Assembly: GCA_034401795.1 (NCBI GenBank)
Contig: CM067359.1
Coordinates: 145,768,233-145,832,232, forward strand
Length of the DNA: 64,000 bases
Direction of reading: 5' to 3'
DNA from: Chaetoderma sp. LZ-2023a
Lineage: Eukaryota > Mollusca > Caudofoveata > Chaetodermatida > Chaetodermatidae
Shown here: positions 1 to 64,000 of the stretch, piece by piece
How positions within the stretch are numbered: position 1 is the first letter of the stretch
How the letters are laid out: every line of letters begins with the position of its first letter
The notes under the pieces: model-generated
What the model was told of the DNA's origin: nothing
Database searches by the model: none
Seen by the model: the letters and a program-made list of their open reading frames with translations, nothing else
Position numbers and translations under genes: made by a program

Positions 1-233
1 TATAAATATACGCACACAAATTCTTACACAAAGCTCTTTTAAACAAAATATTTAAAAATAATCTTAGAAAGATATTAAAAATCCAAACCAATGACATGAA
101 TGCAGAAGTCACTACCATGGCAGTACAAAAACAAGTATGTACCCAGTTGCCAGGATAACAACTAGAATGTAAAATACACATATGCAATAATAATAATGCA
201 TCCGTAATTGTGTATGTGGATGATGCAGTTGTG

Positions 234-303
<70 letters not shown>

Positions 304-349
304 CACCAAGAAATGTTGATACAAATTAGGCCGCATTGTTATATATGAC

Positions 350-428
<79 letters not shown>

Positions 429-477
429 CTGCACCAAGAAATGTTGATACAAATTAGGCCGTATTATTATATATGAC

Positions 478-534
<57 letters not shown>
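234..534. repeat. Three (TAA)n microsatellites separated by a duplicated spacer
   Basis: Three TAA/ATA tracts lie at about 234-302, 350-427 and 477-534. The two spacers between them (about 303-349 and 428-476) are near copies of each other: each holds a block reading gcaccaagaaatgttgatac followed by an aaattaggccg segment. The whole is therefore a compound repeat in which a unit of tract plus spacer was duplicated. Reverse-strand frames rich in Tyr or Leu here are artefacts of the repeat. Confidence 0.95.
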
Positions 535-535
<1 letters not shown>

Positions 536-572
536 TTGTAAACAAGATATGCATGTGTTTTCCCCATTCCCA

Positions 573-612
573 TGTGTGTGTGTTCGTGCATGCGTGCGTG
601 CGTGCGTGCGTG
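573..612. repeat. GT/GCGT microsatellite
   Basis: A short (TG)n run passes into about five GCGT units. It is simple sequence with no coding potential. Confidence 0.85.
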
Positions 613-828
613 TTAATTGTCTATTGTCTTAAATGTATACATGTAAATATTATATTATCTTCACCCATGATCCAACTATTACTGAATTATATGTTTATTA
701 TATGTTAAATGTAAGGGGTCCACCGCTGTATAGGCTCAGCCTTTGGTGGACTGCCTGTTGTGTAAATGTAAAATCTATGTGTTATATGAAAATAAATAAT
801 TTTGAATCTTGAATCTTGAATCTTGAAA
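613..828 (+). mobile_element. LINE 3' tail fragment with (TTGAATC)n end
   Basis: This stretch resembles the 3' end of the LINE at 14091-16275. Both share a block of the form ggggtccaccnc...cctttg-tggactgcctgt and then an A/T-rich segment ending in tandem TTGAA-type units, here TTGAATC repeated about four times (801-828). No coding part of the LINE remains, so it is a 5'-truncated 3'-UTR copy in plus orientation. The tail repeat is slightly different from that at 16251-16275 (TTGAA), so the two are related copies and not recent duplicates. Confidence 0.65.
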
Positions 829-3529
829 GCAGAAGTGATCCAGTGATCGAGAGCATCCTCGGCCAGGGGCCGAACAGGTTGGAGCTGGACAAACTATTAT
901 CAAGCACAATACGCGTCTTTCTTCGCTATGCGTCAGGTTTTTATCCCGTAGTGTGCAGTTTCCAACTTACCGCATTAACACAATTTTGTAACTCCCCTTC
1001 TGCGGGAGTAATTTGGAACTTTCAGTAACCGTTCACGAATACTACATCTACATCCGGAACACAAAGTTGTGGTGAGGCCTTTGCGGCCTGAATATGTGAG
1101 TCTACAGATGTAGAGGCAGGATGTTCTTTGATGGATGACTCGCCGGATCTGGCGGCCACGCCTAAAAGTGGTATTTCAAATGACGACGCACCAATCGTGT
1201 AAGTTCTTTCGACCTTCGACTGCAGCAAGTAAACTCTCCCCAGTGCATACCCAGCATCGTGAAGCTTTGTTTTGTATCTTCATTTGCCTCTGACAACGCC
1301 CGCTTGTGACGGGTTGTTTACACCTTCCATCCGTGCCATCGGTGTACGGGGACATTCTTCACTACATAGTACTATCGTATCTTTTACTGACTGCTCGTTA
1401 GACATTCTATTAGGCCTACAGCACTAAGCAATGTACTCCCGCCATGAGTGTTCTTGCGGAACTCTTGTTTGCGGAAAACAGCTTGCGGGAACCACCCTGC
1501 AGGAACTTTCCAGCTTCCGGAGAGCGCATCATCTCACGTCGACTACAGATATACGTGTCAATTTCGGTGACACAGTAGCCTAACTTGGGAATGACTACCA
1601 AGTATTCAAGTAACTATACTTCACCGTTTAATTATTTCTATATATAGGTTTTGTTAATTATCTTGTATCCGTACTAACGGTTCCGATGACTAAAAGGAAC
1701 CGTAAAGGTCTTAGGACCGATAGTTATAATTTCTGTATTTGTTAATAGTTATTATCATTTTCCTCAATGTGTTGCTAACCGCACTATAGTAGGTTCGTCA
1801 ACCTGTATTACTATATGTATATATCTTAATCATTGCCACCGTATTGTTTGTTCTGGTTAGATTACGTATGTATATGGCCAGTGGCCATCCGTTAAACTGT
1901 TTTGCTTAAGTTATAGAAAATATAGAAATGCAGTGCACGTAGGAAACACTATACAGCAACATTTATATATGCAGCATTTTCTCCCGCCACCAACAATTTT
2001 TCACTGAGGTTGCTCTCCGTGCTATAACTCTTTTTAGCCTGGCATGCTACCGACTAAAACCTTTTCTATTCAGCTCGATAGGATAGGTTCAAAATGATTA
2101 GACACACTTTCTTCATTACATACTGTAATATATTCTTCTCTTCCGGCAGTGCAATAATCTATCCCCGCACTCCGGTAAGACTCATAACTCCAAGATTTTG
2201 TCTCTCTTCATATTCCTCTTAGCCTTGTGGCTTCTTAATTGTTCGGATGTCCCTATCCGCACCATGGGCTGATCCGACTCTGAGAAACTATTGGGTTTTC
2301 CGAGCGGTGATGGCTAGGGTGCGGTATCACATATGCATTCCCGTGTATCTTCGGATACTTAGTAGATAGTACTTTAAGCCAATGTAGGAAAGCACTGCAC
2401 AAACACATGTATTAATTCTTATTTTATTTACTGACAACCCTCCCGCATCGCAGTGCAAAACTGTCAACTTGTATATAAACCTAACAACAGGTTAAACGGT
2501 TAGTTCCATAGGACCCAGTGATGGGCGAGATACGTATTCTCACCGAATTCTGATAACATGTCTGGGCATGATATTCAAGTCTGCCACGCCCTTATGGGAA
2601 GGACATTTATGGTGTGCATTCGTCTCTCTTACCCGCACCATAACGATAGGAGATATGGGCTAATAATGCATTCGTGAAATGAAAACCATGTCTTGTAATG
2701 TTTCATGTGGTTGCGAAGCGGAATGTCTGGATTCCCACCGAGTTCGGAGATCACGCTAAGTAACATGTATGGGCGCTGTCTACAGTATTGATGTCCTCGG
2801 GTATCTGTTCTCCGTGACGGCCATGTCTAAAAGCTAGGTAGATATCGGCCAGTTGTGGCCTAAACTAATTCTTGTTTTAAAAACAACTAAAAGGAATTAA
2901 GCAAAGCAGAAGGCCCGCAGAAATAAAGCGGCAACTACTAACTCAGCATATTAGGAATCACATAAGACGATAACGAAGGAATCCATCGGGAATCTTCCGT
3001 TATGTCTTCACGTAAAACAGTACGCATCCCTATAGTCATAATCTCACTAGGTATGGTCTTTTCTTACTACAGCATTTTTGTTTGAAATATTAGAGTGGGC
3101 CCATTTTTGCCTACTATTCTTCTCCCGCTTTAAGCCGTGGCGACACCATCCCGAGACAGAGGCCCACGCGAGGCACTTGCCTCTCGCAAGGATTCAGCGA
3201 CGACGGTCCCCGCCGGGATAATACTCCTCACCCAAACTAGCACTAGGAGTAGTGCCCGCGTGAGGCACATCACTTTTTCGTCTGAGATAGCCTTCTTCCT
3301 TTCAGCTTAGAGGTATAATAATTTATATTAAGTTAAAAAGCTATATCTCTTGTACGGGAGCCTCCCTTGGGGGGGGGATGGGGATACCTCTGTGGACCTA
3401 CGAGTCTGTGTGGTACCTCCGGGAGCCCCATATTTAAAAGTTCATCTACCTGCCTCTATGTTTTGTATTTTCGTATGCTCTAATTGTAGTTTTATCTGGC
3501 ATATTTTTCAATTAGTTAGGTAAACGCAT
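829..3529. other. Unassigned stretch, possibly Gypsy LTR and leader
   Basis: No gene can be supported over these 2.7 kb; frames are short and look random. The position directly upstream of a Gypsy gag makes a 5' LTR plus leader plausible. The second LTR that would prove it is absent, because the Gypsy copy is cut off at 14090 by a LINE. Primer-binding-site-like starts (TGGCGACACC near 3138, TGGTGACACAAAC near 3610) are visible but neither is convincing. G/C-rich palindromic bits occur at about 3140-3290. Confidence 0.4.
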
Positions 3530-3764
3530 TTGTATAGACTTCTATTTTTAGGTCACCAAATCAAATCTTGTAAGTCCATAGATCACGAAATTGCTATGGA
3601 CAGGCATACTGGTGACACAAACTCTTGGGATAAGACCGTTGTGTTTAATGTTCGCGACAATGGTCGCACGGCCCCACTGGAACGATTGAGTTCCACCAGC
3701 CTTAGGAGCCGGTTTTTGTTTCCCGCAGGGCAGTCTCGTTCAAGGTCCGTCACCCCGAGACTGG

Positions 3765-5654
3765 ATGCTAACCAGCGTCATCACTCGTCGTGCACTTACG
3801 GCGTGGCGAGTCGACATGAGACATCGGAACGGCCCGACACCGCCCGGCGAGCTACAAGTGGCGCCCGATGTGGGGCTCGAAGAACAACAGTATATTGAGC
3901 TCAGTTCAATACCATCTCCATTCAGCGAGGACTCCCTCGATCAAGAGGTAGCCTCATAAGATGGATTCTCAGCACACATCCTCACCGACTATGCCAGAAA
4001 TTCAGCGGAATCTACAACTCCACACTATAACCTGTTTTCGCCTGTTAGCGATGGCACCTTTCGAGATGCCTCACAGGCGGGAACAGAGTTTAGAACTCTT
4101 TCGGACGTCCACGACAGGCCAACTCCATCAGGGCCGAATTGTGGGTGACTCTGACAAAGACCCGACTACGGGCATATCTACAGCCCTTCAGACTATTATC
4201 GTTCGCCCATGTCATCTACGGAGACAGTATGGCTGGGTGATAATCCACCACATAGACAACCTCCCGCACTGCCCCCTTCTAGCGAAACGCTATATTTAAG
4301 GGGAACACCGTGGAGTCATCGGAATGAATCGGCACCACGGTTTCGCTGGTATATTTGTCATGCCACCTATCATAACCGTCAGCCACTTGCGCCACCAGCA
4401 TATGAGAAACAACAGCCCTCACCATGGGAGGAACGACTGCGCACTCGCCACCGCAATCTGCCTTCCGTTCATAGACCCATGCCGGTCTATGGCTCAACCA
4501 CCGGGGCGGACTCAGTAATTGGACTCCACATGTCCTCGCTCCTCGGCATCGGCATCGACAGGATACACCAACACCACTGCCACCGTCACCAAGACCAACA
4601 TCAGTACAATCCGCCAACTCTCAGATATCCGCACCACCCAGATTTCAACCCCTACACTCTTCCCGCGGTGTTGGTCGAGTCATACTCTCCCCCCCCCCCC
4701 CCGAATTTAGCGGGGAGAATGACTGGACACATTATAAAATCCAGTTCGAAATAATAAGTCGGACTAACCGCTGGGACGACAGACAGATGGGTGAATATCT
4801 TGCAGCAAAACTTTCGGGGAAAGCCCTGCAAGTTCTTGCAGATCTGGGGATGGATCGTACTCTTACACACAGTTGGAACGAGCACTTACGGAGAGATTTG
4901 GCGACACAGCTCTCAGGGAAACTAGTCGTCTTCAACTCAAGAATTTATGATGATGCGCGGGAGAAACTCTTCCCGAGTTAGCTAGCCAAATCAGAAGGCT
5001 AGTTACCTGCGCATATCCGAGCACCAATGTGGATGGCGTACTCCACTTGCATCTTGATACGTTCATCGATGCATTAGGCGGTGAACCCGCTCTAAAGGAA
5101 AAATTATTTCTCGGCGACCATGGGAGTTTGGCCCAATTAACGGCAACCGCGGTCCATATCAAGAACTTCCTGGAGTGGGAAAAACATAACCGACGCCAAC
5201 TCCATCCTATCAATAAGATAGATGGTGCAGCTGTCGCCTCGCCCGCCAGTGTTCCTCCCCCCCCCACCCCCAGATTAGCAACACCCACCACGCAGACACC
5301 ACCACCAGTATCAGATACGCAGAAGACCAGTCCGAATCAAGCACCTGGAGGAAGAGGCCGTGCCCACAGAGGTGGGTACAGCGGAGCCCCAGGGCATGGA
5401 AACCAGTGAAACAACATGGATGGCGACATGGACGGAAGAACGCATGTCCATCCAAACCATGCCGTTTCTTTTGTGCTTCAACAAAACATCATATGAAGCG
5501 TTGTCAGAAATGGCTTGCACAGGTAGAACTTATCTGTCATCCTGTACGCGCCGCTGTCTATACTAATACTGCTCACACAGAAACAGCAACGCCACCACCA
5601 TTGCTACCCCCAGCTACGTCTTCACCGCAGCCTACACCCCAGCGGAGACGATGA
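3765..5654 (+). pseudogene. Gypsy Gag-like polyprotein, frameshifted
   Basis: Fragments of a Gypsy-type Gag run through changing frames: a Pro/Ser-rich N-terminal part (3765-4680), then a capsid-like part (about 4700-5200). The capsid-like part shows the usual pattern of a Trp-Tyr-Gln-Phe-Glu core followed by a segment resembling AAKLSGKALQVLADL. A Pro-rich linker and an Arg/Gly-rich stretch follow (5250-5410). Near 5450-5510 a Cys-X3-Cys-X4-His-X4-Cys arrangement looks like a degraded zinc knuckle (the normal form is CX2CX4HX4C). A 17-base C run at 4686 coincides with one frame change. No intact protein can be made. Gag normally packages element RNA; here that role is inferred from position and family pattern. 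Confidence 0.6.
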
Positions 5655-5750
5655 ACTGGCCCATTACTCACTCAGCCACTTGCAACATTACGAGAAGCAA
5701 TAAGGAGACAGTCGGAATATATACAGAGTGATGCTGCTCCCTCTCCATTA

Positions 5751-7152
5751 TTGTGGACAGCATCATTGGAAACTCTTCCGCAGGTTCATCGTAAAGTAAT
5801 CTACAAATGTGCCTGTCTGTTCAGTGGTGTTTCTACAAGCGCCACCGTCGACACCGGAGCTTCTATTACCGTTTTAACCAGCACTTGTATGAGAGCATCT
5901 CACCTCATAAAAAGCCCCCCACCCTTAAGCCTACAAATATTTACCTATAGACGGCTACGGGAGCAGATGTACCCGTGGCCGGTGTAGTTAATTTAGTTAT
6001 ACAGATAGAGGAAATGCAATTCATTCAGAGAGTTGTCATCGCCTCCATTCATAACGATTCCCTACTTGGCTCTGACTTTCTCAGTGCCAGCGAAGCCATC
6101 ATACACTGCAGACAACAGGAACTCGACATACACGGCCAGCGAATACCTCTCGGACCCGCATCATCGTTATACGATACGTGTGCAGTAATACTTTCAAGTA
6201 CTGCTACGATTGAGCCGGGACAGGAATGGATCGTATGGGCCACCGCACCACAGTTAGGAAGCAACACACACATTGCCATGCTGGAACCCGACCCTGATTA
6301 CATGATCGCCTCACAATGCGCAAGTCCCTGCATAATAGTAGACACTATGGATAAAGGGAAAATACCCTTTCGAATGTTCAATGGTACCGCAGATCCTATC
6401 ACTCTGGAACCCGGAGTACGCTGCGGCCATTTAGTGGACATAATTTCACTGGAAACAGTTACACTTTCTGATATGACACCACCGCTGACTGATGATTTAT
6501 ATCTGCGTGCCACTATTGGATTATTGCAATCACAAAAACACGAAATTCGGAAATTATTACATAAATATTGCGATAGTTTTTCCTCTGGAGATATGGATCT
6601 CAGAGAAACTCATCTTGTACGACACTCCCTCGATACCGGCAATAATCGCCCTGTGCGAAAACCGGTACGACATCTTCCCATTCACAAAGAAGTGGAAGCA
6701 CACCAACAAGTAAATGACATGTTGCGAACTGGTATTATCGCACCCTCAGCTTCTCCATGGGCTAGCCCTATAGTGCTAGCAGGCAAAAAGGACGGAACCG
6801 TGCAGTTTTGTATAGACTACCGCTGCCTTAATGATCTTAGCATTAAAGACGCTTATCCGTTGCCTTGGATTCCTTGTATGGAGTCAAGTGGTTTTGTACC
6901 CTTGATTTAGCTAGTGGTTACTGGCAAGAAGCCATGGATGAAGCTGATATGGAAAAGACGGCATTCCTTTGTTGAGACGGTCTTTTCCAATTCTGCAAAA
7001 TGCCCTACGGCTTGTGCAACGCTGCTGGAACTTTTGAACGACTCATTGAGCAGGTATTAACCACACTGCAATGGAAAATCTGTCTCTGTTACATCGATGA
7101 CGTCATTGTCTTCGGACCCTCGTTTGAGCAAACTTAAATCAATTTGGACACC
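5751..7152 (+). pseudogene. Gypsy protease and N-terminal half of reverse transcriptase, broken
   Basis: The aspartic protease active site DTGAS lies at about 5851-5865, with the flap and a LLGSDFL motif further on after a frame change near 5950. In the frame 5975-6910 the RT fingers follow: the ASPWASPIVLAGKKDGT motif, then FCIDYRCLND and KDAYPLP. A frame change near 6900 leads to a DLASGYWQ segment, a stop (TGA near 6973), KMPYGLCNAAGTF and the catalytic CYIDDVIVFG block at about 7084-7113. A TAA follows at 7135. The domain is cut by the insertion at 7152. Protease and RT are normally parts of one Pol polyprotein; this copy is inactive. Confidence 0.85.
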
Positions 7153-7586
7153 AGAGAGGGATAGGCTCCTCAAGGGGTGTCCAAAACAGGCAGCAGTGGG
7201 CCAGCAAGGGTCCGGGGGCACATGAAATCATTGATATAGTGCAGAGGAGAGTCTATTCGGCGTAATGTTCGGGCTACTGAGATTTTTGGTTCATCCTGTC
7301 CCAGCAAGTGGTCATACGTGGTACGTGGATGACAGTCCACACCCAGCGCACAAGTCTCTGCAATTACGTAGGGTTGTCGGAGGTGCTCTGCAGGCAAGGC
7401 CGGGAAAAGCGGTCAAAGTTCGTATACTGTTGGCAGATAGATACGGATCAGACCGTCGGTTGCCCCTGAGTGTGAGCTCAGATGGTGATCGCTATTGACT
7501 GGGTCGCCGGCCGGTCATCTTGATCATGTCAGTTCATCAATCCATTTCTGGTTATGAGTGGTCAAGATGGCTCAATGTACAGTCAG

Positions 7587-7733
7587 GCCATGTAGTCCAG
7601 TAAAACTACAAATTAACCTAGAACAAATTGCAACAGAATTTATTTCTTTTCTGCGGCATTCATGGGACTGCCAGGTGTCACATATTAAAAGTCCTCCAAA
7701 ATCCCTCGATGGGAAAGTGGGTAAATTCGCATA
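7587..7733 (+). repeat. Left inverted repeat of the PIN/CXC element
   Basis: This stretch matches the reverse complement of 12827-12979. The best block is gaacaaattgcaacagaatt, identical in both arms. Other shared blocks are CCAT(G)TAGTCCAGT at the outer edge, aaaagtcctccaaaat, and a gggaaag...gggtaaa segment at the inner edge. Arms are about 147 and 153 bp with small indels, so they are old but clear. Confidence 0.8.
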
Positions 7734-8065
7734 TTTAGCTACCGCCATTATCCGAATAATGAAACTTCCCTTACCTGCTTCATTCCGCAAATAAACGAAG
7801 TAGAAATGTTGTCTAAGCTCTGAATTTCATGGTCACGGAAGACAGTAAGCAATTGGCAATATTGCCTTGAACCACTTGTACAAATTCTCCAAACCACAGA
7901 TTAAATATGGTTGTATGCACAGGGCCGGGGTAATTTAAAAAAATTATATTTAAAGTAAGTTTAATTTTGTTTTTCGCTTTTAAAATTTTATCTAAAATAA
8001 ATTGCATTTTAATTTTCACTTTTATCTCACAATTTGAATAAATTTCTATACAATTCAATCAGAAT

Positions 8066-11000
8066 ATGGACATGGATTTAGATACATGCATTATTTGTAA
8101 CCAGAGCCTAGAAAATGGCTCACAAACTGTTAAGCTTCGAGTTAAAGGCTGTGACGGTATTAACAATGCTAGCAGAGCCCGTGAAAGCGATGTCATAGCT
8201 GAAGTAGGACAGAGGGTTCATGTAAAATGTCGATGGGAGTTCATTGATCCCAAGCGGATTGCCCGTGATGCAGAGAAAATTGAACAATCTCCGCCACCCA
8301 TGCGAACACTCCGTTCAGAAAGTCCAACATTCAATTTTAGTGAACATTGTTTGCTATGCGGATACCCTGCAAAAATTCAAGATGGAAAGAAACGTGGCTA
8401 TGATATTTATCCCGTAAGTACTCATGACTTTCAATGTAGTATCGCCGAGGCCTGTGAGCAGAGAAAAGACGAATGGAGCAAACTTGTAGCTGGGCGGCTT
8501 GCCTTCACGCCGGATTTATGCGTTGTCAATGCAGTATACCATCAAAGCTGCAGCGTAAATTTTTGAACCATGAAAAATATCCCTCAGCTGCACTCATCTT
8601 GCTCATCCCAAAAACATGGAAGGCCAGAAGACTTGGACAGAGTAAGAGCATTTAGTGCGACAATGGCATTTCTTGAAAATAATGATGATGAGCAGCTGAC
8701 CCTGCACGACCTCGTTAATAAAATGCAAGAGTATCTCGATGATAAAGAGAATAAAGCATACAGTACAAAATACATGCAGGATAAAATAAAAGATAATTAT
8801 GGCGATGAAATATTTATTAGCACTGTGAATGGTAAGCCAAACGTTGTTACCTTTCGTTCTAAAGCATCTACTATTTTGACTGACTTCTATAAGGAACAGA
8901 AGAGAAAGGATTCCAAATCAGAGAGCATGCTAATCATCCAGACAGCTGCCAAACTGCTTAGACACGATATTAAGTTAATTGATTCTTGCACATCATCTGA
9001 AAGCTATCCATCAAGGGAGCAAATGAGCGACCCAGTAAAGGCATTGAATTATTTACCAGAGACACTGCGGGAATTATTGCGGATTTTGTTTACTGGAAAA
9101 GACACAGAAATGAAACAGGCATCAGTTGGACAGGCTATTATGCAAGGAACTCGTCCTAGAGTTATTTTGGCACCTTTGCAGTTCGGGCTGGCATGTGAGA
9201 TGCACCATAAATTTGGATCTAGATTTATTGTTGACACCTTGTACAAGCACGGATTTGGATGTTCATACGTGGAGATACAGAGGTTTGAGCGCAGTGCATC
9301 ACTTCATGGTGGAGATCTACCACAGCCATTATCAGGCGAGTTCATTCAGTTTGTTGCCGACAATGTGGATCACAATGTTTGCACAATAGATGGGCATAAT
9401 ACATTTCATGGAATGGGAATCATTGCATCTGTTACACCAGGAAACCTTTCGTGCAAACTTATTCCAAGGATAAATGTAACATCTGAAGATATCAAGCAAG
9501 TTGGCAAGATCTGTATCAGGAACTTTGAGTCTCAGCATACCAGGAACTTCCCATTGCCCTTTAAGGAGTTAACTGCGATGGAACAAACAGACCCAACAGC
9601 TGACATTGACATCCTCTGGGATTTCTCTTTGTTTCTGCGTTCAAGGAGACAGTCATGGTCTGGCATGATGCAAACTGTTCACCAAGGAGTTTATCCAGGT
9701 AAATCGTCTGTTATTTTCCTTCCGATGATAGATCTAGAGCCAAGTAACATGACCTGCATCTTTTCCACTTTGACTTATGTTTGTGAACAGGCAAACCGAT
9801 ACCATGTTGCACCCGTGATTACATTTGATCAGCCCTTATTTTGGAAAGCTATGACTATCATAGAGATTGAGCCGAGCTGGAGTCCATTAAAGCAAATTAT
9901 TCTAAGACTCGGAGGTCTTCATATGGAGATTAGCTTCCTTGGCTGCATTGGTCACTTGATGGCAGGAAGCGGTCTTGCGCCTATTCTAGAGGTAGTCTAC
10001 GCTGAGAATGCTGTCAAACACATTCTTAGTGGAAAGGCAATTTCTCGAGCAGTTCGAGGACACCTCATGGTTTTTGCTTCTCTCAGTACAATCTTGATTG
10101 CAAATGCATACAACCTACCACTACCTACAATTGCAGATGCTGAAGTTGACACAGTAGAATATTCCGCTGCAATGCATTCAAAAGAATTGTTTGACAATGA
10201 TGATAATGTTGCAGGACATGAAACGATTGAAAGTTCCCTAAATAAAAGTCTGGTTAAAGTTGGAGAGCTCTATGATGACATTATCAAAAATCTGTATGTA
10301 GCTACAAGATTGTCTTCGGAAAATGCATTACATGATGTCAAGGACAAACTAGACTCAGAGAAGTTGGTCATGAAAGATAAGAGGACTGCACGACTCTGGC
10401 TTTTGTATATGGAGTTGGTTGACATTCTGCGCAAATTCATTAAGGCAGAACGAACTGGTGATTGGAACATGCACCTTCAGACCGTTCGTGAGATGCTTCC
10501 ATAGTTTGCAGCCGCTGGGCATAATCTGTACGCCAAGTCTGCATATGTATATTTACAAAAGATGTTAGAAATACCTGAAAGTCATCCAGATATACACACC
10601 AGCTTCCTCAATGGTCATCATGTCATTCATCGAAGTGATAGGTATTGGGCAGGGTTATCTACTGATCTAGTTATTGAGCAGGTCCTTATGAGAAGTGTAA
10701 AGTCAAGTGGTGGTCTAACACGAGGTCGTGGAATGACAGAACTTCAGCGTCTTGTTTGGTTGTTGTCTATGCCCGCATGTGCAGATGTGTGTAATGCAAT
10801 GCAAGAGCTCTCTGGGGTAAACTGTGATTCAAGTGAACAACACAAAGATTCCACACAATCTCGAATAAAGCGTGATATGGATGATACTTACAAAATTCTC
10901 AAAATCCTTAGTGAACTGAATCCATTTGGACCAGACCCTTCTCTTAGAGGACTTATTAGTGGATTGTCTGCACATGAATCAGTCAATGTTGACGATGCTA

Positions 11001-12517
11001 AATATATTGGAGAATCAATTATTAATTCGATGTGTGGCCAATGTGTATCAAGCATTTCGTTCCAGAGAAAGAGACAAGCTATTACATTAGCATCCAAAAC
11101 ATCTCTCAAGATTGATGATGAATGTGTACAAATTGATCCACAACTCCTATTTCAAAGACTCAGTTTAATTGCTACAAATGGATCAAAAGGGAATCCATCA
11201 TCTTATTTTGAGTATGAGTTGTGCACTCATCCGCCCGCACTCTTTGATAATTCATCTCTTCCATGGGAAGCAAATAAGCCAGCACTTGCTGATGCATTGT
11301 GGAAATTAATTCAAAATGAAGATGCAGTCCTTCCAGATTCTGTCCACTATGTGCTTGATGGAGGAGCTCTATTACACCGTGTTCCATGGCAGCGTGGAGA
11401 GACATTTGCAAATGTTTGTCAAAGATATGTAAAATATTGCATAAGCAAATATGGAAAGGCTACAGTAGTTTTTGATGGTTATGACCAAGGCCCAGACATA
11501 AAAGATGTAACACATAAGAGGCGAACTCGTGGATCAGGCGCAACTGTTGTACTAACTCCGCAAACAGTTGTAACTCTGAGTAAGCCTGATTTTCTTAGTA
11601 ACAAGCAGAACAAACATCGGTTCATATCAATCTTAAGTTCATCTCTCGAACAGGCTGGATGCTTAACGATAAAGGCAAGCCGTGATGCTGATGTCTTAAT
11701 TACGCAAACGGCTATCTTGGCTTCAAAGTCAACAAATCCTGCTCTTGTTGGAGATGATACCGACCTACTGGTGTTGCTTCTATACCATACTGATATGAAT
11801 AGCTGTCAGCTATTTTTCAGACCAGAGCCAAAGCAAAATGCAAAGAAACCCTGACTGTGGAATATCAAAATGGCAAAGGAAAAACTCGGGTTCTGTTTGT
11901 GCTCACAGCTGTTATTTATCCATGCTATCCTTGGCTGTGACGCAACATCTAGGCTTTATGGAATTGGAAAATCTGCATCCCTTAGCAAAATCCAGTGCTG
12001 CAAAGAACTCTCTCAAATTGCTGAAGTGTTTACAATGAGTAATGCGAATAAAGATGACGTGATAAAAGCAGGTGAGAAGGCAATGCTTATTCTATACAAT
12101 GGCACTTCAATGGATAGTCTAGTTGCTTTGCGGTACAAGCGATTCAGGGAGAAGGTTGCAAAAAGTTCCAAGTATGTTGAAGCACGAGATTTACCACCAA
12201 CACCCGCATCCGCAAAGTTTCAGTCTTCGCGTGTACTACCAATTCAAGTTTGGAGAGGAGATGCTGGAGATATGGATCCAACAGAATGGGGCTGGAAAGT
12301 TCTCAACCACCAAATGCTGCCTGTTAAGACTGACATGTTGGCAGCACCTGACGATTTACTGTATTCATTTAGATGCAGCTGCAAAACTGGCTGTGAATCA
12401 AAGAGATGCACCTGTAGAAAACATGGGCTCAGCTGCACATCCGCCTGCGAAGACTGTAAGGGTCTCAGTTGCTCGAATTCAATAACGCTCATTGAGGAAG
12501 ATGACTTGGATAATTGA
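8066..12517 (+). pseudogene. Large PIN/FEN-like nuclease plus CXC-domain protein, three in-frame stops
   Basis: One frame runs for 1,483 codons with no indel. It is broken only by TGA at 8564 (codon 167), TAG at 10502 (codon 813) and TGA at 11852 (codon 1263). The N-terminus has Cys/His pairs (CIIC at residues 8-11, a CGY near 100, YHQSC near 160). The middle (about 170-800) has conserved-looking blocks such as TIDGHNTFHGMG, ITFDQPLFWKA and SFLGCIGHLMAGSG. A FEN/PIN-like domain follows (about 1090-1260), with acidic positions at D1098 (LDGGALL), D1137 (FDGYD), D1207 (DADVLI) and D1230 (GDDTDLL). A Tesmin/TSO1-like CXC cysteine cluster lies near residues 1433-1470 (CSCKTGC...CTCRKHGL). I recall similar multi-copy proteins from cnidarians and molluscs, without an assigned function. 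Its place between inverted repeats suggests that it is the element's own protein. The start is the first Met of the frame and is uncertain. Confidence 0.7.
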
Positions 12518-12826
12518 TGCAAGATGAAATTAGTAGAAACCAGGTACCTATGCCATACTATTTCATCTTAGCTTAGCTTAGAAACACACAATACCGTGAC
12601 ATAATAAAATATAATATGTATTGTATCAATATCAATGATGGTATTAGGTAAATTCATGCAAGTGGCATAACACAATACATTTAATTTGTGGAGAATATGT
12701 CAATCGTATTCATTTATTACTAAAAAAGTCCAAAAATACCCAGTCACACATATATTACATACCGGTTTTAAAGAAATAAAGAAAAATGGATTTTTCAGGT
12801 GAAATGGCCCAAATCTGGTAATAATT
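12518..12826. other. A/T-rich 3' flank of the PIN/CXC frame
   Basis: This non-coding stretch lies between the stop and the right inverted repeat. It probably serves as the 3' UTR; A/T-rich and AATAAA-like strings occur (about 12600-12620 and 12773-12783). No second frame is present. Confidence 0.5.
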
Positions 12827-12979
12827 ATGCAAATTTTACCCTTTCCCCTATTGGAATTTTGGAGGACTTTTGATATGTTGTACATGATGGCCCCCTATAC
12901 ACTGGGCGAGGTAAAAAAATTCTGTTGCAATTTGTTCCGGGTTAAAATATTTTTGGCCTAGATTGACTGGACTAATGGC
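12827..12979 (-). repeat. Right inverted repeat of the PIN/CXC element
   Basis: This is the reverse-complement partner of 7587-7733, including the exact block aattctgttgcaatttgttc and the outer ggactaatggc edge. Together the arms define an inner element of about 5.4 kb. I see no convincing target-site duplication directly outside these arms. Confidence 0.8.
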
Positions 12980-13495
12980 AAGCATTCGTATTGCGAGTCA
13001 TGTCTCCTGTGATCAGAGGTCATGAAAAGTGATTCTTTTGGAAGCAGGAGGGTATGTGTGTGAGACGGTGTAACCTGTCACTTGTCAGACGGGTGGAGCA
13101 GTCTGGTGCCCAGGTACCCGTGGGGTGGATGATCTGTCTAAGTATGATCTGCACAGGGCCTCTCAGCTAAAATGACGTCAAAGTACGATCTACATGAGGG
13201 CCTTAGCTGCAATGCATCTAGCGGACATCACCTCTGTGGTATGGTCTATGCGGGCCTATGGCCCCTTGCCAAGATGACCCTATTGGCGCCCAGCACTGTG
13301 TTCGCTCGGCTCGGGAGTCGTCAGTGTGCATCTTGACTCTGTCCCGGATTATGGCCCCATAACTTGGACAGTTCTTTATCTCAGGCATATACGGAAAGGT
13401 ACCTAGCCTAGGCTGCATCCTGTGCGGGGAACTGGGCGTCCATCCGGCGTGGCGGAAACAGTGAACCACACCGGGAAGGCCAAAGGGTACAAGTG

Positions 13496-14090
13496 ACCGT
13501 GCTTTCCTGTTTCCGCACAGCCAATTTGAAACCCAAACCAAAGAAATGTCATCTCTTCAGACAGAGCGTCGAGTTCTTGGGACACGTCATATCCGGCGAT
13601 GGAGTGACTACACAGCCATCGAAGACTAAGGCAGTAGCAGAGTGGCCACGGCCCTCTTTAGTTACGGAGACATGTAGTTTCCTTGGCCTATGCCAGTACT
13701 ATCGACATTTCAGCGAGATTGCTTCACCCCTCCACAATATCACCGAGAAAGATCGCCCATTTGAGTGGACGAGTGAGTGTGAAGGCTCCTTCAAGGCGCT
13801 GAAGGAACTCTTGACGACCGCCCTGATTCTTGCTCACCCTAATCCAAACCTCGATTTCATCTTAGACACTGATGCATCAGCTTTCGCTATCGGCGCAGTT
13901 CTATCACAGGTCACCGAAGACAGAACAGAGCAGGTATTGGGTTATGGTTCGCATACTCTGAATAAAACGGAGAAAATATAGGCAAAACACCAAGCGAGAT
14001 TTATTGGCGGCGGTCCCTTTTGTCAAGTATTATAAACACTTCCTGTACGGGCGCCCCACTCTTCTCGAAGCTCTTGGAAAGACTCTATTA
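13496..14090 (+). pseudogene. Gypsy RT C-terminus and start of RNase H
   Basis: This is the continuation of the Gypsy element after the insertion. It reads RT thumb (KPKPKKCHLFRQSVEFLGHV, then GLCQYYRHF) and the RNase H beginning with LDTDASAFAIGAVLSQ. Stop codons follow at 13979 and later, and a 5'-truncated LINE cuts it near 14090. Integrase and the 3' LTR are absent from this place. The order and motifs match Ty3/Gypsy Pol. Confidence 0.85.
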
Positions 14091-15312
14091 TAACAGGCTA
14101 AACAATTACTTAAATGAAAACTCTATTCTTTACCAGTCATAATACGGTTTTCAGGAAAAACACTCCACAATGTTAGCTCTTATAGATATGATGGAAAAGA
14201 TAATAAATACATTGGACTAAAAAGAACATATTCTTGGAATTTTTTATAGATTTATCTAAAGCATTCGATACAATAGACCATAACATTTTAATAGAAAAAT
14301 TCAAACTACAGAATACGAGGCATTGCACTGGACTGGATAAAAAGCTACCTACCCAGTAGAACACAATATGTCCAGTATAATAGAGTCCTATCTAAGAGTG
14401 GAGAAATAGTCTGTGGTGTTCCTCAGGGTTCAATTCTTGGCCCGCTCTTGTTCTTACTCTATATGAATGACCTACCAAATGTTTGCAAACACTTGCCATT
14501 AATTCTCTTTGCAGACGATACCAATGCTTTTTGCAGCCATAAAAACATTGACACGTTATACACAAACATAAATGAAGAAATAGAAAAAGTAATTCATTGG
14601 TTTAAGGTTAACAAATTATCGCTCAATGCTGCAAAAACAAATTACATCTTATTCACAAGTAAAAAAATGAAAAGTACTGATCTCCCTAAAATTTATGTAG
14701 ATAATCAAGAAATACGTGAAGCACAATTTGCAAAATTCTTAGCTGTCTATTTGGACAAGAAACTCACATGGGAGAAACATATACAAATTGTAACGTCAAA
14801 GGTTGCAAAGAACATTGGTATTATGCGTCAACTAAAAAGCTACTTACCAAAGCACCTTATAAAAACGCTATATAGCACGTTAATATTACCGCAAATCACA
14901 TACTGCAACACTATTTGGACTAACACTTACTCATCAAAACTAAAAAAATTAAAGACACTTCAGAAAAATGCTATAAAGATATTTTCACAACCAACAGCGG
15001 GTCAAAATGTTTTAAAAATAATAAAACTATTGAAGCTTGAAGATATAGAAAACTATACTCCGTCCTCAGAGACTTCTATAACAATAATTTACCAACCCCA
15101 TTATTAAACCTCTTCAAGAATAATGAAGACATACACTCACACAACAAACGATCATGAAAAAATCTGCATACAACCTTCTGCCGCACAGAAGCCTCCAGAC
15201 AAAATCCATCAACAAAAGCAATACACCTATGGAACAACACAGAAACAGACATCCGCTCACAGATTATCACCAAAAAATCATACAAAAAGAAACTCAAGAC
15301 AATTATTATAGA
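14091..15312 (+). pseudogene. LINE reverse transcriptase, truncated and frameshifted
   Basis: The coding part begins at the RT fingers (NRLNNYLNENSILYQS, then an YGF-KKHST segment) and changes frame near 14150 and 14270. The longest open piece (14448-15107, 219 aa) holds the catalytic FADDT motif (LILFADDTNAF), then WFKVNKLSLNAAKTNYILF and a thumb/connection with LPQITYCNTIWTNTY. After another frame change, a typical C-terminal tail (HLWNNTETDIRSQIITKKSY) ends near 15312. The pattern is that of Jockey/CR1-like LINEs. No endonuclease domain remains, so it cannot move by itself. Confidence 0.8.
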
Positions 15313-15318
15313 AGCCTA

Positions 15319-15662
15319 CTAACCCTTTCGCTGATGAGTCCTTGACAAAATTCATTGCTTATGATGCGCATCTAGTTCTGTTGGGTGTTGAATTTGGTCT
15401 GACTGGAATCATATTGTTAGCTGTGGATGTAAATGGAAGGATGTATGTCTGTGTATTTTTATAGTAACCAAAGTCATCTATTACTTAGATATTTATATTT
15501 GTAATGTGCAATAGTTGGATCCTTCGAAACATGTAATTTAATGTTTATATTGTTTGTCTGTCAGCTTCCAGTCAGAGTAATTTAAAAATATTCAACAATT
15601 TTCATAAATTGTTGCCTCTGGACTTGAGCGAGATATAGGATACTCATCAGGGAAAGGGTTAA
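15319..15662. mobile_element. piggyBac-like MITE in the LINE 3' UTR
   Basis: The ends form inverted repeats: AACCCTTTCGCTGATGAGT on the left and the complement of ACTCATCAGGGAAAGGGTT on the right. The right end carries TTAA and the left CTAA, consistent with a TTAA target duplication with one mutation. It is 344 bp and has no coding capacity. CCCTTT termini beside TTAA are typical of piggyBac-type elements. Confidence 0.7.
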
Positions 15663-15812
15663 TCACCCATAGGTAGACCACTTTAGAAGAACACATGAGG
15701 AGGGAGTATGGCTGTGGAAGTCTGATGGATTTACCAATCTCATTAATTTTAGGAAGATCACTACCACCATGGCTCATCATACATTATGGTTCATCATACA
15801 CTATATTAGTAT

Positions 15813-15813
15813 C

Positions 15814-15855
<42 letters not shown>
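15813..15855. repeat. (TAA)n microsatellite
   Basis: About 14 AAT units occur without interruption inside the LINE 3' region. Confidence 0.95.
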
Positions 15856-15857
<2 letters not shown>

Positions 15858-16275
15858 ATCACATACTGGATTACTGTCTTTAAGCTTGATGAATGCCCCC
15901 CCCCCCCACCTCCCCAACCCTCTTTCCATGACCTCTAGCAACTTAAAACTGCAACTCTTCTATCACTAAATGTTAAAAATATAAAAATAATACATATGTA
16001 CTGTGGGTGCAAGTAGAAAAAATCCACATCTTATATTATTATAATTAACTACTAATAACTTAATTATGTTTTTGTGTGAGTTACGTGTGGTGTTGTAATG
16101 TTGTTATTTGTAATATGTACAGTAATTTAATGTTGTAATGTCTCTTTGTCTAATATATGTTAGGGGTCCATCACCACATAGCCTTTGCCTTTGATGGACT
16201 ACCTGTCCGTTGTAATATAAATGTGAAATACTACTATAAAATAAAAAATATTTGAATTGAATTGAATTGAATTGA

Positions 16276-18480
16276 TACATGCATACCATCCTACTCAGGG
16301 GGGGGGGGGCTGCTTGGAACATACCCGGAGCGTGACGATGACGCATTATTCACATCATATTACAGCATACACAAAGTACATTAGCGACTGTCAGGAGAAT
16401 GGGGTGGGGGTTGGGGGGGGGGATTCAGTCCTATCGTTTGCGTGATAGTGTAAACAGAAGGGATGAAACATGCCCTCAGTTCAATTACTGACAGATGGCT
16501 TATAACATGGAGATGTGTCTGCACGTTTTGTGTGTTCTATTCCTGATAGAGACTGGGATATGCATGTCAGGCTTTGGATGGGATTGCAGATTGGGCATTT
16601 AAGCTTGATTACTAGAATTATGCTCGCTGGCTCCAAGTGCATCTGAGTGATATGCTAAACCAGTAAACCTCGTTAAAACACAGAAATCTCTACAAACAGT
16701 TTGCGGAAGGCTTCTTTCCCATTGCCAATACAAAACAGTCCATTTTCTCTCATCAGCTTTGACCATAACGATGAGCAGTAGAATAAGGAACAGAATATTC
16801 ATGGCGGTACCCTCAATCTGAATGATGAGTGTTTTCACAGAGTGGTCTGTAGCTGGGCCAGAAGTTGTACGGGTCAATGCAAAGTTTGCGGTTGGAATGA
16901 TTTCAGGCAGGGGCTCTGTTTCCAAGCACCATGATCAGTGCTCAAGGGTCCAGAAAAGGGTATGCAGCAGGTACCAATGAATTTGTGTTGCACCATTCCA
17001 AGAAACTGGGAATCCCTTTGAAGATGATAGCGATGAGGTCATCATTCTTGACATTCAAGAGGTCATGTCAGTGGATGTGACGCACAGTGGCATGTGCACC
17101 CATAGAGGCAAAGAAGCAGAATTCAGCTTTTGTGAGGGCGCATCTTGAGATGAACTAAATTTCCATTCCCAGCAATCGAGACAAAAAAGCAAATACACTG
17201 ATAGCATCAAAGAATACCTGGACCTACTAGGGCAGCTCTATATCGCACTGTAAGCCAAGGAAGGAAATACTGGCCACTTTTTTTGAAGTTGAGAATGCTG
17301 ATGCCCTGCCATCCTTATCAGAACACAGCAACCTGTGAAGTGGCCAAAAGACTGATTTACCGCTATGCTTAGCAGACCCACCACCCGACTTTGGTGGTGA
17401 CGTGAAACTTATTGCTGTTGCTAATATATTGCGAATTTACTAAGATTGGAGAGAAGCATAAAAGCACTCCACGATTATGATGAGAAGGCGATTCTCTTCA
17501 TTGAGAAGCACCTGGCCATTGTTAAGTTGAAGGGGTTCCATTCATTGAGAAGCTAAACATGTTAATGACGAGAGAAAATTGGAGCTGGAGTCCGACAGTG
17601 ATGGGAATGGGAAGATGCTGATGAACTGGACTCGCCTTTATAGTAATGAAACAATAATCTGGAACTGTTACAGTATCTATCAAGATTGATATCGTCTGTG
17701 CTTTGGATGTGAACACACTACAGAATCCTGCATCATGCGATGATGACTGTGATTCAGACAGAGTAAGATTTCAGTCCATGCAACCATGAGGAGTTTGATA
17801 CCAGAGTTATGTTGCGTGCAGCAAAAGCAAGGCTACAAGCACATACCGATCATGTAAAGCAGCACTAATATTGTTATCCTGGGGATTGCTCTTTTCACTG
17901 ATATTAGTGCAGAGAATCTGTGGGTGTCATTTTAAATGGGCAAGAAGTTACGGTATAGTTTCATCCATGAGATCTGTAATAGGATGCATCCCAGAAAGGT
18001 CCACACTCCAACCCGTCCCAACCCTCCCCCTCCCCAGTACATGCCCTGACAGGGTCTGACAACATATTTCTTTTCTAGCACGGGGAAGAACTCAGCATAT
18101 GGAAAGTAAAGCATAAGGCCAGAACTCACAACGGTGTTATGCCACCTGATGGAAATGCCTCTCACCCGCTTCAGAGGATATCAATGTCATTCAGAGTTTT
18201 GTTATCTTACTATCATGCTTTTGTTATCTTACTATCATGCTCTCTGAGAGACGTCAACCAAGCATGCCAGCAGATAGTTGCCCAGTCTTCTCACATGTTC
18301 AAGTACAATCAAAACAGCCCTGATAGAGCATGTCAAGAGAGTGATGTATCAAGCTGGGTATATATGCGGATAATCTGTCATGGCCAAACATGTCTTTACT
18401 AGTCCAGACCCGTATGGCGTGTTAGGTCGGAGCCTGGTTGGGTGCCTTTCTGGACTCCTCTCCCTCCCGGAGTAAAAACA
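16276..18480. other. Unassigned, probably decayed repeats
   Basis: G homopolymers lie at 16299-16310 and 16405-16420. A reverse frame (16599-16925, 108 aa) has a hydrophobic stretch (NILFLILLLIVMV) but no homologue I recognise and no supporting context, so I do not call it a gene. Elsewhere frames are short. A duplicated ttttgttatcttactatcat unit occurs at about 18197-18235. Confidence 0.4.
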
Positions 18481-18497
18481 ATGGAAGAGCTGGTCAG

Positions 18498-18609
18498 TTA
18501 AGGGGGAACTACAAGCTGTACAGAAGAGTGCTCCTGCTACAAGAAGGGACTTGTGTGTACAGCTAGATGCTGTTATGGTCACCCGGGTCCTCCTCCGACA
18601 CCAACTTAA
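18498..18609 (+). pseudogene. Cysteine-rich CXC-like relic
   Basis: A short frame ending at TAA 18606-18608 reads SCTEECSCYKKGLVCTARC. Spacing of the cysteines (C-X3-C-X-C-X6-C-X3-C) resembles half of a CXC domain, like that at the C-terminus of the PIN/CXC protein (12364-12475). Nothing else of that protein is seen upstream. It could be a fragment of a related element, or chance. Confidence 0.3.
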
Positions 18610-19566
18610 TTGAGTCATGTCCTATCTAGTGTTGATCCATGCCTGATATAATTGTACTAGCTATACGAGTACATAGTTATGATTGACTTTGCCGACTGTC
18701 AATTCATTAGTAGACTTTGTATGTTAAAAAGGGTATTTCCTGGTATTATTCTGTTTATTATTAGTTGGGACATGGCTATTTTGGACTTTAGCCTATATCA
18801 GTTGCACACATTTTGGGTTTATGCTAATTAGGGGGTGTTACCCAATCCCAAATTATGTGTCCTATATCAGGATTTGATTACTACCTGCCAAAGGTCCTCT
18901 GTTCCAAATTTGGTGATTTTTTCCAAAAGTGAACATTATATCCCGATTTTGCTGGTTGCAGGTCATGTATTTGGCACCGGTGCAAAGCTTCATCTAAACA
19001 GGCGTATTGCCCCTTTGTCTGCACCATTAGTGTGCCTATTTGTTGTATCTGATTGCGAGTGTACGTATTTACTCACCTTGGGCAGGCATTTGCTTGCTTA
19101 TCTGTCTCTGACTGGGGTTTGTGCCACCAGTGTTGCATTTGATCTTTGTTGTGCACACATTCATATTAACATTGTTTATCTGAACCAGAAACCCCATTCG
19201 AGAGAATGAAGATTTTGCATGAATTCTATCCATGTCTATGCAACAAGCCAGTATATGTGATCACTGGAGTCTTGTCTTGGCCTCAGAATGTCGGTAAGAT
19301 GGAAAAACAATGTTTTAACATAACATGTCGTGGGCAGTGCAACCATCTGAGTCACTCAGATTTGACCACACTATCTACTTGTACCCTATGGAGTGAGGCT
19401 GACATGTCAGGGAATTCATAGATGCAGTTTCTCAGTCAATCATATGATGTCATAATCAAATACGTGATGTGTAGGATGTCATAATTACTCATGTCATGAA
19501 TGACATAGCTAAGTTCATCACAAACGCTTAATTGATAACACACTAAGCATTGTTGTACGAATTGTA
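18610..19566. other. Unassigned stretch
   Basis: No recognisable gene. A 124-codon plus-strand frame (18835-19209) has no motif I know and an unremarkable composition. Confidence 0.4.
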
Positions 19567-19640
19567 TGTCTTTACTATTTAATAAACATGGTGTTGAATA
19601 TTTTGAAATTAATTTAACTGGGTGCCATTGCTGTCATAGG
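19567..19640. repeat. Dispersed repeat (TTTTGAAA-TAATTT family)
   Basis: A block with ttactatttaataaacat, followed by a ttttgaaattaatttaactg segment, recurs at 51745-51800 and, in part, at 30580-30615. See the hairpin at 31046-31127. It is a dispersed family of unknown type. Confidence 0.55.
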
Positions 19641-19938
19641 CTATGGTACTAGCTGTGCCACTTAAAGGGGTTAAGTCATGTGAGTTATAAATGCCCACAA
19701 GAAGCAAGCAATCAAGTTTGACCAGGGATTTATAATCGTCATCAAAAGTGGGGGGTTTCCAGCAGCATTGATAACTGGCTAAATTAGCCTGCCAGTCCTT
19801 TCTAATTTCATCTGAACAGTCATGTGTTAAGACATCTACAGTAAGTTGGATTGTGTGCACTTTCTCTTCCTTTCTTTGCTGTCTGATGAGTTTGTAGAAT
19901 AGGTCCTGGCCATTCTCATTTGCAAACTTTGTCTTCAT
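19609..19938 (-). pseudogene. LINE fragment, linker between endonuclease and RT
   Basis: The 109-codon reverse frame contains NGQDLFYKLIRQQRK, a Ser-Asp-Glu-Ile-Arg-Lys-x-Trp-Gln segment and FDDDYKSLV. These resemble the region that precedes the RT fingers in several invertebrate LINEs, where it reads F-KL-RQR ... W--F--L. It is isolated, with no RT on the same strand next to it. Confidence 0.5.
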
Positions 19939-19983
19939 ATTTAGCTTTTCTGTTTACCGCTTCCACCATGTACCTGTCCCATG

Positions 19984-20885
19984 TCAGGTTTTCAAGCATC
20001 TGTACATAACTTGTTGCAAATTTGGAGGTACACTGACGATAAGCATGCGCATTGTAACTACATGTTGAGGGTTATTCAGATCATTGGAGAGCCTAGGTAT
20101 CACCACACCCATTGGCAGTGCTAAGTTTATCCTGAATATGGTGTAGGCAGTAGTGAATTTGAATATCCCTATCGCGTTGATTGACAATGATTTACTGACA
20201 GAGAATAGCTGCCAATCTTGATACGTATGAGGCTACATATGTCTTCAAATAGCGTGCTTAAGTTGCGCTCCTGACCACTTTGAATTTCAGTTGGCACTCC
20301 AAACTTGAGACAATATCAATTCAACTAGTGCACTCAGTTGATGATCCTTGGTCAGGGACCGCAAGTGCTTCAACCTATTTAGTAAAATATTCTTCTATGA
20401 CTATGATGTTCTTATTGCCATTGCATATTGTGGGTAGCGAGCCAAGAATCTCTATGGCTATTCGTTCAATTGGAACATGTCCTTAGTACACAATAATGTG
20501 TTTTCGGTCATGTAATGAGGTTTTGAAAAGGTTCGCATCGGCAGTGATGAGCAGTGACTGAGGTGTATGTATCTGGCCAGCTTTCATTGGTATGCTCTAT
20601 TACTAGGTGTCTCATTTTGTCGTGCAGTTGCTGCGGAATCAAATTTTTGTTTGAATCTTGCATGACTAAAGTATAACATTTCATTTTGCAAGGGCAACTG
20701 CTGGTAACTTCGATAAAAGCACTTAACCGTAGAATGCTGATGCAATAAGTCATCCTTGATAGGAAGCCAGTATGTAGCCATGTAAGGACCATGCTTGGTC
20801 TGTTGTCATTATCCTGAACTTTGCGCAGTGCATCTTCGCTCCATGAAGCTGCATCTAAGATGGAAACACTCTGGGAAGACTGCAC
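19984..20885 (-). pseudogene. Ty3/Gypsy integrase relic
   Basis: On the reverse strand, near 20370-20490, a segment reads VPIERIAIEILGSLPT, then NGNKNIIVIEEYFTK, a stop, and VEALAVPDQ. This is the integrase core pattern, in which the first catalytic residue is normally Asp (DILG); here it is Glu. After frame changes FGVPTEIQSGQERN follows (normally SDQGRNF) and then a C-terminal part (19984-20187). The upstream zinc-binding part lies at 20508-20885 in degraded form. Different orientation and decay show that it is not the missing end of the Gypsy at 3530-14090. Confidence 0.65.
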
Positions 20886-21550
20886 AGCCAGGCAATTGAT
20901 AGCAACAGGATCTGAGTTTCCCAGCAGGAAACCACCTGCTCAGAGCATCAGTGTGCATGCCAACATGGGCGATGCGCCAAAATAAACTGGTAACTCTGTA
21001 TGGTTTACTGCCAGCATGCTATTTGCCCCTTTGGGGTGTTTGTTTCTCTTTGATTCACGTGATGTATGATCAATGCACAATTTGAATTCTCTACCATGAT
21101 GATGATATACTGTGTTCTGTGGCTGCAGTGGTTTTGAAACATCCTGCAACTGCAATTAGTTCTTCTATTGTCACTGTTTCTTGTCCTCAGTGAGTCCTTC
21201 CCTCCATTTTCTTCTCGGTCGTCAGTGTAACCAGTCCGGCTTCTTTTTAGATTGGTATATAGCACACTAAACGAAATCTAGGATTTCTTTTTTCACGAGA
21301 GAGTTGATACTTACCTCCCTAATACTTTTGATATTGCTAAATATTGGCTTTCACTCAATAAACACTCAGATTTAAAACAGTTAGGTGCCCCTACTGGGCA
21401 GGGAGTCAGAGCGTAGTCTGGCGGATGCCAGCCCCACCACCGCGCATGCGCAGACTAGCACTTCCTCTGACTAGATTATTGGCTGACACACATGCAACTA
21501 TTAAGAGCCTGAAGACCGAGCCTCTGTGGGGTGGAGAGGCCGGGTCCGTA

Positions 21551-21652
21551 TCTAGGGAGGTAAGTATCAACTCTCTCGTGAAAAAAGAAATCCTAGATTT
21601 CGTTTATTTCACTTCAAGAGTATACTTACCTCCCTAATACTTTTGATATTGC
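21551..21652. repeat. DIRS-A internal complementary region (joined element ends)
   Basis: Read on the plus strand, this segment is the element's 3' end (...GATTTCGTTTA, ending at 21606) directly followed by its 5' end (TTTCACTTCAAGAG from 21607). It therefore equals the junction of a circularised element, but placed in inverse orientation inside the element. This is the known DIRS1 internal complementary region, thought to serve as template when ends are joined during replication. Confidence 0.85.
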
Positions 21653-22184
21653 CAGAATTCGAAAGTGAATCTGGCGGGAGGGAGGCGAGGTCAAAAGACC
21701 AGCTCATCCCTATACGCTTTTCTGCGTTTAAGGCACTTAAACTTCTGAAACTGTAAGAAAAAACAGTCAGGATTTGACTAACCATCGGATAACACCACCG
21801 ATGTATGAGAAATGACCGAATGTCATATGCGCTCCCCCCCCCTCCTTCCAGGGAGGAAGAGTCGACTGACCTCAATGTCCTATACGCTCTCTACGTACAA
21901 GTGCCATGTACTACAGGACAGAGACGAAAAAGCTCCATTTTCGTAACTCTCAACAATGAACCACACAAATACACAAACCATCACCATATTAATAACGGGT
22001 AATCGTGACAATACAATCAACAACGGACAACACATGAACAAGACTGACCTTGTTGAAAGGGCTGGTGACATCATCTTCCCATTGGTAAAGACTGATGCAG
22101 GCCCAAAAAAGTGGGTGTTTCCATAAATTAATTGTGAAATATATAAGTAATGAGGAAAAACCACCTCAAAAAATATAAACCGAT

Positions 22185-23318
22185 TTATTTTTTCAAAACC
22201 GACAAGGCGAGAGGATTAGAGGTGTCACGGAGATAATGGTCTGTAAAACTTGACTCACAGTGCCACTGAGCCACCGACATAATATCATCCACAGGGACCC
22301 CATTAAATAGGGCCGTGGATGTCACTACGCCGCGGACACTGTGAGCCTTGGCCACGTCAACCTGCTTCCCGGTGGCGGATTTATGGCAAAACTGAATGCA
22401 TTCCACAATCCACCTGGAAATGGTGTCCTTAGAAGCCCTCCCATGGGGTTCAATATATGACAACCATAACGCTGACTGGTCGGTGCGCCATGCCGCCGTA
22501 CGTTGTTTGTACCGGCGCAGCGCCCGGACGGGACACCATGCTTTAGAATTAGGATCATATCTAGTTAAAGCAGGCAAAATAATAGGTTGACCTGGATATT
22601 TCAACGACTGATTTTTAGCCAAGAAATTAATCCTAGGTAGCAGCTTAAGGCCTTCCCCTGAAACCACAAAACGGTCATCCTCGGCTGATAAGGCATGAAT
22701 CTCACTCCTACGCCTAGCCGAGGCCGCAGCAATTAAAAACACAGTCTTCAGTGTTAATAGTTTCATAGAAATGGAACTAAGTGGTTCAAAAGGCTTATCA
22801 CCTAGTACTTGAAGCACTAGCGATAAACTCCAAGACGGAATCACAGGTGGATTCCTTGGTCTTAGATTGCCCATGCCTTTAATTAATACATTCAATGTAT
22901 TTACTTCATCACTTCCCCTCTTAGCCAAGCAAGGAATAACAGACATTAATGCTGACTTATAACCAGCAATAGAGTTAGGCTTGAGGCTATAGGCATCATA
23001 GAGGTGACAGAGGAAATCAGCTACTACTTGAATAGATGAATCCATTGGATCAATACATCTTTTTGAGCACCATTCTGCAAATCTGTTGATTTTATAATTA
23101 TATGCTCTGGAGGTTGACCCCCTCCTGGCTTTGGCCATAAACATGGCTGCTTGCTCAGAAAAGCCCTCCTTAATTCTAGATTCCTTGACAACATCCACGC
23201 AGTCAATCTGAACATTGACGGATTGTTGTGAAGGGCCTTGCCCTGGAAGATAATATCGTCCATCAGAGGCAGAGGAACCGGATTGCAGACCAGAAGGTCC
23301 AGCAGATCCGTATACCAT
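22185..23318 (-). CDS. DIRS-A tyrosine recombinase
   Basis: This is a site-specific recombinase that integrates circular DIRS DNA. Counting from the Met at 23318 it has 377 residues. An N-terminal SAM-like core-binding part (KARRGSTSRAYNYKINRFA) is followed by the catalytic domain: Arg in SARRRSEIHAL (about 204), His-x-x-Arg in AHSVRGVV (326 and 329) and Tyr in FTDHYLRD (362). All four key residues are present. The frame is open far upstream (to 25406), so the true start is uncertain; the N-terminal part overlaps the end of the RT frame by about 295 nt, as in DIRS1. Confidence 0.85.
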   Translation of the reverse strand: MVYGSAGPSGLQSGSSASDGRYYLPGQGPSQQSVNVQIDCVDVVKESRIKEGFSEQAAMFMAKARRGSTSRAYNYKINRFAEWCSKRCIDPMDSSIQVVADFLCHLYDAYSLKPNSIAGYKSALMSVIPCLAKRGSDEVNTLNVLIKGMGNLRPRNPPVIPSWSLSLVLQVLGDKPFEPLSSISMKLLTLKTVFLIAAASARRRSEIHALSAEDDRFVVSGEGLKLLPRINFLAKNQSLKYPGQPIILPALTRYDPNSKAWCPVRALRRYKQRTAAWRTDQSALWLSYIEPHGRASKDTISRWIVECIQFCHKSATGKQVDVAKAHSVRGVVTSTALFNGVPVDDIMSVAQWHCESSFTDHYLRDTSNPLALSVLKK

Positions 23319-25406
23319 GATCGGCTTGGCCAATCCGGGGCGATCAGAAGCACTTGGCATTCCTCTTGTCTGATTTTCTGAAGAATTTTTGGAATCAGGA
23401 TTGCTGGAGGGAATGCGTATGCATACATTCTCCCCCAGCTGATAGCTAACGCATCTGTTGCGAAAGCGCTTGGATCCGGAATCGGAGAGACGTACGTCGT
23501 CATCTTCGCATTCTTCTTCGTTGCGAACAAATCGATGTTGGGTTTCCCCCAATGGTCGAACAGACGATCCGCCACACATTGATTTAGTTGCCATTCCGTG
23601 GGTAAAACACTCATCCTTCGGCTCAATGAGTCTGCTAGCAGGTTTAACCTTCCCGGAATATGAACTGCTTTCAAGGTAATCTGGTGATCCAGACACCAAC
23701 AAAGCAGTTTCCATGTCATCATACAGAGACTGGGCGACTTCGTTCCGCCCTGGCGGTTTATGTAAGTCACAACTGTTGAGTTGTCTGAACGAATAAGAAC
23801 AATCTTGCCCTGAACTTTCTGTAAGAAATGTTCCAGGCCCAGGACTACTGCTCTTAGCTCCAGTAGATTTATATGTTCCTTTGACTGTTCCAGATTCCAA
23901 AGCCCTGATATCGTGGATTCTTCCAGGCAAGCTCCCCAGCCCTCCATCGATGCATCTGTATACACAGTCACCTGAGGGTGGGGAGGGGTTAGCAAAACCC
24001 CCGGTAAGAGATTCTCTGTATTCAACCACCATTGCAGGTGGTGAATCAGAGGCGCCAACACTGACACATTCGAGTCCAGCGAACCTGTACTCTGGGTCCA
24101 TTGTGTCATGAGAAACAACTGGATCGGCCGCCTGCGTAAGGCGGCCTGAGGAATGACTGGTTCCAACGAAACCATCAACCCCAGCATTCTCAAGTAAACC
24201 CGTGCCAGGACATGACGACTGTCCCACACTGACTGAATCAATGAGATGAGTTTCTGAACTCTCTCCTGAGTAGGATAAACATATCCTGTCTCTAGATCGA
24301 AGAACATCCCCAGGTAAACAAACTTCTGGGATGGAGTCAGCTCTGATTTTGGGAAATTGATCATCCAGCCCAAGCCTGTGAGAGTTTTCAAAACAACCTC
24401 CAGATTGGCGGACAAACTTTCCCGGGTGTGCGCTTTCAACAGCCAGTCGTCTATGTACGTGTGGACTGCTATGCTTCTCCTGCGGAGGTATGCTGTGATC
24501 GCAAGAACCACACGGGTGAAAAACCCGAGGAGCCGTGGAAATTCCGAAGGGCAACACCCTGAATTCCCACTGTCTGCCCTGGAATGCAAATCTCAGGAAG
24601 CGACAGAAACTCCTGTGGATGGGGATGTGGAAATAAGCGTCCTTCAAATCTATCGACGCCGTCCACATCCCCCTCTCCAACCCCGCCAACACCGAGCGCA
24701 CCGTTTCCATCTTGAAACTGGGCGTCTCGATGAACTTGTTCAATGGCTTGAGGTTGAGAATCGGTCTCCACCCTCCGGTGCGTTTTGTTACTAAGAACAG
24801 GGTTGAATAGAAGCCCGGACACCTTTGTGCCGGCTGAATAGCTCCCTTTTGTATGAGGGAATTTATCTCCTCCTCGATACACAACCTTTGCTCTGGATCT
24901 CTCGGAATGGGAGTCCAGACTGGCACCAGAGACAGTCGCGACGGCGGGCCTGTCACCCACTCTGGATGATACCCGACGGAAAGCCATCGCAAGACTAAAC
25001 GGTCCTGAGTTAACCGTTCCCACTCTTGCATGTGGTCGGCTAGCCGGCCTCCCACCGGTCCACCTAGGGACCGCGGTGGACACGAGGCATGCAAGAGCGG
25101 CACTGTCTCCGTCGCCATACACACCGGAGTGGTTCTTACCGCGGTAAGCGTCCTGTCAGGACCGATAACCACGCCCAGATCCTCGCGCGCCCCGCCCCGC
25201 CCCGCGCGCACCTCGGTGCGCGGGCGGCTGCCTGGCTGACGGCGCCTGAGGAACCTGCGCCCCCCTCGCTGCTGGCCGAATCGCACGCGGCCGAGGCCGA
25301 CGCTGCGACGGTGGCTGGCCTCTGACCTGGCCAGCACCACCTCGAGCCTGCAGGGGACGATACGCCGGGGCCGCGGCGCGAACGTTAGCACGACGCAGCA
25401 CATCAA
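23024..25406 (-). pseudogene. DIRS-A RT-RNase H-MT polyprotein, one frameshift
   Basis: The N-terminal RT part (IEEEINSLIQKGAIQPA, then ASIDLKDAYFHIPI and LPFGISTAPRVF) is in the frame that starts at 25406. At a run of five A near 24519, where DIRS-C has four, the frame shifts. The rest (TYIDDWLLKA, RNase H with VYTDASMEGWGA, the RSDNSTVV motif and LLADSLSR, then the methyltransferase-like domain with NIDLFATKKN and AYAFPPAILI) lies in the frame 23024-24589. It is otherwise intact. The single-base change makes this copy defective unless it is a sequencing error in a homopolymer. Confidence 0.85.
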
Positions 25407-27285
25407 ACTGCTCGCGCAGCGCCCTCTGGTTATTCACCAGGGTGACCGTCTCCTGGAGGTGGCGACATCCCTCACCTCCAAAAAGACCAGGGCCCGTCAT
25501 AGGCGTACGTAGTAGCCTATTGTACAGGTCCTGAGACGGGCACAGATTGTCCAGGGCAAACGTGCGTCTTGCCCGGACACTCCTGGTCACCGCCCGAGTC
25601 ATACAGTCCAGCGCCAGGTTAATACCATCCTGGATGGTTCGCTGGACAGTGACCGGACTTGGCTGGCGCGATGCGGATGCCGTTACTACCCCCTGTAACA
25701 GCTGGGAGACGTGGGACAGAGCGGCAATCGAAGCCCTCCCACTCTCCTCCGCATCACGCAACGCGGTATTCGCCGAACGCAACGCGTTCGAGCACAAGAC
25801 ACCCGTGTCAGAACGGGAGCCTGGCCGCGCATCCTCACCCAAAGCTGCGCGGTCATCCACGCTGGGCTTGGGTACCACACCGTACCGCTGGTAATCCAGG
25901 GGCACGATGCGACAACGCCTGGCCACCTCGCGAGGGGCCTTCGCGAGACGTCCACTCGACTTAATGGACGACTCCGCCGCCTTGAACATGTCAACGACAT
26001 GCTCCGCCAGCGGCAGAGAAGGCATAGCGTTAGCAGTCGGTTTCCCAGCTAACCACGGCGTGTGAACACGCTGGCTAGCCGACTGCTCCACGGGCAGATC
26101 AGGCCTAACGCTCACCAACCACTGGCAAGCGTCATACCAATCCTCCTCCGTGGCTAACTGCGAGCGCTCTACAAGACGGGGTCCTTCGTCTTCCTCCTGA
26201 GCGCAAGCAGTAGAGCTTGACAGCGGGTATGCTGATACACCTGGCAAGCCAGGGAAAACACGCGGGCCTGACAGCACCGGCATGAGAATATCACTGGTTT
26301 GACCAGGAGCAGGCACCGTGGCAGAGCGCGGGGTATATATAGTCTCACCACGGGCCTGGCCAGCACCAGCAACACCCTCGGCAAGCCGAGGTATGCGGTA
26401 CCGCTGGCCATCAGCAGCGCCCTGGGCCACCACCTGAGCCGCGGACCTTACTCCAGGGTGAGTAAAACCGTGGAATAAGGCGCCTGTATTCCCCGCGAGG
26501 GGTGCACAAACGTCTTCATCCATGTCCACGTCGTCAGACGGCGACCCTAGCAGGTAATCCTCATCACCCTGGTCAGAAAGATTAGACCCCGGGTCAGCAA
26601 AGAGAGCTAACCCGGGCTGACCAGGAACGGTGCCATAGGAGGTACTGGCCACCGCGGCGTGCGGATACCCCTGGACTGATAAGCAGCCCGCGGGTTCCAG
26701 CGACAACCGTCCACGGTCCCCTATCGGCGCGGCAATAAGCCTGCTGCCAGGGCCGTGGAACGCCCCCTCTAATGGGGCCACCTCTGAATCGTCGAACAAC
26801 GGAAGCGGACTAAGGAAAATCGATCCAGAGGCGGGGATTACCTGCTCCGAAGCCGATGATGAGGACAGTAAAGGATTTGGTCCAGGAAGCATGCCACGAA
26901 GCAACCCTGGAACCAAATCCTTTATTGTCCTCTTCATCTCTCCCAACATCTCGGTCCGGAAGGCCTCCATATCCACCGCGGACGAGACCTTCCCCTTACC
27001 CTTCCTACTTACAACCTCTCGTTTCCGCTTCTTCTTCTTCTCCTCCTCTACCACCTTGTCCGTCGCCTGTAAGCAGCACAAGAATTCGGACATTAACTCG
27101 CCCCCCCAGTGCTTACATATGTCACAATTAACCAAGGGACCACAAGGGCTACATCGATAGCACAGATGAGGCCAGAACTTTTCATGAAGAAAACGTCCAC
27201 AGGACGCGCAACCCGGTCCCTGAAACAGGGCAAAGGACAAGGAGTATGAGCAACTAGTTAAGCTTAGAAACTCAATCCAACTCAA
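25156..27285 (-). CDS. DIRS-A Gag-like protein (ORF1, 709 aa)
   Basis: This is the first frame of the element. The N-terminus has three Cys pairs (CASCGRF, then CYRCSPC and CDICKHW) that could bind zinc. A Lys/Arg cluster follows (KKKKRKREVV, about residue 80), then an acidic, Ser/Pro-rich middle, an alpha-helical C-terminal half and an Arg/Gly-rich tail (RGARGAGRGARGSGRGYRS). The order fits a structural RNA-binding protein of DIRS elements. Its role is inferred from position; the family's Gag proteins diverge fast. Its 3' end overlaps the RT frame by about 250 nt. Confidence 0.8.
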   Translation of the reverse strand: MSWIEFLSLTSCSYSLSFALFQGPGCASCGRFLHEKFWPHLCYRCSPCGPLVNCDICKHWGGELMSEFLCCLQATDKVVEEEKKKKRKREVVSRKGKGKVSSAVDMEAFRTEMLGEMKRTIKDLVPGLLRGMLPGPNPLLSSSSASEQVIPASGSIFLSPLPLFDDSEVAPLEGAFHGPGSRLIAAPIGDRGRLSLEPAGCLSVQGYPHAAVASTSYGTVPGQPGLALFADPGSNLSDQGDEDYLLGSPSDDVDMDEDVCAPLAGNTGALFHGFTHPGVRSAAQVVAQGAADGQRYRIPRLAEGVAGAGQARGETIYTPRSATVPAPGQTSDILMPVLSGPRVFPGLPGVSAYPLSSSTACAQEEDEGPRLVERSQLATEEDWYDACQWLVSVRPDLPVEQSASQRVHTPWLAGKPTANAMPSLPLAEHVVDMFKAAESSIKSSGRLAKAPREVARRCRIVPLDYQRYGVVPKPSVDDRAALGEDARPGSRSDTGVLCSNALRSANTALRDAEESGRASIAALSHVSQLLQGVVTASASRQPSPVTVQRTIQDGINLALDCMTRAVTRSVRARRTFALDNLCPSQDLYNRLLRTPMTGPGLFGGEGCRHLQETVTLVNNQRALREQFDVLRRANVRAAAPAYRPLQARGGAGQVRGQPPSQRRPRPRAIRPAARGAQVPQAPSARQPPAHRGARGAGRGARGSGRGYRS

Positions 27286-28129
27286 AGAGAAGGAAAACGA
27301 TCATAAAGATCAATATACATCAGAAACCAGCATAGCGCTTGAATTGCTGATAAACACATAGCCAGGCTGATTATGACGTCATTAATCCTGTGACAGGAAA
27401 AATCGATCCCAACAAAACATCCAAGTGCAAGGACGAATTGTATGCTGAATGGATAAGTCGACTACACAACCATCAGATACATATAGATAACTCTTTTCTG
27501 GCAAAAATGTTAATTATCTCCCTTTGTTTGTTTACAATAATTAACATCACCACATTATCAATAACTAGATACCTGACACTTTGTATAGACAAACCATCCA
27601 ACGTGACGAACCGGAGAACTCCACCATCTGCACGCCTCTTAACTCTCTCCACCTCATGGGGAAGGAATTGGATCAAGAGGGCAAAGTGAGAAGACCTTTA
27701 TACTAGGCCTCCAACTCACTGGACATATTTTTTCATTTGGTTAGATAACCTAACAGTGTTAGTAGGAAATGGAACCATGGTGGAGAGAAAACTAACTCTC
27801 TGCTACTGTGATGTCACCACCTAGCGTCATACAGACCTGTGGACATAAACAGAAAGAGAAATTAGCCCTAGGTAGCACCGAGTTGACATAAACCAACTAA
27901 CCAAGGCGCTTATCACGGTAAACGCGAGTCCCGGAAACACAATACACCGGGAAGAAAACTCGCTAATTTTACTAGAAGTCACCTGATTTAAAGGTCCTAA
28001 GTCCTCCTGTGGCGAAGTGTTCCCTCCTGCCATACAAATCAGATACTATCACTCCAAAATATACACCAATTAACAGTTAAAGAGCAAGAAAAGCTTATGA
28101 CTAAAAAAAACACGTGTGTTCTCTTTGCC

Positions 28130-28319
28130 AATAATCTAGCAAAGAGGTAGTGCTAGTCTGCGCATGCGCGGTGGTGGGGCTGGCATCCGCCAGACTACGC
28201 TCTGACTCCCTGCCCAGTAGGGGCACCTAACTGTTTTAAATCTGAGTGTTTATTGAGTGAAAGCCAATATTTAGCAATATCAAAAGTATTAGGGAGGTAG
28301 GTATACTCTTGAAGTGAAA
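28130..28319 (-). repeat. DIRS-A 5' inverted terminal repeat
   Basis: On the minus strand it begins TTTCACTTCAAGAGTATAC and continues with the same sequence as the inner part of the other end (21300-21490). It includes a CGCGCATGCGCAG palindromic segment. The outermost bases of the two ends differ, as in DIRS1. Confidence 0.85.
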
Positions 28320-28339
28320 TTAGGTTTGTGCAGTGGTGT

Positions 28340-29310
28340 CCTCTACAAGCTTTGTAAATGCTGGCACCGAGTAAAGCAAATAGCAAGGCTTTCTGTGCAG
28401 GGCTGTGTTGTGGCATTCACAGAACATTGCCAAACATAGATCATCATTGTTGGGTTACCTGTATTGCACATTCCATACAACTTGATTGGGATAATGCCCT
28501 GCAGCCCACCAAGCATTGCTGATGATGTCTGCTTTGTCTCATCCAATGAAGATCTCAAAACATACAAGAAACGTATGCAAACCATGAATGTTACTGGGTG
28601 AGTAAATCAAAGTTTGTATTCCTCTCCATCGATCTCGGTGATAGAAGTCCAACTTTGTAAATCAATGGAACAGTTGGTACATCGAAAAGGACAGGTTTAC
28701 ATCTTGGCACTGAAAGGAAGAACAATTATAAATTTAGAATAGAAAACATTATTTCTGACAGGATCGGTTTGGCTAAAAGACTCATTTATCCACTGATGGG
28801 CACCGGTCTCCATGGAGCAAATGGCCGTAATCTTAAAGCATTGGTACATCTGTTCAACATATATGTAATGTACTACCACACCTCATATAGTCTTGACATG
28901 ATACAAATTTCAACAGAGTATCTAGAGCAAGCAGACAAATTCTACAAACTCTTACATCAACTACAGCATTTAACAGAGCGGCAGATGCCACTCCAAATGA
29001 ACTCCACAAAAGAAGAATCTTAGCAACTTTAGTAGTATAATCAGGGATGAAGAATCCATCGAGTGTAGAATTGCAATACTTTCTGATACTTAATGGAGCA
29101 AATCATGTGATGAGAATGTCCATCCTAGTGACTAACCCACTGTCGCTACGATTATGGTAGGACATCCTGACATAGTAGGAACTGTTAGAATTATCAATAG
29201 CAGCCAAGTTTGTAACAACTACATCAACACTATTATATCCAGTTGGCTAATGACCACATTGGAAATATCCTCGCCTGAGTTTATGCAAAAGCTCTCATAG
29301 CTACCCCCGA
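28340..29310 (+). pseudogene. LINE RT C-terminal relic
   Basis: Starting near 28500, pieces of LINE RT appear: an ADDVCFVSSNEDLKTYKKR block (palm), then a thumb-like part after frame changes. The longest open piece (28769-29023) reads RLIYPLMGTGLHGANGRN, then a YLEQADKFYKLLHQLQHL segment. The pattern (ALMGAGLHG-NG, LE-FH---LRQIQ-LP-R) is familiar from invertebrate LINEs. Stops and frameshifts occur throughout. Confidence 0.6.
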
Positions 29311-30838
29311 GTAGATGAACTATTATCTGGTACGTAGTTATATCAAATGTTTAAATTCCATTAATTTTAATACAAACCGGTGATTTACTCGTCTAACCTT
29401 GCATCATAGATGGGATAACTCAACTAGGTAACTGAGTATGAAAAGAAGCCATTTACGTGCTACTCTTGTAACTCATAGCTACTCTACTAAGGGCCTCAAC
29501 TCACTCATCAAGATCGCAGTATATTAAAAGATATATTATTAAAAATAAAATACAATGGAAGGCAGCTATGCCTAATAAACGACGCTGCACACTTAATTTT
29601 TTGTATGATTGTTGGTCATCTATTACACCACTTTACTCACGTTGTAATTTAAGGGAGGTAATTCATGACGCCAGCTTTAGAGTAAAATAGTTTATTGCCG
29701 ATAAATATTAAAATATGCTATGTACATGTATTAGCAAAAGGGCAACAGAGACAACAGTTGGAGGGATTGATATTTTAAAATGTGTTAACCCTTTTGGCCT
29801 CTGCAGTGGATTTGAGGCATGTCCATTTGCAGGCCAAGTGAAGGCTTTCCAGTGGTAAATTTTTAAAAATAGTCTTCACTTGGCCTGCAAATGGACATTC
29901 TTCAATAAGAAAAATTTAGATTTTTTGACAAAATACAATTTCCATATATGGTCCTTAAACTTTTAATGGCCAAGCCAACCAAAACCAGCCTCTGCAGTTG
30001 TACTGGTTTCAAAATTTTCTTTGCAAAACTTAACTATTAACTGGTTAAAGTATACACACTGCACTTACGTAACATGAATGACTAATTCCTTGATTGGTCA
30101 AGAAAATATTTGCTTTCTAGTGTCCAGGACAAGAGAACACTATTTTTTGAAAATTTATTTCTTGAATGGTAACTCAATAAGATTTCTCAGTCACTGCAGA
30201 AGCTGTTAGGTTCAACGTTGATATTAATGGCTCCGTTATGTTTATCTTCATGATTGTCAATAGCACCATAGATACCGACACAAGCTTGTGTTTACATAAG
30301 AACAAGCATGTGTGTGCGTGCGCGTGCGTTTGTGTGCAGCTTATATGCATGTACTGGTGAAGTTAACTCATCTATAGTGTCGTATTATACAGATTGATTA
30401 TGGCAGAGATCCCATATAAATCTCTTTCACACATTTTCCGTTATCTTTATCACAATAATTTGCTTTTGAACATTGCATTTGTATTGGTCCATAGATGCCA
30501 CCATTTTGTCTCCTAAAGCGATAAATAATCTGTAGTGTCAGGTAGGTAAAGATAAACTCTTCATGATGTAATAATTATCATGCTGAATATTTTGAAACTA
30601 ATTTCTCTGAAAGCTGTTGATGAGGATGACAAAGGTTTCAGTGTTATGCCAGTACAGAGGCATAAGCAGAGGATTCTCTGATTGGTTGAAACTTACATTA
30701 TTGCGGATTTCATTCACATTAGCAGGAATTTAGATTTTCTTGACCAATCTTAACCATTAAAAGATTCAAAACACAGATCTAGATACTATTGTTCATATGG
30801 CACAAAAGCTCTGATGGTCAAACATAATGGTCAGCTTC
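29311..30838. other. Repeat-rich stretch downstream of PSMG2 (3' UTR and beyond)
   Basis: This contains a TTAA-flanked palindromic MITE (29785-29910), a (TG/CG)n run (30308-30340) and a fragment of the TTTTGAAAC repeat (30580-30620). The PSMG2 3' UTR must begin at 30838 on the minus strand. An AATAAA on that strand at 30154-30159 is one possible poly(A) signal, unproven. No other gene is visible. Confidence 0.45.
29785..29910. mobile_element. Palindromic (snapback) MITE copy
   Basis: Starts with TTAACCCTTTTGG. Its core is an inverted repeat: catttgcaggccaagtgaag on one side and cttcacttggcctgcaaatg on the other. Same family as 55868-55992 and 59827-60047. The right terminus is not resolved. 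Confidence 0.65.
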
Positions 30839-30952
30839 TCAATGAAACAGTGTTGGGTCAGCTTTATTGCCAAACAACTTGCTCCATGAACTTGGAATCT
30901 TCCAGCAGCGTGGTGTTGGGCCACGTTTAATCCCCGTGTCTGCCGAGCCAGA
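30839..30952 (-). CDS. PSMG2: Proteasome assembly chaperone 2, terminal coding exon
   Basis: Downstream of a pyrimidine-rich acceptor (atactttcag, on the minus strand), 37 codons and a TGA are read in phase 0, as required by the previous exon. The peptide contains CWKIPSSWSKLFGN and ends ...DPTLFH. This matches the conserved C-terminal end of PSMG2 (W-K-I-P-S-S-W, then L-F-G, then a Pro-x-Leu-Phe end). PSMG2 forms a heterodimer with PSMG1 and guides assembly of the 20S proteasome alpha ring. The exon is 20.5 kb from the preceding one (51414-51531), the gap being filled by DIRS-B, -C and -D. Confidence 0.9.
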   Translation of the reverse strand, partial: SGSADTGIKRGPTPRCWKIPSSWSKLFGNKADPTLFH

Positions 30953-31045
30953 CTGAAAGTATAAAGCAATATACTAATTAACTGTCTCGCTGCTGTAAGC
31001 TACCGGACAATAAATTCATTGGGAAATAACTTTGGATATGCTGAA

Positions 31046-31127
31046 TATTTTTAAAACAATTTGACTGAAAGTTGTTGGTGGCTTAGCCACCAACAACTTT
31101 CAGTCAAATCGTTTTCAAAATATTTAT
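31046..31127. repeat. Near-perfect hairpin
   Basis: The arms around 31063-31082 and 31086-31105 are exact complements (gactgaaagttgttggtggc / gccaccaacaactttcagtc) with a tta loop, and the pairing continues outward with few mismatches. The outer parts resemble the TTTTGAAAC-AATTTGAC repeat seen at 19590 and 51765, where the second arm is degenerate or absent. Confidence 0.85.
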
Positions 31128-31279
31128 CATGTCCAGAGATATAAATCCTGGATTATGTCGTCTGAGCAGTCAGACAGTTAAATAGATACTGTATTTACTT
31201 ATATTTTAATGATGTTAAATTGTAAACAATTTTAGTCTGTACATTTATGTTGATGACAGGACATGATGTTACTCTGACC

Positions 31280-32163
31280 TAAACAAAATCTCGGATTTCT
31301 TTTTTCACGAGAGTTGATACTTACGTCCCTAATACTCTTTGATATTGCTAAATATCGGCTTTCACTCAATAAAAACACTCAGATTAAAAAAGTTAGGTGC
31401 CCCTACTGGGCAGAGAGTCAGATGACAGTCAGGCGGATGCCAGCCCCACCACAGCGCATGCGCCGACTAGTACTTCCTCTGACTAATTTATTGGCTGACA
31501 CACATGCAACATAATAAGAGCCTGAAGACCGAGCCTCAGTGGGGCGGAGAGGCCGGATCCATATTAGGGAGGTAAGTATCAACTCTCTCGTGAAAAAAGA
31601 AATCCGACATTTTGTTTATTTCACTTCAAGAGTATACTTACCTCCCTAATACTCTTTGATATTGCCAGAATTTGTCAGTGAATTCGGCGGGAGGGAGGCG
31701 AGGTCAAAAGACCAGCTCTTCCTTATGCACTTTTCTGCGATTAAGGCACTTAAACTTCTGAAATTGTGTGGCACACAATCAGGAATAGAAAAGAAACATC
31801 GGCTAACACAAACCGATGGCTGAGAGATGACCAAAAGTCATATGTGCTCCCCCGCCCCCTCCTCTTGGGAGGAAGACTGAATGACCTCAATGTCCCATAC
31901 GCTCTCAACGTACAAGTGCCATTAAACGAAAAGTACCACTAAGCTACTGACATAATGTCATCCACAGGTACCCCATTAAATAGGGCAGTGGAAGCCACTA
32001 CACCTCGGACACTGTGAGCCTTGGCCATGTCAACTTGTCCATGTCAACTTGTTTACCTGTGGCGGATTTATGGCAAAACTGAATACACTCTACAATCCAC
32101 CTGGAAATGGTGTCGTTTGACGCCCTGCCATGGGGCTCAATATATGACAACCATAACGCTGTT
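31280..32163 (-). mobile_element. DIRS-B, 3' part (left of nested DIRS-C)
   Basis: Begins TAAACAAAATC at 31280 with the 3' terminal repeats and internal complementary region (junction near 31620). It continues with a fragment of the recombinase C-terminus (about 31921-32163). Between them a deletion has removed the last codons. It stops at 32163 where DIRS-C starts; the other half follows at 39208. A 14-bp duplication (ccatgtcaacttgt twice, near 32026-32053) disrupts the recombinase frame. Confidence 0.9.
31921..32163 (-). pseudogene. DIRS-B tyrosine recombinase, C-terminal fragment
   Basis: This codes for the region around the His-x-x-Arg motif (complement of cactgtgagccttggcca) and the following VPVDDIMS-like segment. 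It lacks the terminal part that would hold the catalytic Tyr because of the deletion near 31922. The 14-bp duplication adds a frameshift. Its N-terminal remainder is at 39208-39990. Confidence 0.8.
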
Positions 32164-32445
32164 TAAACGAAATCTAGGATTTCTTTTTTCACGAGAGAGT
32201 TGATACTTACCTCCCTAATACTTTTGATATTGCTAAATATTCGCTTTCACTCAATAAACACTCAGATTAAAACAGTTAGGCGCCCCTAGTGGGCAGGGAG
32301 TCAGAGCGTAGTCTGGCGGATGCCAGCCCCACCACCGCGCATGCGCAGACTAGCACTTCCTCTGACTAGATTATTGGCTGACACACATGCAACTATTAAG
32401 AGCCTGAAGACCGAGCCTCTGTGGGGTGGAGAGGCCGGGTCCGTA

Positions 32446-32547
32446 TCTAGGGAGGTAAGTATCAACTCTCTCGTGAAAAAAGAAATCCTAGATTTCGTTT
32501 ATTTCACTTCAAGAGTATACTTACCTCCCTAATACTTTTGATATTGC
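32446..32547. repeat. DIRS-C internal complementary region
   Basis: Contains the joined ends GATTTCGTTTA/TTTCACTTCAAG with the junction at 32501/32502, on the strand opposite to the coding strand. Identical in design to that of DIRS-A. Confidence 0.85.
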
Positions 32548-33078
32548 CAGAATTCGAAAGTGAATCTGGCGGGAGGGAGGCGAGGTCAAAAGACCAGCTC
32601 ATCCCAATACGCTTTTCTGCGTTTAAGGCACTTAAACTTCTGAAACTGTAAGAAAAAACAGTCAGGATTTGACTAACCATCGGATAACACGACCGATGTA
32701 TGAGAGATGACCGAATGTCATATGCGCTCCCCCCCCCTCCTTCCTGGGAGGAAGAGTCGACTGACCTCAATGTCCTATACGCTCTCTACGTACAAGTGCC
32801 ATGTACTACAGGACAGAGACGAAAAAGCTCCATTTTCGTAACTCTCAACAATGAACCACACAAATACACAAACCATCACCATATTAATAACGGGTAATCG
32901 TGACAATACAATCAACAACGGACAACACATGAACAAGACTGACCTTGTTGAAAATGGCTGCTGACATCATCTTCCCATCGGTAAAGACTGATGCAGGCCC
33001 AAAAAAGTGGGTGTTTCCATAAATTAATTGTGATATATATAAGTAATGAGGAAATCACCTCAAAAAATATAAACCGAT

Positions 33079-34212
33079 TTATTTTTTCAAAACCGACAAG
33101 GCGAGAGGATTAGAGGTGTCACGGAGATAATGGTCTGTAAAACTTGACTCACAGTGCCACTGAGCCACCGACATAATATCATCCACAGGGACCCCATTAA
33201 ATAGGGCCGTGGATGTCACTACGCCGCGGACACTGTGAGCCTTGGCCACGTCAACCTGCTTCCCAGTGGCGGATTTATGGCAAAACTGAATGCATTCCAC
33301 AATCCACCTGGAAATGGTGTCCTTAGAAGCCCTCCCATGGGGTTCAATATATGACAACCATAACGCTGACTGGTCGGTGCGCCATGCCGCCGTACGTTGT
33401 TTGTACCGGCGCAGCGCCCGGACGGGACACCATGCTTTAGAATTAGGATCATATCTAGTTAAAGCAGGCAAAATAATAGGTTGACCTGGATATTTCAACG
33501 ACTGATTTTTAGCCAAGAAATTAATCCTAGGTAGCAGCTTAAGGCCTTCCCCTGAAACCACAAAACGGTCATCCTCGGCTGATAAGGCATGAATCTCACT
33601 CCTACGCCTAGCCGAGGCCGCAGCAATTAAAAACACAGTCTTCAGTGTTAATAGTTTCATAGAAATGGAACTAAGTGGTTCAAAAGGCTTATCACCTAGT
33701 ACTTGAAGCACTAGCGATAAACTCCAAGACGGAATCACAGGAGGATTCCTTGGTCTTAGATTGCCCATGCCTTTAATTAATACATTCAATGTATTTACTT
33801 CATCACTTCCCCTCTTAGCCAAGCAAGGAATAACAGACATTAAAGCTGACTTATAACCAGCAATAGAGTTAGGCTTGAGGCTATAGGCATCATAGAGGTG
33901 ACAGAGGAAATCAGCTACTACTTGAATAGATGAATCCATTGGATCAATACATCTTTTTGAGCACCATTCTGCAAATCTGTTGATTTTATAATTATATGCT
34001 CTGGAGGTTGACCCCCTCCTGGCTTTGGCCATAAACATGGCTGCTTGCTCAGAAAAGCCCTCCTTAATTCTAGATTCCTTGACAACATCCACGCAGTCAA
34101 TCTGAACATTGACGGATTGTTGTGAAGGGCCTTGCCCTGGAAGATAATATCGTCCATCAGAGGCAGAGGAACCGGATTGCAGACCAGAAGGTCCAGCAGA
34201 TCCGTATACCAT
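33079..34212 (-). CDS. DIRS-C tyrosine recombinase
   Basis: Counting from the Met at 34212 it has 377 residues. The frame itself is open from 36015, overlapping the whole RT frame. Catalytic Arg (SARRRSEIHAL, about 204), His-x-x-Arg (HSVRG, 326/329) and the Tyr nucleophile (DHYLRD, 362) are all present. It differs from the DIRS-A protein at very few positions. It should cut and join the circular DNA intermediate at a short shared sequence. Start site and mode of expression (internal start or frameshift) cannot be decided from the sequence. Confidence 0.87.
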   Translation of the reverse strand: MVYGSAGPSGLQSGSSASDGRYYLPGQGPSQQSVNVQIDCVDVVKESRIKEGFSEQAAMFMAKARRGSTSRAYNYKINRFAEWCSKRCIDPMDSSIQVVADFLCHLYDAYSLKPNSIAGYKSALMSVIPCLAKRGSDEVNTLNVLIKGMGNLRPRNPPVIPSWSLSLVLQVLGDKPFEPLSSISMKLLTLKTVFLIAAASARRRSEIHALSAEDDRFVVSGEGLKLLPRINFLAKNQSLKYPGQPIILPALTRYDPNSKAWCPVRALRRYKQRTAAWRTDQSALWLSYIEPHGRASKDTISRWIVECIQFCHKSATGKQVDVAKAHSVRGVVTSTALFNGVPVDDIMSVAQWHCESSFTDHYLRDTSNPLALSVLKK

Positions 34213-36104
34213 GATCGGCCTGGCCAATCCGGGGCGATCAGAAGCACTTGGCATTCCTCTTGTCTGATTTTCTGAAGAATTTTTGGAATCAGGATTGCTG
34301 GAGGGAATGCGTATGCATACATTCTCCCCCAGCTGATAGCTAACGCATCTGTTGCGAAAGCGCTTGGATCCGGAATCGGAGAGACGTACGTCGTCATCTT
34401 CGCATTCTTCTTCGTTGCGAACAAATCGATGTTGGGTTTCCCCCAATGGTCGAACAGACGATCCGCCACACATTGATTTAGTTGCCATTCCGTGGGTAAA
34501 ACACTCATCCTTCGGCTCAATGAGTCTGCAAGCAGGTTTAACCTTCCCGGAATATGAACTGCTTTCAAGGTAATCTGGTGATCCAGACACCAACATAGCA
34601 GTTTCCATGTCATCATACAGAGACTGGGCGACTTCGTTCCGCCCTGGCGGTTTATGTAAGTCACAACTGTTGAGTTGTCTGAACGAATAAGAACAATCTT
34701 GCCCTGAACTTTCTGTAAGAAATGTTCCAGGCCCAGGACTACTGCTCTTAGCTCCAGTAGATTTATATGTTCCTGTGACTGTTCCAGATTCCAAAGCCCT
34801 GATATCGTGGATTCTTCCAGGCAAGCTCCCCAGCCCTCCATCGATGCATCTGTATACACAGTCACCTGAGGGTGGGGAGGGGTTAGCAAAACCCCCGGTA
34901 AGAGATTCTCTGTATTCAACCACCATTGCAGGTGGTGAATCAGAGGCGCCAACACTGACACATTCGAGTCCAGCGAACCTGTACTCTGGGTCCATTGTGT
35001 CATGAGAAACAACTGGATCGGCCGCCTGCGTAAGGCGGCCTGAGGAATGACTGGTTCCAACGAAACCATCAACCCCAGCATTCTCAAGTAAACCCGTGCC
35101 AGGACATGACGACTGTCGCACACTGACTGAATCAACGAGATGAGTATTTGAACCCTCTCCTGAGTAGGATAAACATATCCTGTCTCCAGATCGAAGAACA
35201 TCCCCAGGTAAACAAACTTCTGGGATGGAGTCAGCTCTGATTTTGGGAAATTGATCATCCAGCCCAAGTCTGTGAGAATTTTCAAAACAATCTCCAGATT
35301 GGCGGACAAACTTTCCCGGGTGTGCGCTTTCAACAGCCAGTCGTCTATGTACGTGTGGACTGCTATGCTTCTCCTGCGGAGGTATGCTGTGATCGCAAGA
35401 ACCACACGGGTGAAAACCCGAGGAGCCGTGGAAATTCCGAAGGGCAACACCCTGAATTCCCACTGTCTGCCCTGGAATGCAAATCTCAGGAAGCGACAGA
35501 AACTCCTGTGGATGGGGATGTGGAAATAAGCGTCCTTCAAATCTATCGACGCCGTCCACATCCCCCTCTCCAACCCCGCCAACACCGAGCGCACCGTTTC
35601 CATCTTGAAACTGGGCGTCTCGATGAACTTGTTCAATGGCTTGAGGTTGAGAATCGGTCTCCACCCACCGGTGCGTTTTGTTACCAAGAACAGGGTTGAA
35701 TAGAAGCCCGGACACCTTTGTGCCGGCTGAATAGCTCCTTTTTGTACGAGGGAATTTATCTCCTCCTCGATACACAACCTTTGATCTGGATCTCTCGGAA
35801 CGGGAGTCCAGATTGGCACCAGAGACAGTCGCGACGGCGGGCCTGTCATCCACTCTGGATGATACCCCACGGAAAGCCATCGCAAGACTAAACGGTCCTG
35901 AGTTAACCGTTCCCACTCTTGCATGTGGTCGGCTAGCCGGCCTCCCACCGGTCCACCTAGGGACCGCGGTGGACACAAGGCATGCAAGAGCGGCACTGTC
36001 TCCGTCGCCATACACACCGGCGTGGTCCTTACCGCGGTAAGCGCCCTGTCAGGAACGATAACCACGCCCAGATCCTCGCGCGACCCGCCCCGCCCCGCGC
36101 GCAC
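33918..36104 (-). CDS. DIRS-C RT-RNase H-methyltransferase-like polyprotein (728 aa)
   Basis: The reverse transcriptase occupies about residues 100-300: KGAIQPAQRCPGFYSTLFLV, then SIDLKDAYF (about 186-194), PFGISTAPRVF and the catalytic YIDD at 252-255. RNase H follows at about 413-532 with Asp in YTDAS (419), Glu in LLELRA (451), Asp in RSDNS (476) and Asp in LLADSLSR (527). A methyltransferase-like domain typical of DIRS follows at about 556-650 (NIDLFATKKN, then SWGRMYAYAFPPA and IAPDWPGRSW). All catalytic residues of RT and RNase H are intact. The frame overlaps Gag upstream and the recombinase downstream. The exact start is uncertain. Confidence 0.9.
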   Translation of the reverse strand: MRAGRGGSREDLGVVIVPDRALTAVRTTPVCMATETVPLLHALCPPRSLGGPVGGRLADHMQEWERLTQDRLVLRWLSVGYHPEWMTGPPSRLSLVPIWTPVPRDPDQRLCIEEEINSLVQKGAIQPAQRCPGFYSTLFLVTKRTGGWRPILNLKPLNKFIETPSFKMETVRSVLAGLERGMWTASIDLKDAYFHIPIHRSFCRFLRFAFQGRQWEFRVLPFGISTAPRVFTRVVLAITAYLRRRSIAVHTYIDDWLLKAHTRESLSANLEIVLKILTDLGWMINFPKSELTPSQKFVYLGMFFDLETGYVYPTQERVQILISLIQSVCDSRHVLARVYLRMLGLMVSLEPVIPQAALRRRPIQLFLMTQWTQSTGSLDSNVSVLAPLIHHLQWWLNTENLLPGVLLTPPHPQVTVYTDASMEGWGACLEESTISGLWNLEQSQEHINLLELRAVVLGLEHFLQKVQGKIVLIRSDNSTVVTYINRQGGTKSPSLCMMTWKLLCWCLDHQITLKAVHIPGRLNLLADSLSRRMSVLPTEWQLNQCVADRLFDHWGKPNIDLFATKKNAKMTTYVSPIPDPSAFATDALAISWGRMYAYAFPPAILIPKILQKIRQEECQVLLIAPDWPGRSWYTDLLDLLVCNPVPLPLMDDIIFQGKALHNNPSMFRLTAWMLSRNLELRRAFLSKQPCLWPKPGGGQPPEHIIIKSTDLQNGAQKDVLIQWIHLFK

Positions 36105-38175
36105 CTCGGTGCACGGGCGGCTGCCTGGCTGACGGCGGCTGAGGAGCCTGCGCCCCCCTCACTGCTGGCCGAATCGCACGCGGCCGAGGCCGGCGCTGCG
36201 ACGGCGGCTGGCCTCTGACTTGGCCAGCACCACCTCGAGCCTGCAGGGGACGATACGCAGGGGCCGCGGCGCGAACGTTAGCACGACGCAGTACCTCAAA
36301 CTGTTCGCGCAGCGCCCTCTGGTTATTCACCAGGGTGACCGTCTCCTGGAGGTGGCGACATCCCTCACCTCCAAAAAGACCAGGACCCGTCATAGGCGTA
36401 CGGAGTAGCCTATTATACAGGTCCTGAGACGGGCACAGATTGTCCAGGGCAAATGTGCGTCTTGCCCTGACACTCCTGGTCACCGCCCGCGTCATACAGT
36501 CCAGCGCCAGGTTAATACCATCCTGGATGGTTCGCTGGACCGCGAGCGGGCCTGGCTGGCGCGATGCGGATGCCGTTACTACCCCCTGTAACAGCTGGGA
36601 GACGTGGGACAGAGCGGCAATCGAAGCCCTCCCACTCTCCTCCGCATCACGCAACGCGGTATTCGCCGAACGCAACGCGTTCGCGCACAAGACCCCCGCG
36701 TCAGAACGGGATCCTGGCCGCGTATCCTCACCCAAAGCCGCGCGGTCATCCACGCTGGGCTTGGGTACCACACCGTACCGCTGGTAGTCCAGGGGCACGA
36801 TGCGACAACGCTTGGCCACCTCGCGAGGGGCCTTCGCGAGACGTCCACTCGTGTTAATGGACGCCTCCGCCGCCTTGAACATGTCAACGACATGCTCCGC
36901 CAGCGGCAGAGAAGGCATAGCGTTAGCAGTTGGTTTCCCAGCTAACCACGGCGTGTGAACACGGTGGCTAGCCGACTGCTCCACGGGCAGATCAGGCCTA
37001 ACGCTCACCAACCACTGGCAAGCGTCATACCAATCCTCCTCCGTGGCTAACTGCGAGCGCTCTACAAGACGGGGTCCTTCGTCTTCCTCCTGAGCGCAAG
37101 CAGTACTAGACGGCGGGTACGCTGATACACCTGGCAAGCCAGGGAAAACATGCGGGCCTGACAGCACCGGCATGAGAATATCACTGGTTTGACCAGGAGC
37201 AGGCACCGCGGTAGAGCGCGGGGTATATATAGCCCTACCACGGGCCCGGCCAGCACCAGCTACACTCTCGGCAAGCCGAGGTATGCGGTACCGCTGGCCA
37301 TCAGCAGCGCCCTGGGCCACCACCTGAACCGCGGACCTTACTCCAGGGTGAGTAATACCGTGGAAAAAAGCGCCTGTATTCCCCGCGAGGGGTGCACAAA
37401 CGTCTTCATCCATGTCCGCGTCGTCAGACGGCGACCCCAGCAGGTAATCCTCATCACCCTGGTCAGAAAGATTAGACCCCGGGTCAGCAAAGAGAGCTAA
37501 CCCGGGCTGACCAGGAACGGTGCCATAGGAGGTACTGGCCACCGCGGCGTGCGGATACCCCTGGACTGATAAGCAGCCAGCGGGTTCCAGCGACAACCGT
37601 CCACGGTCCCCTATCGGCGCGGCAATAAGCCTGCTGCCAGGGCCGTGGAACGCCCCCTCTAATGGGGCCACCTCTGAATCGTCGGACAACGGAAGCGGAC
37701 TAAGGAAAATCGATCCAGAGGCGGGGATTACCTGCTCCGAAGCCGATGAAGAGGACAATAAAGGATCTGGTCCAGGAAGCATGCCACGAAGCAACCCTGG
37801 AACCAAATCTTTTATTGTCCTCCTCATCTCTCCCAACATCTCGGTCCGAAAGGTCTCCATATCCACCGCGGACGAGACCTTCCCCTTACCCTTCTCACTT
37901 ACAACCTCTCGTTTCCGCTTCATCTTCTTCTCCTCCACTACCACCTTGTCCGTCGCCTGTAAGCAGCACAAGAATTCGGACATTAATTCGCCCCCCCAGT
38001 GCTTACATATGTCACAATTAATCAATGGACCACAAGGGCTACATCTAAAACACAGATGCGGCCAGAACTTCACATGCATAAAACGTCCACAGGACGCGCA
38101 ACCCGGTCCCTGAAACAGGGCAAAGGACAAGGAGTATGAGCAACTAGTTAAGCTTAGAAACTCAATCCAACTCAA
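36049..38175 (-). CDS. DIRS-C Gag-like protein (ORF1, 708 aa)
   Basis: Nearly the same as the DIRS-A protein: start MSWIEFLSLTSC, Cys pairs CASCGRF, CFRCSPC and CDICKHW, a basic KKMKRKREVV cluster, an acidic middle and an Arg/Gly-rich tail. One codon fewer than DIRS-A, with scattered substitutions. The start is the first Met after the 5' non-coding region. It is taken as the structural protein from its place in the element. Confidence 0.82.
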   Translation of the reverse strand: MSWIEFLSLTSCSYSLSFALFQGPGCASCGRFMHVKFWPHLCFRCSPCGPLINCDICKHWGGELMSEFLCCLQATDKVVVEEKKMKRKREVVSEKGKGKVSSAVDMETFRTEMLGEMRRTIKDLVPGLLRGMLPGPDPLLSSSSASEQVIPASGSIFLSPLPLSDDSEVAPLEGAFHGPGSRLIAAPIGDRGRLSLEPAGCLSVQGYPHAAVASTSYGTVPGQPGLALFADPGSNLSDQGDEDYLLGSPSDDADMDEDVCAPLAGNTGAFFHGITHPGVRSAVQVVAQGAADGQRYRIPRLAESVAGAGRARGRAIYTPRSTAVPAPGQTSDILMPVLSGPHVFPGLPGVSAYPPSSTACAQEEDEGPRLVERSQLATEEDWYDACQWLVSVRPDLPVEQSASHRVHTPWLAGKPTANAMPSLPLAEHVVDMFKAAEASINTSGRLAKAPREVAKRCRIVPLDYQRYGVVPKPSVDDRAALGEDTRPGSRSDAGVLCANALRSANTALRDAEESGRASIAALSHVSQLLQGVVTASASRQPGPLAVQRTIQDGINLALDCMTRAVTRSVRARRTFALDNLCPSQDLYNRLLRTPMTGPGLFGGEGCRHLQETVTLVNNQRALREQFEVLRRANVRAAAPAYRPLQARGGAGQVRGQPPSQRRPRPRAIRPAVRGAQAPQPPSARQPPVHRGARGAGRVARGSGRGYRS

Positions 38176-39017
38176 GGAGAAGGAAAACGATCATAAAGAT
38201 CAATATACATCAAAAACCAGCCTAGCGCTTGAATTGCTAATAAATACATAGCCAGCTGATTATGACGTCCTTAATCCCGTGACAGGAAAAATTCGATCCC
38301 AACAAAACATCCAAGTGCAAAGACGAATTGTATGCTGAATGGATAAGTTGACTACACAACCATCAGATACATATAGATAACTCTTTACTGGCAAAAATGT
38401 TAATTATCTCCCTTTGATTGTTTACAATAATTAACATCACCACATTATCAATAACTAGATACCTGACACTTTGTATAGACAAACCATCCAACGTGACGAA
38501 CCGGAAACTCCACCATCTGCACGCCTCTTAACTCTCTCCACCTCATGGGGAAGGAATTGGAACAAGAGGGCAAAGTGAGAAGACCTTTATACCAGGCCTC
38601 CAACTCACTGGGCATAATTTATCATTTGGTTAGATAACCTAACAGTGTTAGTAGGAAATGGAACCATGGTGGAGAGAATACTAATTCTCTGGTACTGTGA
38701 CGTCACAAACTAGCGTCATACAGACCTGTGGACAGAAACAGAAAGAGAAATTAGTCCTAGGTAGCACCGAGTTGACCTAAACCAACTAACTAAGGCGCTT
38801 ATCACGGTAAACGCGAGTCCCGGAAACACAATACACCGGGAAGAAAACTCGCTAATTTTACTAGAAGTCACCTGATTTAAAGGTCCTCCGTCCTCCTGTG
38901 GCGACGTATTCCTATCCGCCATCCAAAAAAGTGACTAACACTCCAAACAAACACCACTTAAACAGTTTAAGAGAGCGAAAAAGCTATTGAACAAAAAAAC
39001 ATGTGTGATCTCTTTGC

Positions 39018-39207
39018 CAATAATCTAGCAAAGAGGAAGTGCTAGTCTGCGCATGCGCGGTGGTGGGGCTGGCATCCGCCAGACTACGCTCTGACTCCCT
39101 GCCCACTAGGGGCGCCTAACTGTTTTAATCTGAGTGTTTATTGAGTGAAAGCGAATATTTAGCAATATCAAAAGTATTAGGGAGGTAAGTATACTCTTGA
39201 AGTGAAA
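39018..39207 (-). repeat. DIRS-C 5' inverted terminal repeat
   Basis: Inverse counterpart of 32196-32387 (same CGCGCATGCGCAGACTAGCA block and ctccctaatacttttgatat end). Confidence 0.85.
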
Positions 39208-39990
39208 GGGTCCGTCCGCCAATCTTGAGTACGTTGTTTGTACCGGATGAATGCTCGGACTGGACACCATAGTTTTGAATTAGGATCAAACCTAGTCAAA
39301 GCTGGTAAAATTATCGGTTGACCCGGATATTTCAAAGACTGGTTTTTCGCCATGAAATTTATCCTGGGTGGAAGCCTAAGGCCTTCCCTGTAACCACAAA
39401 ACGGTGTGCCTCGGCTGACAAGGCATGAATCTCACTCCTACGCCTAGGCGAGGCCGCAGCAATTAAAAATACAGTTTGAAGCGTCAGCATTTTCATAGAA
39501 ATGGAGCTTAGTGGTTCAAACGGCCTATCAGCTAGCGCCTGAAGCACTAGTGATAAACTCCAAGACGGAATCACTGAGGGATTCCTTGGTCTTAGATTGC
39601 CCATGCCTTTGATTAAAGTATTTAATGTATTTACTTCATCACTTCCCCTATTAGCCAAGCAAGGGAAAACTGTCATTAAAGCTGACTTATAGCCAGCAAT
39701 AGTTAGGCTTGAGGCTATAGGCATCATACAGGTGACAGAGGAAATCGGCTACTACCTGAATAGATGAATCCATTGGATTAATACATCTTTTTGAGCACCA
39801 TTCTGCAAATCTGTTGATTTTATAATTATATGCTCTGGAGGTTGACCCCCTCCTGGCTTTTGCCATGAACATGGCTGCTTGCTCAGAAAAGCCCTCCTTA
39901 ATTCTAGATTCCTTGACAACATCCATGCAATCAATTGGAACATTGACAGATTGTTGTGAAGGTTCTTGCCCTGGAAGATAATATTGTCCA
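39208..39990 (-). pseudogene. DIRS-B tyrosine recombinase, N-terminal and core part
   Basis: Includes the Arg-containing block (SPRRRSEIHALSAEA, near 39430) and the core-binding segment (KARRGSTSRAYNYK, near 39850). Frame changes occur near 39370 and 39700. The missing C-terminal part is in 31921-32163. Confidence 0.8.
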
Positions 39991-41800
39991 TCAGAGGCAG
40001 AGGAACCGGATTGCAGACCAGAAGGTCCAGCAGATCCGTATACCATGATTGGCTTGGCCAATTTGGGGCGATCAGAAGCACTTGGCACTCCTCCTGTCTG
40101 ATTTTCTGAAGAATTTTTGGAGTCAGGATTGCTGGAGGGAATGCGTATGCATACATTCCCACCCAGCTGATAGCTAACGCATCTGTTGCGAAAGCGCTTG
40201 GATCTGGAATCGGAGAGACGTACGTCGTCATCTTCGCATTCTTCTTCGTTGCGAATAAATCTATGCTGGGTTTCCCCCAGTGGTCGAACAGATGATCCGC
40301 CACACATTGATTTAGTTGCCATTCCATAGGTAAAACACTCATCCTTAACCTTCCCGAAATATGAACTGCCTTCAAGGTAATCCTGTGATCCAGGCACCAA
40401 CAAAGCAGTTTCCAAGTCATCATACAGAGACTGGGCAACTTCGTTCCGCCCTGGCGGTTTATGTAAGTCACTACTGTTGAGTTGTCTGATCGAATTAGAA
40501 CACTCTTGCCCTGAACTTTCTGTAAGAAATGTTCCAGGCCCAGGACTACTGCTCGTAATTCCAGTAGATTGATATGTTCCTTTGACTGTTCCAGATTCCA
40601 AAGCCCTGATATCGTGGATTCTTCCAGGCAAGCTCCCCACCCCTCCATCGATGCATCTGTATACATCGTTAACTGAGGGTGAGGAGGGGTTAACATTACC
40701 CCCGCCAGGAGATTCTCTGTCTTCAACCACCATTGAAGGTGATGAATTAGAGGCTCCAACACTGACACGCTTGAGTCTAGTGAGTGAACCTGTACTCTGG
40801 GTCCATTGTGTCATGAGAAATAACTGTATCGGCCGCCTGCGTAAGGCCGCCTGAGGAATGACTGGTTCCAGAGAAACCATCAATCCCAGCATTCTCAGAT
40901 AAACCCGTGCCAGGACATGACGACTGTTGCACACTGACTGTATTACTGAGATGAGTATCTGTACCCTCTCCTGAGTAGGATAAACATATCCTATCTCCAG
41001 ATCGAAGAACATTCCCAGGTAAACAAACTTCTGGGATGGAGTCAGCTCTGATTTTTGAAATTTTATTATCCAGCCTAAATCTGTGAGTGTTTCCAAACTA
41101 TCTCCAGATTTGCTGATAAACTTTCCTGGTTGTGTGCTTTTAACAGCCAGTCGTCTATGTACGTGTGGACTGCTATGCTTCTCCTGCGGCGGTATGCTGT
41201 TATCGCAAGAACCACCCTGAATTCCACTGTCTGCCCTGGAATGCAAATCTCAGGAAGCGACGGAAACTCCTCGCTATTGGAATGTGGAAATTAGCATCCT
41301 TCAAATCTATTGAAGCTGTCCACATTCCCTTCTCCAACCCTGCCAACACCGATTTCACAGTTTCCATCTTGAAACTGGGTTTGTCCATGAACTTGTTCAA
41401 TGGCTTGAGGTTGAGAATTGGTCTCCACCCGCCAGTGCTTTTAGTTACCAAGAACACAGTTGAATAGAAGCCCAGACAATTTTGCGCCGGTTGAATTGCT
41501 TCCTTGTGTATGAGGGAATTTATTTCCTCCTCTATACACAACCGCTGATCTGGATCTCTTGGAATTTGAGTCCAGACCGGCACCAGAGACAGTCGTGATG
41601 GTGGGCCTGTTATCCAGTCGGGATGATATCCGACTGAAAGCCATCGCAAGACTAAACGGTCCTGAGTCAACCGTTCCCACTCTTGCATGTGGTTGGCCAA
41701 TCGGCCTCCCACTGGTCCACCTAGGGAGAGAGGTGGACATAAGAAGCGCAAGAGTGGCACTGTCTCCTGGTGCAGATGCACTGGGGTAGCTCTTACTGTG
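39752..41800 (-). pseudogene. DIRS-B RT-RNase H-MT, broken
   Basis: RNase H and MT parts are open in 39752-40768, including MYTDASMEGWGA, RSDNSTVVTYIN and NAKMTTYVSPIPD. The RT half is partly in 40770-41246. A deletion at about 41209-41215 has removed the FGISTAPRVF region that both intact copies hold. The N-terminal RT is in 41200-41800 and, unlike in A and C, is in one frame with the Gag C-terminus. Confidence 0.82.
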
Positions 41801-41809
41801 GTAATCACC

Positions 41810-43884
41810 CTGTCATGTACGATTACCACGACCAGATCCTCGCGCTCCACGGCCCGACAGTGCGCGGGCGGCTGCCTGGCTGGCTGCGCCCGAGGAGCCT
41901 GCACCCCTCTCGCTGCTGGCCGAAGCGGACGCGGCCGTGGCCGACGCTGCGCTAGTGGCTGGCCTCTGACCTGGCCACCGCCACCTCGAGCCTGCAGGGG
42001 ATGATACGCAGGGGGAGCTGCTCGAACGCGCTCTCTACGGAGCACTTCAAATTGCTCACGTAATGCCCTCTGGTTATTAACCAGGGTAACCGTCTCCTGG
42101 AGATTCTTACATCCCTCACCTCCAAAGAGACCAGGACCTGTCATAGGCGTACGCAGCAGCCTATTATACAAATCCTGGGACGGGCACAAGTTATCAAGAG
42201 CAAACGTGTGCCTCGCCCGGACACTCCTGGTTACAGACCGGGTTAAACAGTCCAAAGCCAAGTTAAATCCATCTTGGATGGCTCTCTGGACAGTCACCGG
42301 ACTAGGCTGACGTAATACGGATGCCGTTACTACCCCTTGTAACAACTGTGAGACATGCGAAAGCGCTGCAATAGACGCCGTCGAACTCTCTTCCGCATCA
42401 CGTAACGCGGTGTTAGCCGAACGCAAAACGTTCGAACAGTGCTCCCGTGTCAGACCGGGAACCTGGCCGCGTATCTTCACCCAGCGCAGCACGGTCATCC
42501 GTGCTTGGCTTCGGTACTACACCGTATAGCTGATATTGATCAGCTGTAATACGGCACCGCTTTGCCACTTCGCGGGGGGCCTTCGCTAAACGTCCATGTG
42601 CACTAATGGACATCTCCGCCGCAGTGAACATATCAACAATATGATCAGCTAATGGCAAAGATGGCATAGCGGTAACAGTCAGTTTACCTGCCAGCCACGG
42701 GCGCTGGTCCCGTTGACTGGCCGACTGAACCACGGCAAGATCTGGTCTGACGTTGATTAGCCACTGACAAGCGTCAGACCAGTCTTCCTCCGTGGCCACC
42801 TGCGAATGCTCTACAAGACGAGGGCCTTCGTCATCCTCCTGAGCAATTACAGGTGTGTATGTGGCTGGAGGAACTGGATACGCCTAGTAAGCCAGAGAAA
42901 GCATGCGGGCCTGAAAGAACAGGCATGCTAAACTGACTGGCTTGACCAGGAGCAGGCGCCGTGGCATTGTGTGGGGAAAATTTTGCCACACCACGGCCCT
43001 GGCCAGCACCTGCTACACCATCGGCAAGCCGAGGTATGCGGTAAAACTGGCCATCAGATCCAGCCCGGGCTACCCTCTGCGCCGTGAACACTACTCCTGT
43101 GCGAGTAGTACCGTGAACAATGTCGCCCGTGTTCCCCGCGAGGGGTGCATGTACGTCAATGTCCATGGCCACGGTGCCAGAAGGAGAACCCAGCAGATAA
43201 TCCTCTTCTTCCTGGCCAGAAAGATTAGACTCCAGGTTAGCAAAGAATGCTAACCCGGACTGGCCAGGAGAGGTACCATAGGAGGAACTGGTACCTGCAG
43301 GGTGTGGATAATCCTGGCCTGATAGGCAGGCAGGTTCCAGCGACACCTGACCACGAACAACCGGTGCGGCAAGCCTGCTGCCAGTGTTTTTACCATGGAT
43401 TTCACCCTCTATTAGGGCCAGCTCTGAATCATGGTCGAAAACTGATGTCCCTAAATAGCACCGATTCAGAGGGGGGGATTATCTGCTCCGGAGCAGATGA
43501 AGAGGACAACGAAAGATTTGGATCAGGAAGCATGCCACGAAGCAACTCTGGGACCAAATCTTTAATTGTCCTCTTCATCTCTCCCATCATCTCAATACGG
43601 AAGGCCTCCATATCCATAGCGGACGAGGCCTTCCTCTTAACCTTCTTACCAGAAGGCTCTTTCTTACTCTTCCTCTCCTCCTCTGGAGCCTTCTCCCTGG
43701 TTTGCAATGAGAGAAATTCAGACATTAGCTCCCCCCCCCCCCCACACCTTTTACAGATCTCACATTTAAGCAATGGCCCACATGGGCTGCACTGGGAGCA
43801 TAAATGGGGGAAGAACTTGTCAAGGATAAATCTTCCACATGAAGGACAACCAGGCCTCTGAAACACAGCAGAGGATGAAGACAA
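41810..43884 (-). pseudogene. DIRS-B Gag-like protein, frameshifted
   Basis: Pieces at 43429-43884 (N-terminus with CPSCGRF, CSQCSPC and CEICKRCG), 42831-43346 (middle) and 42413-42799, then the C-terminus in the frame 41200-42498. At least three frame changes separate them. The C-terminal Arg/Pro/Gln-rich tail continues directly into RT sequence, a fusion created by an indel. Confidence 0.8.
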
Positions 43885-44789
43885 TGAGTATTACAGATAT
43901 TGAATTAGAACTCAACACGAAATAAACAAGGAGGAAGGGGCCATAAGAGCCAAGCTAATAATGATAATAAATCAGCGTTGGACAAAACTTATAACTGATA
44001 GTAAGGCGCAAGGCTGATTATGATGTCATAACTTCAAAAATAAGAAGTTAAATCGATCCGAAACAAAACCTCCAGGTGTAAGGACGAATTGTAATCATAT
44101 CCAGAACATACTAACTAGACAGGATAGTTTATACAGACTATACAAACATCAGATAAACAATGATAAATGGCAGTAAGATTTTATAAATATTGTCAAATAT
44201 AATTGAAATGCCTCATATCATAACTAGAGTACCTGAGTCTTTAGCATAGACAAACCATCTGATCTGATGAACCGGACGCTCCACCAACCTTATGACCTCT
44301 TAACTCTCTCCACCTTAGGGGGAAGGAAGTGGATCAAGAGGGAAAAGTGAGAAGACCTTCATCCGAGGCCTCCAACTCACTGGGAAAAGATTTTTGGTTA
44401 GATAACCCAACAATGTTAGTAGGAAATGGAACCTTGGTGGAGAGAAAAACAAACTCTCTGAGGATGTGATGTCCTAACATTCCTAGGTAGATACCTGTGG
44501 ACATAAACACAAAGAGAGATTAGTATTTCATAGCGCCATTTTGAAATAAACTAGTTATTTTAGGTGCTTATCATGATAAACGTGAGTCCCGGAAACACAT
44601 TACAATGGGATAAACTCGCTAAAATATACTAGAAGTCACCTGATGGCTAGGTCCTGGGCCCTCCTCCGGCGAATATAGACGATCTGCCATCTCACACAGG
44701 GTATATAACACTTCTAGAGTATGAATTTAAGTCTTAAATAGCTAAGAAAAGCTTAAAGTAACAAAGCATGTGTAGACCCTATGCCAATA

Positions 44790-44977
44790 AATTAGCAAAG
44801 AGGAAGTACTAGTCGGCGCATGCGCGGTAGTGGGACTGGCATCCGCCTGACTGTCATCTGACTCCCTGCCCAGTAGGGGCACCTAACTTTTTTAATCTGA
44901 GTGTTTTTATTGAGTGAAAGCTGATATTTAGCAATATCAAAGAGTATTAGGGAGGTAAGTATACTCTTGATGTGAAA
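44790..44977 (-). repeat. DIRS-B 5' inverted terminal repeat
   Basis: Inverted counterpart of 31300-31490 with the same tagtcggcgcatgcgc and gtattagggaggtaagtata blocks. It ends gatgtgaaa, while A and C end gaagtgaaa. Confidence 0.85.
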
Positions 44978-45119
44978 AGAAATGGTCACGGATTCATTTT
45001 TTTTAATGCCCCACTGTAATCATTTTTGCTTAGTTAATGTCCATTTGTCTGTAAAGAACATAATACTTTTGAAACCTCTCCACTAGAATGACTAGCTCAG
45101 TTTTGGTGACAACCATTCC

Positions 45120-45960
45120 AGTGGTAAATTCAAAGGCATATCAATAAACTGATGTATGCCTTCCCAAAGGCATACTCCGCTGGGAAACTCTTGAAACTAT
45201 GGCTCGAACAAAAATTCATATGGTGCATCCATACACCAAGTTTAGATTCCGTATACCAAAACTCTTGAAACTAGATTCATTGGCTAAAGATTTTCAGTAA
45301 TGTTCAGTGAACGGTAAAAAGTAGGTTAAAGGCATGTTCAATGTACTGTGAAAAGTAGGTCATACTTTTCATATACAACACACCATCCGAGTATACTGCA
45401 TCTGTACTACAAATTTAATTACGGTATACCAAAAACTCAAAACTACAGCCCAAAAAAACATTTCTGTGATGCTCAGTAAACCGTGAAAAGTATAGTCACA
45501 CTGACCTACTTTTCATATGGAACACACCTTGAGCATATAGTGCATCCATACACCAAGCTTAGATCCTGTATAGCAAAAACACTTGAAACTACAGCCTGGA
45601 CAAAGATTTTTTGTAATGTACCGTGAAAGGTAGGTCAAGCTTCATACACCGTACATCTTCTAAAGAAGATGCATCCACATACCAAGTTTCATGATTATAC
45701 ATATAAGTCTTTAAACTATGGCCTGGACAAACATGTACACTGAAATGTTCAGCAAACCGTGAAAAGGTCAAAAGTAGGTCAGGCGATCTACTTTTCATAC
45801 ACTGCACATCTTCTCTGTACAATGCATCCACATACCAAGTTTCATGATTATACATATAAAGGTCTTGAAACTATGGCTCGGACAGACTTGTAGATGGTGA
45901 ATGGATGGACAAGAGGGTGACTACACTGTATATGTTCCCCCGAAATTTTTCTGGGAGCAT
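45120..45960. repeat. Diverged tandem repeat, period about 130-140 bp
   Basis: About five units share an accgtgaaaagtaggt segment, a cttttcatac-ac segment, then gcatccata-accaagtt and cttgaaactatgg-c--ac. The best pair lies at 45620-45890. The block ends with ccccgaaatttttctggg, a known type of dispersed marine-invertebrate repeat end as I recall it. The rest of the stretch 44978-45983 holds no gene. Confidence 0.65.
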
Positions 45961-46881
45961 AAAAATACTATCCTCTTGGCACATAAACGAAATCACAGAT
46001 TTCTTTTTTCACGAGAGCATTGATACTTACCTCCCTAACACTCTGATATTCCCAAATATCGACTTTCACTCAATAAGCACTCAGATTAAAAAGTAAGCTG
46101 CCCCTGGGCAGGTAGTCAGGTGACAGTCCGGCGGATGCCAGCCCCAACCTCGCGCATGCGCAGACTAGCACTTCCTCTGACTAATTTATTGGCTGACACA
46201 ATGCAACTAAGAAAGCCTGAAAACCGAGCCTCTGTGGGGGCGGAGAGGCTGTGTCTGTGTTAGGGAGGTAAGTATCAACTCTCTCGTGAAAAAAGAAGTC
46301 TGTGATTTCGTTTATTTCACTTCAAAAGTATACTTACCTCCCTAACACTCTTTGATATTGCCAGAATTCGGCGGGAGGGAGGTAAGGTCAAAAGACCAGC
46401 TCTTCCCTATGCACTTTTCTGCGTTAAAGGCACAAACTTCTGCAAGCGTGTGAAAACACAACCAGGGAATGATTTGAACATCGGATAGCACAACTGATGG
46501 CTGAGAGAAGACCATATGTCATATGCGCTGCCCCCTCCCCCCTTTTCTTGGGAGGAAGAAAGAATGACCTCAATGTCCCATACGCTCTCTACGTACTAGT
46601 GCCAAGTACTATAGGACATCAGACGAAAAAGGCTTAATTTTCATATACTCTCAAGAAAGAACCACATAAAACATGTACCATCACCATATTAGAACGAAGG
46701 GTCATGTGACAAAACAATCAACAATGAACAACACATAGACAAGGCTGACCGTGTAAAAAATCTTGTTGCTGTCATCAACTTCTCCTAGTTGAAGACTGAT
46801 GCAGTACTGACAAGTGGTTGTTTCCATTGCTTAATTGTGATATTTATAAAAAATGAGAGAACCTCATCAAAATATGTACAC

Positions 46882-47950
46882 CTAAATCATGTCACAGAGG
46901 TAATGATCAGTAAAACTTAACTCACAGTGCCACTGGGCTACTGACATAATGTCATCCACCGGAACCCCATTAAACAAGGCGGTGGAAGCCACTATGCCGC
47001 GAACACTGTGAGCCTTGGTTACGTCAACTTGTTTACCTGCGGCAGATTTATGGCAAAATTGGATACATTCCACAATCCACCTTGGATGCCCTACCATGGG
47101 GTTCAATATATGACAACCATAACGCTGTTGGGTCCGTCCGCCATTCCTGGGTACGTTGTTTGTACCTGTTTAATGCGTGGACTGGACACTAGAATGGGTT
47201 AACCGGGATATTTCAAAGACTGGTTTTTAGTCATGAAATTTATCCTAGGTAGAAGCCAAAGGCCTTCCCCTGTAACCACATAACGGTCTGCCTCGGCTGA
47301 TAAGGCATGAATTTCATTTCTCCGCCTTGCCGAGGCCACAGCAATTAAAAATACAGTTTTAAGTGTCAACATTTTCATAGAAATGAAACTTAGTGGTTCA
47401 AATGGTTTATCAGCTAGTACTTGAAGCACTAGAGATAAACCCCAAGACGGAATCGCTGGGGGATTACTTGGTCTTAGATTGCCCATGCCTTTAATTAAAG
47501 TATTTAATGAACTTACTTCATCACTTCCCCTATTAGCCAAGCAAGGGATAACAGTCATTAAAGCTTTAACTTTAAACTTGTAGCCAGCAATAGTTAGGCT
47601 TGAGGCTATAGGCATCATACAGGTGACAGAGGAAATCGGATACTACCTGAATAGATGAATCCATAGGATTAATACATCTTTCTGAGCATCATTCTGTAAA
47701 TCTGTTGATTTTATAATTATATGCTCTGGAGGTTGACCCCCTTCTGGCTTTTGCCATAAACATGGCTGCTTGCTCAGAAAAGCCCTTCATAATTCTAGAT
47801 TCCTTGACAACATCCACACAGTCAATCTGAATATTAACGGCTTGTTGCGAAGGGCCTTACCCTGGAAGATAATATTGTCCATCAGAGGCAGAGGAATCGG
47901 ATTGCAGACCAGAAGGTCCAGCAGATCCGTATACCATGATCGGCTTGGCT
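46882..47950 (-). pseudogene. DIRS-D tyrosine recombinase, broken
   Basis: Holds the HSVRGIVAST motif (near 46990) and FTDHYLCD with the Tyr (near 46905) in one frame, and the Arg block (SARRRNEIHAL, near 47310) in another. A deletion near 47090 and 47195 removes the segments between. Upstream parts are further frameshifted. Confidence 0.8.
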
Positions 47951-50258
47951 AAGTTGGGACAATCAGAAGCACTTGGCACTCCTCCTGTCTGATTTTCTGA
48001 AGAATTTTTGGAATCAGGATTGCTGGAGGGAATGCGTATGCATACATTCCCACCCAGCTGACAGCTAGCGCATCTGTTACGATAGCGCTCGGATCTGGAA
48101 TCGGAGAGACGTACGGCGGTTTATGCAAGTCACTACAGTGGAAATGTTTGATAGAACTAGAACAATCTTGCCCTGAACTTTCTCTATGAAATGTTCCAGG
48201 CCCAGCACTATTGCTTGTAATTCCAGTAGATTTATGTGTTTTTGTGACTAGATCTAAAAACATTCCCAGGTAAACAAACTTCTTGGATGAAGTCAGCTCT
48301 GATTTTTGAAAGTTGATTATCCAGCACTATCTCCAGATTTGCTGATAGAGTCAGATAGACTTTCCTGATTGTGTGCTTTTAACAGCCAGTCATCTATGTA
48401 CGTGTGGACTGCTATGCTTCTTCTGCGGATGTATGCTGTCATAGCAAGGACCATCCTGGTGAAGACCCAAGGAGCCGTCGAAATTCCAAAGGGTAAAACC
48501 TTGAATTCCCACTGCTGGCCCTGGAATGCAAATCTCAGGAACCGGCGAAAACTCCTCTCCATTGGAATGTGGAAATACGCAAACTTCAGGTGTATTGATG
48601 CCGTCCACATTCCCTTCTCCAACCCTGGCAACATCGTTTTTACAGTTTCCATTTTGAAACTTGGTGTGTCTATGAACTTGTTCAGTGGTTTTAGGTTGAG
48701 AATTGGCCTCCACCCTCCAGTGCTCTTTGTCACTAAGAATACGGTTGAATAGAAGCCCGGGTAATTTTGTGCTGGTTGAATTGCTCCTTTTAGTATGAGG
48801 GAATTTATTTCCTCCTCTATACACAACCGTTGATCTGGACCTCTTGGATTTTGAATCCAGATCGGTACCAGAGACAGCTGCGATGGCGGTCCTACTATCC
48901 AGTTGGGATGATACCCGACTGAAAGCCATCGCAAGACTAAGTGGTCCTAAGTTAACCGCTCCCACTCCTGCCTGTGGTGGGCCAGATGGCCTCCAACTGG
49001 TCCACCTACGGAGAGCGGTGGACATGAGACATGCAAGAGTGGAACTGTTTCTGGACCCAGGTGCACTGGAGTGGTCCTTTCTGTGGTAACCGGCCCATCA
49101 GGCACGATTACCACGACCAGATCCTCACGCTCCACGACCTGCACCTCGGTACGCGGCCGGCTGCCTGGCTGGATGCGCTGGAGGAGCATGCACCACCTCT
49201 GCCCAACGCTGCTGGCTGGAGCATGCAGCCAAGGCCGGTGCTGTGCTGGTGGCTGGCCTCTGACTTGGCCACCACCACTGCGGGCCTGCTGAGGATGATA
49301 CGCAGGGGTGCTGTGCGAATGTGTTCTCTGCGGAGCACCTCAAGTTGCTCGCGCAAAGCCCTCTGGTTATTTACCAGGGTGACCATCTCTTGGAGGTGCC
49401 TACATCCCTCACCTCCAGAGTCCAGGACCTGTCATAGGCGTATGCAGTAGCCTATTATACAGGTCCTGGGATGGGCACAGGTTGTCCAAAGCAAACGTGC
49501 GCCGCGCCCGGACACTCTTGGTAACTGACCGGGTTAAACAGTCCAGAACCAGGTTCAGCCCATCCTGGATATCTCTCTGGACTGTTACCGGACTAGGCTG
49601 GTGCGATGCGGATGCTGTTACTACCCCCTGTAACAGCTGCGAGACGTGCAAGAGCATCGAAATAGATGCTCTTGAACCCTCCTCCGCATCTTGCAATGTG
49701 GTGTTTGCCGAGCGCAGCGCCTCATTCACAGTGCTCCCGTGTCAGATCGGGAATCTGGCCACGTGTCTTCGCCTAGCGCAGTGCAGTCATCCGCGCTGAG
49801 CTTAGGTACCACACTGTACTTTTGGTACTCGCCAGGTACGATGCGGCATCGCTTTGCCACTTCGCGACGGGACTTCACGAGACGTCAATCTGCCTTAATA
49901 GGTTCAGCCAGCGACACAGATGGCATCACGGTAGCAGCCGGCTTACCTGCCAGCCACGAGCGCTGGTCTCACTGGCTAGGCGACTGCTCCACAGAGATCT
50001 GACCTGACATTTATTAGCCACTGACACGCATCAGACCAGTCTTCCTCTGTGGCTACCTATGAATATTCGACTAGGCACGAGCCTTCATTGTCCTCTAGAT
50101 TAATTGTGGCTGGAGATACCGATACTCCTGGCAAGCCAGAGAAAGCATGCAGGCCTGAAAGAGCAGGCATGCTAAACGCGCTGGCTTGTCCAGGAGCAGG
50201 AGCTGTGGCAATGCATGGGGTATAACTCGCCACACCACGGCCCTGGCCAGTGCCTGTC
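47951..50258 (-). pseudogene. DIRS-D RT/RNase H and Gag remnants
   Basis: The RT half is open in 48317-48934 with ASIHLKFAYFHIPM (normally IDLKDAYF, so the first catalytic Asp motif is damaged), LPFGISTAPWVF and TYIDDWLLKA. Most of RNase H is deleted near 48118 and 48250. Gag pieces lie at 48947-49386, 49409-49729 and 50057-50258. Confidence 0.8.
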
Positions 50259-51288
50259 ATTGCGATTTAGAAAAAAATTGCGATTTTCTACGATGTAATT
50301 GAAAAAATTGTGAAAAAATTGAGCAAACTATAAGATTCTAAAACTCATCATTCAGCAGTAAAAGAATACAGTTATAATCCATTCGCGCATGTATCCATTG
50401 TGTTTTTTCTTGATCGCTTCACGCATGTGTTCACTAAGTCCTAATCAAAACACAAGGCTCTATGGTAAACCAGCTAACAATAGCAAGGTAACACCTTTGT
50501 CATTGAGAAAACCCGCTAGTTACTTCATCGAACCACCATATAATTTTCTTTCTTTCGCTGCAGACCCTGTGTCTGTCGTGAAATACCAAGTATATACTTA
50601 GTTGCAGTGTTAGGCAATAATCACTGAACATAATTCTTTTAAATTCTTTTAGCAATTTCAGGCTGTGTACTAATTTTTCCTTTTTGATTCAGTTGTCATG
50701 TCTAATTAAAGAAAATAACGCAACAGCGTTCCAGATTGTTGTATTTTGAACTGTGCGTTGATTACTCTTAAATGGAAATCGTACATTCTGAAAGCAACTA
50801 TAAACTGCACTATAGGACAAGTTTACACCGTTATTATCATAGCTACTCAAAGCTACCGTCCTATGTATATGGATTGCGCAATATCTCCCCGGGTACTAAT
50901 ATTAGCATCTTCGCGCTACTCAGGTAATGATCTAAACTCGTCCTACAAAGGGAGGCTATAAGAGGAAGCTGGATTTATATTTTTACTCGACGACATTTTA
51001 TGTCAAATATTTATGAAATAAACGATGTTTATTAAACTATACGCAATATTTAGGTGGGCCCAATTAATAATTTCACCCCCGCGATGATGGATATAAGGTA
51101 TACATTAAGCATATAGACGTAGGATGGTAAGAATTTGTCGCATGAAATTGTGTTCTTATTTCGTGCTATTTTTGTATCATTTATTTCAACTTTTTCTAGA
51201 AATTCCAAGTCCCAATTTTGATGACTTGTCACATTATCCCGGTTTATACTTTTGGGAATTTGGACCTACGATTTAATAACAAAATTTT
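50259..51288. mobile_element. hAT-like MITE, copy 2 (both ends lost)
   Basis: Collinear with 61545-62659: shared blocks include tacgatgtaattga, ggtaacacctttgtcattga, tttctttctttcgctgcaga and acttttgggaatttggacct. The TAGGCTTGCGCG termini are missing on both sides, so it is a damaged older copy. No coding capacity. Confidence 0.8.
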
Positions 51289-51413
51289 TTTTTTGCCATT
51301 CTGGCCAGGGGAGCTAAAACACTAATTTCAACTCCTTTTAAAACCATTTCTAAAGCAGTATTTACTAATGCACCTGTTTTAGTCCATTTCGAAAGCAGTA
51401 TTTACTAACACAC

Positions 51414-51531
51414 CTGTAAATCAACAATCTTCATCCAGTCATTGATGTGGTTAGCCAATGATATAGCGTCCTGTGCATTATCACCTTCAGAGCAGTACAG
51501 CATCATCACTACAACAGGTACCTCATCGTTA
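51414..51531 (-). CDS. PSMG2: Proteasome assembly chaperone 2, internal exon
   Basis: 118 nt between an acceptor (ttgttcacag) and a donor (CAG/gtgtgt). One base completes the codon begun in the previous exon (TG+T, Cys), then 39 codons read NDEVPVVVMMLYCSEGDNAQ and on to HINDWMKIVDLQ. The hydrophobic strand, the SEGDN motif and the hydrophobic helix that follows are diagnostic of PSMG2. It ends in phase 0, fitting the terminal exon at 30839-30952. Confidence 0.9.
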
Positions 51532-52235
51532 CTGTGAACAAACAAGGGCAACAAGAAATCAATTTATTACCCAACACCCTTCTCCAATGGATGGACCTGA
51601 TCTGTCACTCAAGTATATGGTGCCATAATCAATTAGGTCAAATGTAGGCTCACATCACAAACAAAATGCATATTGAATGACGTATCTAGATCCATCATGA
51701 ATATTGAAAAATCAGTTGAGTATATGAATTGTGTCTTTGATGGATTTACTATTTAATAAACATTCTGTTATTTATTTTGAAACTAATTTGACTGGGCTCT
51801 GATGCTGCCATCTATAGGCAAATTAGTTTCAAAATATGCAACAGCATTTCTGTATAGTTGTACCTAGAAAATGGGATTCATCCGTTCACGGTTCAGTGTA
51901 CGTAAATTATTCAGAATGTGGGCAGTGTTGGCGGGGGAATGGCTAGAAATGAATCCCTCTATTTACGCACATGGTAACTGTTATTTAAGAAAATTTTAAA
52001 TCTCTAAAAGAAAATGTCCATCTGCAGACCAAGAGAAGATTACTTTTGAAAATTTATCACTGGAATGAATGGCTCTGTTATAAACATAGTCATTCCAGTG
52101 CTAAAATTTCAAAACAGCATTCTTTTCATCTGCAAATGGACATTCATCAAGATGACTGCAAAAGCTGTTTTTGACTGGATAGAATATTATTACATAGCAC
52201 AGCATTTTAACGGGTTTTGGAACCCTCATATAGTT
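51532..52235. other. PSMG2 intron with dispersed repeat copies
   Basis: Contains the TTTTGAAAC repeat with partial palindrome (51765-51835) and a palindromic MITE copy (52012-52148). No coding sequence. Confidence 0.6.
52012..52148. mobile_element. Palindromic MITE copy, diverged
   Basis: Arms aaatgtccatctgcagacca and the complementary ctgcaaatggacatt, with tttgaaaatttatcactgga and its partner inside. It lacks clear CCCTTT ends. Confidence 0.6.
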
Positions 52236-52495
52236 GCACAAACACGCTACTTTCCATACATCATACCACAGTTAAAGTAGGGTTTTTGCAGTCCCTGACC
52301 CAGAAATGCAGTTTGTGTACTTGTACAAACACGCTACTTTCTATACATAACATACCACAGTTTAAGTAGGGTTTTTGCAGTCCCTGACCCAGAAATACAC
52401 AGTGTATAAACTTGTACAAACACGCTACTTTCCATACATAACATACCACAGTTTGAGGAGTGTTTTTGCAATCCCTGAGCCAGGAATGTACAGCT
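52236..52495 (-). repeat. Three tandem copies (about 90 bp) of the end of a PSMG2 exon with its splice donor
   Basis: Units start near 52238, 52325 and 52416 (acacgctactttc-atacat). Each includes the complement of the last about 47 nt of the exon at 52447-52650 and of the donor GTATG(T/A). The right-hand unit is the real exon end; the other two lie in the intron. Confidence 0.8.
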
Positions 52496-52650
52496 GCTCA
52501 AGGTCAGTGATGCAGTCTCCGCTTCCTTGAGATGAAGTGTGCTCCAAATCATTAAAGCGGCCTTCAAGTTGATGCCAATGTAAGCATTTGTCTATTAAAT
52601 CATGTAAACGTGACTTCATCTTGGGATTGGCAAAATAGCGAAACTGGGAT
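52447..52650 (-). CDS. PSMG2: Proteasome assembly chaperone 2, internal exon
   Basis: 204 nt from an acceptor (tgtttacacatttcag) to a donor (CTGTG/GTATGT). One base completes Gly (GG+A), then 67 codons follow: SQFRYFANPKMKSRLHDLID, a charged linker, and LEQLYIPGSGIAKTLLK. The FRY motif and the IPG-G-I-KTL motif are typical of PSMG2. Two bases remain for the next exon (Cys). The intron to the upstream exon is 10.2 kb and holds DIRS-E/F, the 50-bp satellite and the Penelope-like element. Confidence 0.9.
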
Positions 52651-52736
52651 CTGAAATGTGTAAACAAGGCATCTAACTGAATTGTGTCAATCATTCATCA
52701 GAACATCAATGTTTTAATGTTCAAGTTATCACAAAC

Positions 52737-53082
52737 TAAACAAAATCACAGATTTCTTTTTTCATGAGAGAGTTGATACTTACCACCCTGATACTCTATG
52801 ATATTTCCCAAATATCGACCTAGCTTCAATAAGACTCAGAATTAAAAAGAAACCGCCCCCACTGGGCAGGTTGCTTAACTGACAGTCCAGCGGATGTGCG
52901 GCCCAAACTCGCGCATGTGTGGGGCTGTCTCTTTTTATTCCAAATTATTGGCTGACAAATTGCAACATAAAATGCCGCTAGACCGAGCCTCTGTGTGGCA
53001 GAGAGACCGGGATCGTATCAGGGTGGTAAGTATCAACTCTCTCGTGAAAAAAGAAATCTGTGATTTCGTTTATTTCACATCA
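52737..53082 (-). mobile_element. DIRS-F, 3' end (left of nested DIRS-E)
   Basis: Begins TAAACAAAATC and carries the 3' terminal repeat and the start of the internal complementary region. It is interrupted after TTTCACATCA by the next TAAACG start. Its other end is 55388-55849. Together about 0.8 kb, a non-autonomous derivative. The terminal core is CACCCTGATAC, not CTCCCTAATAC as in A-D, so E and F form a separate subfamily. Confidence 0.75.
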
Positions 53083-55387
53083 TAAACGAAATAACGGATT
53101 TCTTTTTTCACGAGAGTTGATACTTACCACTCTGATACTTCATGATATTTCCTAAATATCGACCTAGCTTCAATAATACTCAGAATTAAAAAGAAACCGC
53201 GCCCACTGGGCAGGTTACACAACTGACAGTCCAGCGGATGTGCAGCCCAAACTCGCACATGCGCGGGGCTGACTCATTCTATTCCAAAACCGTGGCTGAC
53301 CTAATTGCAACATAAAACGCTGATAGACCGAGCCTCTGTGGGGCGGAGGCCGGGATCGTATCAGGGTGGTAAGTATCAACTCTCTCGTGAAAAAAGAAAT
53401 CCATGATTTCGTTTATTTCACATCAAGAGTATATTTACCACCCTGATACTTCATGATATAGCCAGAATTCGTAAGAGAATTCGGCGGGAGGGAGGCGAAG
53501 GTCAGAAGACCGGCTCATCCCTGGAAGAGCAAGCTTTTGCTTTTAGAGCACAACAAACATCTGAAATTGCGTATGTAAACACAATCAGGAAATGATTTGG
53601 ACATTGGATAACACGACCGATGTTGAGAGTAATGACCGTTTCACATCCGCTCCCCCCCCCCCCCCTCTTTTAAAGAGGGAGCGATGACCTCAATGTCCTA
53701 TACGCTCTCTATGTACTCGTGCTAAAGTACTATAAGACATCGGCCGAAAGCTTCATTTCGTATACTCTCAGATGGAACCACAAAGAACACAAAACCATCA
53801 CCATTTTAGTAAGTAATATAAAAAGCGTGACAAAAAATAACCATCACCAAATATAGGACCAACCTATTTTGACGAGATTCCCCTTTGATCATCGCTGGCG
53901 ATGATAGGTACAGTACAGAAAAGCGGGGATTCCCCCCACTAAATTGCACTGAGTGTGAGTCAACGGCCTTATGTACAATATTTACAAATTTATATACAGA
54001 TTTAACGTTTATGTAAAATCGATAAGGCAAGTGGATTTGACGTGTCACGTAGGTAATGATTTGTAAAACTAGACTCACAGTGCCATTGTGCTACTGACAT
54101 AATGTCATCCATCCACCGGCACTCCGTTAAACAGAGCCGTGGATGTCACTACGCCACGGACACTGTGAGCCTTGGCCATGTCAACTTGTTTACCCGTGGC
54201 GGCTTTGTGGCAATGCTGGATGCATTCCATAATCCACCTAGAAATGGTATCTTTAGAAGCTCTCCCATGGGGTTCAATGTAAGATAGCCATAAAGCACTA
54301 GGGTCCGTCCGCCATTCCTGTGTACATTGTTTATAACACGTTAATGCACGGACTGGACACCAAGCCTTTGAATTAGGATCAAACCTAGACAAAGCGGGTA
54401 AAACTATAGGCTGACCAGGATATTTTAAAGACTGGTTCTTCGCCTTAGTGGTTCAAAGGGTTTATCTGCTAATACTTGAAGTACTAACGATAAACTCCAA
54501 GACGGAATCACTGGAGGATTCCTTGGTCTTAGATTACCCATGCCTTTGATTAAAGTATTTAGATTACATACTTCATCACTTCCCCTAATAGCCAAGCAAG
54601 GGATAACTGACATTAAAGCTGACTTGTAGCCAGCAATAGAGTTATGCTTGAGGCTATAGGCATCAAAAAGGTGACAGAGGAAATTGGCTACTACCTGAAT
54701 AGATGCTTCCATTGGATTAACACATCTTTTTGAGCACCATTCAGCAGATCTGTTGATTTTATAATCATATGCTCTGGAGGTTGACCCCCTTTTGGCTTTT
54801 GCCATAAACATGGCTGCTTGCTCAGAAAAACCCTCCTTAACTGCTGATTCCTTGACAACATCCACGCAGTCAATTGGAACATTGACGGGTTGTTTTGCAA
54901 GGCCTTGCCCTGGAATATTATGTTGTCCATCAGAGGCAGAGGAACAGGATTGCAGACCAGAAGGTCTAGAAGGTCTAGCAGATCCGTATACCATGATCAG
55001 CGTGGACAATTTGGGCGATCAGAAGCACTTGGCATTCCTGTACACCTGATGGCTAGGACCGGGAGCATCCTCCGGCAACTTGGCAATTTCCGACATACTA
55101 ATAATAGTCAAAATCAAGTTGCAGACCAACTTAAAGCTTAAAAAAGATCGAAAGCAAAAGCAAGGCTAGAAAGCGTGTTGCAATGGTAGGTGAATATTTT
55201 AGGAAGAGAATGAGACAGCCCCGCGCATGCGCGAGTTTGGGCCGCACATCCGCTGGACTGTCAGTTGAGTAACCTGCCCGGTGGGGGGGGGGGGGGTTCT
55301 TTTTAATTCTAAGTATTATTGAAGATAGGTCGATATTTAGCAAATATCATAGAGTATCAGGGTGGTAAGTATACTCTTGATGTGAAA
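53083..55387 (-). mobile_element. DIRS-E, internally deleted, nested in DIRS-F
   Basis: Complete ends (TAAACGAAAT at 53083, GATGTGAAA at 55387) and an internal complementary region (junction near 53416), but only 2.3 kb long. The recombinase is retained in part (54060-55020), and the sequence then jumps to the 5' non-coding region near 55040. RT, RNase H and Gag are deleted. Confidence 0.85.
54060..55020 (-). pseudogene. DIRS-E tyrosine recombinase, broken
   Basis: The core-binding part is open in 54425-55009 (KAKRGSTSRAYDYKINRSAE). The segment with the catalytic Arg is deleted near 54440. The AHSVRGVVTS motif (near 54170) is in 54105-54392, and the end with the Tyr lies near 54070 after a duplicated catc. 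It cannot make an active enzyme. Confidence 0.8.
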
Positions 55388-55849
55388 AGGCATCCTCCAA
55401 AATGAGCTAGCCAAATATAGACGTATCCATGTAATAGCGTGAATCCCAGATTTACCATCCGGTACAACACACAAATTTTCTATCAATAAATTTATTAAAA
55501 ACACCTGATGTCTAGGACCGGGAGCATCCTCCGGCGACTTGGCAGCGTCAGACATTCTTAGAAAGTCAAAAGCAAGATGCAAAACAACTTAAAAGCTTCA
55601 AAATAATCAAAAGCAAAAGCAAATCTTTGAGGTCAGTCATAAGCGTGTTGCAATGGCAGGTCAATAATTTGAGAAGAGAAAGAGACAGCCCCGTGCATGC
55701 ACGAGTTTGGGCCGCACATCCGCTGGACTGTCAGTTGAGTAACCTGTCCAGTGGCACTTTCTTTTTAATTCTGAGACATATTGAAGTTAGGTCGATATTT
55801 GGGAAATATCATAGAGCATCAGGGTGGTAAGTATACTCTTGATGTGAAA
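55388..55849 (-). mobile_element. DIRS-F, 5' end
   Basis: Contains a 5' non-coding region (cacctgatgtctaggaccgg, as near 55045 in DIRS-E) and the 5' inverted repeat, ending gatgtgaaa at 55849. Nothing coding is left. Confidence 0.75.
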
Positions 55850-55867
55850 AGCGATAAGAAACTAACA

Positions 55868-55992
55868 TTTGCAGGCCAAAAGAACACTTTTTTGAAAATT
55901 TACCACAGGAATGACTGGCACAACAAATTGAGCCAGTCATTCCACCAGCGTGAAAATTAAAAATAGTTTTCTCTTGGCCTGGAAATGTGACA
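55868..55992. mobile_element. Palindromic MITE copy
   Basis: Inverted repeat with arms catttgcaggccaaaagaac and the complementary ttctcttggcctggaaatg; centre gaatgactggc / gccagtcattc. Ends not resolved. Confidence 0.7.
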
Positions 55993-56683
55993 CATTATGC
56001 GAAAATTAAGATTTTCTTCACAAATATTGACCATTAAAGGTGTCACCATTTTCATAAATGGACTTTTAACTCTTTCATGCCGAAACCAGCCAAAACCAGC
56101 CTCTGCAGTGGTTTTCAGGAATGTCCATTTGCAGGCCAAGAGGAGACTATTTTTGAAAATTTACCACTAGAATGATTGGCTCGATTTTTTGATAACATTT
56201 TTCGTAAACTGACTTTTAAAGCAGCAACAGATCTCTAGAGTTACAGCACACTAATGTGCCTAGAAGATTGTGTTTATCTATTGAAGCACATGGCTTAGTC
56301 CTTTTCTGATTGGCTGAAAGTGAAATCATGGCAGCTTTCATAGGATGGAGAAATGCATAGACAGTTGGCTAAGAAAAATGATATAAAACACTAGATTTGA
56401 TGGTTTGATAGAAATCTACTAATATCATACAATTTTTATGTCTAGTATATTCTATCACCTGAATAGTTACTGCAATATATGATGAGATGCGTCATCTACC
56501 AAGCACAGAATAAGATATATCCATGGATGCCCCATGGGGTGGGTGGGTGGGGGTTATTGCTGGCTATGAACAGCCCACCAATGGCTAATAAACACCCCTC
56601 CTCCACCCACCCCCAAAAATGTGACTGATTTTAAATCTCTGTTCACAAAAACTCAAATGGTCAGTTGCTTCTGCCCACTCTCT
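55993..56683. other. Non-coding, with half copies of the palindromic MITE
   Basis: A left half of the palindromic element lies at about 56075-56190 (cagcctctgcagtggttttc, then aggccaagaggagac), without the second arm. A G/T-rich run is at 56537-56556 and a C-rich run at 56586-56612. No gene. Confidence 0.6.
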
Positions 56684-59231
56684 TAATCTTGCTCTCCATC
56701 TCGTAGGATGATGTATGGAGGTGATAATAACATTAATCTTGCTCTCCATCTCGTAGGATGATGTATGGAGGTGATAATAACATTAATCTTGCTCTCCATC
56801 TCGTAGGATGATGTATGGAGGTGATAATAACATTAATCTTGCTCTCCATCTCGTAGGATGATGTATGGAGGTGACAATAACATTAATCTTGCTCTCCATC
56901 TCGTAGGATGATGTATAGAGGTGACAATAACATTAATCTTGCTCTCCATCTCGTAGGATGATGTATGGAGGTGACAATAACATTAATCTTGCTCTCCATC
57001 TCGTAGGATGATGTATGGAGGTGACAATAACATTAATCTTGCTCTCCATCTCGTAGGATGATGTATGGAGGTGACAATAACATTAATCTTGCTCTCCATC
57101 TCGTAGGATGATGTATGGAGGTGACAATAACATTAATCTTGCTCTCCATCTCGTAGGATAATGTATGGAGGTGATAATAACATTAATCTTGCTCTCCATC
57201 TCGTAGGATGATGAATGGAGGTGACAATAACATTAATCTTGCTCTCCATCTCGTAGGATGATGTATGGAGGTGATAATAACATTAATCTTGCTCTCCATC
57301 TCGTAGGATGATGTATGGAGGTGATAATAACATTAATCTTGCTCTCCATCTCGTAGGATGATGTATGGAGGTGACAATAACATTAATCTTGCTCTCCATC
57401 TCGTAGGATGATGTATGGAGGTGATAATAACATTAATCTTGCTCTCCATCTCGTAGGATGATGTATGGAGGTGATAATAACATTAATCTTGCTCTCCATC
57501 TCGTAGGATGATGTATGGAGGTGATAATAACATTAATCTTGCTCTCCATCTCGTAGGATGATGTATGGAGGTGATAATAACATTAATCTTGCTCTCCATC
57601 TCGTAGGATGATGTATGGAGGTGATAATAACATTAATCTTGCTCTCCATCTCGTAGGATGATGTATGGAGGTGATAATAACATTAATCTTGCTCTCCATC
57701 TCGTCGGATGATGTATGGAGGTGATAATAACATTAATCTTGCTCTCCATCTCGTAGGATGATGTATGGAGGTGATAATAACATTGAACTTGCTCTCCATC
57801 TCGTAGGATGATGTATGGAGGTGACAATAACATTGATCTTGCTCTCCATCTCGTAGGATGATGTATGGAGGTGACAATAACATTGATCTTGCTCTCCATC
57901 TCGTAGGATGATGTATGGAGGTGACAATAACATTGATCTTGCTCTCCATCTCGTAGGATGATGTATGGAGGTGACAATAACATTAATCTTGCTCTCCATC
58001 TCGTAGGATGATGTATGGAGGTGACAATAACATTAATCTTGCTCTCCATCTCGTAGGATGATGGATGGAGGTGACAATAACATTAATCTTGCTCTCCATC
58101 TCGTAGGATGATGTATGGAGGTGACAATAACATTAATCTTGCTCTCCATCTCGTAGGATGATGTATGGAGGTGACAATAACATTAATCTTGCTCTCCATC
58201 TCGTAGGATGATGTATGGAGGTGACAATAACATTAATCTTGCTCTCCATCTCGTAGGATGATGTATAGAGGTGACAATAACATTAATCTTGCTCTCCATC
58301 TCGTAGGATGATGTATGGAGGTGACAATAACATTAATCTTGCTCTCCATCTCGTAGGATGATGTATAGAGGTGACAATAACATTAATCTTGCTCTCCATC
58401 TCGTAGGATGATGTATGGAGGTGATAATAACATTAATCTTGCTCTCCATCTCGTAGGATGATGTATGGGGGTGATAATAACATTAATCTTGCTCTCCATC
58501 GTGTAGGATGATGTATGGGGCTGATAATAACATTAATCTTGCTCTCCATCTCGTAGGATGATGTATGGGGGTGATAATAACATTAATCTTGCTCTCCATC
58601 TCGTAGGATGATGTATGGAGGTGATAATAACATTAATCTTGCTCTCCATCTCGTAGGATGATGTATGGAGGTGATAATAACATTAATCTTGCTCTCCATC
58701 TCGTAGGATGATGTATGGAGGTGATAATAACATTAATCTTGCTCTCCATCTCGTAGGATGATGTATGGAGGTGATAATAACATTAATCTTGCTCTCCATC
58801 TCGTAGGATGATGTATGGAGGTGATAATAACATTAATCTTGCTCTCCATCCCGTAGGATGATGTATGGAGGTGACAATAACATTAATCTTGCTCTCCATC
58901 TCGTAGGATGATGTACGGAGGTGACAATAACATTAATCTTGCTCTCCATCTCGTAGGATGATGTACGGAGGTGACAATAACATTAATCTTGCTCTCCATC
59001 TCGTAGGATGATGTACGGAGGTGACAATAACATTAATCTTGCTCTCCATCTCATAGGATGATGTAGAGAGGTGATAATAACATTAATCTTGCTCTCCATC
59101 TAGTAGGATGATGTATGGAGGTGAGAATAACATTAATCCTGCTCTCCATCTCGTAGGATGATGTATGGAGGTGACAATAACATTAATCTTGCTCTCCATC
59201 TCGTAGGATGATGTATGGAGGTGACAATAAC
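56684..59231. repeat. 50-bp satellite array, about 51 copies
   Basis: The unit contains ttaatcttgctctccatctc followed by a gtaggatgatgtatggaggtg segment and ataataaca. The phase is constant over the whole 2.5 kb: every 300 bp the sequence returns to the same point, so there is no indel. Substitutions cluster: gtgaTaata against gtgaCaata in blocks, GATCTT in four neighbouring units (57820-57960), GGGGGTG near 58460-58570 and TACGG near 58915-59020. This indicates local unequal exchange or conversion. It lies in the 10.2-kb PSMG2 intron. Confidence 0.97.
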
Positions 59232-59287
59232 AACTGGGTATTTTAAATATATGAATTTCGTGCCAAGACAACCTAATAGCTATGAAG

Positions 59288-59654
59288 AGGGTTCATACAC
59301 CTTGTACTCTCTGTGCTTGAAATTCCATGACTTTTCATGACCAAAATTAACAAATACCATGACTTCCAAGAATTAATATCGAGGAGATTTGTGTTTATGA
59401 CAGATCCAAAAAAAAAGATCTGAGTTATAATACAAAATGTATGAATATTGCCTGTTGCAACAACCAAGCTATTGCCATAATTTTTTTTGAGTAAAGGTGA
59501 TTTATGTCAACAGATTTATTTTTAGTTTACATGATTACCAATTTTCATGACCCTTCCAACACCTACGATAAAAAACACTCATTTTCCATGACTATCCAGG
59601 CTTGGAATTTAAACTTTCAAATTCCATGACTTTCCATGACTAGTATGAACCTTG
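59288..59654. mobile_element. hAT-like MITE with 7-bp target duplication
   Basis: Begins AGGGTTCATAC and ends GTATGAACCTTG, flanked by TATGAAG on both sides (59281-59287 and 59655-59661). The eighth base differs (c/g). Inside, an attccatgacttttcatgac motif is repeated in related forms. 367 bp, non-coding. The GGGTTC termini and the length of the duplication suggest hAT. Confidence 0.65.
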
Positions 59655-59739
59655 TATGAAGCCATATGTGTGAATGCTTAGTAGTTGAGATTAGCTATAT
59701 ATTAAACCTTTACTGTTCAAGATTTGTCAGAGAAATTGA

Positions 59740-59826
59740 CATTTCTGGTGAATGAAAGTCTATATTTTACAGGCGAAGAAAAGTTTTGTTTGTTAAATTT
59801 TAAAACTGGAATGACTGGCTTGATTA
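59740..59826. repeat. Half copy of the palindromic MITE
   Basis: Contains gacatttctggtgaatgaaag and ttaaattttaaaactggaat, followed by gactggctt, the left-arm order of the family, next to the complete copy at 59827. Confidence 0.5.
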
Positions 59827-60047
59827 TTAACCCTTTACCACTCAAATTTATTATTTTAAATTTCAATTTTCTCACAGAGAATGTTCATTTGCAGACCAAG
59901 AAGTCTATTTTTGAAAATTTTACCACTGGAATGACTGGCTCGGCTATCGCGCCAGTCATTCCAGTGGTAAATTTTCAAAAATAGTCTTCTTTTGGTTGGC
60001 AGATGGACATTTCTCAAGAAATGCTGAGATGAGTGTTAAAGGGTTAA
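59827..60047. mobile_element. Palindromic MITE with TTAA ends (best copy of the family)
   Basis: 221 bp. Ends TTAACCCTTTACCACTC and the complement GAGTGTTAAAGGGTTAA, with TTAA at both borders. The core forms a long hairpin: tttttgaaaattttaccact, then ggaatgactggc, paired with gccagtcattcc and agtggtaaattttcaaaaat. CCCTTT next to TTAA points to piggyBac-type mobilisation. Confidence 0.8.
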
Positions 60048-60219
60048 GAAAGTAATTTTAGTGGTCTTCTTCTTTTCGATCGCTGGTATCACACTTGGAG
60101 AGCCATTCTCAAGATGAAATCTGTAGTTTTCTGCAGTTCTTCCACAGGCCCATACAGCTTTTCAAGAAGAGGTTGACAAAGTCAAAATTATGTCATATGT
60201 CAGGGACACACTGACTTCA

Positions 60220-61240
60220 TAAACAAGCTTGAATCACATGGTGCCCTACCAAAGAATGCTCTTCTTGTCACAATGGATGTCACATCTCTATACACGAATA
60301 TTCCAAACGAGGAGCTACAGCCAAATTCATCAGGGCCAATGGCACCCCGGGCCAGGCCAGCCCGAGGTCGTTATTGTCCTTGTTGAAGATCGTTCTGACC
60401 TGCAATAACTTCACTTTCAACAATAAACATTACCTCCAAATAGGAGGTACAGCAATGGGCACAAAAGTAGCACCTAGCTACGCCATAATTTTCATGGCGG
60501 ACCTAGAAAACAGACCACTCAGTATAGCGCGCCACACCAACCCGCTATTTACCTCCATTATATTGATGACATCTTCATACTATGGTTAGAAGGAAGGGAG
60601 AAACTGGATATGCTCATCCAACATATGAACACTTCACACAACACAATCAAATTCACGGCTGAAATCTCACCAACCAAAGTGAGCTTTCTGACACACTAGT
60701 TTCGATTTCGGACAAACATACACTCCAATTCGACCTCTTCACCAAACCCACCGACACTCATGGGTACCTACATTACCAGTCAGCACACCCAACCTCCACC
60801 AAAGACGCGAGTCTATATGGCCAATTCCTGAGATTACGCAGAATCTACTGCAACATTGAAGACTACGAGAAACACGCTCGTGATACAATTGCACACTACG
60901 AGAATCGTAGTTATCCCACCAATCTCTTAATAGACAGCTATAACAAAGCCCTCCAAATGGAGAGACTATCACTCTTAAAACCGAAAGAGAATAAAACCAA
61001 AAACCACCGGATACCACTCATCACAGATTACCACCCACACAGTATCCTTCTCAAGAAAATTATCAACCGACACTGGGACCTCCTACAAACCAGCCCCAAA
61101 TGCAGGGACACTTTTACCGAGAAACCGCTCTTCGGCTACAGAGGGAACCCAACGCTGAGAGACCAACTAGTCTGTGCTGATTTCTCCCACCCTGCTATCA
61201 AAGGATACCAGGGCAGTTCGATACCAAACAAAGTCGAACC
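60220..61240 (+). pseudogene. Penelope-like reverse transcriptase and linker, frameshifted
   Basis: Motifs in order: [20 protein letters not shown] (palm start), [20 protein letters not shown] then KVAPSYA (60410-60480), and a damaged region where the second catalytic motif (normally YIDD) should be: only a frameshifted Tyr-x-Asp-Asp-like tail remains near 60556-60575. FDLFTKPTDTHGYLHYQSAH and RLRRIYCNIEDYEKHA follow. Frame changes near 60330, 60540 and 60680 show that it is inactive. Confidence 0.8.
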
Positions 61241-62786
61241 ATGTCAAAAAGGAAACTGTTCCTTTTGTCACAGAATGGAGAAAGGGAAAACTTTCCAGAG
61301 CACACACACACACGTCTAACATACAGATGTCACGTGAAAACACACTGCTCAACCATGAATGTAGTGTATCTCCTGACCTGCACCATTTGCAACAAACTAT
61401 ACGTGGGAGAAACTAAGAGAGAATTCCAGATCTGTATCAAAGAACATTTGAGAGATGTCAACAAACACAAAGACACACCGGTCGCACTACATTTTAACCT
61501 ACCAGGACACGATACAAATAGTATCAGATACAGAGTCATAGAAGTAGGCTTGCGCGATTTTCCGATTTAATCGTGAAGTTCGATTTATTTTTTAAATCGT
61601 GATTTTTACGATGTAATTGAGGAAAGATCGGAAAATCGTCAAAAATTTCATGTTTTTACAAAATCTGAAGTGTGTACGTTTCCGTCGCATTATATCAGTA
61701 CATGAGTACACTTATAATCGATTCTGTGTTCATTGTGTGTATATCACGCCGTGCCATGCATGTGTCGAATAATTACGAATCACAACACAAAGCGCTACAA
61801 TAAACAAGCTAACAATTGCGAGGTAACACCTTTGTCATTGAAAAAACAAGCTAGTTACTCCGGTGAATCGCCATATAATTTTCTTTCTTTCGCTGCAGAC
61901 CCTGAGTCTGTTGTGAAATGTCAAGTATATACAGTTTCAGAGTGTTAGGCAATCAGTGAACATAATTCTGTTTAATTCTAGAGTAAGCAATTTCAGATGG
62001 TCTAATAATTTTTCCCTTTTGATTCGGTTGTCATGTCAAATTAAAGAAAATAAAGCAACAGCATTCCAGATTTTGAACTGTGCGTTCTGTTGATTACTCT
62101 TAAATGTAAATCGTACATTCTGAAAGCAACTATAAACCGCACTATAGGATGAGTTTATGCCGTTACACTAGTACCTACTCAAAGCCACCATCCTATGTAT
62201 GTGAATTGCGCAGTATCTCCCGCGCAACTAATATTAGCGTCTTCGCGTTACTCCGGTAATTACCTAAACGCGTCCTACAAAGGGAGGCTATAAGCGGGAG
62301 CATCACGTAATCTATATATTTTTCTCGCGACATTTTATCTCAAATTTTGATGAATTAAATAATGTTTTTTAAACTATACGCAATCTTTAGGTGGTCCCCA
62401 TTAATAATTTCATGCCCCCAATGATGGATATAAGATATACATTAAGCATAGACGTAGGATGGTAAGAATTCGTCGCATGAACATCATCATGTGTTCTAAT
62501 ATCGTGCTATTTTTGTATGCTTTATTTTAACTTTCTAGAAACGAGTCACGTTAACCCGGTTTATACTTTTGGGAATTTGGACCTACGATTTAATCGAAAA
62601 TCGCGATTTTTTTCATAAAATCGATCGCGATGTTTCAAATCAAAAATCGCGCAAGCCTACATAGAAGTTCTGCGTCACGACTCTGAAAGCACTGAGGCCA
62701 CCCCCCCACGCAAGCACCATGAATCTTACTGGATTCACCAACTCCACACAATGGATCCTGTTGCTATTAATCACGCAGATTGGTAA
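61241..62786 (+). pseudogene. Penelope-like GIY-YIG endonuclease, interrupted by a MITE
   Basis: The nuclease reads NVVYLLTCTICNKLYVGETK (the VYLL...LYVGET pattern stands for GIY-YIG), then EFQICIKEHLRDV (His region) and RYRVIEV, where the hAT MITE enters at 61545. After the MITE the same frame goes on with LRHDSESTEATPPRK and WIHQLHTMDPVAINHADW before a TAA at 62784-62786. Without the MITE the domain is open from 61241. The cysteine/histidine part at 61220-61330 (CQKGNCSFC) precedes it. Confidence 0.85.
61545..62659. mobile_element. hAT-like MITE, copy 1, with 8-bp target duplication
   Basis: Ends TAGGCTTGCGCGATTTT and AAAATCGCGCAAGCCTA are inverted repeats. The 8-bp sequence CATAGAAG is found directly on both sides (61537-61544 and 62660-62667). 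1,115 bp without a coding frame. Many ATCG-containing repeats lie near both ends. The 8-bp duplication and TAGG-type terminus fit the hAT superfamily. Confidence 0.88.
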
Positions 62787-62829
62787 CCCCCACATCCTGT
62801 GGGTGAGACACCATAACTACAATACTTAC

Positions 62830-62948
62830 CCTGTGATTTGACTGTCAAGTCTTTCATGAGCAAAGCTACTTGTTAGAATGACGACTTGTTTAAATTTACA
62901 CTGGCATATCCATTCAGCCAACCGCTGACAAAACACATTCCTACGTCC
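62830..62948 (-). CDS. PSMG2: Proteasome assembly chaperone 2, internal exon
   Basis: 119 nt from an acceptor with a strong pyrimidine tract (ttttttttgctttag) to a donor (ACAGG/GTAAGT). It reads in phase 0: GRRNVFCQRLAEWICQCKFK, then QVVILTSSFAHERLDSQIT. The pattern (a Trp in a short helix, then the V-L-x-S-S beta strand and a following Arg-x-Asp) agrees with the central beta-sheet region of PSMG2. Two bases (GG) remain for the next exon, which supplies A to make Gly. Confidence 0.88.
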
Positions 62949-63059
62949 CTAAAGCAAAAAAAAAAGGGAAATTAAACTCACTTGGCCAGATAGGTAGCCA
63001 GTTCATGACTCATTTGAACGGACATAACTCTGAACATTGACGTGAAATAAGCTTTATGT

Positions 63060-63122
63060 TCCCAAAGCAATATTTCAATCCTTTAATGCTCAATACAGCC
63101 AAAAGGTCCTGCCTTTGCAGTG
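63060..63122. mobile_element. Palindromic MITE, left part (split by hAT copy 3)
   Basis: Reads cctttaatgctcaatacagc, a segment with cctgcctttgcagtgg, and runs to the target duplication of the hAT MITE. The remainder continues at 63568-63700. Confidence 0.65.
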
Positions 63123-63130
63123 GTCTTGGG

Positions 63131-63559
63131 TAGGCTTGCATGATTATTGCTTTCAGTAATCGCGATCGATTATTTAATAATAATCGCGATTACACGATTA
63201 ATCAGCTTGAGTACAAATTACCCAGCTATAACAGAAAAAAAGCATATCAATGACGAAAGCTGCAATGATGTTGAGAAAGATCGATTTGCAAGCCAAGAGA
63301 AGATTATTTTTGAAAATGTAGCACTGAAATGACTGGCTCAATTCTCGAGCCAGTCATTCCAGTGATACATTTTCAAAAATAGCCTTCTCTTGGCCTGCAA
63401 ATGAACATACATTCGCTGAGCAAAATGTAAATTTCCATGACAGATCGCAATAAAGGTAGGTTTTGGAATATTTTATGATGTAGAATTATTCACGATTATT
63501 CGATTATTTAGTTTTTAATCATATAAATTCACGATTTTCGATTTAATCGCGTAAGCTTA
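63131..63559. mobile_element. hAT-like MITE, copy 3, with 8-bp target duplication
   Basis: Ends TAGGCTTGCATGATTATT and AATCGCGTAAGCTTA, flanked by GTCTTGGG on both sides (63123-63130 and 63560-63567). 429 bp. Its ends resemble copy 1, but the interior is different: it holds a palindromic MITE (63280-63410) and ATCG-rich arms. Confidence 0.88.
63280..63410. mobile_element. Palindromic MITE inside hAT copy 3
   Basis: Arms tttgcaagccaagagaagat and atagccttctcttggcctgc, centre gactggctcaattctcgagccagtc. An almost perfect hairpin of about 120 bp. Confidence 0.85.
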
Positions 63560-63567
63560 GTCTTGGG

Positions 63568-63700
63568 TAATGTCCATTTGTAGGTGAAAAAATAATATTT
63601 TAAACATTTTCTCACTTGACTGACATCCAGTCATTCCAGTATAAATTTTTTAAACTGGTCTTCTCTTGGCCTGCAAATTGATTTGCCACTAAGCCAAATT
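63568..63700. mobile_element. Palindromic MITE, right part
   Basis: Continues from 63122: taatgtccatttgtaggtg, then the centre gactgacatccagtcattcc and the closing arm tcttctcttggcctgcaaat. Confidence 0.65.
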
Positions 63701-63843
63701 TAGATTTGAAAAAATCTTGACTGCGCACATACCCCCACATGTGTGTGCGTGTCTGCCTGTGGTATGTGTGTAACTGTCTGTGTGACTGCGCATGCCTTCA
63801 GAGTTGTATCTCATATACTACCGGATTATTTAATATGGCTTAC

Positions 63844-63902
63844 CTGGACAAATGGTGCTCTTTGTTGAATGGTCATAATTTGGTTTGATGCCGATTCATA
63901 CA
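63844..63902 (-). CDS. PSMG2: Proteasome assembly chaperone 2, internal exon (5'-most in window)
   Basis: 59 nt from an acceptor (ctttttgtattctag) to a donor (CCAG/GTAAGC). Two bases finish a codon begun upstream, outside the window, then YESASNQIMTIQQRAPFVQ is read, ending in phase 0, as the next exon requires. It matches the PSMG2 stretch in which a short V-Y-S-type strand is followed by a hydrophobic/basic strand. About 75 N-terminal residues are expected beyond the right edge, judging from the usual length of about 260 residues. Confidence 0.85.
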
Positions 63903-64000
63903 CTAGAATACAAAAAGACAATCTTCAGGACAAGAATAGTCATGTAGTCAAGTCAATCAATGCATCCATTTGCGAGCTCTAAGTCCTGATGCACTAATAT

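Follow-up and report, generated by a model that had tools for sequence, protein, structure and literature searches.

A degenerate DNA transposon, very probably of the nuclease-bearing AcademX lineage, nested within a Gypsy element of the mollusc Chaetoderma

Introduction

In the Academ superfamily of DNA transposons, the transposases have a nuclease of the XPG type and a zinc finger of the Cys8 type. One lineage of the superfamily is AcademX, for which PMC10045372 cites Kojima 2020, Mob DNA 11:15. As given in the relevant excerpt of PMC10045372, AcademX elements generate target duplications of 3 or 4 bp and AcademH elements of 9 or 10 bp, which seems connected with the helicase and the nuclease that these elements encode and implies a nuclease for AcademX. 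Academ is named among the superfamilies with a DDD/E transposase in an excerpt of PMC9587614, and a RecQ helicase is mentioned for Academ in a passage of PMC3627910. Among molluscs, the relevant section of PMC10294476 presents Academ as almost bivalve-only, and its curated bivalve library holds 100 Academ elements with a mean length of 5,565 bp.

Here, we describe an element from Chaetoderma sp. LZ-2023a (Mollusca, Caudofoveata), found in a 64,000-nucleotide stretch of DNA, hereafter the window (GenBank assembly GCA_034401795.1, contig CM067359.1, positions 145,768,233 to 145,832,232, forward strand). It is very probably a degenerate DNA transposon of the cut-and-paste type that belongs to Academ and, within it, to the nuclease-bearing lineage AcademX, a placement made from published descriptions.

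Results

Profile searches found a Gypsy reverse transcriptase split between positions 162 and 164 of the RVT_1 profile (at about 163). The left piece (7018-7134) matches RVT_1 127-162 (E = 0.01) and the right piece (13412-13978) matches RVT_1 164-205 (E = 0.0022), both below the curated cut-off, and the right piece also matches RT_RNaseH_2 (E = 4.1e-22). ACC flanks the inserted 6,343 bp on either side, at 7150-7152 and 13496-13498. An earlier sequence-only reading had recognised this 6.34-kb segment inside the Gypsy reverse transcriptase, and RVT_1 is indeed interrupted at that place, with ACC at both junctions. That reading also proposed inverted repeats of about 150 bp, which we found, and took all of 7153-13495 for the transposon, which we did not: the inverted repeats bound 7593-12974 (Table 1), and what remains appears to be a second insert whose two parts share no detectable repeats.

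Both inverted arms start with TAGTCCAGT at their outer ends. They are about 150 bp long, imperfect and 70% identical, with an alignment score of 135. When one arm was shuffled base by base 200 times, no score exceeded 44, and 3000 random pairs drawn within the first 20 kb, without overlapping pairs, scored no higher than 61. Because the arms begin at 7593 and finish at 12974, with ATG on each side, we delimit the element at 5,382 bp. The ATG pair is an apparent 3-bp target duplication, read, like the ends, from one copy, and a flanking match of this length arises by chance about once in 64. GCCAT adjoining both ends also pairs in the inverted sense, which would make the unoccupied site palindromic at these borders, so the transposon could extend outward by another 5 bp and would then lack a duplication.

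Table 1. Features of the transposon and of the insert around it (window positions; residues numbered along the coding frame).
Feature	Position	Strand	Basis and remarks
Outer insert, left part	7153..7592	.	440 bp; G+C 0.525 (measured from 7157); includes the target ATG at its inner end
Target duplication ATG, left copy	7590..7592	.	sequence
Transposon, very probably Academ-type, 5,382 bp	7593..12974	+	terminal inverted repeats and flanking ATG/ATG
Left terminal inverted repeat	7593..7737	+	begins TAGTCCAGT; aligned with right arm
42-bp direct repeat, two copies, 5' leader of transposon	7940..8024	+	repeat search
One-protein frame, 1,483 codons and final stop, three in-frame stops	8066..12517	+	translation, alignment
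N-terminal region, paired Cys/His, presumed zinc-binding	8066..8563	+	C8, C11, H52, C55; C95, C98, H159, C162
Probable DDE transposase core, D435 to E871, with D588 and H619	9368..10678	+	conservation; catalytic role inferred
Putative FEN1/EXO1/XPG-type nuclease, D1098 to D1292	11357..11941	+	with D1137, D1207, D1209, D1231, D1233
CXC domain, nine Cys, C1437-C1469	12374..12472	+	all nine in 108/116 relatives
Right terminal inverted repeat	12822..12974	-	ends ACTGGACTA on + strand
Target duplication ATG, right copy	12975..12977	.	sequence
Outer insert, right part	12978..13495	.	518 bp; G+C 0.539

The two outer parts total 958 bp. Because they share no repeat above shuffled sequence and have a higher G+C content than the arms, we read them as an earlier, separate insert that received the transposon and is apparently unrelated to it; the likely order of events is Gypsy, then the outer insert, then the transposon. 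A 107-aa minus-strand frame at 13221-13541 gave no Pfam match. ACC at both Gypsy junctions, with RVT_1 interrupted exactly there, would also suit a single transposon spanning the whole of 7153-13495, in which ACC is the duplication and the inverted arms are internal. This is very unlikely, however, given that the outer parts score 51 (inverted) and 58 (direct) against a shuffle maximum of 66 (200 shuffles of the inverted case, the stretches compared taking in some Gypsy flank), that their G+C is about 0.53 as opposed to 0.38 in the arms, that the inner arms have an ATG/ATG of their own, and that the contig of an intact relative (P0239, below) is listed at 5,412 bp, which falls short of the 6,343 bp of the whole segment.

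Within the window the arms match each other only, and no second copy of the nested transposon was found there; a pattern built on its ends recovered the two exact ends and four matches with 2-3 mismatches, where 2.0 were expected. Scans of genome contigs and viral contigs, collections that may lack records close to the genome from which the window comes, returned no relative. The terminal-repeat core pattern had 0 matches in the viral contigs, and its matches in two bacterial contigs (L001 and L002) were dismissed as chance, with only 21-22-bp word matches (E below 0.01). Rfam gave 0 matches.

Other repeats share the window. Related stretches at 21268-28319, 32164-39207, 39229-44977 and 45979-50256 come from a reverse-transcriptase element, presumably DIRS-like, with a weak integrase SAM-like match, and two of them are 97% identical over 7 kb. 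A reverse transcriptase fragment at 14295-15107 (RVT_1, E = 6.6e-15) is presumably of the non-LTR type. At 56683-59232 a 50-bp unit is repeated in tandem, in 51 copies with 97% matches, and a frame at 60663-61319, which has no Pfam match, carries a motif from which we take it to be the end of a Penelope-like reverse transcriptase.

The transposon holds a single plus-strand frame, as the sequence-only reading had it with its one 4.45-kb frame, but the frame is not open: stops interrupt it at residues 167, 813 and 1263. An intact relative, P0239, has 1,484 aa and is 98% identical, differing at 24 of 1,483 positions, three of which are the stops and four of which fall in a short divergent stretch (residues 1386-1392) where the window frame is apparently shifted relative to the intact protein. 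P0239 is listed on a JGI contig whose length is close to that of our element. The window copy is slightly decayed and can no longer yield the full protein. NCBIfam gave 0 matches, and the two hits in PHROGs, both weak (near E = 0.01), are to families whose function is not known. Most of the protein is without a Pfam model, the exceptions being weak matches to DUF6589 and CXC.

Protein searches for relatives returned 631, 647 and 340 matches in overlapping sets. The frame was aligned with 116 of the 120 relatives listed from the 340, hence with the closest and longest (P0003, P0118, P0126 and P0132 were left out), and the D-D-E residues, seven nuclease acids and nine CXC cysteines are jointly present, all exact, in 106 of these 116. 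The named relatives include the sponge Dysidea avara, whose lineage was checked, together with what we take to be bivalves, gastropods, corals, an anemone, a sea urchin, a sea cucumber, a sea spider, a fish and a hagfish. For some species several non-identical relatives are named, such as P0053, P0071 and P0208 in Mytilus edulis and P0187, P0188 and P0213 in Nymphon striatum. Some bear no annotation beyond that of an uncharacterised or a Tesmin/TSO1-like CXC protein, and annotation as an ordinary protein in several genomes is what one would expect of a host gene family that had been passively copied and here lies between unrelated inverted repeats. We consider this barely credible, since the family is patchy over distant animals with several members within species, and since the frame is located inside another inserted sequence with inverted termini 473 and 457 bp away from it. 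A DNA transposon encoding a PIN/FEN-type nuclease and a CXC domain would, as the sequence-only reading had suggested, explain the copy number of these proteins in cnidarians and molluscs.

The N-terminal Cys/His region and the CXC domain, both identified by that reading, were confirmed: each N-terminal ligand is kept in 99-114 of the 116 aligned relatives, the remainder being nearly all gaps. Among 60 members, 3 matched Pfam preSET_CXC weakly (best E = 0.028). The nine-Cys CXC domain may correspond to the Cys8 zinc finger of Academ transposases.

In the center of the protein, D435, D588, H619 and E871 are each present in all 116 aligned relatives, with 241-373 residues (median 278) separating D588 from E871; hAT transposases likewise carry a long helical stretch between these D and E residues. 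On the strength of residue conservation and superfamily placement, we regard the central core as a probable DDE transposase. A core profile of 50 sequences had 0 matches in PDB at E = 10, and one of 87 sequences hit no solved transposase and a single unrelated entry (E = 0.19). Over the stretch before E871, the window protein resembles DUF6589 (PF20231), a family whose function is unnamed, weakly and under the curated cut-off (E = 0.0012, 18.1 bits), while the relative P0032 exceeds it (30.5 vs 27 bits). DUF6589 matched 6 of 50 members (best E = 2e-07), a rate biased by the inclusion of P0032, P0181 and P0189 as known matches, and 4 of 60 in a second set (best E = 0.002). DUF6589 matches, precomputed or found here, occur in P0032, P0181, P0189 and P0256. 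The DUF6589 family may thus be a transposase core; no paper mentioning it was found in our literature search.

FEN1/EXO1/XPG nucleases have seven catalytic carboxylates in order, and an acid stands at all seven corresponding positions of the C-terminal nuclease region in 113 of 116 relatives. Searched against PDB, nuclease profiles of 83 and 60 sequences, selected from the set of 647 matches, retrieved three distinct sequences within the limit of E = 10, each named Exonuclease 1 (best E = 0.015 and 0.01, respectively; range 0.01 to 0.25). By hand count, D1137, D1207, D1209, D1231, D1233 and D1292 align with Exonuclease 1 chain positions 78, 150, 152, 171, 173 and 225, which we take to be catalytic, and a G-C-D...G-I-G segment is likewise in register; the seventh acid, D1098, is upstream of the aligned stretch. 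Two relatives (P0288 and P0308) bear the JGI name 5'-3' exonuclease. Unlike other nucleases of this type, the domain shares its protein with a CXC domain and a transposase-like core and lacks a Pfam XPG match: no Pfam nuclease model matched the window, and none matched a set of 60 members up to E = 0.05. The comparison points to a nuclease of the FEN1/EXO1/XPG type, weakly by E-value and strongly by register. A PIN domain of no particular kind was ruled out, as the profiles find Exonuclease 1 with the acids in register. Of the acidic motifs listed in the sequence-only reading, D1098, D1137 and D1207 hold, D1230 gives way to the conserved D1231 and D1233, and D1209 and D1292 complete the seven.

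The element fits AcademX because it combines a probable transposase and a nuclease with a duplication in the 3-4-bp range. It shares with that lineage the nuclease, the 3-bp duplication (in the one copy read), inverted termini, a probable DDE core and a length of about 5.4 kb, and no structural difference was found, the likeness being known by description. At 5,382 bp it is close to the 5,565-bp mean of the bivalve library, as reported in the section of PMC10294476 on these elements; its named relatives, in contrast to the almost bivalve-only picture of that section, include gastropods and other phyla. AcademH belongs to the same superfamily, but the duplications of 9-10 bp given for it in the excerpt of PMC10045372 differ from the 3 bp seen here. 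Pfam searches with pieces of the window and with 8 relatives gave no helicase match, in contrast to the helicase-bearing AcademH.

Discussion

The sequence-only reading held the element to be undescribed and outside any named superfamily. This was probably wrong, since nuclease, duplication length and size fit Academ and AcademX, and the element is most likely a clean example of an already named Academ kind, not a new class. A superfamily not yet named, resembling AcademX only by its nuclease and 3-bp duplication, is unlikely. In its favor, the likeness to AcademX is known by description and not by comparison with a reference sequence, Pfam has no model for most of the protein, and our literature search found no paper treating Academ, XPG, transposase and superfamily together. 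Against it stand the XPG-type nuclease and the Cys8 finger of Academ transposases; our search found no paper that states these two features. The agreement of nuclease, duplication length and element size with what the excerpts of PMC10045372 and PMC10294476 say of AcademX and Academ also opposes it, as does the likely DDE-type core, Academ being a DDD/E superfamily in the excerpt of PMC9587614. It is quite unlikely that the element represents a superfamily apart from Academ, with a DDE core that is related to DUF6589 and fused both to a CXC domain and to a flap nuclease of the FEN/EXO1 type, where the nuclease itself would set the short duplication.

For an AcademX-type element of this anatomy, we propose that the CXC domain and the presumed zinc-binding Cys/His pairs of the N terminus would hold the transposon ends, that the central D-D-E core would cut and join DNA, and that the FEN/EXO1-type domain would trim the 5' flaps there, in keeping with so short a duplication. 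This scheme is drawn from anatomy and conservation. The conserved D435, D588 and E871, together with the seven acids, offer a way to test what the nuclease does when an Academ element transposes. The near-identical intact copy suggests recent activity, and, if our reading is true, hundreds of related predicted proteins would be transposon proteins.
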